DNA of 35,257 nt from IMG/VR virus record IMGVR_UViG_3300045950_000060, positions 1 through 35,257 of that record; one strand, 5' to 3'. A program made the position numbers and the translations under genes. The notes under the pieces were generated by a model. That model made no database searches. It worked only from the letters and a program-made list of their open reading frames with translations, and was not told the DNA's origin. Source of the DNA: a virus. Of the stretch, positions 1 through 35,257 are shown piece after piece (the stretch's first letter is position 1; each line of letters opens with the position of its first letter).

Positions 1-13
1 TAAACATGAGTGC

Positions 14-45
14 ACCCGCCCCAAAAATGGAGCGGGTTTTTGTTG
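14..45 (+). terminator. Rho-independent terminator of a rightward gene lying left of the window
   Basis: An ACCCGC stem pairs with GCGGGT, extended by two more G-C pairs past one mismatch, and is followed on the + strand by TTTTTG. The T-run is only on the + strand side, so it should stop rightward transcription entering from outside the window. It lies directly against the stop codon of the leftward mor-like gene, making the left edge a convergent junction. Confidence 0.7.
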
Positions 46-46
46 T

Positions 47-391
47 TTAATACCCTTCAAATAGGGAACCAATCTCGATATCAGATGATCTCCCACCACT
101 TTCACCACCATCCAGGTATCCCCGGTAAATCTTCTGTACATAAGATTCGGAGACTCCAAGGTGAAGAGCGATCCGTCGCATGGATGAAACTGAGCCGTCG
201 CATACTTCCTGTATATAACGGCGGTAGAGCCGTTTACCGCCAAGTTTCGGGATGCAGATCACGACGCCCCCCATTTCTTGGAGTAGTTTTATGGCAGTGT
301 CCATCCCGCAGCACTCGGCCACGAGACGGATGTCTTCGTTAGGCATATCTTCCGGCTCAAGTTTAGTTAACCAATCTTTGTATTCCTGCAT
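47..391 (-). CDS. mor: Mor-family late/middle transcription activator
   Basis: This 114-residue protein matches the Mor/C family of Mu-like phages. The dimerisation part (about residues 15-58) reads DIRLVAECCGMDTAIKLLQE then GGVVICIPK, the family's hallmark GG...YIPK-like turn. It is followed by a helix-turn-helix (about 60-92) containing RRIALHLGVSESYVQKIYRG. Family members bind DNA near -43 of promoters that lack a good -35 box and recruit RNA polymerase. It is the last gene of the leftward early operon, which is where Mor sits in Mu. No second C-type activator is visible, so it may drive the late genes directly. The start has a good AAAGGGGG site. Confidence 0.88.
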   Translation of the reverse strand: MQEYKDWLTKLEPEDMPNEDIRLVAECCGMDTAIKLLQEMGGVVICIPKLGGKRLYRRYIQEVCDGSVSSMRRIALHLGVSESYVQKIYRGYLDGGESGGRSSDIEIGSLFEGY

Positions 392-453
392 CCAGCTTCC
401 CCCTTTGCTGTATACCGATTAATCCCGCACTAGTTTAGATGACATTATCATTT

Positions 454-960
454 TTATGCAGTTACAGTAGTGTCCCACTGCCCACACTGGTAATATAGTT
501 TCCCATCACGGACCGAAAACTTGACTCCTGTACGTTTGCGGATGGCTTCTGATACCAAATTGAATTCAGGAGTTCCAATCAGGTCGACCAAATGCTCGTT
601 ATAAAACTTCTTGCAAAGAGTAGCGGGAGCGTGAGACATATGTGGTTCGTAAACCTGCTGTCCTGCATCGTTAGTATAATGTGTTCCTCCCATTTCAACG
701 ATTTCTCCGGCTCTTGGATTAGGAATTCCGTCCACATAAAACTTATGAGGCCAGCCATATTTCCAGTCGGCACCTTGAAGCTGAGCTCCTTGTTCAAGGA
801 CCTTAAGGAGGTCTTCCGGATGGAGGCTGCCACAATAACTGCAATGTCTTAGATTAACTCCATAAGGGCCACTTGCCTCTCGCACTTCCCAATTAACTCC
901 TGTTTTTTCGGCAAACCTTGGCCTTTCACCATGACATATTGGTTTCTCCGGATAACTCAT
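454..960 (-). CDS. Hypothetical early phage protein with CxxC motif
   Basis: This 168-residue protein belongs to no family I can name with confidence. A CSYCGSLHPEDLL segment near residue 40 looks like half of a small metal-binding knuckle. Further cysteines occur near residue 115 (LCKKFYNEHL) and near the C-terminus (YQCGQW), so a folded zinc site is possible. The segment between is rich in Gly, Tyr and Trp and shows no membrane segment. It lies second to last in the early operon, just upstream of mor. Role unknown. Confidence 0.7.
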   Translation of the reverse strand: MSYPEKPICHGERPRFAEKTGVNWEVREASGPYGVNLRHCSYCGSLHPEDLLKVLEQGAQLQGADWKYGWPHKFYVDGIPNPRAGEIVEMGGTHYTNDAGQQVYEPHMSHAPATLCKKFYNEHLVDLIGTPEFNLVSEAIRKRTGVKFSVRDGKLYYQCGQWDTTVTA

Positions 961-987
961 TTTAGCACTTCCTTCCTTATTAAATCA

Positions 988-1161
988 CTAACGGTTCCAA
1001 TGTGGTGCAGCCACCAAAGCGGCTAGGAGGTATCCACTCACGAAACCTATAAACGTCCAAAATGCAGAATTGCCGAGTCCGATAACCCTAACTTTACGGC
1101 GTGCTCTTGGCCCTCCAACTATTCCGGTCTCAGTCACTTCAAGCTTTAACAACTTTATCAC
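988..1161 (-). CDS. Small membrane protein, 57 aa
   Basis: This short reading frame starts at GTG (an in-frame TTG lies three codons on) close after an AAAGGA site and ends 28 bp before the next early gene. It encodes a basic N-terminal part (GGPRARRKVRVIG) followed by one hydrophobic helix, roughly residues 33-53 (FWTFIGFVSGYLLAALVAA). Basic-then-hydrophobic ordering predicts a single-pass membrane protein with the N-terminus inside. It fills what would otherwise be a 200-bp gap in a tightly packed operon. Function unknown. The TTG has better spacing to the ribosome site. Confidence 0.6.
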   Translation of the reverse strand: MIKLLKLEVTETGIVGGPRARRKVRVIGLGNSAFWTFIGFVSGYLLAALVAAPHWNR

Positions 1162-1170
1162 CGTCCTTTT

Positions 1171-1497
1171 TTAACTCATATAAAGCAAACTGAATTTATC
1201 CTTCTTCTCTTTGGCCTTTCGGCCGCCTTGTAAACAAAACTTAGTCCATAAGGTTTCGACTCGCGCCAGGTGATCTATCTTATCTCTCCAGAATTTATCT
1301 TTGAAACACCAGTCAACGCAAGCCTTCCAATCATCCAGCGAGGGAGCCTTATCACCGGCCAGCATGTTTCTGGCAACGGATAGCTGTTTTAGGTGCCAGT
1401 TGCGGGGAAATTTTTCAACCCCTCGCGCTACCAGCTTATCCTTTAAGTATTGTACTAAGTCTTTTTCTTGTTCAGTGAATTCTGTCTTAGGCGGCAC
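1171..1497 (-). CDS. Hypothetical protein resembling C-terminal domains of phage replication initiators
   Basis: This 108-residue soluble protein starts at GTG 1497, chosen because AAAGGAG lies 8 nt upstream; an earlier in-frame GTG directly abuts that site. The core (SLDDWKACVDWCFKDKFW, then a segment ending ARVETLWTKF) resembles the small helical domain found at the C-terminus of phage replisome organiser proteins, where a W...LRP.TLF..KF pattern recurs. The match is by eye only, and no replicative partner is nearby. The element replicates by transposition, so any replication role would be auxiliary. Confidence 0.65.
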   Translation of the reverse strand: MPPKTEFTEQEKDLVQYLKDKLVARGVEKFPRNWHLKQLSVARNMLAGDKAPSLDDWKACVDWCFKDKFWRDKIDHLARVETLWTKFCLQGGRKAKEKKDKFSLLYMS

Positions 1498-1532
1498 CGG
1501 CAGCACTCCTTTCTGAGATTTTTAGTTACTCT

Positions 1533-2120
1533 TTACTTTGATCTGTTTTTTCTTTCATTGATTTTAGAATGCAAATCCGCAATAATAACGGCTGTTCGCG
1601 TTAAATCAGCATCGTTTGAAATAAGTCCTTTTCGGTTAAGAACCAGAAGTTGTTTTCTGGAAACCAGAATGAGATTATCTAAATCAAAATTCCGGTTATC
1701 CCCATCACCAAAGATAACAGCATGCCCTTTCGGCACAGGCCCGTTATGCTGCTCCCATATCAAAATGTGCTTACCTTTCCATTTATTAGGGTCAGCTATT
1801 TTGATATCCACATATCCATCACCATTAACCCTCTCAGTACCAACGGGCCGATAATTATGAGGTAAATTACCTTTTTTGAATTGAGTAGGTGCCCAGCCTC
1901 CGGAACCTTTTTTACCTTTGTTAAATGGTGTGTGCCCTTTAGAAAATCTTCCAGTCCGGCCAGTATTTAATTTTCTATTTCCTATAAAGCTTTTTATTTG
2001 ATTAAAACTTAATTGCACATTAAATCGTTCATAGAATAGTTCAATTAATTCCCCGTAGCTATGGCCCGGCACATTAGACACCAGATAATCAACCTGTTCG
2101 GGAGTGTATTTATGAGCCAC
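1533..2120 (-). CDS. HNH endonuclease
   Basis: This protein has 195 residues if started at GTG 2120, which is 7 nt after GGAGG; a GTG at 2126 abuts the site. The N-terminal 50 residues look like a DNA-binding helical region. Then comes a basic KGHTPFNKGKKG segment typical of phage HNH proteins. The catalytic bba-metal region is HILIWEQHNGPVPKGHAV followed by N143 and LDNLILVS, giving candidate residues H118, H125, H133, N143 and N149. Such proteins are often free-standing homing endonucleases; others serve packaging. Here it sits in the early operon, far from the terminase, so a selfish or homing role is more likely (inference). Confidence 0.88.
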   Translation of the reverse strand: MAHKYTPEQVDYLVSNVPGHSYGELIELFYERFNVQLSFNQIKSFIGNRKLNTGRTGRFSKGHTPFNKGKKGSGGWAPTQFKKGNLPHNYRPVGTERVNGDGYVDIKIADPNKWKGKHILIWEQHNGPVPKGHAVIFGDGDNRNFDLDNLILVSRKQLLVLNRKGLISNDADLTRTAVIIADLHSKINERKNRSK

Positions 2121-2122
2121 AA

Positions 2123-2377
2123 TCACCCCTCCGTTGAGTTTAAAAAGGAATCACGTAACATGGGCGGCATCTTTTTATCCCCACCCAGATATTCCTCTTT
2201 GGCCTTAATCGCATCAAGCATTAATTTGCCATTGGAAATAATCTGAGTTGCTACCTGGGTTACGGCTTTAGCTCTTTCGATTTCCTCGGTAAGTTTGTCT
2301 CCTTTTAAGTCCTCATCCCCAAGTCTTTCAATTTGGGCAAACAGGTGGTTGTTTAAATCGCCAAGTGTATTTTTCAT
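2123..2377 (-). CDS. Small helical phage protein, unknown function
   Basis: This 84-residue charged, predominantly helical protein starts at an ATG behind AGGAGG, overlapping the stop of the gene before it by ATGA. The run LNNHLFAQIERLGDEDL, then an EEIERAKAVTQVATQII helix, resembles a small conserved family of phage early proteins with no assigned role. It has no cysteine and no membrane segment, and is probably cytoplasmic. Translational coupling to both neighbours is likely. Confidence 0.75.
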   Translation of the reverse strand: MKNTLGDLNNHLFAQIERLGDEDLKGDKLTEEIERAKAVTQVATQIISNGKLMLDAIKAKEEYLGGDKKMPPMLRDSFLNSTEG

Positions 2378-2568
2378 TTTTGTGCCTCCTTTTCACGGTA
2401 CCCGCAGCAGAAACACTGCCAACTGTCCTCAGTTACTTCGTTACGTTCCCTCCCTGGACAGTGGTCAAAGGTAACGCATTCACTGCACTGGACGCAGTTA
2501 CCAATTTGATGCTCTCGCATGAACTTTTCTTTTCGGTTACAGTAGCTAAAACGTTCACATCTAGCCAT
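2374..2568 (-). CDS. Cysteine-rich small protein, probable zinc binder
   Basis: This 64-residue protein starts at ATG 2568, which lies 10 nt after AAGGAG; a GTG three codons earlier is too close to that site. It carries about nine cysteines, including CVQCSEC and WQCFCCGY, arranged as at least two Cys clusters that could hold zinc. The start overlaps the end of the 34-residue gene upstream. Part of a run of five small Cys-rich proteins in the early operon. Function unknown; nucleic-acid binding or an adaptor role is a guess. Confidence 0.7.
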   Translation of the reverse strand: MARCERFSYCNRKEKFMREHQIGNCVQCSECVTFDHCPGRERNEVTEDSWQCFCCGYREKEAQK

Positions 2569-2665
2569 AGTAACCACGCTCCTTGTTTTTTTTGATGACC
2601 GCCTGGCGTTTTTCTTCTACATCTGCAAAACATCTAATGGAATCGCAGTCTATGCATCTTTTCAT
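2561..2665 (-). CDS. Tiny CxxC protein, 34 aa
   Basis: This 34-residue reading frame starts at ATG 2665 behind AAAGGGG (8 nt spacing) and overlaps the following gene by a few bases. It begins MKRCIDCDSIRCF, with cysteines at 4, 7 and 12, then a charged helix ending KERGYYG. The strong ribosome site and the tight overlap on one side, with 15 bp to the Spo0E-like gene on the other, support real translation. It may be a mini zinc finger, perhaps pairing with the next Cys-rich protein. No family recognised. Confidence 0.6.
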   Translation of the reverse strand: MKRCIDCDSIRCFADVEEKRQAVIKKNKERGYYG

Positions 2666-2680
2666 ACGTCATGCCCCTTT

Positions 2681-2842
2681 CTAAGAAGCTCTCTTTGCTG
2701 ATTCCTGCTTCATCTGCGCTACAATCAACCGGTCAAGCTCCTGGCTTTTGACTAAAACCTCGGGGTGCTGAAAGTCCATTCCGTGCTTCTCGGCCAGGGC
2801 TACCAGTTTCTTCTTTTCCTGCTCAATCAGCTTAGTGGTCAT
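2681..2842 (-). CDS. Spo0E-family aspartyl-phosphate phosphatase-like protein
   Basis: This 53-residue reading frame has ATG at 2842, AGGTGG upstream and a TAG stop. The protein is two short helices: an N-terminal helix (IEQEKKKLVALAEKHG), a short loop, then VLVKSQELDRLIVAQMKQ. The SQELDRLI at residues 33-40 is the exact signature (SxELDxLI) of the Spo0E family. Those helical hairpins dephosphorylate Spo0A~P and hold back sporulation in Bacillus; length and layout fit. It sits mid-operon between Cys-rich genes, so it should be made in the lytic phase. A role in delaying host sporulation during phage development is inference. Confidence 0.75.
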   Translation of the reverse strand: MTTKLIEQEKKKLVALAEKHGMDFQHPEVLVKSQELDRLIVAQMKQESAKRAS

Positions 2843-2845
2843 GAC

Positions 2846-3706
2846 TTATCCCACCTTTGTCGGCTTTACTGTTACTCCGAACGTAAACGGCACCTTTTGA
2901 TAGATGTCAATTCTCCGTGCTTCTTTAGCACTGCAATTCTCCTCAACATGCTGGAAAGCGGCCGCCAAATTCGGAAATACAATAACTTCTTCAGTACCGG
3001 CATAGTGGATAATCGCGGGAGGCGGTTCCGGCGCCGCTGCTGTGGGTTCTGATACCTGACCGGTGCCATCCGGATCAGTCGTATTATTTATAGGTTCCGG
3101 GTTATTTTCCTCCGTAAGCTGTCCAGTACTCCCCGGCCAGGATAAACCGTAATGGTTCATCCATTCATCAACATGGGCTACTTTACTGCCAAAGTATGTG
3201 GCAATCTCTTTGCGACTAACTCTTTCGAGGACCATTGTCTCAAGTAAATCCTTGGGGGGGGCTGGCTTATTAGCCGGGGTTACCGAGCCTGAAACAGGCT
3301 GCTGGCCGGTAATCTTAGCAGCTTGGGGCTTATCCTTCTTACGGGGTTGTACGAGACCGTATTGTCTCTTTAATTTTTTGACCTGCCAGTCTTCAAGCTT
3401 ATGATCTGCTGCAATTTGATCATCCGTTTTACCGGATTCCATTAGCTTAATGAACGTATCTTTAGGGAGCAGTTCCCTGGCTAGTTTCATTTTGTCACCG
3501 TACGCCATAGTCTCATCCTCCTTCTTAAGCCTGCTTTCTTTTATGAGTCTCCCGTTCGGAGTTACTACAAAAATATTACCCCTGTAATCAAAGTGAATTA
3601 AGCAATTAGCGCAGAAAAACATAACCTTTATCTTAGAAAGGCGGTTCCCGATTGCACCGCACTTAGGACATTTATTAACTTCGGAGATTGCACTTTTTTC
3701 CTTCAT
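2846..3706 (-). CDS. Zinc-ribbon plus HTH protein, 286 aa, with likely internal start at 3508
   Basis: The first 66 residues hold a zinc ribbon (CPKCG near residue 13, CANC near residue 33). An AAGGAGG site and an in-frame ATG at 3508 (MAYGDKM) then begin what looks like an independent protein of 220 residues. That part has a helical DNA-binding-like segment (SGKTDDQIAADHKLEDWQV), a low-complexity Pro/Thr/Glu-rich linker, a second HTH-like segment (VSRKEIATYFGSKVAHVDEW) and a C-terminal segment of about 50 residues. Either two separate genes have become fused in frame, or the gene makes two products. Function unknown; transcriptional or DNA-binding role inferred. Confidence 0.7.
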   Translation of the reverse strand: MKEKSAISEVNKCPKCGAIGNRLSKIKVMFFCANCLIHFDYRGNIFVVTPNGRLIKESRLKKEDETMAYGDKMKLARELLPKDTFIKLMESGKTDDQIAADHKLEDWQVKKLKRQYGLVQPRKKDKPQAAKITGQQPVSGSVTPANKPAPPKDLLETMVLERVSRKEIATYFGSKVAHVDEWMNHYGLSWPGSTGQLTEENNPEPINNTTDPDGTGQVSEPTAAAPEPPPAIIHYAGTEEVIVFPNLAAAFQHVEENCSAKEARRIDIYQKVPFTFGVTVKPTKVG

Positions 3707-3992
3707 TAAGAATCATCCTTACTTTCTGCGGTTCCTTACGGTGGCCGGCCTTATAACAACTTGCACAGATCCCGCCGCCAGGGTAACCGCTTTCCTGGCC
3801 GCAAACCGGGCAAGACGGTGTTTTTTGTACTGGCTGAAGATTACGCCGCCGGACCGCTGTTTTTATATCAAGGGTTGACCAAACCTGGCCACATTTGGAG
3901 CAGCGCAGCTTTTTAATGCCGTTAGGATAGGACTTGATTTCCTTACCCTGGCCGCCACAGTTCACACAGTTTTGAACCTCACACACGCTCAT
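3675..3992 (-). CDS. Double zinc-ribbon protein
   Basis: This protein has 105 residues from the second of two adjacent ATGs (3992), which has the better spacing to GGAGG. It contains two treble-clef or zinc-ribbon units. The first is CVNCGG ... LRCSKCGQVW, the second CPVCGQ ... GICASCYKAGH. Both have the paired CxxC knuckles expected to bind one zinc each. The end overlaps the start of the next gene by about 30 bp. Likely a small nucleic-acid or protein-binding adaptor; no specific family is clear. Confidence 0.7.
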   Translation of the reverse strand: MSVCEVQNCVNCGGQGKEIKSYPNGIKKLRCSKCGQVWSTLDIKTAVRRRNLQPVQKTPSCPVCGQESGYPGGGICASCYKAGHRKEPQKVRMILNEGKKCNLRS

Positions 3993-4003
3993 CATATCCC
4001 TCC

Positions 4004-4210
4004 TTATCGTCCGGCAGCCAGGTTGTCCATAAAATAACTATACCTGGGTGAGGTCACTATTATAACCGTCCTCGGCTTTGGTTTTATCCTGGGAATCTTT
4101 TTGCCACCCAGGTTCTTGCACCGGTGGCCGAAATAATGGGCGCAGCGGGGCATATACATGCACCCGCTTAAGTCGCATTCTTTCCATTCCTGCTTTTGTT
4201 GTTTGTTCAC
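4004..4210 (-). CDS. Small cysteine-rich basic protein
   Basis: This 68-residue protein starts at GTG behind AAGGGGG. Four cysteines (CDLSGCMYMPRC, then HRCKNL) with two histidines between them could form one zinc site. The second half is basic and proline-rich (KKIPRIKPKPRTVIIV). First of the Cys-rich run in transcription order. Role unknown. Confidence 0.6.
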   Translation of the reverse strand: MNKQQKQEWKECDLSGCMYMPRCAHYFGHRCKNLGGKKIPRIKPKPRTVIIVTSPRYSYFMDNLAAGR

Positions 4211-4231
4211 ATTTAGACCCCCTTCATTGAT

Positions 4232-4570
4232 TCAATCAATCGGTAGGCGTAACTGGCCACGCAGATCAGGCAGGGCTACTTTTTTCATGCGGGAGACCTG
4301 CTCCAGGCTGGCCATCGCCCGGCTGTACAAAAACCTGCAGGTGTCGTTAAGCTCCTCGGCGGTGGCAGCCAGGTAATAGCCGGTGGAGGGATGGCCACAG
4401 ACATTAGCCCCCTCCAGACGGAGTTCGCTGATGCACTTCCTGAGCCGGCGCATGTGGGAGGACGGCTCAAGCTTAAAACCGCAAATCTCCCGGACCAGGT
4501 CTTCGGCGGTGATGCCGTTATCTTTGCCTACGTGTTTTTGGAGTGCGCGTAAGACGTCCGATTTGTTCAT
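4232..4570 (-). CDS. Winged-helix DNA-binding protein
   Basis: This 112-residue protein starts at ATG 4570, 9 nt behind AAGGGG; an ATG three codons earlier lies right on that site. The first 75 residues look like a winged helix: ALQKHVGKDNGITAEDLVRE gives helices 1-2, HMRRLRKCISELRLEG the recognition helix, and ANVCGHPSTGYYLAA the wing. A C-terminal helical tail with aromatic and basic residues follows. The same fold occurs in host and phage regulators, so a role in tuning early or middle transcription is plausible. It lies directly downstream of gam. Confidence 0.72.
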   Translation of the reverse strand: MNKSDVLRALQKHVGKDNGITAEDLVREICGFKLEPSSHMRRLRKCISELRLEGANVCGHPSTGYYLAATAEELNDTCRFLYSRAMASLEQVSRMKKVALPDLRGQLRLPID

Positions 4571-4591
4571 GAGGATCATCCCCTTATGTCT

Positions 4592-5107
4592 TTACTCAGC
4601 GGGTAAGTTTTCTTCGAGTAAGGCATTGACGATTTTATCAATCTCACTGTCCATAGCCTTGATGACAATTTCATCGCCGGCTTCGACTACTGTAACCCCT
4701 AACTTTTTGAGGTCAGCAGCGGAGAGCTGGGAGAGGGACGTTTTAACAGGGTCTTCAGTAGTTTTGATTAAGATATCAACCTGATCGGGGAAGTGTTTCT
4801 TGATGAGCTTGATTACAGCGCCTTTGTCGGTCCACTTGATGGTGCCTTTAGATTTTTGAAAACCTACTTTGACCCCATGCCAGGTTCTTGTCTTCGGCTT
4901 TGTAAATTTCTCCGGGTTCTCCTGGATGAGAGTCCGGAGATTGTCCTGGTATTCAATGGCCCGGTCCAACGCCCGCCGAATAGACGGGAGTGCTTTACGC
5001 TTTAACACGGCCATCTGAGTTTCCAGGTCATGAATCAGATCGGCGAGCTGCCGCCGTCTCTCACTATATTCTTTTGTGGCAGTTTCAATCTCGGCAAGTG
5101 ATGCCAT
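4592..5107 (-). CDS. gam: Gam-like host-nuclease inhibitor
   Basis: This 171-residue protein is of the Mu Gam family (Mu Gam is 174). An N-terminal coiled-coil region (ADLIHDLETQMAVLKRKALP) is followed by the conserved WHGVKVGFQKSKGTIKW and ADLKKLGVTVVEAGDEIVIK blocks. Gam is the phage relative of Ku: a dimer that wraps DNA ends and blocks exonucleases such as RecBCD. Here it should protect linear or transpososome-associated phage DNA from host nucleases such as AddAB. The start overlaps the end of gemA, suggesting coupled translation. Confidence 0.9.
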   Translation of the reverse strand: MASLAEIETATKEYSERRRQLADLIHDLETQMAVLKRKALPSIRRALDRAIEYQDNLRTLIQENPEKFTKPKTRTWHGVKVGFQKSKGTIKWTDKGAVIKLIKKHFPDQVDILIKTTEDPVKTSLSQLSAADLKKLGVTVVEAGDEIVIKAMDSEIDKIVNALLEENLPAE

Positions 5108-5579
5108 CAGTCTTTTCCTCCTTACGTTGTTTATTGCTTTGCATTGCCTCCAGGGCGTTTATTACTTTCTTGACCTGCCAGCCCTCCAGGAACCGCAGAT
5201 TTTCGATACCGACAATCCTTTTCAAGAAATGACGGAGGGCGGTGGCCTTGGCTTCCTCGGTATCGGCGCGGCTGACATCCGCCCACATGGCTTCGATTTT
5301 GCGGAGCTGACGGGGGGTGGCCATACCGTCCCGACCCCGGAGGTTTTCATGTTTCGCCTTGTTCCCTTGATTGGTTCGGGTGTGCCGGTTGCCGGCGCCG
5401 GTCTTTTGATCCAGGCCGGCGATGAACCGGGCGGCCTGGATATAGGTGAGGTCTTTGCAGGTATTAACGCCATACTGGGCATTGAGGGTGGCACGGTAAA
5501 GGTCGTCGTCCATGCCCAGTTCTTTTTTCATGACATGGATTTTTTTGATCTGCTTTCCGTCAATCATGCGAGGAGTCAT
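5085..5579 (-). CDS. gemA: GemA / Mu gp16 family regulatory protein (DUF1018)
   Basis: This protein has 164 residues from ATG 5579, 8 nt behind AAGGAG. The N-terminal core KQIKKIHVMKKELGMDDDLY, then ATLNAQYGVNTCKDLTYIQA, is characteristic of the GemA/gp16 family. A second half (ATPRQLRKIEAMWADVSR ... RIVGIENLRFLEGWQVKKV) is the C-terminal domain common in Gram-positive members. In Mu, GemA modulates expression of host genes affecting DNA supercoiling and replication, but the mechanism is poorly defined. Its place between B and gam matches Mu-like early regions. Confidence 0.88.
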   Translation of the reverse strand: MTPRMIDGKQIKKIHVMKKELGMDDDLYRATLNAQYGVNTCKDLTYIQAARFIAGLDQKTGAGNRHTRTNQGNKAKHENLRGRDGMATPRQLRKIEAMWADVSRADTEEAKATALRHFLKRIVGIENLRFLEGWQVKKVINALEAMQSNKQRKEEKTDGITCRD

Positions 5580-5597
5580 TAAGGTCACTCCTTGCGG

Positions 5598-5828
5598 TTA
5601 ATAACGATTTCTTTTCTTGGATGCTCTGGCTATTTTACGCTTATGCTTGCGTTGTTTAGCAGCCCATTTAGACAGTTTTCCGCCGGAAGTTAGGCTTACA
5701 AAGGCTTCGTCTTTGCCTGCCAGTTTCTTTTCGGCTGCCCCTTGCAATTCATTAGGCACTGGTAGGTAACCAGGCAGTATCGGATACTCATTTTTCAGTT
5801 TGATTAAATGACCAGTATAAGGTTGCAA
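5598..5828 (-). CDS. Small basic protein, unknown
   Basis: This 76-residue protein starts at TTG behind AAAGGAG. The C-terminal half is strongly basic (KWAAKQRKHKRKIARASKKR), as in nucleic-acid-binding tails. The N-terminal part has no recognisable motif. It lies between ATPase B and GemA, where Mu-like phages hold short variable genes. Expression is supported by the ribosome site and tight packing (about 20 bp gaps either side). Confidence 0.6.
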   Translation of the reverse strand: MQPYTGHLIKLKNEYPILPGYLPVPNELQGAAEKKLAGKDEAFVSLTSGGKLSKWAAKQRKHKRKIARASKKRNRY

Positions 5829-5851
5829 ATTTTATCAATCTCCTTTCAAAC

Positions 5852-6742
5852 TTAAATAATCAGCATCTTTGCTGTTTCGCGGACAATCTCGGCGTTGAGT
5901 GGCAGTTCGTTGATCTCGGCCACGCGGACGGAGCGCAGGATAAGTTTACTGAGAACGCGGGTGTTACCCTGGCTTGATTGGTGGTAGGCTTTCCAGAGGC
6001 CGTTTGAGCCGGGGAGGACGGTATGTACGATGGCCTCGGTATCCTTATCTTGGAGTGGCTGCAGGTTGGCGGCGATGCCGACACGGCTGTATAGCTGGGC
6101 GTATTCGCCTTTTTTGCCCCGCAGGTTGGAGATAAGTCGGGGCATCCCCGTCAGCAGGATGCCGACGCCAGCCTTATCGTAGACCCTGCGCAACAACTCT
6201 AAAGATTCATAAGAAAGCTGTTCAGCTTCGTCGACGATAATAAGCCGGCCGGTATCTTTAAGTTTTTGGATTATATCGTTTTTCATGTTTGTAATGGTGC
6301 CGTTGCCGTCAAGGCCAACCTTTTTATGCAATTCGCGAAACAGTTCCCTTGGAGTATAACTAAAGTCTGCTTCAATCAGAATTACATCACTGTTTTGTCG
6401 GGTGTATTCCTTAACTGCGTAGGTTTTACCAAAACCGGCGCCGCCGTAAGCGACCCCGATTTCCTCATCTAAGTGACAGATTTTAGCGACTTCAAAAACT
6501 TTCTTGGCGACGCTGGTGAGAACAAATGGAAGGTTACGGCGCGGTGCTCTGGCCTTTTCTCGCTGCCGGTCGAGGAAGGACCGGACGGCATCGTCAATCT
6601 TGCCCACGTCACCTGGGTATTTGTCGTTAAGGTATTGGCTGACGACGGCTGCTGACAAACCCAGCCCCCTGGAAACTGCAGCCGCGCTTGTATTGGTTTC
6701 GTCCATCCAGGCTTTTAATTCCTGACGGTAATCGTGACTCAT
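5852..6742 (-). CDS. MuB-like AAA+ transposition target ATPase
   Basis: This protein has 296 residues from ATG 6742, behind AAAGGGGG; an upstream in-frame extension lacks such a site. The N-terminal 65 residues form an HTH (ELKAWMDETNTSAAAVSRGL). An AAA+ core follows with Walker A GGAGFGKT (100-107) and Walker B LIIVDEAEQL (D171, E172). The LLTGMPRLISNLRG sensor-like stretch and a C-terminal helical domain follow. In Mu, B polymerises on target DNA with ATP, brings target to the A transpososome, stimulates strand transfer and gives target immunity. It is placed 25 bp after the transposase gene, the A-B order of Mu. Confidence 0.93.
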   Translation of the reverse strand: MSHDYRQELKAWMDETNTSAAAVSRGLGLSAAVVSQYLNDKYPGDVGKIDDAVRSFLDRQREKARAPRRNLPFVLTSVAKKVFEVAKICHLDEEIGVAYGGAGFGKTYAVKEYTRQNSDVILIEADFSYTPRELFRELHKKVGLDGNGTITNMKNDIIQKLKDTGRLIIVDEAEQLSYESLELLRRVYDKAGVGILLTGMPRLISNLRGKKGEYAQLYSRVGIAANLQPLQDKDTEAIVHTVLPGSNGLWKAYHQSSQGNTRVLSKLILRSVRVAEINELPLNAEIVRETAKMLII

Positions 6743-6767
6743 TTGTATTTCCCCCTTTCGGTTAGGA

Positions 6768-8750
6768 CTAATCGTCCTTATCGGATTCAAACAGGTGGAT
6801 TATGCGGCGTTCCGGGACGAACAGGCTGCCGACCAGGGCCGACAGGTCCTCGGTGCCGGTGCGCTGCATCTGCCTGTCTTTGATGATGACTTTATCCATT
6901 TCGGTATTAGCCATGCGGATAAGTGGTTCAGGTCGCTCTTCCGGAACATAGCCCCGGAGTTGGTTGACAGCCTCAATGCCGGCGGACATATGGGTGATGA
7001 TTTCTGACGTGCTTGGAGCATGAAGACCTTCGATGTAACTCTTGGCGATCTTCTCATCCCGCTTCTTGGTGGCCACGGCTTTTTTAAGCTGCTTTTTCTC
7101 GATGTCATTTCTGGCGATGGCAGCAACCTGCTCGGCCAAGAGCGCCCGGCCGAGGTACTCGTCCTTCTCGTTGAAGACCCAGGCTTCCTGGTATTTCTGC
7201 GGGTCACGCCGGAGGTATACCTTTGTGCCTTTAAGCGGGTGCATCCACTCAGCCCAGTAGGTGACCTGGAGTTCAGAATCGCGGATACCGTTGCGGCCAA
7301 TGGTACAGGAGCGGCTTGTCCGCATGCAGAACAGCATCAGTGCTTCAGTGGAGACCTTGTTAATCTCGCAGCGTCCTTCGTCCCATGCCTGATCGCGGGA
7401 TCTGCCCTCCAGTTTGCCGAAGCTCGGCATCCTGTTAATTACTTCCGGGATGAACCGCTCAATAGCATTTTCGGCTTCGGAGAATTCGCTGATAGCGCCG
7501 GTCTTGACCTCATGGTTAAGTTTCTCGGGCCGCTCGACGATATTTCCGCCCCGGTATCCCGGCATATGCTTGGAGAACCATCCCTTAAATGTGTTGAAGT
7601 CGCGTTCGATGGGTTTAGTCTGGGCGTTATATGGGAGTGCGTACATCGGGGTTATGCCTAAAGCGCCGACCATTGAGGTGGTCTTCGCTTCGTCAATTTG
7701 AACCTTAATGGTCCGGCGCCCGCCGGCAAAGTCGCGGCAGCGGTAGTCCTTGCCGTTATCGATAAGGATATATTTTGGCACGCCATATCTGGATGCAGCT
7801 CGATAGAATGCTTGAAATATGTGGTCGCTGTTGGGGGCTTCGGCGTGGTAAAGCCAGCCCAACCATTTCCCGGTTTTGAAGTCCCGCCAGCCGGTGATCC
7901 AGGCAAAGACGTATTTTATCTTACCGGCCGGCCCAGGCAGCTTGACAGCGATGTCGACCTGGGCGTGGTCGGATACCCAGCATTCGCCGGCGGTGATAGA
8001 ATCATAGTTGCGGTCGATATAGAAGCCGTATTTCCGGTTCCATTTCTTTTGGCCATACCGGGCCAGGTATATGGCGCTTTCGGGTATTTCCCGCTGCAGG
8101 CGGTAGAGGAAAGCATTCTGGCTCGGGAAGCTTTCCGGGGCCAGGTCTGGTTCGGTGGTCCGCGCCCAGCCCAGGGTAAGCACCCAACAGCTATAGAGAG
8201 ATGGAGCGCCTTCTTTCAGGTAAGCTGTTTTGAAGTATTTAAACCAGTCATCCCGGACGATAGTCTCGCCCTGGTTCTTGCCGTACTGAGCCAGTAGACC
8301 GGAGATGCCCTGGTGCTCGTAAATTTTGCGGGCGCGAAGTACACTCTGGTAAGATGTTTTAAATCCAGGGTGTTCCCGGTTCCAAACTTCGATAAAATCC
8401 CTAAGTTCGTTGCCTTTCATACCTTCGGCGGCTTTAAGGACCACCAGGTACTTATCCGCTTTCTGCCTGGCCCAGGGTGGTGCGGTAGAGTATATTACCG
8501 CTTCGACTTCGGTCTCGTTTATATCGGGTTCCGAAGGGACTGCAATGTTAATCCGTGCCAGGTACTTCTGCTGCGCTTCCGGTGGCAGAGAAGAGAGTGC
8601 AATGAGGAGACGGACGCCACCACGACCGCCACCGCGCTCGGCTTTTTCCGGCTTGACAGCTAGTTCGCTGTTTTCGATTTTCTTGCGTACTGCACGGGCG
8701 GTTATTTCTAACATTTCAGCTACTTGCTCAGTTGTCAGCCACGTTTCCAT
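6768..8750 (-). CDS. MuA-like DDE transposase
   Basis: This 660-residue protein is close to Mu A (663). Residues 1-65 form the winged N-terminal domain (METWLTTEQVAEMLEITARA). Internal helical DNA-binding domains reach about 240. The RNase H-like catalytic core has candidate DDE residues D261 (WVSDHAQVD), D331 (LIDNGKDY) and E382 (PIERDFNTFKG), with spacings of 70 and 51, similar to Mu A (D269, D336, E392). The C-terminal beta-barrel domain and a charged tail (about 545-660) that would contact B follow. It binds both phage ends, nicks and joins them to target DNA, for integration and replicative transposition. Confidence 0.96.
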   Translation of the reverse strand: METWLTTEQVAEMLEITARAVRKKIENSELAVKPEKAERGGGRGGVRLLIALSSLPPEAQQKYLARINIAVPSEPDINETEVEAVIYSTAPPWARQKADKYLVVLKAAEGMKGNELRDFIEVWNREHPGFKTSYQSVLRARKIYEHQGISGLLAQYGKNQGETIVRDDWFKYFKTAYLKEGAPSLYSCWVLTLGWARTTEPDLAPESFPSQNAFLYRLQREIPESAIYLARYGQKKWNRKYGFYIDRNYDSITAGECWVSDHAQVDIAVKLPGPAGKIKYVFAWITGWRDFKTGKWLGWLYHAEAPNSDHIFQAFYRAASRYGVPKYILIDNGKDYRCRDFAGGRRTIKVQIDEAKTTSMVGALGITPMYALPYNAQTKPIERDFNTFKGWFSKHMPGYRGGNIVERPEKLNHEVKTGAISEFSEAENAIERFIPEVINRMPSFGKLEGRSRDQAWDEGRCEINKVSTEALMLFCMRTSRSCTIGRNGIRDSELQVTYWAEWMHPLKGTKVYLRRDPQKYQEAWVFNEKDEYLGRALLAEQVAAIARNDIEKKQLKKAVATKKRDEKIAKSYIEGLHAPSTSEIITHMSAGIEAVNQLRGYVPEERPEPLIRMANTEMDKVIIKDRQMQRTGTEDLSALVGSLFVPERRIIHLFESDKDD

Positions 8751-8780
8751 TACACCCCTCCTTTCGGATACAGAGGTTAG

Positions 8781-8990
8781 TTAATTTGCAAAGACTAACT
8801 GAGTTATAGAGCAATCGCCGGGGACAAAGTGGACCTCGCCGTCAACCAGCTTGATGATTACGATACCGCCAGGTCCACGAGCCACTTTGAATCCATCTAG
8901 TACATGCTGCCGGGCAATGGCGTTTAATTCACCCGGAACCTGCATTACGTCGTGGATTGGTTTATATACCCGTGTCTGAACTAATTTCAT
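8781..8990 (-). CDS. Small beta-rich protein, unknown
   Basis: This protein has 69 residues from ATG 8990, behind GAGGTG; an earlier start is too near that site. A helix (ELNAIARQHVLDGFKVA) is followed by alternating strands (GGIVIIKLVDGEVHFVPG). It lies between the early HTH genes and the transposase. No family recognised. It could be a small accessory to transposition or regulation. Confidence 0.62.
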   Translation of the reverse strand: MKLVQTRVYKPIHDVMQVPGELNAIARQHVLDGFKVARGPGGIVIIKLVDGEVHFVPGDCSITQLVFAN

Positions 8991-9058
8991 GAGGCTCACC
9001 TCGTTGTTGTTTTAAAAGCAGTTGTTTGGTATACTTAATTAATACAGTTTATTTGTGT

Positions 9059-9544
9059 TTAGAGGGTCTGCCCGGCTTGGCCGGCGCCCTCTTTTTCTTT
9101 TTCAAACTCTTTGGCATACTTCGTGTAGTCGGCCAGCGCGTTATGAAGTTCTTGCCGCGTAACCGTGTTGATTTCCCGAAGCCCTTCAAGCTTGGCCTGC
9201 ATAGCAGCTATTTGGTTTTCTACGTCGTTGATTTCCTCGTCTTGGTCGGTTGCAAGATTCTTGAAGAATTCCGCTTTAAACTCAGCTTTAATGAGCTGGA
9301 GCCTAATTGGTGAGTACTTTTTAAGATGGGTCAAATTGCTCACCTCCTTTTCATACGGTATACCGAGGGTTTCGGCAACCTTTTTGCGTAATTCTCTGCC
9401 GGGGCGGGTCCCGTATAAAACTTCACTGAATCTGACTTCCACAATTCCTTGCTGCCGGCAGAACTCTTTTTGAGATAAGCCGCATTCAATCAATGCCTTT
9501 TTGACCTCTATCCCAAACGGGGTGAGGACATTGTACTTGTTCAT
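9059..9544 (-). CDS. HTH regulator with C-terminal coiled coil (paralogue of next gene)
   Basis: This protein has 161 residues from ATG 9544, behind GGGAGG. The first 65 residues are an HTH (FGIEVKKALIECGLSQKEFC, then YGTRPGRELRKKVAETLG). They are clearly related to the 68-residue protein encoded just upstream, sharing LTPFG.. VKKAL..., QKEFC and YG.RP. The rest is a charged coiled coil (DEEINDVENQIAAMQAKLEG), probably for oligomerisation. Second gene of the early operon. It may act as a Ner-like early regulator (inference). Confidence 0.75.
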   Translation of the reverse strand: MNKYNVLTPFGIEVKKALIECGLSQKEFCRQQGIVEVRFSEVLYGTRPGRELRKKVAETLGIPYEKEVSNLTHLKKYSPIRLQLIKAEFKAEFFKNLATDQDEEINDVENQIAAMQAKLEGLREINTVTRQELHNALADYTKYAKEFEKEKEGAGQAGQTL

Positions 9545-9559
9545 GATCACCTCCCCCTC

Positions 9560-9766
9560 CTATGCAGATTCCTGGACGCCCAGGAGTTCCTTGACCTTCT
9601 CCCGGTATTTGTTAACGGGGCGGAAGCCGTATAACATGTCGATAAAACGGTTATACGGGATTCCGTAGCGGTCACAGAATTCTTTTTGGGTCATCCGCCG
9701 GTCGAGGAGAGCTTTTTTGACAGCTACCCCAAAAGGGGTAAGCGAATATTTGTAATGCTTCTTCAT
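9560..9766 (-). CDS. Small HTH protein, probable Ner-like early regulator
   Basis: This 68-residue protein is a single HTH domain: LTPFGVAVKKALLDRRMTQK, FCDRYGIPYNRFIDMLYG, then a C-terminal helix. It is the first gene of the leftward early operon, opposite the repressor, where Mu has ner, a small DNA-binding protein that turns down early transcription. The start has AGGTGGGTGATCC before ATG. Operator-like sequence CGAATATTTGTA lies inside its first codons (9743-9754), so the gene may be blocked by the repressor or by itself. Confidence 0.75.
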   Translation of the reverse strand: MKKHYKYSLTPFGVAVKKALLDRRMTQKEFCDRYGIPYNRFIDMLYGFRPVNKYREKVKELLGVQESA

Positions 9767-9821
9767 GGATCACCCACCTCACAATAAATTTTTTAGATAT
9801 GAAGTTTTGAATAGGAAATTA

Positions 9822-9835
9822 TCGACACGTGTCGA
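9822..9835. promoter_or_regulatory. Perfect 14-bp palindrome, candidate operator
   Basis: TCGACACGTGTCGA is fully self-complementary, about 56 bp upstream of the first early gene, and adjoins a GATAAT -10-like hexamer on the - strand. A dimeric HTH repressor would fit such a site. Whether it is read by the CI/LexA-like protein or by the small HTH proteins cannot be told from sequence. Confidence 0.5.
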
Positions 9836-9969
9836 AACTAGAACATAGCTGGAGGACTAGAATCTCACATCCTTTCTCTGTCATATTCCGACAAATTAAG
9901 GCTGTTGCCTATTTTGCCGGGGCTATGGTACATTTTTCATGTGGTGTTTATCCCTCAAGGATAATTATA

Positions 9970-10045
9970 CTCAAATATTCGAGCGTTGTAAATAGGTGTT
10001 GCTCAAAAATTCGTATGATAGAGTGGTGCTTTCCGAAAATTAGAG
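9970..10045. repeat. Three operator-like 12-mers at 32-bp period
   Basis: CTCAAATATTCG (9970-9981) and CTCAAAAATTCG (10002-10013) match at 11 of 12 positions. An inverted, weaker copy CGAAAATTAGAG (10034-10045) matches at 9 of 12. Starts are exactly 32 bp apart, about three helical turns. A related inverted copy lies at 9743-9754. They stand directly before the repressor start and are good candidates for autoregulatory operators. Confidence 0.5.
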
Positions 10046-10066
10046 TGAGTGGAAGAGGTGAATTTA

Positions 10067-10906
10067 TTGTTATCCTTAAAAGATGAAATTCGTGAGCGGA
10101 TAAAAGCGATAAGAAATAAAAGCGGTTTATCAATGGCCAAATTTGGCGCAGTCATTGGGGTTTCTTCCGGGAATGTTAGCGATTGGGAAAGTGGAAAGGT
10201 TTTGCCGAATATATTGGCAATAGCAGCAATATCACAAAATTTTGGCATCTCAATTGATTGGATAATCACCGGTAAGGAATTTGATTTCCAGGATGCTTTG
10301 CCCCCCGACATAAAAAAACTAATTGAAGCCTTTAAACATCTTGGCGAAGATAACCAGCACGCCCTCAAAGCTTATACAGCCTTCCTGCTATCCTGTGAAC
10401 CTTCCGACGTATTAGAGCAAGCACTCAATAAGCTCCGCACCCCAGAAACCCCACCTGAACCTGAAACCATAAAAGAAGAACAAAACAAATATTTTGTACC
10501 CATCCTGGGCCATGCCGCTGCAGGGCTACCCATCCTGGTCGAAGAATTTATTGACGGTGTTGTCCCGGTTCCCAAAGATTTGTTTAAGGAAAAGGCATAT
10601 TTCATCAGGATAAAAGGTGACAGTATGATTCAGGCTGGTATTAATGATGGTTCCCTGGTGCTGATCAGACCACAACCGACAGTCGAAAATAACGAAATAG
10701 CCCTAGTTACGTATAACACAGAGGTAACGGTTAAGCGTTTTGTCCGCGAGAACAACTGTATCCGACTAAGGTCGGCGAACCCTGAATACAAGGACATTAT
10801 CATAAAAAATCTGGAAGCCGTAAGAATCTTGGGTAAAGTAATTAAAATTATCCCCCGTGAAGAGGCCAACCAGTTGACCAGACCCCTTTTTGAACAAGCC
10901 CAGTAA
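10067..10906 (+). CDS. LexA/CI-type phage repressor (HTH + S24 peptidase)
   Basis: This protein has 279 residues from TTG 10067, preferred because GAGGTG lies 6 nt upstream; a GTG at 10049 would add six residues. The N-terminal XRE-type HTH (AIRNKSGLSMAKFGAVIGVS) is followed by an acidic and Pro-rich linker and a C-terminal S24 domain. That domain shows an AAAGLP self-cleavage site (Ala-Gly), catalytic Ser in GDSMIQAGINDG and catalytic Lys in EVTVKRF. It keeps the prophage silent and should be cleaved when RecA filaments form, linking induction to DNA damage. Mu's own c repressor lacks this domain, so induction here is lambda-like. It opens a rightward unit ending at the terminator at 10956. 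Confidence 0.93.
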   Translation: MLSLKDEIRERIKAIRNKSGLSMAKFGAVIGVSSGNVSDWESGKVLPNILAIAAISQNFGISIDWIITGKEFDFQDALPPDIKKLIEAFKHLGEDNQHALKAYTAFLLSCEPSDVLEQALNKLRTPETPPEPETIKEEQNKYFVPILGHAAAGLPILVEEFIDGVVPVPKDLFKEKAYFIRIKGDSMIQAGINDGSLVLIRPQPTVENNEIALVTYNTEVTVKRFVRENNCIRLRSANPEYKDIIIKNLEAVRILGKVIKIIPREEANQLTRPLFEQAQ

Positions 10907-10955
10907 GCTTTTTATTTTTGGCGCTGTATGTGGTATTATCACCGCAGAGTAAGCC

Positions 10956-10984
10956 CCGCCCCGTATTATGAGGGCGGTTTTTTT
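10956..10984 (+). terminator. Rho-independent terminator after the repressor gene
   Basis: CCGCCC (10956-10961) pairs with GGGCGG (10972-10977) around a 10-nt loop and is followed by seven T residues. It ends the repressor transcript and separates it from the cargo gene. Confidence 0.85.
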
Positions 10985-11073
10985 CTTAGAAAATTTTTGT
11001 GTTTTAAGAAGGTGAAATATGGATTTATGTCTAATAATTACCGTAAACATAAGTCAAGGGGGAATGAATAACC

Positions 11074-11607
11074 ATGAAGAAGCCGCCCAAAAAACTAGTT
11101 ATTGGTGTATGGGTTATCCTTGCTGTAGTTGTAGCAATTGTTATGTTAGCAGACAATGCGCCTGAAAAATTCGGAAAGAACCAGGAAACGATTGATTATG
11201 TAAAAGGGATAGTGGGCGATAATGTTAAAAATGTCGATGTTATAGATCAGAACAACGGAACCTACGATGTAGTTGTCACTGCCAAGCAAACTTTAATAGG
11301 GTCTGGAACAGATTGGGGAATAGCTGCACAAACGTTTTTTAGCTTGTCAAAGGAGCTCTTCACAAAATATAAAGGCAAGGTGAACACCCTGGCATTTGAC
11401 CTAGAGGCTGAGGGACAAGATGGAAACGGTAACCCTACCAATATTCGATGGGCAAATCTAATGACAAATGGGAAAAAAGTATCAGCGGTAAATTGGGATA
11501 ATATTAGTTTGTTTCAATATACTCGGAACTTTGTAAAGATGTCTGCCTATAATCGTCAGGCTGAGGACTGGTTAGTTGAATATCAAAATGAATATCAAAA
11601 CAATTGA
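11074..11607 (+). CDS. Membrane-anchored exported protein, probable lysogeny cargo
   Basis: This 177-residue protein has an N-terminal KK-rich start then one hydrophobic helix (about 8-26, LVIGVWVILAVVVAIVML). A hydrophilic, probably extracytoplasmic domain follows with a beta-rich part (GTYDVVVTAKQTLIGSG) and many Asn/Asp residues. No cleavage motif is obvious, so it may stay as an anchor. It has its own ribosome site (AAGGGGG) and terminators on both sides, and is more AT-rich than the head and tail genes. This is the layout of a moron expressed in the lysogen. Superinfection exclusion or host-surface change is a guess; no family recognised. Confidence 0.75.
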   Translation: MKKPPKKLVIGVWVILAVVVAIVMLADNAPEKFGKNQETIDYVKGIVGDNVKNVDVIDQNNGTYDVVVTAKQTLIGSGTDWGIAAQTFFSLSKELFTKYKGKVNTLAFDLEAEGQDGNGNPTNIRWANLMTNGKKVSAVNWDNISLFQYTRNFVKMSAYNRQAEDWLVEYQNEYQNN

Positions 11608-11612
11608 ATCAG

Positions 11613-11640
11613 TAGCGGGGTAACACCCGCTATTCTTTAT
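11613..11640 (+). terminator. Terminator between convergent units
   Basis: TAGCGGG pairs with CCCGCTA around a 6-nt loop, followed by TTCTTTATTT. It closes the cargo gene unit. The leftward head operon ends 12 bp further on, so the hairpin may also hinder read-through from that side, although the T-run favours the + strand. Confidence 0.7.
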
Positions 11641-11651
11641 TTAACTAACAT

Positions 11652-12194
11652 TTAACGAGGGTTTAAAAACTGTTCACCAGCGGCTATAATCTTCCTTAAA
11701 TCCCCGTCAGTTACTTGGAGAAAGGGCCGGGCAGGGATGCTCATCTTTCGGGAATGGGACTTAACAACGGCGATACCCTTGGCCACGATTTTTTTGCCCT
11801 GCCGGACATCACGGCTTTTCTGTTTACGTACGTAGCCGCCGATGGATACGGTCCCTTCAAAACCTTCCTGGTGCGCCCGTGCATATTTCTTATTTGTCCC
11901 CACCACGGCAAAGTCCCGGCCGGACTGTTGATCAATAGATGCCGCCAGCTGGCCGGATACCTGCAGGATTTTCCCCGGCCAGTGGCCACGCTTTTCCCGC
12001 TGGCTAATGGTAGATGGCTTCAGGGCCTTCCACTTCGGTCGGCCTTCCTGCTCAAAATTTTCCTCCACTGCGTCGTGAAGGATGCCGGCGGCCCGGCGCA
12101 TGAATGGGGTTAAATCATCTACTTTGCGGGCCAGTTCTTTGAGCATGGCTTGGACAGCCTGGTCGTCAATTTCAATTTTGAACATCTCGGTCAT
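11652..12194 (-). CDS. Mu G-like virion morphogenesis / tail completion protein
   Basis: This protein has 180 residues from ATG 12194 (behind GGGGAG). The stretches LHDAVEENFEQEGRPKWKAL, then KILQVSGQLAASI and YARAHQEGFEG, are the signature of the Mu gpG / P2 S family. These proteins join tail to head or complete the tail end. A basic segment (about 125-150) and the RPFLQVTDGDLRKI C-terminus are also typical. It is the last gene of the leftward head module. In Mu, G directly follows F; here two small genes come between. Confidence 0.88.
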   Translation of the reverse strand: MTEMFKIEIDDQAVQAMLKELARKVDDLTPFMRRAAGILHDAVEENFEQEGRPKWKALKPSTISQREKRGHWPGKILQVSGQLAASIDQQSGRDFAVVGTNKKYARAHQEGFEGTVSIGGYVRKQKSRDVRQGKKIVAKGIAVVKSHSRKMSIPARPFLQVTDGDLRKIIAAGEQFLNPR

Positions 12195-12195
12195 A

Positions 12196-12582
12196 TTATC
12201 CGCTCCCCAGACCAAGCGACAAAAGTTTACCGACGAGGGTTTTCAAAGCCTCTTTACTGCCCTCGGTCAGGGTTTTCTTGATCTTGCTGGCCAAGTCTTC
12301 ACGCTCCTTGATTGCATCGGGAACCGCATTCAGGATGGTCAGCCCTTTGGCAGTGAGAGTCGCTGAATCGAACACTAAACCGCCGGCCTGTATGCTGTCG
12401 TAACGGATAAAACCCTCGTCATGCAAGAATTGAATGGTGGCAGTGAAGGTTTTCAGAGTGGCTTTGTCGGCACTGTCATCCAGGGAATCAACAAAGACCA
12501 TACAGGGATTGGGGAATGCTTCGTGTAGCATAGTTAGCACCATCGCGGCACACCGGTTGAAATCATGCATGTTATTGCTCAT
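12196..12582 (-). CDS. Small protein with winged-helix-like core, unknown
   Basis: This protein has 128 residues from ATG 12582, behind GAGGAGG. The middle (ATIQFLHDEGFIRYDS, then FDSATLTAKGLTILNAVP) resembles a compact winged helix as in small phage and host regulators with the LT.KGL.IL pattern. The C-terminus is an amphipathic helix and a Gly/Leu-rich tail. Its leader shares 13 identical bases with that of the next upstream gene. Lying between toxin-like MuF and G, it is one of two candidates for an immunity partner, but this is only a positional idea. Confidence 0.65.
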   Translation of the reverse strand: MSNNMHDFNRCAAMVLTMLHEAFPNPCMVFVDSLDDSADKATLKTFTATIQFLHDEGFIRYDSIQAGGLVFDSATLTAKGLTILNAVPDAIKEREDLASKIKKTLTEGSKEALKTLVGKLLSLGLGSG

Positions 12583-12627
12583 AGTTGCAAACCTCCTCAA
12601 AGGCAGATATCGTTATAAGAAGTTACG

Positions 12628-12816
12628 TTAGTCTATCACGACAAAAAGAATTGCAGGGCCGGTATCCTTAATTTTTACGGTGTTACTGACGATAGAGAAT
12701 GGCTCATAAGGCATAACAACAACCGCCTGTACGCCTTCGCGTAGCTTCAACTCATTCACTAAATCCTCAGTGCTAAAACCGGCTAAAACATTGACTTCTT
12801 GTGCGTTTTTAGTCAT
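12628..12816 (-). CDS. BC1881-like small phage protein
   Basis: This 62-residue protein starts at ATG behind AAGGAGG. The segment FSTEDLVNELKLREGVQAVV is characteristic of the small BC1881-type family found in many Firmicute phages, of unknown role. The rest is a short beta region (FSIVSNTVKIKDTGPAILFV). It is encoded after the structured RNA that follows the MuF gene. Candidate immunity partner by position only. Confidence 0.65.
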   Translation of the reverse strand: MTKNAQEVNVLAGFSTEDLVNELKLREGVQAVVVMPYEPFSIVSNTVKIKDTGPAILFVVID

Positions 12817-12856
12817 GGTTGCAAACCTCCTTAATTAGTGATATATTGAACTCAAA

Positions 12857-12948
12857 GGCAACGTGACCGCTGGGAATTTTCGGCGAGCCAGTGGCGGGGT
12901 CAGCAATGGCGCTGCGATGATGGGGAGTAGCCGGCCATCCACGTTGCC
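12857..12948 (-). other. 92-nt multibranched RNA fold after the MuF gene
   Basis: A perfect 9-bp closing stem (GGCAACGTG at 12857-12865 with CACGTTGCC at 12940-12948) encloses three further stems. These are 7 bp with one G-U pair (12867-12873/12888-12894), 4 bp (12901-12904/12911-12914) and 5 bp (12919-12923/12935-12939). The outline is cloverleaf-like but it is not a tRNA. It begins two bases past the MuF stop codon in the transcribed (-) sense. It could be an attenuator, an RNA-processing signal or an independent RNA. Confidence 0.45.
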
Positions 12949-12949
12949 G

Positions 12950-14275
12950 TTATTTTATTTCCCCCGCAATCACTTCATACGCCTTACTTAATAGATCTAT
13001 TTTATTCACTTTGCCAGCTGTCACGAAAAAGTTGAGTTTACCGATTTTTTTCAGGTTATAGTTCAGGTCAAATGCAAACTTGTTTTTCTTACCGTCACTT
13101 GCGGTTGTGATAAACAAAAGATTGCCATGCTCGTTGTCAAAAAGAATAGCTTCGGGATTCCTTAATGTCTCCGGCAAACTTCGCAAATCCTGCAGGTCCA
13201 CCGGTGATACTTTAGGATCACGTTCGGCGTGGATGAGTTTTTTATCCATCGCCACAATGACCGGGTTATCAACCTGGATTTTTTTATTGGCCGTCAGCCA
13301 ATCAATAACGTCGTTTGACAGCCAGCCGGCCGTCGTCGTTTTCCCCTGCTTGGATAAGGCAGGTTTTTTTACGACCTCATTGACCCACTGGGAAAAGACA
13401 TGGTCCCTGGTGTCGGTGTGGGCCATCTCATCAATGAACTGTCTGCGAACCTCCGCAGGCAGTTTTTTTGCTTTCGCCCAGGCGGAAATATCAAGTTGGT
13501 GCTCGGCTTTTCCGGGGTTATAATTCCAGCCAGGATCAGGGGCCACAGTGATCAGTTTGCCGGTCATAGGATCGTGGGTTTTAAATCCAGTCACCGGCAC
13601 CACTTCACCGGTCCTCTTGGAGACCAGCGCCCGGCTTTCCACCATTCTGCCCTCCGAGTTTTTCACCATCAGCCCGCGTTCTTTAATATCCCCGCCGGGT
13701 AATGCCCGAACCCGGCACCGGCAGTTAAAGCCCAGGGGCGGGTAATGGGTCTCCCAGAAGGGGTCATCGTAGCGGAAGACTTGGCCGTTAAGCGCCCGGT
13801 GCGCCGGCCGGGTCCGCCTGTCCAAAACCGCTACATACTGCCAGTATGGCCGGTCATCGACGTTCTCTATCATAGTCCTATAGCGACCTGCCATGTAGTT
13901 AGTCTGTAGGTTAGTCCGGTAAATGGTTTTGAGTCGCCAGGGGGAACCAAGTTGTACTTCCTGGGCGCCCTGATCGTCGCCGACCATTACCCGGCCCCAC
14001 CACCCTTTGGCCTTAAGTCGCGGCTCCAGCTCCTTCCGGAACTGGTCGAAAGTAATCCCTTCATCAAGCGCCTTCTGCACCATATCTCGGATGTCCTGGA
14101 GGATATCCAGGCGCATAGCCTTGGCCACGGCAAAGGACCGACTGTGGGCAGACTGCCAGAGATCGTACCAGTCCCAGGTGAGGGCGTACCCTTTCCCTTT
14201 GAAATATTCGATGGCCTTCTCAGGCTTTAGGTTTAATGCATAGGTGAGGTCTATTTGTGCGGCTTTGTCCGGCAT
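12950..14275 (-). CDS. MuF-type head morphogenesis protein with C-terminal toxin-like domain
   Basis: This protein has 441 residues. Residues 1-195 are the Mu F/gp30 minor head domain: YRTNLQTNYMAGRY (119-132), DRRTRPAHRALNGQVF (about 152-167) and PPLGFNCRCRVRAL (179-192). Residues about 196-312 form a linker. Residues 313-441 look like a separate small alpha+beta domain (KLIHAERDPK, LPETLRNPEAILFDNEHGNL, KFAFDLNYNL). That resembles the PBECR (barnase/EndoU/colicin/RelE-like) nuclease domains commonly fused to MuF. F enters the procapsid, so a fused nuclease may be injected with the DNA. The head role is firm; the toxin assignment is by pattern only. Confidence 0.87.
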   Translation of the reverse strand: MPDKAAQIDLTYALNLKPEKAIEYFKGKGYALTWDWYDLWQSAHSRSFAVAKAMRLDILQDIRDMVQKALDEGITFDQFRKELEPRLKAKGWWGRVMVGDDQGAQEVQLGSPWRLKTIYRTNLQTNYMAGRYRTMIENVDDRPYWQYVAVLDRRTRPAHRALNGQVFRYDDPFWETHYPPLGFNCRCRVRALPGGDIKERGLMVKNSEGRMVESRALVSKRTGEVVPVTGFKTHDPMTGKLITVAPDPGWNYNPGKAEHQLDISAWAKAKKLPAEVRRQFIDEMAHTDTRDHVFSQWVNEVVKKPALSKQGKTTTAGWLSNDVIDWLTANKKIQVDNPVIVAMDKKLIHAERDPKVSPVDLQDLRSLPETLRNPEAILFDNEHGNLLFITTASDGKKNKFAFDLNYNLKKIGKLNFFVTAGKVNKIDLLSKAYEVIAGEIK

Positions 14276-14290
14276 ATCATCACCCTATCG

Positions 14291-15796
14291 TTAGTCATCA
14301 GCGGTAACATGGCCAAAGGCTTCGCTTAAGAAGATCATCTTTTGCAGCTGCTGTTCAATTTCGCCGGTGTCAAGCTGTGGATAAAGTTCCGCGAGCTTTT
14401 CCATAGCCTCCTGGTAGCTCCCGGACTCCTCAAAGAACTGGAATACAGGCTTCAGTACTGTTTCCATCTGTTTCTGCATCATCTCCGGGGAAAGAGATTC
14501 GATCAGGTCGTCGACAGCCTGCTGGCCGGGAAAAACCTCTTCTTCGGCGAACTGAGCCGTCAGGCCGGGCGGTGGGTTTGTGGCTCCGGTCGATTGGGCA
14601 CGGGTAATTTCTATATCTTCATCCTCGAAGCCGTAAGCTTTGCGGAAGTAAGCTTTGGTGAATTTCACTCCGGCATCCTTTGACAGAGTACCATCACGTT
14701 CGGCCAGGGTCTTGTCGACATCTTCTTCTTCGTACAAACCGAATACCGGCTGTTCACCGCTACCACCCCAATTAAGTTCAAATATCCACCCGATAAGCTG
14801 GTTGATGGTTGCCTCAACCAGCTTTTTGTCGCTGTCCACAATGTCTTTGCGGACAGTAAGGGCGGCATCCTCGTTACCCAGTTTGCCGGGCGTACTTTCA
14901 CCGGCGCCGGCGTGTCCTAAAAGAGCAGTGGAGATTTCGCTATTGGCTGTGTCGATAAGTGATTTATATAGTCCCACGCTGGCCCCCTTGCCGGCTGCCT
15001 CTTTCAATTCGACACTGGAGTCGTCCGGGATAGCCGCTACGGCGTCCTGTACCATCTGTTCAAGCATGTCCAGGAGGGCGTTAACTTCTTCCTTTTGTGC
15101 CCCGCGTGGGTGCTTACCTACAGCAAAAGGCATGCCGTATTTTTCGGCAAATGTGACCCAGAACCGCCAACCGCCTTTTTTAAATGTGACTGGCCAGAAG
15201 CACGATGACAATAGCGGTTCTCCATAGGGGTTATCATAACTGGCATTAAAGCGGGGAATCAGGAACTTCCTGGGGGGTAACTCTTCGCCTGTGCTGTAGT
15301 TGCCTTTTGTCCGGAAGCGCAGGCTGTTGTCTTCAGCGCCGAACACAAACCAACGCTGTGGCTTACCTATTACGTCGCGGGGGAAGATAAGCCCATCCCG
15401 GTTTTCCCATATTACTTCCAGAGGCTGGTAACCGAACAGGGGCGCCTCCAGTATCTCGGAGATAATTTGTTCAAGGTCCAGTCTCTTAAACAATTGCTCA
15501 ACGATCTTCACCTGGCGGCTCTTTGATTTGCCCCGGTCGATCTCCCATTCCAGTGACTTCACTCCCGCCTTGCGTGAGATAATTCCCGCTTTGACCCGGC
15601 TATCCACCTTCAGGTCGGTATAAACGGCAATGTCCTTGCCCATTTTCTTTAAAACCGGATCAGGATTAGGCAGGTACATGTTAAGCCCGTAGAAGTCGAC
15701 GGCCCGCTGCCGGGTGGCGATCTCGTCCGACAACCGGGCGCCGCCGTCGTTGAAACGGATGAATGTTTTATCGTCAATCCATAATCCTTTGGCCAT
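14291..15796 (-). CDS. Portal protein (DUF935, Mu gp29-like)
   Basis: This 501-residue protein is of the Mu gp29 portal family. Characteristic stretches are DLKVDSRVKAGIISRKAGVK, FGYQPLEVIWENRDG, KFLIPRFNASYDNPYGEPLL and KGGWRFWVTFAEKYGMPFAV. A STPGKLGNEDAALTVRKDIV block precedes the C-terminal helices. Portal dodecamers form the DNA gate at one capsid vertex and dock terminase. A Gln/Glu-rich helical C-terminus (about 415-490) is the usual variable tail. It is encoded 15 bp before MuF, as in Mu (29 then 30). Confidence 0.93.
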   Translation of the reverse strand: MAKGLWIDDKTFIRFNDGGARLSDEIATRQRAVDFYGLNMYLPNPDPVLKKMGKDIAVYTDLKVDSRVKAGIISRKAGVKSLEWEIDRGKSKSRQVKIVEQLFKRLDLEQIISEILEAPLFGYQPLEVIWENRDGLIFPRDVIGKPQRWFVFGAEDNSLRFRTKGNYSTGEELPPRKFLIPRFNASYDNPYGEPLLSSCFWPVTFKKGGWRFWVTFAEKYGMPFAVGKHPRGAQKEEVNALLDMLEQMVQDAVAAIPDDSSVELKEAAGKGASVGLYKSLIDTANSEISTALLGHAGAGESTPGKLGNEDAALTVRKDIVDSDKKLVEATINQLIGWIFELNWGGSGEQPVFGLYEEEDVDKTLAERDGTLSKDAGVKFTKAYFRKAYGFEDEDIEITRAQSTGATNPPPGLTAQFAEEEVFPGQQAVDDLIESLSPEMMQKQMETVLKPVFQFFEESGSYQEAMEKLAELYPQLDTGEIEQQLQKMIFLSEAFGHVTADD

Positions 15797-15892
15797 TTCT
15801 TAAACCTCACTTTTCACGTCGGCCCCGACGCTTTAAATTGCCCTGTAATCCACTTCTGTGTTGGTGCTATGTCCGTGACTAAGCGAAACAAC

Positions 15893-15933
15893 TTTTTAAA
15901 CGCTTTTAAAAACGTTTAAACGGGTTTTAAACG
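15893..15933. repeat. Cluster of TTTAAACG repeats
   Basis: TTTAAACG occurs at 15895-15902, 15915-15922 and 15926-15933, with a lengthened copy (TTTAAAAACG) at 15905-15914. Spacing is about 10-11 bp, near one helical turn. The cluster lies in the 130-bp non-coding gap between the 63-residue gene and the portal gene and overlaps the end of the former. Function unknown; the rest of the gap (15797-15894) shows nothing clear. Confidence 0.5.
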
Positions 15934-16118
15934 GGGTCTTGTGTTGAGGGTAACCCCTGTTTTTTGTGTTCGGCATCAAATCGGCCGGGTTTTGGTTTTT
16001 CTTTAATGATGACGCCCATGATCAGGTATTGGCACTTATTCCCCTTACGGTAGCATTTTTTGTCGCATTGTTTGCGGCTTACATTCCGGCTGTGATAACT
16101 ACATGCGCCAACCAGCAT
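15927..16118 (-). CDS. Small cysteine-rich protein, unknown
   Basis: This 63-residue protein has an ATG two bases after the terminase stop codon. It has four N-terminal cysteines (ACSYHSRNV, KQCDKKCYRKGNKCQY) that could bind zinc, then a hydrophobic stretch (LIMGVIIKE) and a polar tail. Mu carries a small zinc protein, Com, elsewhere, but the cysteine spacing differs, so it is not called Com. The ribosome site is weak (GGGG), so translation probably depends on coupling to the terminase. Confidence 0.5.
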   Translation of the reverse strand: MLVGACSYHSRNVSRKQCDKKCYRKGNKCQYLIMGVIIKEKPKPGRFDAEHKKQGLPSTQDPV

Positions 16119-16120
16119 AA

Positions 16121-17473
16121 TTAATACCCCGCAAGCATTTTTTGGCTGGCACGCCTGCCCCGGCTGGCAACGGTCACCGGTCCGGCATCACCACTGCCGG
16201 CATGCAGTGCCAAAGCCTTCGCCCAAAAGCGGTCAGCATGGCCGCCGGCGTCACTGGCCGCCACATCGAAACGGATATTTCCTGCCGCTGTGGTGATTTT
16301 CTTGACGCTGTGCAGGTCCTCGCGGGTAGCAAAGTCCTCCTCCATATAAACCGTCCGGTCCTCGAAATGTGTCCGCAGGTTATATGCCAGATCTTCCTTG
16401 ACTTTGCCGGAGAAGGTCACAGCCTCCACCCGGTACTTGCCAAATGCTTGCTGCGCCTCCTCGGCAAGCTGCATCCCTAAGCCGCTACCGTCGATTTCGG
16501 CACGCCGCATGCAGGGGTGCTTTAGTATGTCAAAAAGCATATCCCGCTGCATATGAAAAGGGGCGCGCTCCATGATGATCTGTGCCCGCTCATAAAAGAC
16601 CCGGCCAAGCTTTTGCTCCACATCGATGACGGTCAGGTCCTTCCTTCTGCCAATGTCAACCCCGACATAAAGGTCGCCTTCGGTGATGTGTTCCAACGGC
16701 ATCCGAATACCCTGCAGTTCACAGGCGCCAATCAGTTCATAAGTAAGAAAGGCGCTGGCCGCATCCACCGGGATACAGCAGTATTCCTGGAGCCAGGTGT
16801 CTTCGTCAGCACAAGAATCGTGGGCCTCTTTGACCCACGCGGCCCGTTCCTCCGGGGTGGCAGGCCGGCCATAGATTTTGTCTACCAGACCTTCCTCCAC
16901 GGCCAGTTCCAGGGGGGTAAAGTGGTGCGCCCATTTAAGCCGCCCTTTTTTAACGGCCTCGATGAACTTGTAGTACCGGCACTGTTTGCCGTTATGGGTG
17001 GAGAGGATGCGCAGGGGGAACCCCCAGGTGGTAACCGGCTTGGCGGCCGCCCAGAGCTTATCCGGGTCGTCATGGAAAGCGAACTCGTCCAGGATGACCT
17101 TACCGCCCTTGGAACGGAACGCTTTAGGGTTACTGGATAGAGCGTTGATGCGGACACCGTTGGAAAACTCGATGACAAAGGTCTTAATGTTCCGGTCGCT
17201 GTCCAGAACCTGGGAACCGAGGGACCGGGCCGCCCGGTCAAAAAGCTTGGCCCACTTTTCGCAATATAGGATGTATTCCTTTGCGGCACTTTCGTCAGCG
17301 GACGAAAACCAGACCGCCGGCACCTTGCCGGCTGCCGCGTCTCGAACATCTTCGTAACTTTGTACATATGTAGCGCCAATCCGCCGTGACTTCTCCCATA
17401 TTTTAACCGGGCTGTTATCCTGGAGCCAGCGCAGCTGATAAGGCAAAAAATATTTTGAGGAGCCGGGTTTCAT
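16121..17473 (-). CDS. Terminase large subunit (Mu gp28-like)
   Basis: This protein has 450 residues. A degenerate N-terminal Walker A (WEKSRRIGATYVQSYE) is the form seen in Mu-type terminases. Walker B is GKVILDEFAFHDD, and a coupling motif follows near LRILSTHNG. The C-terminal RNase H-like nuclease has candidate metal ligands in YVGVDIGRRKDL, RAEIDGSGLGMQLAEE and DAGGHADRFWAKALAL. It cuts and pumps phage DNA into the procapsid; Mu-type enzymes package integrated copies with flanking host DNA. It overlaps the small terminase gene by 4 bp. Confidence 0.93.
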   Translation of the reverse strand: MKPGSSKYFLPYQLRWLQDNSPVKIWEKSRRIGATYVQSYEDVRDAAAGKVPAVWFSSADESAAKEYILYCEKWAKLFDRAARSLGSQVLDSDRNIKTFVIEFSNGVRINALSSNPKAFRSKGGKVILDEFAFHDDPDKLWAAAKPVTTWGFPLRILSTHNGKQCRYYKFIEAVKKGRLKWAHHFTPLELAVEEGLVDKIYGRPATPEERAAWVKEAHDSCADEDTWLQEYCCIPVDAASAFLTYELIGACELQGIRMPLEHITEGDLYVGVDIGRRKDLTVIDVEQKLGRVFYERAQIIMERAPFHMQRDMLFDILKHPCMRRAEIDGSGLGMQLAEEAQQAFGKYRVEAVTFSGKVKEDLAYNLRTHFEDRTVYMEEDFATREDLHSVKKITTAAGNIRFDVAASDAGGHADRFWAKALALHAGSGDAGPVTVASRGRRASQKMLAGY

Positions 17474-17877
17474 AGCCCGAGCACCTCCTGTTCAATGAGT
17501 TTGATGACGTCTTCGGTGAGGCCGGTCGGCTTATCGGTTTCCTTCCGGGCCGCCACTTCCTCATAGTCTTTAACTTTTGTCAACATTGGGAGGAGCCTGG
17601 TGAGGGTATAAAGCCGGCCGGTGTCTACCTTCTCTCCGGCCGCCATGTCAGCTGTAATGCTGCTCATTAATTTCCGCGCAAACTCGTAAAGCTCTTCGTG
17701 AAATGACTGCTTGCTGCGCATATATTGCAGGCGTTTGGTCTCCCAGTCACCTTCATCCTTCCAGGTGCGGACGGTTTTTTCCGCCAGGCGCAGGCGGCTG
17801 GCAATCTCGGCGAGGGTGTACTGCTCGACAACATATAGCCGTTCGGCTTCGTTGAAATATTGCGCCTTTTTAGCCAT
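17470..17877 (-). CDS. Terminase small subunit-like protein (DUF1804-type)
   Basis: This 135-residue protein has an N-terminal HTH (ERLYVVEQYTLAEIASRLRL, AEKTVRTWKDEGDWETKR) followed by a helical oligomerisation region. This is the build of phage small terminases and of the Mu gp27-position protein. Small terminases recognise the packaging start site and load the large subunit. The 4-bp overlap with the large terminase supports the assignment. Confidence 0.82.
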   Translation of the reverse strand: MAKKAQYFNEAERLYVVEQYTLAEIASRLRLAEKTVRTWKDEGDWETKRLQYMRSKQSFHEELYEFARKLMSSITADMAAGEKVDTGRLYTLTRLLPMLTKVKDYEEVAARKETDKPTGLTEDVIKLIEQEVLGL

Positions 17878-18118
17878 CGAGGGCCGCCCCCAGGTCTTCG
17901 ATTTTTCCTTTCAGTTCCCGCATGCGCGCCACCACCTTCTGCAGTTGATTCATGGCGACGGCTGCCTGATCAACCCGGAGGGTGGTCACATCCTCAGTGT
18001 AAGGGGACAACTCGTTGCGGATCACCACGATGAGGCCGGACGCCTGCAGGTCCAGTTCGCGGTATTCTTTTCGCCAGTCGGCCAATTGACCTTTAGCCTG
18101 TAAAATCTCGTGTTTCAT
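17870..18118 (-). CDS. Small coiled-coil protein of the head operon
   Basis: This 82-residue helical, charged protein (QLADWRKEYRELDLQASGLI, LQKVVARMRELKGKIEDLG) has no membrane segment. It overlaps both neighbouring genes by a few bases. By position it corresponds to the small Mu gp26-like genes before terminase, whose roles are unknown. Family not recognised. Confidence 0.68.
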   Translation of the reverse strand: MKHEILQAKGQLADWRKEYRELDLQASGLIVVIRNELSPYTEDVTTLRVDQAAVAMNQLQKVVARMRELKGKIEDLGAALDG

Positions 18119-18390
18119 GCGCGGTTACTCTCCTTTTTGGTCAGTGGACAGAATTGGTTGGTGTCGATCTTGGTCTCGACGCGGGCCAGCATACCGGTGT
18201 GGTACTGGACCGTTTCCAGCATATCCTTGAGGAGTTCAAAATTACGCTCTTCCCGCTGCTGCTGCGCATCCATAAGGCGTTGCCACTGTTGCACCTGACT
18301 GCGGTGATAGAGATACCAGATCAGGAAGATTAGCGCGGATATACCGAGCTGCTTGATAAGGTCGAGCCAGAACGAAGGTTGATCTAACAT
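18115..18390 (-). CDS. Small membrane protein with coiled-coil tail (gp25-like position)
   Basis: This protein has 91 residues from ATG 18390, behind AGGAGG; upstream in-frame codons lack such a site and run into the promoter region. A single membrane helix (LIKQLGISALIFLIWYLYH, about 8-26) is followed by a long polar helix (QQQREERNFELLKDMLETVQ). It is the first gene of the leftward late unit. Mu gp25-type proteins have the same plan. It could be a holin partner or spanin-like protein, but nothing decides this. Confidence 0.7.
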   Translation of the reverse strand: MLDQPSFWLDLIKQLGISALIFLIWYLYHRSQVQQWQRLMDAQQQREERNFELLKDMLETVQYHTGMLARVETKIDTNQFCPLTKKESNRA

Positions 18391-18534
18391 TGGTAGCCTC
18401 CTGTTTTCAAAATGTTTTTGCCGCAACCCCAATGTAAACCATCCATATTTAAAAAACAAAAGTATATTACATGAGAACTGGAAGATGAAACCTGATACAT
18501 TGGTGCTAGATTGAGCAAAGGGGGTGACTGAACG
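18391..18534. promoter_or_regulatory. Divergent late control region with mirrored activator motifs
   Basis: Between the leftward head unit and the rightward lysis/tail unit, CCAATGTA stands at 18429-18436 on + and at 18503-18496 on -. Midway, at 18463-18469, are overlapping -10-like boxes: TATATT reading right and TAATAT reading left. Each motif lies about 42 bp upstream of the expected start of the promoter it faces, where Mor-family activators bind, and in the same orientation to it. Neither promoter has a good -35 box. Mor control is inferred. Confidence 0.6.
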
Positions 18535-19335
18535 ATGTTAGCACAAGGTTCTAGGGGTGCTGATGTGAAGGAGTTGCAAAATAGCCTGAAGGCGCTTGGT
18601 TTCAATCCCGGTCCTGCCGATGGCATGTTTGGGCCTCTCACCACCGCCGCAGTCAAAGCTTTTCAGCAAAAGCATGGATTGCTGGTGGATGGGATTGCCG
18701 GGCCTGTAACCCAGGCTAAAATTCGGGAAGCTGTGACTGTAAAATCTCTGCCTTTAGCTGGTTTAACAGTATTGCTTGATAAGGGCCATGAAGGCTTAGG
18801 GAAAGGCTTAGACCCCGGTGCAGTTGACGGCAAGAATGATGATGATATTTATACAGCGGAAGCAATCGTCGTGGATACTCTGGGGAACATAGTGGCCGAT
18901 GAGTTGCGGGCCGCCGGCGCTAAAGTTATTGAGACCCGCGAGGGAAACGAACAGCTCACCTGGGACAGGCGTAAACAGATAATTGCAACCAGTGGCGCCC
19001 AGGTCAGTATCAGTTTGCATACCAACTCCGGAAACGCCAAGGCATCCGGCATTGAAACTTTTGCCTATACCAGTAAGAAATCAGTTTTGTTAGCCGCCTG
19101 TATTCAAGGCCAGGTAATTCTTGCGACCGGCGCTAAAAACCGTGGCGCTAAGTTTGCTAATTTCTTCATGGTCCGGGTGCCGGAGAAATATGGCATGAAA
19201 GCTGTGCTTATTGAGGTTGGCTTTATCAGTAATCCGGGGGAAGAAGTTAGGCTTAACGACCCTGCTTATTTAAAAAGGATCAGCGCCGGGATTAAAGCCG
19301 GGTTGATTGCAGCCAAAAACAAAGGGAGCATCTAA
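18535..19335 (+). CDS. Endolysin: N-acetylmuramoyl-L-alanine amidase
   Basis: This 266-residue protein has an N-terminal peptidoglycan-binding type 1 domain (about 1-65, VKELQNSLKALGFNPGPADG ... GPVTQAKIRE), then an Amidase_3 zinc domain (about 75-262). Candidate ligands and catalytic residues are H85 (LDKGHEG), E109 (YTAEAIV), H162 (SISLHTNS) and E227 (VLIEVGFISN). It has no signal peptide, so it needs the holin encoded next. It cleaves the bond between muramic acid and the stem peptide at lysis. Strong AAAGGGGG site; first gene of the rightward late unit. Confidence 0.93.
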   Translation: MLAQGSRGADVKELQNSLKALGFNPGPADGMFGPLTTAAVKAFQQKHGLLVDGIAGPVTQAKIREAVTVKSLPLAGLTVLLDKGHEGLGKGLDPGAVDGKNDDDIYTAEAIVVDTLGNIVADELRAAGAKVIETREGNEQLTWDRRKQIIATSGAQVSISLHTNSGNAKASGIETFAYTSKKSVLLAACIQGQVILATGAKNRGAKFANFFMVRVPEKYGMKAVLIEVGFISNPGEEVRLNDPAYLKRISAGIKAGLIAAKNKGSI

Positions 19336-19462
19336 AAAAGATCAGGAGGTGAATTAGGTCACAAAGCTGGAGGTGGTAGTCATGTAGACGAATGCCGCAA
19401 TCGCCCGCAATGAATAGCCGTAACGGCAGTAATACTTTTATATTAATTTCGGAGGTATGCCA

Positions 19463-19960
19463 ATGAAAAAAGTGTTCAGTTTCATCAGTCTTATCCTGGT
19501 TGTGACCTTGTTGGTTTTCGCGTTCACATTCCCCGCCTTGGCCGCGCCGGTTGACCCGCCGGTCCTTGGCTGGCTCCATGCAGATTCAACCTTTGTCCTG
19601 AGCATCGCCTTAATGGTGGGTGCCCTGGTGGTTGTGATGCGGTGGTCAAAAGATTCCAAGGTTATGACAACGAGAAAAAGGTTTAGGATTATTCGATTTT
19701 TAACACTCATTCTGGTTCTGGCGTTTGCATTTCCCGCCTTAGCGGAAACGGGAGCCACTGCGGAGCCGGTGACATTTACCGATTGGTTCAAGGAAAACCT
19801 GACATATATTCTTGCGGCGGCCCTGGCAGTTAGCGAGCTTCTGGCAGTAACACCGTGGTTTAAAGGCAATGGAATTTTGGACAGCATTATTAAAGCACTT
19901 AACTTTTACCGGGGAAAAAATCGGCGGGAGCCGGGTGATGGTTCAGCGGAGGATAACTGA
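19463..19960 (+). CDS. Holin-like membrane protein with internal duplication
   Basis: This protein has 165 residues from ATG 19463 (behind GGAGG). Four hydrophobic segments are arranged as two similar halves. Each begins with a signal-like helix ending in FPALA (VFAFTFPALAAP; VLAFAFPALAETG), then a short loop with Trp, a second helix, and a W..D/K turn. A basic, charged tail ends the protein. Position right after the endolysin supports a holin. The 120-bp gap before it holds only an unconvincing 24-codon frame whose stop overlaps this start. Confidence 0.72.
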   Translation: MKKVFSFISLILVVTLLVFAFTFPALAAPVDPPVLGWLHADSTFVLSIALMVGALVVVMRWSKDSKVMTTRKRFRIIRFLTLILVLAFAFPALAETGATAEPVTFTDWFKENLTYILAAALAVSELLAVTPWFKGNGILDSIIKALNFYRGKNRREPGDGSAEDN

Positions 19961-19962
19961 TA

Positions 19963-21078
19963 ATGAGCAAGGGTATTAAGGGGAACTGGATTGAAATCTT
20001 CCGCGCCGGGACGCATGTGGACAGCGAGGGAAGGACCCGCGAATGGGCTGAAGCGGACCTGGACGCCATCGTAAATAAGTATGATCCCTCCCGCCACGAA
20101 GCCCCCATCGTGGTTGGCCACCCGAAGGATAACTCCCCCGCCTTCGGCTGGGTCGAGGGACTCAAGCGGGTTGGGAAGAGCCTGCATGCCAAATTTAAGC
20201 AGGTTCTTCCCGAGTTTGAGGAAGCTGTTAAAGAGGGTCGATATAAAAAACGGAGCATTTCCCTGTATCCTGACCTGACCCTGCGTCACGTCGGGTTCCT
20301 CGGCGGGATGCCGCCGGCTGTTAAGGGGTTGGCGGACATCGCCTTCAATGAGAACGATGAAGCCGTCACGATTGAGTTCGGTGACTACCGGGTAAGCACT
20401 GTAGGTCGGATTATCCAGCGTCTGCGGGACTTCGTTATCGACAAGTTTGACCTAGAGACTGCCGACCGCATCGTCTCCCCCTGGGAGATCGAGCAACTGA
20501 CAGCCCCCCCGGAACCGGAAATTAGCGACAATGCTCCCCAGTCAGCATTTCAAGAGGAGGACGATATGAAAAATATCGAAGAACTTCAGGCCCAGCTCAC
20601 CGCCAAAGAGGCCGAGCTGGCCCAGTTTGCGGAGAAAGACCAGGCCAAGCAGGCCGAGATTGATGCCCTTAAGGCACAAATCACAAAAATTCAGGCCGAT
20701 AACCGCCGGGCCGAGTTTACCGCCTTCTGCGACCAGTTGAAGGCAGAGGGGAAACTGACCCCGGCGATGATCCCCCAGGTGCAAAATTTCATGGAGACAC
20801 TGCATGCCGCCGGCGAATATGAATTCGCCGAGGGCGACCAGACTGTCAAAAAGCCGGCCTTGGAAGCCTTCAAAGAGTTCCTCCAAAAGCTTCCCAGGCA
20901 GGTGGAATTCGGCGAGCACGCCACGAGGGGGAAGGCTGGTGGTGGCCAGGTAGATTTAGATGATCCGCAGGCCATCGCCAAGGCTGCAGCCGAGTACAAA
21001 GAAACTGAAGAAAAAGCCGGCCGGACAATTAGCATCACCGAGGCCGTCAAACATGTCACTCAAGGAGGTACCCAATGA
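19963..21078 (+). CDS. Mu I-like prohead protease with C-terminal scaffold
   Basis: This 371-residue protein has an N-terminal protease domain of the Mu gpI family (about 1-150). It shows IEIFRAGTHVDSEGRTREWA, the EAPIVVGHPKDNSPAFGWVE block (His in VGHP) and YKKRSISLYPDLTLRHVGFL (Ser in KKRSIS). The conserved H and S are the likely catalytic pair of this serine protease. Residues 202-371 are a charged coiled coil (ELQAQLTAKEAELAQF) that can be made separately as scaffold. It cuts scaffold and capsid during prohead maturation. Confidence 0.9.
   Translation: MSKGIKGNWIEIFRAGTHVDSEGRTREWAEADLDAIVNKYDPSRHEAPIVVGHPKDNSPAFGWVEGLKRVGKSLHAKFKQVLPEFEEAVKEGRYKKRSISLYPDLTLRHVGFLGGMPPAVKGLADIAFNENDEAVTIEFGDYRVSTVGRIIQRLRDFVIDKFDLETADRIVSPWEIEQLTAPPEPEISDNAPQSAFQEEDDMKNIEELQAQLTAKEAELAQFAEKDQAKQAEIDALKAQITKIQADNRRAEFTAFCDQLKAEGKLTPAMIPQVQNFMETLHAAGEYEFAEGDQTVKKPALEAFKEFLQKLPRQVEFGEHATRGKAGGGQVDLDDPQAIAKAAAEYKETEEKAGRTISITEAVKHVTQGGTQ
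20566..21078 (+). CDS. Nested in-frame scaffold protein (Mu Z-like)
   Basis: An ATG at residue 202 of the protease gene follows GAGGAGGACGAT, a near-ideal ribosome site, and would give a 170-residue product identical to the C-terminal part of the protease. Mu makes its scaffold Z from an internal start in gene I in the same way, so the scaffold here is probably made in excess over the protease. The long coiled coil suits a scaffold. Confidence 0.75.
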   Translation: MKNIEELQAQLTAKEAELAQFAEKDQAKQAEIDALKAQITKIQADNRRAEFTAFCDQLKAEGKLTPAMIPQVQNFMETLHAAGEYEFAEGDQTVKKPALEAFKEFLQKLPRQVEFGEHATRGKAGGGQVDLDDPQAIAKAAAEYKETEEKAGRTISITEAVKHVTQGGTQ

Positions 21079-21494
21079 ACAATCCGGGACTGATCAAGAA
21101 TTTCAAAGCTGAGACTGCGGTAGCTGCCTACCGCATCGTCAAGTTCGGCGCCAGCGACGATACCGTCGCCCAGGCGGCCGCTAACACCGACGCCATGATG
21201 GGCGTCAACGGGGCGCTCGCCGGCGATGCAGGAAAAAGAGTGGACATTGTATTATCAGGCGTAGCCGAAGTAGAATACGGCGGTAACATAACACGCGGCG
21301 ACCTGCTCACCGCCGATGCCAACGGTCGGGCCGTTGCCGTTACGCGCCATACCCATACTGAAAATACCGCCGGCGCTTATACCCAGAACGCCACCACCGC
21401 TGCGGCAGGTAATGTCCGCGTCATCGGCGTGGCAATGGTTTCCGGTGTCCTGGGGGATATCGGCTCTGTCAACATTTCACCGTCGTTTGCGTAA
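21075..21494 (+). CDS. Capsid decoration/cement protein (DUF2190-like)
   Basis: This 139-residue protein starts with ATGA overlap to the gene before it, behind GGAGG. The small beta fold, rich in Ala, Gly and Val (YRIVKFGASDDTVAQAA, VLSGVAEVEYGGNITRGDLL, VRVIGVAMVSGVLGDIGSV), is typical of DUF2190/cement proteins that stud the capsid. The Mu gene at this place is of unknown role. It stands directly before the major capsid gene, as usual. Confidence 0.8.
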   Translation: MNNPGLIKNFKAETAVAAYRIVKFGASDDTVAQAAANTDAMMGVNGALAGDAGKRVDIVLSGVAEVEYGGNITRGDLLTADANGRAVAVTRHTHTENTAGAYTQNATTAAAGNVRVIGVAMVSGVLGDIGSVNISPSFA

Positions 21495-21522
21495 CGAATA
21501 AATTTAAACAGGAGGATTAAAC

Positions 21523-22452
21523 ATGCCCAATGCACCGTTTCCTATTCAACCGGAGCTGACCGCTATTGCCATCGGCTACCGGAACACCCGTCTCATTGCT
21601 GACGAGGTCCTTCCCCGCGTCCCTGTCGGTAAACAGGAGTTCAAGTACTTAAAGTACAACCTGGCCGACGGCTTCACTCTCCCCGACACCAAGGTTGGCC
21701 GGAAATCCAAGCCCAACGAGGTAGAGTTCTCGGCTACCGAACAAACAGACAGTGCCGAGGACTTCGGTCTCGACGATCCCATTCCGCAGGCGGACATTGA
21801 CAATGCGCCCCCCAACTATGATCCTGTCGGCCGGTCTGTAGAGGGAGTCACTGATCTGATTCTCCTTGACCGTGAAGTCAGGACTGCTAACCTGGTCTTT
21901 AACGCTGCCAACTATGGCGCTGCCAACAAGACCACTCTGTCAGGGACCAGCCAGTTCAATGATTTCGCTAACTCTGACCCTATCGCCACCATTATGAACG
22001 CCCTCGATGCCTGCATCATGCGGCCCAACATAATGACCATTGGCCGGGCGGCTTTCTCTACCCTGGTCCGCCACCCGAAGATTGTCAAGGCTGTCCTTGG
22101 TAACTCCGGCGATTCCGGCATCGCCCGGCGGCGGGATTTGGCCGAGTTATTTGAGCTTGAAGACGTTCTCGTCGGCGAGGCTTTCCTGAACACTGCCAGG
22201 AAAGGGCAGCCGGTCGCCCTCTCCAGGGTCTGGGGTAAACACATCTCCCTCCTTTACCGCGACAAAAACGCCGATACCCGTGGAAGGGTAACCTTCGGTT
22301 TTACCGCCCAGTGGGGCAACCGCGTCGCCGGGGCTCAACCCGATGGTGACATCGGCCTGCGCGGCGGTCAGCGTGTTCGGGTTGGCGAAAGTGTGAAGGA
22401 ACTCATTGTCGCTCCTGATGTGGGCTACTTCATCCAGAACGCAATAGCGTAA
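21523..22452 (+). CDS. Major capsid protein
   Basis: This 309-residue protein begins PNAPFPIQPELTAIAIGYRN and contains LIADEVLPRVPVGKQEFKYL, the N-terminal pattern of many phage major capsid proteins. A segment near ILLDREVRTANLVFNAANYG and the APDVGYFIQNAI C-terminus also fit. An HK97-like fold is expected. Several hundred copies form the shell after protease maturation. Strong AGGAGG site. A hairpin stands directly after the gene. Confidence 0.88.
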   Translation: MPNAPFPIQPELTAIAIGYRNTRLIADEVLPRVPVGKQEFKYLKYNLADGFTLPDTKVGRKSKPNEVEFSATEQTDSAEDFGLDDPIPQADIDNAPPNYDPVGRSVEGVTDLILLDREVRTANLVFNAANYGAANKTTLSGTSQFNDFANSDPIATIMNALDACIMRPNIMTIGRAAFSTLVRHPKIVKAVLGNSGDSGIARRRDLAELFELEDVLVGEAFLNTARKGQPVALSRVWGKHISLLYRDKNADTRGRVTFGFTAQWGNRVAGAQPDGDIGLRGGQRVRVGESVKELIVAPDVGYFIQNAIA

Positions 22453-22484
22453 GACAACCATCGGCCATATCCGGCCTAAGCTAA

Positions 22485-22519
22485 AGGGACCGTGGAGCCT
22501 AACCGGCAACATGGTCCCT
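22485..22519 (+). other. Hairpin after the capsid gene
   Basis: AGGGACC (22485-22491) pairs with GGTCCCT (22513-22519) around a 21-nt loop. No T-run follows, so it is not a plain terminator. It may protect the 3' end of capsid mRNA or lessen read-through to the connector genes. Confidence 0.5.
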
Positions 22520-22544
22520 ATATCAAAAAAAAGGAGGCTTACCC

Positions 22545-22835
22545 ATGCCGAAATACCCTGTCCTTGAACCGTTGGAGCATGACCAAAAACCCTATGTCCC
22601 CGGTTCTGCCGTAGAATTGACCGAAGAGCAGGCGGCCCCGCTGCTGGCTGTTAAGGTCATCGGTGAGCCGGTGGCTGATAGCACTCCTGCCCGGCCCAAT
22701 GTAGCGGAGACCATCAAGTTAGTCGAGGCTGCCGAGAACCTGGAGGAGTTGGACAAACTCGCCGCCGGCGAAGATCGCAAAACTGTCCTTGAAGCGATTG
22801 AAAAGCGCCGGGCCGCCTTGAGTGAGGCGAAGTAA
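22545..22835 (+). CDS. Small head-associated protein (Mu gp35-like position)
   Basis: This 96-residue protein starts at ATG behind AAGGAGG. The N-terminal part (VLEPLEHDQKPYVPGSAVEL, EEQAAPLLAVKVI) is a small beta unit common in genes between capsid and connector genes in Mu-like phages. The C-terminal half is a helical bundle (AENLEELDKLAAGEDRKTVL). Precise role unknown. Confidence 0.75.
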   Translation: MPKYPVLEPLEHDQKPYVPGSAVELTEEQAAPLLAVKVIGEPVADSTPARPNVAETIKLVEAAENLEELDKLAAGEDRKTVLEAIEKRRAALSEAK

Positions 22836-22838
22836 GCC

Positions 22839-23276
22839 ATGCCTTACTGCACCCTGACAGACCTTAAGAACGCCATCCCGGAGGAGACCCTTGCCCTTCT
22901 CACTAACGATTCCAGCACGCCCACCACAGTTGTTGATGCGGTGGTCAATGCAGCGATTGCCGACGGCGATGATGTGATCGACGGTTACTTGCGTGGCAGG
23001 CATACCCTGCCTCTAGCCGTCACCCCTAAGTTGATCCGCCGGCTCTCGGTTAACCTGGCTATCTATAATATCTACACCCGCCGGCCCGAGGTCGAACCAC
23101 CCCAGAACGTGAAAGACCGCCACGAGGCGGCCCTGAAACTATTGGAGAAAATCCAGAAGGGCGAAGTTGCCCTTGGTATTGAAACCGGCAGCGCTCCGCC
23201 ATCGCCGGCGGAATATAAGACTAACAAGACCAGTGCTGACCGGTTCTTTAATAAAGACATGCTTGACCGGTATTAA
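22839..23276 (+). CDS. Head-tail connector protein (DUF1320, Mu gp36-like)
   Basis: This 145-residue protein begins MPYCTLTDLKNAIPEETLAL, then VVNAAIADGDDVIDGYLRGR and PKLIRRLSVNLAIYNIYTRR, the DUF1320 pattern. Related connectors form a ring beneath the portal. The C-terminal tail is polar and probably disordered until assembly. It is packed 3 bp after the gene before it. Confidence 0.9.
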   Translation: MPYCTLTDLKNAIPEETLALLTNDSSTPTTVVDAVVNAAIADGDDVIDGYLRGRHTLPLAVTPKLIRRLSVNLAIYNIYTRRPEVEPPQNVKDRHEAALKLLEKIQKGEVALGIETGSAPPSPAEYKTNKTSADRFFNKDMLDRY

Positions 23277-23287
23277 GGGGTGATTTT

Positions 23288-23770
23288 GTGCTGATCACAG
23301 AAATTGAGGATGCCTTGATCGCCCGCCTGAAGAGCAAGGTCCCACAGCTCCAGGTAGATTCCTTCCCGGACAAGCCGTCTGAGTTCCGCCTTCTACACCC
23401 GAAAGGGGCGATACTCGTGCGATACCAAGGCTCGAAATACTCTGAGCCGCAAACAATGGGAGCCGTGGTGCAGGGTCGGGCCGTCGAGTTTGACATTATT
23501 TTAGTTATGCGGAACCTCCGGGATCATGCCGGTATCTACGCACACCTGGACGCCGTACGGCTGGCCCTGACCGGTTATCGGGTACCGGGATGCGAAAAGT
23601 TTTATCTTACCCGCGAGGAATTCATCGACGAAACTGACGGCATCTGGCAGTACGGTATCAGAGTAGCCACCGAACTCCCCAATGTGGAACTGCCGGAGGA
23701 CGAGGTGCTGCCGTTGCTTAAGAAGGCCACAGCTACAGACCAATACGGAACTGCGGAGGTAATCAAATGA
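23288..23770 (+). CDS. Head-tail joining protein (DUF1834, Mu gp37-like)
   Basis: This 160-residue protein starts at GTG behind AAGGGG. The N-terminal part (LITEIEDALIARLKSKVP) and core (VQGRAVEFDIILVMRNLRDH, GIYAHLDAVRLALTGYRVPG) follow the DUF1834 pattern. The DETDGIWQYGIRVATELPNV ending also fits. It is expected at the tail terminus or neck. Its stop overlaps the next start (ATGA). Confidence 0.88.
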   Translation: MLITEIEDALIARLKSKVPQLQVDSFPDKPSEFRLLHPKGAILVRYQGSKYSEPQTMGAVVQGRAVEFDIILVMRNLRDHAGIYAHLDAVRLALTGYRVPGCEKFYLTREEFIDETDGIWQYGIRVATELPNVELPEDEVLPLLKKATATDQYGTAEVIK

Positions 23771-23988
23771 GTGAAAAGCTTTACAAATACAACGGCCCTG
23801 TGACAAGTGTTAACCTGGGTAACGGTGAAGGCGTTACTTTAACCCCCGGCCAGGAAGTGACACTGCCAGCCGACGATGAGTATGTTAAAACTCTGGTCGC
23901 CCTGAACCGACTGACAGAAGTCCCGAAAAAGACCCAGGCCGGGAAAAACAGGGCAACCGTAAGTGAGGAGGTTAACAATGCCAGCTAA
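23767..23988 (+). CDS. Small tail-associated protein (Mu gp38-like position)
   Basis: This 73-residue beta protein (YKYNGPVTSVNLGNGEGVTL, GQEVTLPADDEYVKTLVALN) is followed by a basic tail. It sits between the joining protein and the sheath, where Mu has gp38 (DUF2635), and may be its counterpart. Its last codons overlap the start of the sheath gene. Function unknown. Confidence 0.7.
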   Translation: MSEKLYKYNGPVTSVNLGNGEGVTLTPGQEVTLPADDEYVKTLVALNRLTEVPKKTQAGKNRATVSEEVNNAS

Positions 23989-25426
23989 TTTTTTGCATGG
24001 TGTGGAAACGATTCAGATAACTACCGGCGCGCGCCCCATCACCGGCGTTAAGAGCGCCGTCATAGGCATCATCGGCACCGCGCCTATATTCGACTGTGCT
24101 ACTGCTGACCAGACCAAGAATGTGCCGGTCCAGATACTGTCCGCCACGGACGCGGCGAAATACGCCGGTAAGGACCGCACCGGTTTCACCATCCCCCAGG
24201 CTCTTGATGCCATCTTCACCCAGGGAAATGGCCCCATCGTCATCATGATCAATGTCTTGGACCCCGCCGTCCACAAAACTAACGTGGCGAGTGAGGTCAA
24301 GGCTCTCGGTAGCGACGATAAACTCACCCTGGCCCACCCTGGTGTGGCCAGCGTCGTAGTAAAAAACCAGGCCGGCACCACCACTTATGTGCTGAATACT
24401 GACTACACTCTGGATGCTGCCAACGGGGTCATCACCCGGATTACCGCTGGCACTATTACCGCCGGCCAAACGCTCAATGTCGCTTATGACTGGGCTGACC
24501 CCTCCAAGGTGCTGGCGGCCGACATTATTGGCACCACTGATGGAAGCGGTAACCGGACCGGCCTCAAGGCATTCCAGGACTGCTATGCTAAGTTCGGTTT
24601 CTATCCGAAGATGCTCATTGCCCCCGGTTTTTCTACACTCACCGGGGTACTGACCGAGATGGATAGCATTGCTGCAAAAGTCCGGGCGATGGCCCTGGTG
24701 GACTTCGCGAGCGGCACCACCGTAAGCCAGGCGATTACCGCGCGGGGCGCCGGCGGGTCCATGAACACGAGCAGTAAACGGGTACTCCCGTGCTATCCTT
24801 ACGTGAAACGGCTCAACCCCTCTACAAATGCGGAGGAGCTTGTCCCGTACAGTTCCTATGTGGCCGGGGCGATCGCCGCCAAAGATAATGACAAGGGTTA
24901 CTGGTGGAGTCCTTCCAATACCGAGATCAAGGGTATCACCGGCGTGGAACGGCAGCTTACCGCTGTAGTCAATGACCCTAACAGTGAGGTAAACCAACTC
25001 AACAGCAACGGTATTATGACCGTATTCAACAGCTTTGGGACCGGGTTCCGGACCTGGGGGAACCGATCGGCGGCCTACCCGACCTACACCACGCCGGATA
25101 ACTTCATCTGTGTGCAGCGGACGGCCGATATTATCCACGAGTCGGTGGAATATGCCATGCTCCAGTTCCTGGACTTCCCTATCAATAACGCCCTGATCGA
25201 TAGCGTTACGGAGTCTGTCAACTCTTTCATCCGTACCCTCATCGGCCGGGGGGCGCTTATTGACGGTAAGTGTATATATGACCCGGCTAAAAACCCGACC
25301 ACGGAGATTTCCGCCGGGCACCTCACCTTTAACCTGGAATTCATGCCGCCAGTGCCGGCCGAGCGGATCACCTTTGAAAGCTACATCAATATTAACCTGC
25401 TCAAGAAACTGGCTGGCGGCCAGTAA
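23978..25426 (+). CDS. Tail sheath protein (Mu L-like)
   Basis: This protein has 482 residues from ATG 23978 behind GAGGAGG; an upstream in-frame GTG lies within that site. Sheath signatures are FLHGVETIQITTGARPITGV, KSAVIGIIGTAPIF, the ALDAIFTQGNGPIVIMINVL block, and near the end YAMLQFLDFPINNALIDSV with VPAERITFESYININLLKKL. The subunits form the contractile sheath around the tube and drive it into the cell. It is the largest structural gene besides the tape measure and fibre. Confidence 0.94.
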   Translation: MPANFLHGVETIQITTGARPITGVKSAVIGIIGTAPIFDCATADQTKNVPVQILSATDAAKYAGKDRTGFTIPQALDAIFTQGNGPIVIMINVLDPAVHKTNVASEVKALGSDDKLTLAHPGVASVVVKNQAGTTTYVLNTDYTLDAANGVITRITAGTITAGQTLNVAYDWADPSKVLAADIIGTTDGSGNRTGLKAFQDCYAKFGFYPKMLIAPGFSTLTGVLTEMDSIAAKVRAMALVDFASGTTVSQAITARGAGGSMNTSSKRVLPCYPYVKRLNPSTNAEELVPYSSYVAGAIAAKDNDKGYWWSPSNTEIKGITGVERQLTAVVNDPNSEVNQLNSNGIMTVFNSFGTGFRTWGNRSAAYPTYTTPDNFICVQRTADIIHESVEYAMLQFLDFPINNALIDSVTESVNSFIRTLIGRGALIDGKCIYDPAKNPTTEISAGHLTFNLEFMPPVPAERITFESYININLLKKLAGGQ

Positions 25427-25439
25427 TGGAGGGTAGACA

Positions 25440-25961
25440 ATGCCAAAGATAGAGATTAACAGAGTCACCAACGCCAACGTCTATATGGATGGTAATAGCT
25501 TCCTGGGGCGCGCCGAAGAGATCACCCTTCCCCAGGTGAAACAGGTTATGGCGGAACACAAGGCCCTGGGCATGGTAGGCAAGGCCGAGTTTTTCAGCGG
25601 CATCGACAAGATGGAGACTAAAATCAAGTGGAATTCCTACTATTCCGACGTGCTGAAAAAAGCCGCCAACCCTGTTAAGGCAGTTCAGCTTCAGGCCAGG
25701 GCTTCGCTGGAGACCTATACCGGCCAGGGCCGCGTAAAAGAAGTACCGGTGGTTGTCCACTTGGCTGGCACGTTCAAGGAGTTCCCGCTGGGAGCGCTTA
25801 AGCAGCATGACAATGTGGAGCTGGAGACTACCATGAACGTGTACTATATCAAACTGGTAGTTGACGGCCAGGAGATCGTCGAGATTGATGTCCTTGGGAA
25901 TATCTATAAGGTCGACGGCGTGGATATTCTGGCAGACTATCGGAAGAATATCGGTGGCTAA
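25440..25961 (+). CDS. Tail tube protein (Mu M / P2 FII-like)
   Basis: This 173-residue protein begins MPKIEINRVTNANVYMDGNS, with EITLPQVKQVMAEHKALGMV and the ending NIYKVDGVDILADYRKNIGG, typical of P2 FII/Mu M tube proteins. These form stacked hexameric rings inside the sheath. It immediately follows the sheath gene. A strong GC hairpin lies just after its stop. Confidence 0.93.
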   Translation: MPKIEINRVTNANVYMDGNSFLGRAEEITLPQVKQVMAEHKALGMVGKAEFFSGIDKMETKIKWNSYYSDVLKKAANPVKAVQLQARASLETYTGQGRVKEVPVVVHLAGTFKEFPLGALKQHDNVELETTMNVYYIKLVVDGQEIVEIDVLGNIYKVDGVDILADYRKNIGG

Positions 25962-25967
25962 TTAATT

Positions 25968-25987
25968 GGGGCGGCGCTGCCCGCCCC
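25968..25987 (+). other. GC-rich hairpin after the tail tube gene
   Basis: GGGGCGG (25968-25974) pairs with CCGCCCC (25981-25987) around a 6-nt loop. No T-run follows. It resembles the hairpin after the capsid gene and may keep the abundant tube mRNA stable while lowering chaperone expression. Confidence 0.6.
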
Positions 25988-26016
25988 AGGTTATAAATTA
26001 AAAGGGGGATGCGAAA

Positions 26017-26340
26017 TTGAATATTGTAATAAAAAAGTCGGATAACCAGCTCCGGCCCAAAGAGATTGAAATCAGAGAACCCCTTATGGAGGACGTAATT
26101 CTCGCTGAACGTGTTACTGGTAAGACGGACGGCGTGGAATTCCAGCTTGCTCTTTTGTCCCAGGTAGGAACCTTTGACGGCCAGAAGCTGCCGATGGAGG
26201 AACTGCGGAGGCTGTCGATGAAGGATTTTTTATCTATTGCGGAACAATTGTTGGGTACGGATATTGCGGCACTCCTGAGGGAGTTGGTCGGGCAGTCCTC
26301 GGCCTCGTCCGCGACGGCGGATTCGGATACGAATCAGTAA
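26017..26340 (+). CDS. Tail assembly chaperone (Mu gp41 / P2 E-like)
   Basis: This 107-residue acidic helical protein starts at TTG behind AAGGGGG. The core (KEIEIREPLMEDVILAERVT, LRRLSMKDFLSIAEQLLG) is the usual one of tail tape-measure chaperones. A slippery T TTT TTA lies at 26226-26232 and an open -1 frame continues past the stop, so a longer form is probably made as well. The two products coat the tape measure while the tube assembles. Confidence 0.85.
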   Translation: MNIVIKKSDNQLRPKEIEIREPLMEDVILAERVTGKTDGVEFQLALLSQVGTFDGQKLPMEELRRLSMKDFLSIAEQLLGTDIAALLRELVGQSSASSATADSDTNQ

Positions 26341-26426
26341 AGAAAATGGCGGTAAGCGAGTTTGTTTACTGGCTCGGCCACTTAAACGATTATCTTAAAG
26401 AGGTGAAGCCTGATGATGGGGAGTAA
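26226..26426 (+). other. Programmed -1 frameshift site and E'-like extension
   Basis: In the chaperone frame, GAT TTT TTA forms the heptamer T TTT TTA. After a -1 slip the reading frame stays open from 26232 to the TAA at 26424-26426, adding 64 codons for a 136-residue product. The end of the extension (GFGYESVKKMAVSEFVYWLG) resembles the EF..WL motif of E' extensions in P2-like phages. The extension overlaps the tape-measure start. A later slip cannot be excluded, because the early part of the extension looks less protein-like. Confidence 0.65.
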
Positions 26427-28374
26427 CATGATCATCAGCCTGGTTATTCAGGCCATCAACAAGGCGGCCGGCCCGCTGTCAGCGGTAAACGCCCAGTTTA
26501 AAAAAATCGATGATACGGTCAAGGCGACTAATAAAAGGTTTGAGCACCTGAACAATATCGGCAACCGGCTGACTACCCTGGGCGCTGGCATGACCATCGC
26601 CGGCGGTGGGCTGGCATATTCCCTCGGCCTTACTGATGCTGTCCAGCAATCCCGGGAGGCGGAACACTCACTCCGGTCCCTGGGTAACGTCGGCAACCTG
26701 ACCGACCGGCAACTCAAAGAGATGCACAGCCGCATTCTTCAAACATCCCGTGCCACTAACCAGTACCAGCAGGACATTATCGCGGGCATGAATATCCTGG
26801 TGGCAGCCGGTCTTGATCCCCGTATTGCCACTGACTTTATGCCGGTTGTTGGCAAGACCGCCACCGCCACTGGTGCCATTGTCGACGATGTAGCCAAAAC
26901 CGCTTTTTCGGCATACGACAACCTGAAGGTGCCTATAAGCCAGCTCAGACAGGTGATGGACACCCTCACCCAGTCGGGAAAAGAAGGGCGTTTTGAGCTT
27001 AGGGACATGGCCACATATTTCCCGATGCTTACCGCCAACGCCCAGTCCCTGGGGATGAAAGGTGTTCCTGCTGTGGCCCAATTAGGAGCCGCCTTGCAGA
27101 TTGCCATGAAAGGAGCGTCCGACCCAAGTCAGGCGGCAACTAACTTCCAAAACTTTCTTCAAAAGATCACGAGTCGTGAGACCGTTCAGAACTTCAAGAA
27201 GTTCGGCGTGGACGTAAAGGCCGAAATGGAGAAAGCGCTTAAAAGTGGCGCTGACCCTATAGAGCATATGATGAAGGTCATAAAAAAAGTCACCGGCGGT
27301 GACAAGTTTAAACTCTCCCAGATCTTTGCCGACATGCAGGTGACCCAGTTCATTACTCCCATGATGCAGAATATGGAGGAATATAGGCGCATACGCGATA
27401 AGACCTTCAAGGCCACAGGGGTTGTGGATAAAGATTTTGAAAACATGATGAAAACCAATAAGGAGCAGATTAAGCAGTTCAAGATTAACCTTAGTACCCT
27501 GGCCATGCCGAAAATAAACCAGTTTTTCTCGGTGTTAAACAGCCTCTTGCAGAAACTAAACGGCAACTCAACCGCCCTCAAGTTGGTACTGGGTGGCGTG
27601 GTGGCACTGCTTATCGGCGGTACTACATTAGCTGGTCTTGGTTTGTTCCTTTCCTCCATCGCCAACGGAATTGTAGCGTTTCAGACCCTAAAAACTATGA
27701 TTCAGGGTTCCACAATAGCGACTAGAGTTTTTGGATTTGCGCTTCGATCTATCCCTATTCTTGCTATTGCCATGCTAATAATTGGTGCAGGGTATCTTAT
27801 TTATAAGCATTGGGATAAAATTTCAACTTGGCTCAAAAATAACTGGAAAAGCGTTCTTAAGGTGTTTCTCTGGGTAAACCCTATTTCCGCTCCTTTCATG
27901 CTTCTCCAGAAGCTTGTCAAGCAGGTGTTTGGCATCGACCTTTTCTCCGCCGGTCGCAAGATTTTGAGCACCCTGGTAGAGGGGATTAAGTCTTTTGCCA
28001 ACAAACCAGTTGAAACCCTTAAGGGAATCGTGCAAAAGATGAGGAATCTTCTGCCGTTCTCGCCGGCCAAGGAGGGGCCGTTCCGGGATCTGCACAAGAT
28101 TAAACTGGTGGAAACCATTGCCGCTGCCATCAAGCCCGGTCCACTTGTTTCCGCCATGCGCGGGGCGGTATCGGCTGCCGCCGGGGTTAGTGGCCCACGC
28201 CCGGCATTTGCCGGCGCCGGCGGGGTGGTACTTCATTACAGCCCAACAATTCATTTAAGCGGCGGTTCACCTGCTGTTAAAGATGATTTAATGGGAGTTT
28301 TAAGGCAGCATAAAGATGAATTACTCCGCCTGATTGAACAGGCGCAGGCCAAGAAAGCGCGGGTGAAATTCTAA
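26413..28374 (+). CDS. Tail tape measure protein
   Basis: This 653-residue protein starts at ATG 26413 behind GAGGTG; ATG 26428 is a possible alternative. The N-terminal half is a tape-measure domain (LTTLGAGMTIAGGGLAYSLG, ... REAEHSLRSLGNVGNLTDRQ, TQSGKEGRFELRDMATYFP). Two or three hydrophobic segments lie in the middle (LVLGGVVALLIGGTTLAGLG; IPILAIAMLIIGAGYLIY) and a Gly/Ala-rich part near the C-terminus. It sets tail length: at about 0.15 nm per residue a tail near 100 nm is expected. It probably also enters the host membrane on ejection. Confidence 0.92.
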   Translation: MMGSNMIISLVIQAINKAAGPLSAVNAQFKKIDDTVKATNKRFEHLNNIGNRLTTLGAGMTIAGGGLAYSLGLTDAVQQSREAEHSLRSLGNVGNLTDRQLKEMHSRILQTSRATNQYQQDIIAGMNILVAAGLDPRIATDFMPVVGKTATATGAIVDDVAKTAFSAYDNLKVPISQLRQVMDTLTQSGKEGRFELRDMATYFPMLTANAQSLGMKGVPAVAQLGAALQIAMKGASDPSQAATNFQNFLQKITSRETVQNFKKFGVDVKAEMEKALKSGADPIEHMMKVIKKVTGGDKFKLSQIFADMQVTQFITPMMQNMEEYRRIRDKTFKATGVVDKDFENMMKTNKEQIKQFKINLSTLAMPKINQFFSVLNSLLQKLNGNSTALKLVLGGVVALLIGGTTLAGLGLFLSSIANGIVAFQTLKTMIQGSTIATRVFGFALRSIPILAIAMLIIGAGYLIYKHWDKISTWLKNNWKSVLKVFLWVNPISAPFMLLQKLVKQVFGIDLFSAGRKILSTLVEGIKSFANKPVETLKGIVQKMRNLLPFSPAKEGPFRDLHKIKLVETIAAAIKPGPLVSAMRGAVSAAAGVSGPRPAFAGAGGVVLHYSPTIHLSGGSPAVKDDLMGVLRQHKDELLRLIEQAQAKKARVKF

Positions 28375-28937
28375 TGCCGTTCGCAACCCTCGGCAATATT
28401 GTGTTTAAAGTACTCTCAGGCCCGGTAGCTTTGGATACGAGCAGCCCTGTTGAATTCGCCGAGCACAAACTGATCGAGGGAAAGCCACGCCTGCAATTCA
28501 TGGGTGAGGGACTTGATACAATAAGTATCCAGATCGAGTTCCATAGCCAATTTTGCAAACCTGAAAACGAACTGTCGAAATTGCGTGCAGCTAAAACCAG
28601 GCACCAGGCCCTGGCCCTCGTGTACGGTAACGGCCGCTACAAGGGGCGTTACGTAATTACCGACTTGAATGAATCCCTCCGGCAGACAAGCCAGCGGGGC
28701 GATATAATCTCCCTGGAGGTACGGCTTACTCTCAAAGAGTGGGCAGATGCCAAGCCGTTAGAGACGAAAAAACAACAAAAACAGACAGAAGCTAAGGCCA
28801 GGAAGAAGCCAGGCAAAAAACCGGCTCCTGCTGCAAAGAAGCCGTCCGCCAAGAAGACCCATATGGACAATGTAAAGGCAACCTACGGCGTAGTAGACAA
28901 GGCCAAGGTGCCGTATAAAACCATCGTAAGGCAGTGA
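28374..28937 (+). CDS. P2 U-like tail protein with Lys/Ala-rich extension
   Basis: This protein has 187 residues. The first 125 follow the gpU pattern: FATLGNIVFKVLSGPVALDT, EFAEHKLIEGKPRLQFMGEG, LDTISIQIEFHSQFCKPENE and SQRGDIISLEVRLTLKEW. The last 60 residues contain a long run of Lys, Ala, Pro and Gln (about 130-163), not part of the usual family, perhaps a flexible tail. P2 U is linked to the baseplate hub and tail assembly. Its start overlaps the tape-measure stop (TAATG). Confidence 0.87.
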   Translation: MPFATLGNIVFKVLSGPVALDTSSPVEFAEHKLIEGKPRLQFMGEGLDTISIQIEFHSQFCKPENELSKLRAAKTRHQALALVYGNGRYKGRYVITDLNESLRQTSQRGDIISLEVRLTLKEWADAKPLETKKQQKQTEAKARKKPGKKPAPAAKKPSAKKTHMDNVKATYGVVDKAKVPYKTIVRQ

Positions 28938-29164
28938 TAACCGTGGCCACTGAATATATAGAGCATATCACTTCCGACGGCGAGCGCTGGGACCAGCTCG
29001 CCTGGGAATACTACGGAGACCCGCACGCCTACGAGCGGATTATCGCCGCAAACCCTACGGTCCCCATCACCCCCATTCTCCCCGGCGGTATCACGCTGCT
29101 GATCCCCGTTGTTGAGGACAGCGAAATCATAACCGGAGAGGAGCTGCCGCCGTGGAAACTGTAA
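28934..29164 (+). CDS. Tail protein X (LysM-like)
   Basis: This 76-residue protein starts at GTG overlapping the stop of the gene before it; a second GTG at 28943 is possible. The pattern GERWDQLAWEYYGDPHAYER, IIAANP, LPGGITLLIPV is the tail protein X / LysM-like fold. In P2-like phages X is a small baseplate or hub component, probably binding near the peptidoglycan or tube end. It overlaps the following hub gene. Confidence 0.93.
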   Translation: MITVATEYIEHITSDGERWDQLAWEYYGDPHAYERIIAANPTVPITPILPGGITLLIPVVEDSEIITGEELPPWKL

Positions 29165-30144
29165 CCCCGGTACAACAGCCAGCCGTCATCCTCACCTACG
29201 AAACGAAGGACATCACTGCATATATAGCGCCTTTCCTCTTATCCGTCACATACACCGACCGGCTGGAGGGAGAGAGTGATGAGATTGAGATCAACCTGGA
29301 GGACCGCGACCACCGGTGGCAAAATGCCTGGTTCCCCAGTAAAGGGGACAAGCTCAACCTGAAGCTCGGTTATTATGGAAACCGTCTGATGCCGTGCGGG
29401 GATTTTCAGATTGACGAGATTGAACTCTCCGGCCCCCCCGACACAGTAACCATCCGGGCGCTTGCCGCCGGCATTAAGGAGAGCCTCCGCACGAAAAAGA
29501 GCCGCGCTTACGAGGGCAAGTCCCTTAAGCAGATTGCCGGAACGGTGGCGGCAGCTCACGGTTTTAAGGTCACCGGTAAAATCCCCGACGTGAAGATCGG
29601 CCGGGTGACCCAGAACCAGGAGCGCGACTTGGCGTTCCTGCAGCGGCTGGCCGAAGCCTACGGCTGTGTCTTCAGTGTCCGGGGAAACCTCCTGGTGTTC
29701 CACGAACTGGCCGACCTCCAATCCCGCAAGTCGGTGCTGACCATCGACCGGAAGGATATGAAAACCTATTTCCTACAGGATAAAACAAGTCGTGTATACA
29801 AAGCGGCGCGGGTTTCATACTGGGATTCAAAAACAAAGAAGCTTATAACCACCACGGTGGACAATAAAGCCGTCAAGGGCGGTGACAGCCTTATTATCAC
29901 CGAACGTTTTGAGAATAAGCAACAGGCCATCCTACGTGCTAATGCCGCACTAAAGAAGTCGAACATCCGCCAGGTAGAAGGGAACGTTGTGGTTATCGGC
30001 AATCCGCTCCTCGTAGCCGGAAATAACGTAAAACTGACCGGCCTTGGGAAACTTTCGAACACTTACCTGCTCCGGGTAAGCCGCCATACAGTGGACCGTT
30101 CAAACGGTTACAGCACTGACATCGAGGTGATCAGTCATGCTTAA
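29152..30144 (+). CDS. Baseplate hub protein (phage late control D / gp27-like)
   Basis: This 330-residue protein starts at GTG behind GAGGAG. The typical D pattern is present: YTDRLEGESDEIEINLEDRD, GDFQIDEIELSGPPDTVTIR, KSLKQIAGTVAAAHGFKVTG, NQERDLAFLQRLAEAYGCVF. The fold is two tube-like barrels forming the trimeric hub to which the spike attaches. Despite the family name it is structural here. The C-terminal part (NVKLTGLGKLSNTYLLRVSR) is also conserved. Confidence 0.93.
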   Translation: METVTPVQQPAVILTYETKDITAYIAPFLLSVTYTDRLEGESDEIEINLEDRDHRWQNAWFPSKGDKLNLKLGYYGNRLMPCGDFQIDEIELSGPPDTVTIRALAAGIKESLRTKKSRAYEGKSLKQIAGTVAAAHGFKVTGKIPDVKIGRVTQNQERDLAFLQRLAEAYGCVFSVRGNLLVFHELADLQSRKSVLTIDRKDMKTYFLQDKTSRVYKAARVSYWDSKTKKLITTTVDNKAVKGGDSLIITERFENKQQAILRANAALKKSNIRQVEGNVVVIGNPLLVAGNNVKLTGLGKLSNTYLLRVSRHTVDRSNGYSTDIEVISHA

Positions 30145-30661
30145 GTTCGGCGTTGTTACTCACGTCGACCCTGCCACCGCCCGTGTACGGGTCCGCTTTG
30201 AGGATCAGGATGACACTCTTTCCTACTGGCTGCCGGTCCTCAAGCCGAAGACGCTCCAGGACAAGTTTTACTGCCTACCTGATATCAACGAACATGTGGC
30301 CTGCCTTATGGATGAGCATTTTGAAGCCGGGGTTGTCCTTGGTGCAATTTATAGCGATGCCGATGCTCCGCCGGTGACAAACAAGGATAAGACGCACATT
30401 AAGTTTAGCGACGGGACGGTTATCGAGTACGACCGGGCCACGCACAAGCTCACAGCGGATATCAAAGGAAGTGCCGAAATAAAAGCCACTGGCAATATCA
30501 GCATTACCGGTGACGTTGTAGTAACCGGTAACATAACGGCTTCCGGCAATGTGGCCGACCAGGGCGGCGCCAAGACGATGGCCGGCATGCGCTCCACATT
30601 TAATACCCATACCCATAACGAGACCGGTACCGTCACCAGCGCTCCGAGCCAGGCCATGTAG
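30137..30661 (+). CDS. Baseplate spike protein (gpV-like)
   Basis: This 174-residue protein has an N-terminal OB-fold (VVTHVDPATARVRVRFEDQD, LSYWLPVLKPKTLQDKFYCL, PDINEHVACLMDEHFEAGVV). A repetitive beta-helix follows (GSAEIKATGNISITGDVVVT, GNITASGNVADQGG) and ends in an HTH-containing tip (FNTHTHNETG), with His pairs like those that bind iron at the P2 V tip. The trimeric needle pierces the cell envelope. Confidence 0.92.
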   Translation: MLKFGVVTHVDPATARVRVRFEDQDDTLSYWLPVLKPKTLQDKFYCLPDINEHVACLMDEHFEAGVVLGAIYSDADAPPVTNKDKTHIKFSDGTVIEYDRATHKLTADIKGSAEIKATGNISITGDVVVTGNITASGNVADQGGAKTMAGMRSTFNTHTHNETGTVTSAPSQAM

Positions 30662-30676
30662 TAAAGGATGGTGACC

Positions 30677-31048
30677 ATGACAACAATCAACGATATCAAA
30701 TCAGTAGACTGGCAGCCGAAGATTGGCGAAATTGGTGCCGTTGTCGAGGGACTCGATGACATCCACCAGTGTATCCGTATCATCCTGACCACCCCAAAGG
30801 GGAGTGTCCCGCACAATCCGCTGTTCGGGAGTGACATCTGGCGATACCTGGATTACCCGGTCAACGAAGTTATCCCCCACCTGATCCGCGAGGCGGTAGA
30901 TAATATCGAGGCGTGGGAACCCCGTATCCAACTGATTGGCATCCAGCCGGTTGTCGACGGCGCTACAATAACACTGCAAGTGGAGTGGCAACCCATCGGC
31001 AGTGATGAAAACTACACTACCGAGGTGACGTTAAATGCCGCTGCCTGA
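30677..31048 (+). CDS. Baseplate wedge protein (gpW / gp25-like)
   Basis: This protein has 123 residues from ATG 30677 (8 nt after AAAGG); an ATG at 30668 is inside that site. The gp25-type signature is GLDDIHQCIRIILTTPKGSV, NPLFGSDIWRYLDYPVNE, IREAVDNIEAWEPRIQLIGI. It links sheath and wedge. The C-terminal strand region overlaps the next gene by 14 bp. Confidence 0.93.
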   Translation: MTTINDIKSVDWQPKIGEIGAVVEGLDDIHQCIRIILTTPKGSVPHNPLFGSDIWRYLDYPVNEVIPHLIREAVDNIEAWEPRIQLIGIQPVVDGATITLQVEWQPIGSDENYTTEVTLNAAA

Positions 31049-32162
31049 ACCTTCGTTTATCACCCGCGATCCGGCTCAGATTACCAGCGATCTGATTGCT
31101 CAATATGAAAGCATAACCGGCAAGAAGCTGCAGCCGGCCCAGGCCGAGCGCCTTATTATTGACCTTATCGCTTACCGGGAAAACCTTATCCGCATCGCTA
31201 TCCAGGAGGCGGCCAAGATGAACCTGGTAGACTATGCCACCTTTCCCATGCTCGATTACCTGGGTGAACTCACGGGTACCAAGCGGCTTGCTGCCCAGCC
31301 GGCCCGCTGTACCGTACGTTTTACTCTGACCGCCGTACAAACCTTTAATGTTGCCATTCCCGTGGGGACACGGGTGGAGACGAAAGACGGCAAGGTCATT
31401 TTTAAGATAGAAGCGGCGGCTACTGTAACCGCCGGGCAGACCACCGTGGACGTTTCAGCGGTAGCGGAGACCACCGGTGTCGTTGGTAACGGCTACCTTA
31501 TCGGGGATGTCAATGCCCTGGTCGACCCGGTGGCGTATGTGGCGAGTGCCAGTAATACCACTGCCACCAGTGGCGGAGCTGACGACGAAAGCGATACCCA
31601 GTACCGGGAGCGGATTAAGCTTGCCCCGGAGAAATACAGTAATGCCGGCCCCAAGGGAGCTTATATCTACTGGGCGAAAACCGCCCACCAGGATATTATA
31701 GACGTTGCTGTAACCAGTCCCAGCGCCGGGGTGGTAAACGTCTACCCCTTAACGAAAAATGGCAACCCGGACGCTAATATGATTAGCCTGGTTACCACTA
31801 CTCTCAACTCAGATAAAATACGGCCGCTTACCGACCAGGTCAGTGTCCTGGCCCCCACGAAAATTGATTTCAGCATCACGGCTAACGTAACCCTTTTTAA
31901 CTGGGCCGACTCGGCCACAGCAACTGCGGCAATTAATTCTGCCCTGGCCACCTACACGGCCGGTCTCAAAGCGAAGCTCGGTAAGGACGTCATCTCCGCC
32001 CAGATCATCGGTATCATAAATGGAGTATATGGGGTCTACAATACCGCGCTGACTCTCAAAGATAGTGTTAATGTAGCTTTTACCGACAAGGTCTTGGGTG
32101 ATAGCGAATGGGCCAACTGTACGGCGACAACAGTAACGATTGTGGGGACTGCAAATGGCTGA
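31035..32162 (+). CDS. Baseplate J-like protein
   Basis: This protein has 375 residues. N-terminal helices (RLIIDLIAYRENLIRIAIQE, NLVDYATFPMLDYLGELTGT) are followed by the beta domain (FNVAIPVGTRVETKDGKVIF) and a conserved DDESDTQYRERIKLAPEKYS block. The C-terminal part is NWADSATATAAINSALATYT. J proteins form the wedge with W and I and carry the tail fibres. It is translationally coupled at both ends by overlaps. Confidence 0.93.
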   Translation: MPLPEPSFITRDPAQITSDLIAQYESITGKKLQPAQAERLIIDLIAYRENLIRIAIQEAAKMNLVDYATFPMLDYLGELTGTKRLAAQPARCTVRFTLTAVQTFNVAIPVGTRVETKDGKVIFKIEAAATVTAGQTTVDVSAVAETTGVVGNGYLIGDVNALVDPVAYVASASNTTATSGGADDESDTQYRERIKLAPEKYSNAGPKGAYIYWAKTAHQDIIDVAVTSPSAGVVNVYPLTKNGNPDANMISLVTTTLNSDKIRPLTDQVSVLAPTKIDFSITANVTLFNWADSATATAAINSALATYTAGLKAKLGKDVISAQIIGIINGVYGVYNTALTLKDSVNVAFTDKVLGDSEWANCTATTVTIVGTANG

Positions 32163-32700
32163 TAACAGATTGATCCCGGACAGTATCCGTGATAAGAGCA
32201 CCGAGGCTTTCAATGCCCTGATCGATCGGCTAGGCACTCTTGATCTAACACCGCTCCTGGTTTACATCATAGATAATGTCTCCGCATCAGCTTTACCTCA
32301 CCTGGCCGGCCAGTTCGGCCTTCTCGGGGATGAAGGCTGGCTTATTACCCAAACTGATCAGGCCCGCCGTGATTTACTGAAGAACGCAATTGAGAAAAAA
32401 CGCTATAAGGGAACCAAGTATGGTTTAACATTAGCCTTACAGTCCCTTGGTCTCAGTGTTACTGTGAAGGAATGGTTCGAATATAGTGGTCAGCCCTACC
32501 ATTTCAAGGTCACTATTGATAACAGTACATTGGAAATCACATCGCAAACATTGGCCCGTTTGGACCGTTTCATTACAGAATATAAAAATCTTCGTTCTGT
32601 TGCCGATGTTATAGATATAAACCTGCAAGTTAACGGTGAGGTGCCGGTCTACGCGATCGGCCTACAATCAAGTGAGATAATTACGGTTTATCCGCAATAA
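32155..32700 (+). CDS. Tail protein I (P2 I-like)
   Basis: This protein has 181 residues from ATG 32155 behind GGGGACTGCAA. Pattern: LIPDSIRDKSTEAFNALIDR; LPHLAGQFGLLGDEGWLITQ; RRDLLKNAIEKKRYKGTKYG, ending in a long C-terminal beta part (LQVNGEVPVYAIGLQSSEII). I is the wedge piece next to the tail fibre. It lies 10 bp before the fibre gene. Confidence 0.9.
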   Translation: MADNRLIPDSIRDKSTEAFNALIDRLGTLDLTPLLVYIIDNVSASALPHLAGQFGLLGDEGWLITQTDQARRDLLKNAIEKKRYKGTKYGLTLALQSLGLSVTVKEWFEYSGQPYHFKVTIDNSTLEITSQTLARLDRFITEYKNLRSVADVIDINLQVNGEVPVYAIGLQSSEIITVYPQ

Positions 32701-32710
32701 GGAGGAGCTT

Positions 32711-35257
32711 ATGCCTGCTACATATTACTGTAAACTAACTACCACAGGGCAAAATAAGCTGGCCAACGCCCAGGCTACCCAGATTCCCCTTCCGCTCACG
32801 CAGTTCTGCGTGGGGGACAGCAACGGTCAGTATTATGAGCCGACCGGTAACGAGACCGCACTAGTACACGAAATGTGGCGCGGCAACGTAAACCGCGTTT
32901 ATGTCCACGCAAGTAATGCTAACTGGATTGTAGTTGAGGCGCTCATACCTGCCACTCAAGGCGGGTTCGACATCCGCGAGGCCGGGGTGCTGGATAACAC
33001 CGGTGCCCTGATTGCCATTGCTAAAGTTCCGCTCACAAATAAGCCAGCCCCTGGCAGCGGATCAGAAAAAGACCTCTATGTCCGCATGATCTTCCAGGTG
33101 ACTAACGCCACCAGCGTCCAGCAGACCATCGACAATTCACTGGTTATGGCCACAAAGGAATATGTTAACGCGAGTGATCTGGCCATTGCTTCCGGAAAAT
33201 CGTTTGTGGGATACGGCTATGAACCCCTTGGCGGTGTAATTCGTATTGATGATAATGACCCAAGGATTAAGTATAGTGTTGGGGACTGGGTAAGACAAGA
33301 TTATGCAAGTTTGAATAGCGCAAATGCTGAAGGCTTAAATGCTTGGCGTACTATAACCACTAAGATCGGTGCTACGGCAGAATTTTCTTTTATAGGTACT
33401 GGATTAATAATTAATTCAACTAAATGGGACAACAATGGTAAATTTGGAGTATCCATAGATGGAGGTCTAGAGACTGTAATTGACTGCTTTGCATCCACAG
33501 GGATGTCTGCCAATGTCCCTTATTTGATAGCAAACAATCTATCTTTTGGTTTACATACTGTAAAAATAACAGTAAAAGATAGAAATACTTCTAGTAGTTT
33601 TCCTGGCAGTGTTTGGTTAAATTATTTTGAAGTTTTAACCACCACAGATGCCTCTCTTAAACTTGCTCGCGATGGCATTCTTAACAAGTCCTCCGCTATC
33701 ACTCTTGGCAATAGAAATGATTCTACTATTGACTTAACACAGAATATTGATGCTATAACTAACTTGATTCCTAATGCTGATTTTTCAAGATTTAGTCCTA
33801 CGTGGGGAACTGTATTTAAGGATGATTTTAATAGAGCAGATGGTGCAGTAGGGAATGGTTGGAGTTCCGGAAGCGTTGCGACCAATCAGTTAAGTTTAGC
33901 AGCTAATACCCTTACCTTAAATGGCAGTTTAGATTGGAAAGACAGACAAATACGCTTTAGTTTTGTCGCCCCTAGCCAAGGGATTAATGTAAGAATTAAG
34001 CAAAAAGATTCCAATAATATTATATACGGTACTTTTATGACAGGTGGAACGAATAATGTTTTCTTCGAGAAGAATGTAAATGGGGTATTGACGAGCGTAA
34101 TAAACGCCAAGAACTTTACAATTACGGCTGGAACAGCCTATTATGTTACTGTCAAGGCTCAGGGTGATATTTATACAATCTCCATTACAGCCAACCCTGA
34201 TTATGTTACTGGTGCTGTTACAACCGTCATATATGAAGAAAATATTCAATCAGGCCAATTTGGGCTTTTTGCAGGCGCTGCTAATACTGCGAATACTCTA
34301 ATTGACAACGTAGTTGTTACGGCTCCTATACCCGAAGCATACTCTGATTTTGGCGTTACTGGCTTAATATGTTCTTTTAAAGATGATATAGTTAAATTTA
34401 CTAATAATTTAGTTCTTGCTTCAGGGATGTATCTTCTAACTTCTAGAGCTTTTGCCGTAACTCCAGGTCAGCAGTATACTGTTCGTATTAAAAGAAAGCT
34501 TAATTCTTATGTGTCTGGCAATGGTGCTTTGATAGGTTTAGTTTGGTATCAGAGTGACAAGGCAACTCAAATATCAAATTCAAACTCAGCTTATACGACC
34601 TTAGTTGATGGGAATTTTATTGAAGTAACTCATACTGCTACCGCCCCTGTAGGAGCAGCTTATGCTATTCCTCATTGGTATTTTGACGGTATAGGAACAT
34701 GTGAATGGAAAGAACTTATGGTTGTCCAGGGTTCAGTTGTTCCTGCTTTCCACACCAAAGAACAACGTTGTGACCTTGTAGCTTTACAGTCAGATGGTAA
34801 TATCACAGTAGTAAAAGGTACAGGTAAAAGCGAACTTGGCTACAGAGTAGAAGCCGAGGATGGAAATATATCTAGATTTTATAAAGACAAGAAACTTATT
34901 CAGCACTGGGATAGAGTTAAAGTATGGAGAGGTGGGACAGGCTGGTTACAGAATAGTTATACTGGAAGTGAATCAAATAGTGTTAGACTGGTAACAGAAA
35001 TAACAAATGATAGCTTAACGATTTCTTTCGTAGGAACAGGAATTGATGTATTAATACAACAAGGTAATTCTGGAATTATGGGAGTAACACTTGATGGTGG
35101 AACCGAATTTTTAGTTGATAATTTTTATGCTGTTGCAGGTATAAAAGACCAATCTCCGATGGTTAAGCTAAGAGGACTACCCTACGGTCAACATCAAGTT
35201 AAATTAAGGTGTACAGGAACAAGAAATACTTTAGCTACCGGTAATTTCTTGGTAGTT
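32711..35257 (+). CDS. Tail fibre protein, 3'-truncated by window end
   Basis: The frame is open from ATG 32711 (behind GGAGGAG) to the last base, giving at least 849 residues. The first 165 follow the P2 H-type attachment domain (TTGQNKLANAQATQIPLPLT, FCVGDSNGQYYEP, GFDIREAGVLDN). After that the DNA becomes clearly AT-richer. Two similar jelly-roll units (about 221-297 and 760-849) share F.GTG, V.IDGG and G.H.VK motifs. A DDFNRADGAVGNGW unit (near 370) looks like a lectin-type fold. The distal part probably binds host surface polysaccharide; no chaperone gene is visible. Confidence 0.9.
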   Translation, partial: MPATYYCKLTTTGQNKLANAQATQIPLPLTQFCVGDSNGQYYEPTGNETALVHEMWRGNVNRVYVHASNANWIVVEALIPATQGGFDIREAGVLDNTGALIAIAKVPLTNKPAPGSGSEKDLYVRMIFQVTNATSVQQTIDNSLVMATKEYVNASDLAIASGKSFVGYGYEPLGGVIRIDDNDPRIKYSVGDWVRQDYASLNSANAEGLNAWRTITTKIGATAEFSFIGTGLIINSTKWDNNGKFGVSIDGGLETVIDCFASTGMSANVPYLIANNLSFGLHTVKITVKDRNTSSSFPGSVWLNYFEVLTTTDASLKLARDGILNKSSAITLGNRNDSTIDLTQNIDAITNLIPNADFSRFSPTWGTVFKDDFNRADGAVGNGWSSGSVATNQLSLAANTLTLNGSLDWKDRQIRFSFVAPSQGINVRIKQKDSNNIIYGTFMTGGTNNVFFEKNVNGVLTSVINAKNFTITAGTAYYVTVKAQGDIYTISITANPDYVTGAVTTVIYEENIQSGQFGLFAGAANTANTLIDNVVVTAPIPEAYSDFGVTGLICSFKDDIVKFTNNLVLASGMYLLTSRAFAVTPGQQYTVRIKRKLNSYVSGNGALIGLVWYQSDKATQISNSNSAYTTLVDGNFIEVTHTATAPVGAAYAIPHWYFDGIGTCEWKELMVVQGSVVPAFHTKEQRCDLVALQSDGNITVVKGTGKSELGYRVEAEDGNISRFYKDKKLIQHWDRVKVWRGGTGWLQNSYTGSESNSVRLVTEITNDSLTISFVGTGIDVLIQQGNSGIMGVTLDGGTEFLVDNFYAVAGIKDQSPMVKLRGLPYGQHQVKLRCTGTRNTLATGNFLVV

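Follow-up and report, generated by a model that had tools for sequence, protein, structure and literature searches.

Predicted outward late promoters around one shared activator site in the divergent late-gene gap of a Mu-like phage

The window, by which we mean the whole 35,257-nucleotide stretch of DNA analyzed here, encodes a transposase together with its partner transposition protein, and therefore we treat it as a Mu-like phage. Its late genes form two divergent blocks, separated by a gap of 144 bp (18391–18534) that is bounded by an ATG at 18390 on the minus strand and by an ATG at 18535 on the plus strand. The early genes (repressor-like, transposase, partner, Gam-like and Mor-like; 47–11600) share their strand with the leftward late block. 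The Mor-like gene is located at the left end of the contig, which may be a fragment or a permuted copy. The genes and predicted control elements are as follows.

47–391, minus strand: Mor/C-like late activator gene, presumed binder of the central site (phrog_836; profile match to Mor/C structures)
9059–9550: repressor-like gene
12950–18118, minus strand: remaining typed leftward operon (PHROGs matches), with genes at 17870 (unknown), 17470 (small terminase), 16121 (large terminase), 14291 (portal) and 12950 (minor head protein)
18115–18390, minus strand: small membrane/holin-like gene, first of the leftward late operon (phrog_23321, function unknown in PHROGs; relatives L003–L009)
18431–18436 (read 18436 to 18431), minus strand: predicted leftward late-promoter −10 box TACATT, lying 30 bp from 18466 as the mirror image of the right box
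18454–18478, no strand: predicted shared Mor-like activator site, centre 18466 (half-site matrix; modest score, imperfect dyad)
18461–18471: core of the predicted activator site, AGTATATTACA (counterpart in L003, TGTATATTACA)
18496–18501, plus strand: predicted rightward late-promoter −10 box TACATT (best symmetric outward solution; CTGATACATTGG kept in L003)
18535–19335, plus strand: endolysin gene (PG-binding and Amidase_3), first of the rightward late operon
19457–32700, plus strand: remaining rightward operon (PHROGs matches, ORF list), in the order small unknown gene, head protease, scaffold, major head protein, connectors, sheath, tape measure and baseplate

Within the gap, the 8-mer CCAATGTA is found at 18429–18436 (+) and at 18503–18496 (−), with its midpoint at 18466, and two central boxes, TATATT (18463–18468, +) and TAATAT (18469–18464, −), lie at that midpoint. 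An earlier sequence-only reading of this DNA had reported all of these motif and box coordinates, and they are exact. It had also stated that −35 boxes are lacking; we agree, as a search of both strands between 18380 and 18545 returned no full sigma-70 −35/−10 promoter. The 8-mer occurs four times in the window, compared to an expected 0.86, and the two copies outside the gap pair are intragenic. A 31-nt stretch of the tape-measure gene (27418–27448, −) is 84% identical to part of the gap, probably by chance. A search of the gap for RNA structures found no Rfam family, and a search of annotated-phage DNA with the window returned no match.

We quantified the symmetry by comparing the 144-bp gap to 20,000 dinucleotide shuffles of its sequence. 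A perfect 8-bp mirrored pair appeared in 11.3% of the shuffled gaps (P ~0.11), a mirrored pair with two-strand boxes at its centre, as in the sequence-only reading, in 0.65% (P = 0.0065), and a mirrored pair whose arms carry an outward TAnnnT starting 30 ± 1 bp from the centre in 0.075% (P = 0.00075), where the 30-bp rule was derived from related phages and not from the window. Because a mirrored 8-mer is common in shuffled gaps, symmetry alone is weak evidence, and it is the relatives that decide how the gap should be read.

Using the holin-like protein and the large terminase as queries, we collected over 200 related loci; a query with the amidase endolysin retrieved no relatives. Where both the protease and terminase blocks could be typed, they were divergent in 113 loci and on one strand in 17, counts that include some duplicates. 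About 100 related phages share the divergent layout, with the holin, terminase and portal genes pointing one way and the protease, capsid and tail genes the other. Scans of their divergent gaps for inverted repeats found many strong mirrored sequences, differing in sequence between phages. In 27 of 46 gaps, against about 3.8 expected, the best outward −10-like boxes on the two sides lay equally far from the repeat centre, whereas the inward control yielded equidistant boxes in 9 of 46 (2.7 expected), five of them from one clade. Kinship among the phages inflates these counts, and consequently the later tests were carried out on clusters.

An unsupervised scan of 73 sequence clusters placed the peak distance between palindrome and box at exactly 30.0 bp. 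A mirrored-promoter model, with a site centred 30 bp upstream of each box, was significant (p ≤ 0.025) in 30 of 72 gap clusters when the promoters faced outward and in 4 of 72 when they faced inward. In the relatives, the two predicted late promoters therefore face outward from the dyad, and the family-wide spacing puts the predicted activator site at about −42. The sequence-only reading had proposed mirrored divergent late promoters; the mirror symmetry stands, and their inward orientation is not supported.

The relatives have two forms of this arrangement. One has a single shared dyad and −10 boxes 58–61 bp apart (L012, L183, L022, L176, L104, L090, L094, L026 and L229), both boxes starting 30 bp (29–31) from the dyad's centre. 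The other has a mirrored pair of sites, with a distance of about 30 bp between each site and its box (L170, L096, L145, L105 and L117, mostly Melainabacteria phages). On a TerL tree, the single-site phages (box separation 58–61) occupy several deep branches around the window, and the two-site form belongs mainly to one clade. Other gaps contain different repeats. The divergent gap of L004/L005 has two near-identical 25-bp palindromes, GTGCACGGTT...AACCGTGCAC, separated by 8 bp; the outward boxes of L004 lie 40 bp from the centre and fit the 30-bp rule less neatly than those of other phages. The gap of L021 contains tandem GGACAGGAGT and GTGTCC-type repeats and 17-bp mirrored arms 102 bp apart.

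When the outward geometry is applied to the window, the best symmetric solution is centred on 18466, at 30.0 and 30.0 bp from two identical boxes (TACATT/TACATT); the second-best uses TAGATT. Here too, outward −10 boxes are found 29–31 bp from one centre between the terminase/portal and protease/capsid blocks. TACATT agrees with four of the six consensus bases, and the rightward box belongs to an extended −10 element (TGaTACATT, from 18493) that is kept in L003. With each box at −12 to −7, the predicted starts are near 18508 (+) and 18424 (−), the dyad is at −42 of both, and the leaders would be about 27 nt (rightward) and 34 nt (leftward) long.

A half-site matrix, built only from 12 relatives and with the consensus GTTCAGgAGAat outward from the centre, ranked 18466 first among 130 gap positions and 49th among 35,217 window positions. 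With L229 removed from the matrix, 18466 was still first in the gap, and 29% of shuffled gaps contained a score at least as high. No other site of this matrix score in the 35 kb has TAnnnT boxes 29–31 bp away on both sides. The full mirrored-promoter model was not significant in the window (p = 0.49) or in L003 (p = 0.29).

Since the promoters of the relatives face outward, we favour reading CCAATGTA as the complementary strand of the −10 boxes, TACATTGG. Read outward in this way, the mirrored 8-mers would be two −10 boxes and the central TATATTA would lie within a weak predicted activator site. Overall, we consider it probable that the window carries outward promoters with a shared central activator site. 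The sequence-only reading had taken CCAATGTA for the activator site and the centre for the promoter; these roles are most likely swapped, as the relatives' promoters face outward and the family site matches the centre. It had also described overlapping −10 boxes. The predicted outward −10 boxes start 60 bp apart and do not overlap, and its reason for expecting alternating expression of the two operons consequently falls. Its suggestion that a Mor-like activator acts near −43 is supported; the predicted centre lies at −42 of both predicted starts.

Searches for further close relatives by the neighbouring gene and by a gapped DNA pattern returned only one contig, L003. In this relative the centre is retained, as is CTGATACATTGG, again 30 bp away. 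On the left, the 8-mer reads AAAGCGTA, which matches at four of eight positions, and the left TACATT is absent. A 12-bp insertion duplicates part of the centre, and a leftward candidate box, TAGGAT, lies 62 bp from the right box. The sequence-only reading had expected related phages to keep both motifs and had named loss of their symmetry as evidence against itself: the right motif and the centre are kept, and the loss of the left 8-mer goes part of the way toward that refutation. L003 alone is not decisive, because it is also compatible with the 26-nt motif-to-box spacing of that reading. The endolysin genes next to the gap (18535–19335 in the window, 4115–4885 in L003) are about 33% identical over 184 amino acids, and the neighbouring genes are 48–98% identical; this pattern resembles the exchange of a module next to the control region.

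The protein encoded at 47–391 matches the late transcriptional activator family phrog_836 (E = 7e-9). Its match to the Pfam Mor family (PF08765; E = 0.003) scored 17.9 bits, or 17.3 bits in a second search, below the cut-off of 24.9, and therefore we call it Mor/C-like and not a proven member. Nine other records exceed the Pfam Mor cut-off. A profile of the nine-member group matches Mu Mor (1rr7, E = 9e-5) and Mu C (9l0x, E = 4e-4); its two top-scoring matches are designed proteins, over 24 residues. One search found Mor-like genes in 16 of 30 records and another in 20 of 45; they are present in many of the longer records, and many of the remainder are fragments. In an informal comparison of recognition helices and sites across about 25 phages, those with GAAC and GACA sites differed in their helix residues. 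We do not count this comparison as evidence, because some reading frames were wrong, the Mor gene of L104 is on a separate contig and there was no formal test. Literature searches for Mor cryo-EM studies and for work on Mu-like prophages of Melainabacteria gave no results.

We weighed three other explanations of the gap. If the activator bound CCAATGTA, at about −42 of two promoters that point inward, overlap and have the −10 boxes TATATT and TAATAT (18463–18469), the two late operons would be mutually exclusive. TATATT agrees with five of the six consensus bases, the two-strand arrangement of the central boxes is rare in shuffled gaps (P = 0.0065), and the 26-nt spacing between motif and box is held on both sides in L003 by compensating indels. 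However, the symmetry in the relatives is outward, the left motif of L003 is degenerate, its 12-bp insertion parts the two central boxes, and the centre has a counterpart in the family whereas no counterpart of CCAATGTA as an activator site was seen. An inward arrangement is unlikely on this balance. The mirrored 8-mer could also be a functionless product of chance, with the late promoters elsewhere in the gap, such as at the rightward TAGATT at 18507. This too we find unlikely, and slightly more so: a mirrored 8-bp pair is found in 11% of shuffled gaps, TAGATT is the box of the second-best symmetric solution and the left arm is lost in L003, but the exact 30-bp spacing, the identical boxes, the central matrix match and the conserved right arm all agree on one centre.

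The central dyad might instead be an operator for a repressor or a host protein, and not a Mor-like activator site, in which case the outward promoters would be constitutive or repressed. One would sooner expect a repressor site to overlap the boxes, the centre is at −42, the position of Mor-type activators, and Mor-like genes recur in many longer records; −35 boxes were also not found in 18380–18545. Even though the binding protein is putative and the phage has a repressor-like gene (9059–9550), we regard an operator as very improbable.

Outward promoters around a shared activator site resemble several known systems in part. The Mu Mor dimer recognizes two 5-bp inverted repeats within a 16-bp element whose centre is at −43.5, and it takes the place of the −35 box, which the promoter lacks (PMC4390567); its footprint together with polymerase extends from −56 to +14 and from −61 to −59 (PMC4287176). 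As at Mu Pm, the predicted arrangement combines a related activator protein and a dyad for a dimeric activator with −10 boxes that have no usable −35 box (18380–18545) (PMC4390567, PMC4287176); compared to the −43.5 position, the geometry fits, the dyad is weak and the start is itself predicted. However, Pm is a single one-way promoter that lacks the TGn extension seen on the rightward box, whereas in this gap two late promoters pointing apart appear to depend on a single dyad at about −42. The lys, I, P and mom promoters of the Mu late genes are likewise activated by a dimer of the Mor family, C, just upstream of the −35 position, but they are four separate promoters (PMC4461284), while the two operons of the window appear to have a common region of initiation. 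C also acts on a divergent pair, momP1/momP2, where, in the account cited in PMC4287176, it shifts polymerase between the promoters; the geometry here suggests equal activation.

In phage P2, the divergent late promoters PP and PO, controlled by Ogr, serve the PQ and ONMLKRS operons, and in phage Smp131, PP′ and PO′ are listed on the same TGT-N12-ACA palindrome (nt 4398–4381 and 4381–4398) (PMC3931495). The likeness is one palindrome between opposed late operons. The P2-type activator Ogr is a zinc-finger protein, whereas the activator predicted here is of the Mor/C family. We rejected P2-type Ogr control: Ogr/Delta (PF04606) had no match in the window or in five related records, some of them fragmentary, and of the three TGT-N12-ACA matches in the window none is in the gap.

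We propose that the gap at 18391–18534 is the late-control region of this phage. One Mor/C-type dimer, probably of the 47–391 protein, would bind the dyad centred on 18466, from which two activator-dependent sigma-70 promoters would point outward, each with its TACATT −10 box starting 30 bp away, so that the same bound dimer would be at about −42 of both. The rightward promoter would express the endolysin, protease, capsid and tail genes; the leftward promoter, the holin-like, terminase, portal and minor head genes. On this view, CCAATGTA and its mirrored copy would be the two −10 boxes, each read from the strand opposite to its promoter. On the scale of the Mu Mor and polymerase footprint, polymerases on either side of a single dyad would share DNA near the activator, though not at the −10 boxes, and some competition between the two promoters is possible; the symmetric geometry suggests that both are equally activated.

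More tentatively, and with the doubt that this extension deserves, one Mor-type dimer may fire both late promoters at once, or may force a choice of polymerase through an overlapping activator/alpha-CTD zone, and in either way set how much packaging-motor and portal protein is made relative to the proteins for capsid, tail and lysis. The layout would be old, and in a large clade of phages from gut Melainabacteria its one site would have become two mirrored ones. A literature search of limited scope found no report of a shared site of the Mor type. The parts are ordinary; their conserved arrangement is unusual.

The rule of a dyad centre, 30 bp and a −10 box in both directions would locate the late-control region across a large group of Mu-like phages, most of them uncultured, and would also predict which protein binds which sequence. 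It also makes a question testable: can one activator dimer serve two polymerases simultaneously? The comparison suggests that P2-like (Ogr) and Mu-like (Mor) phages, with unrelated activators, may have reached the same shared-site solution for divergent head-gene operons.
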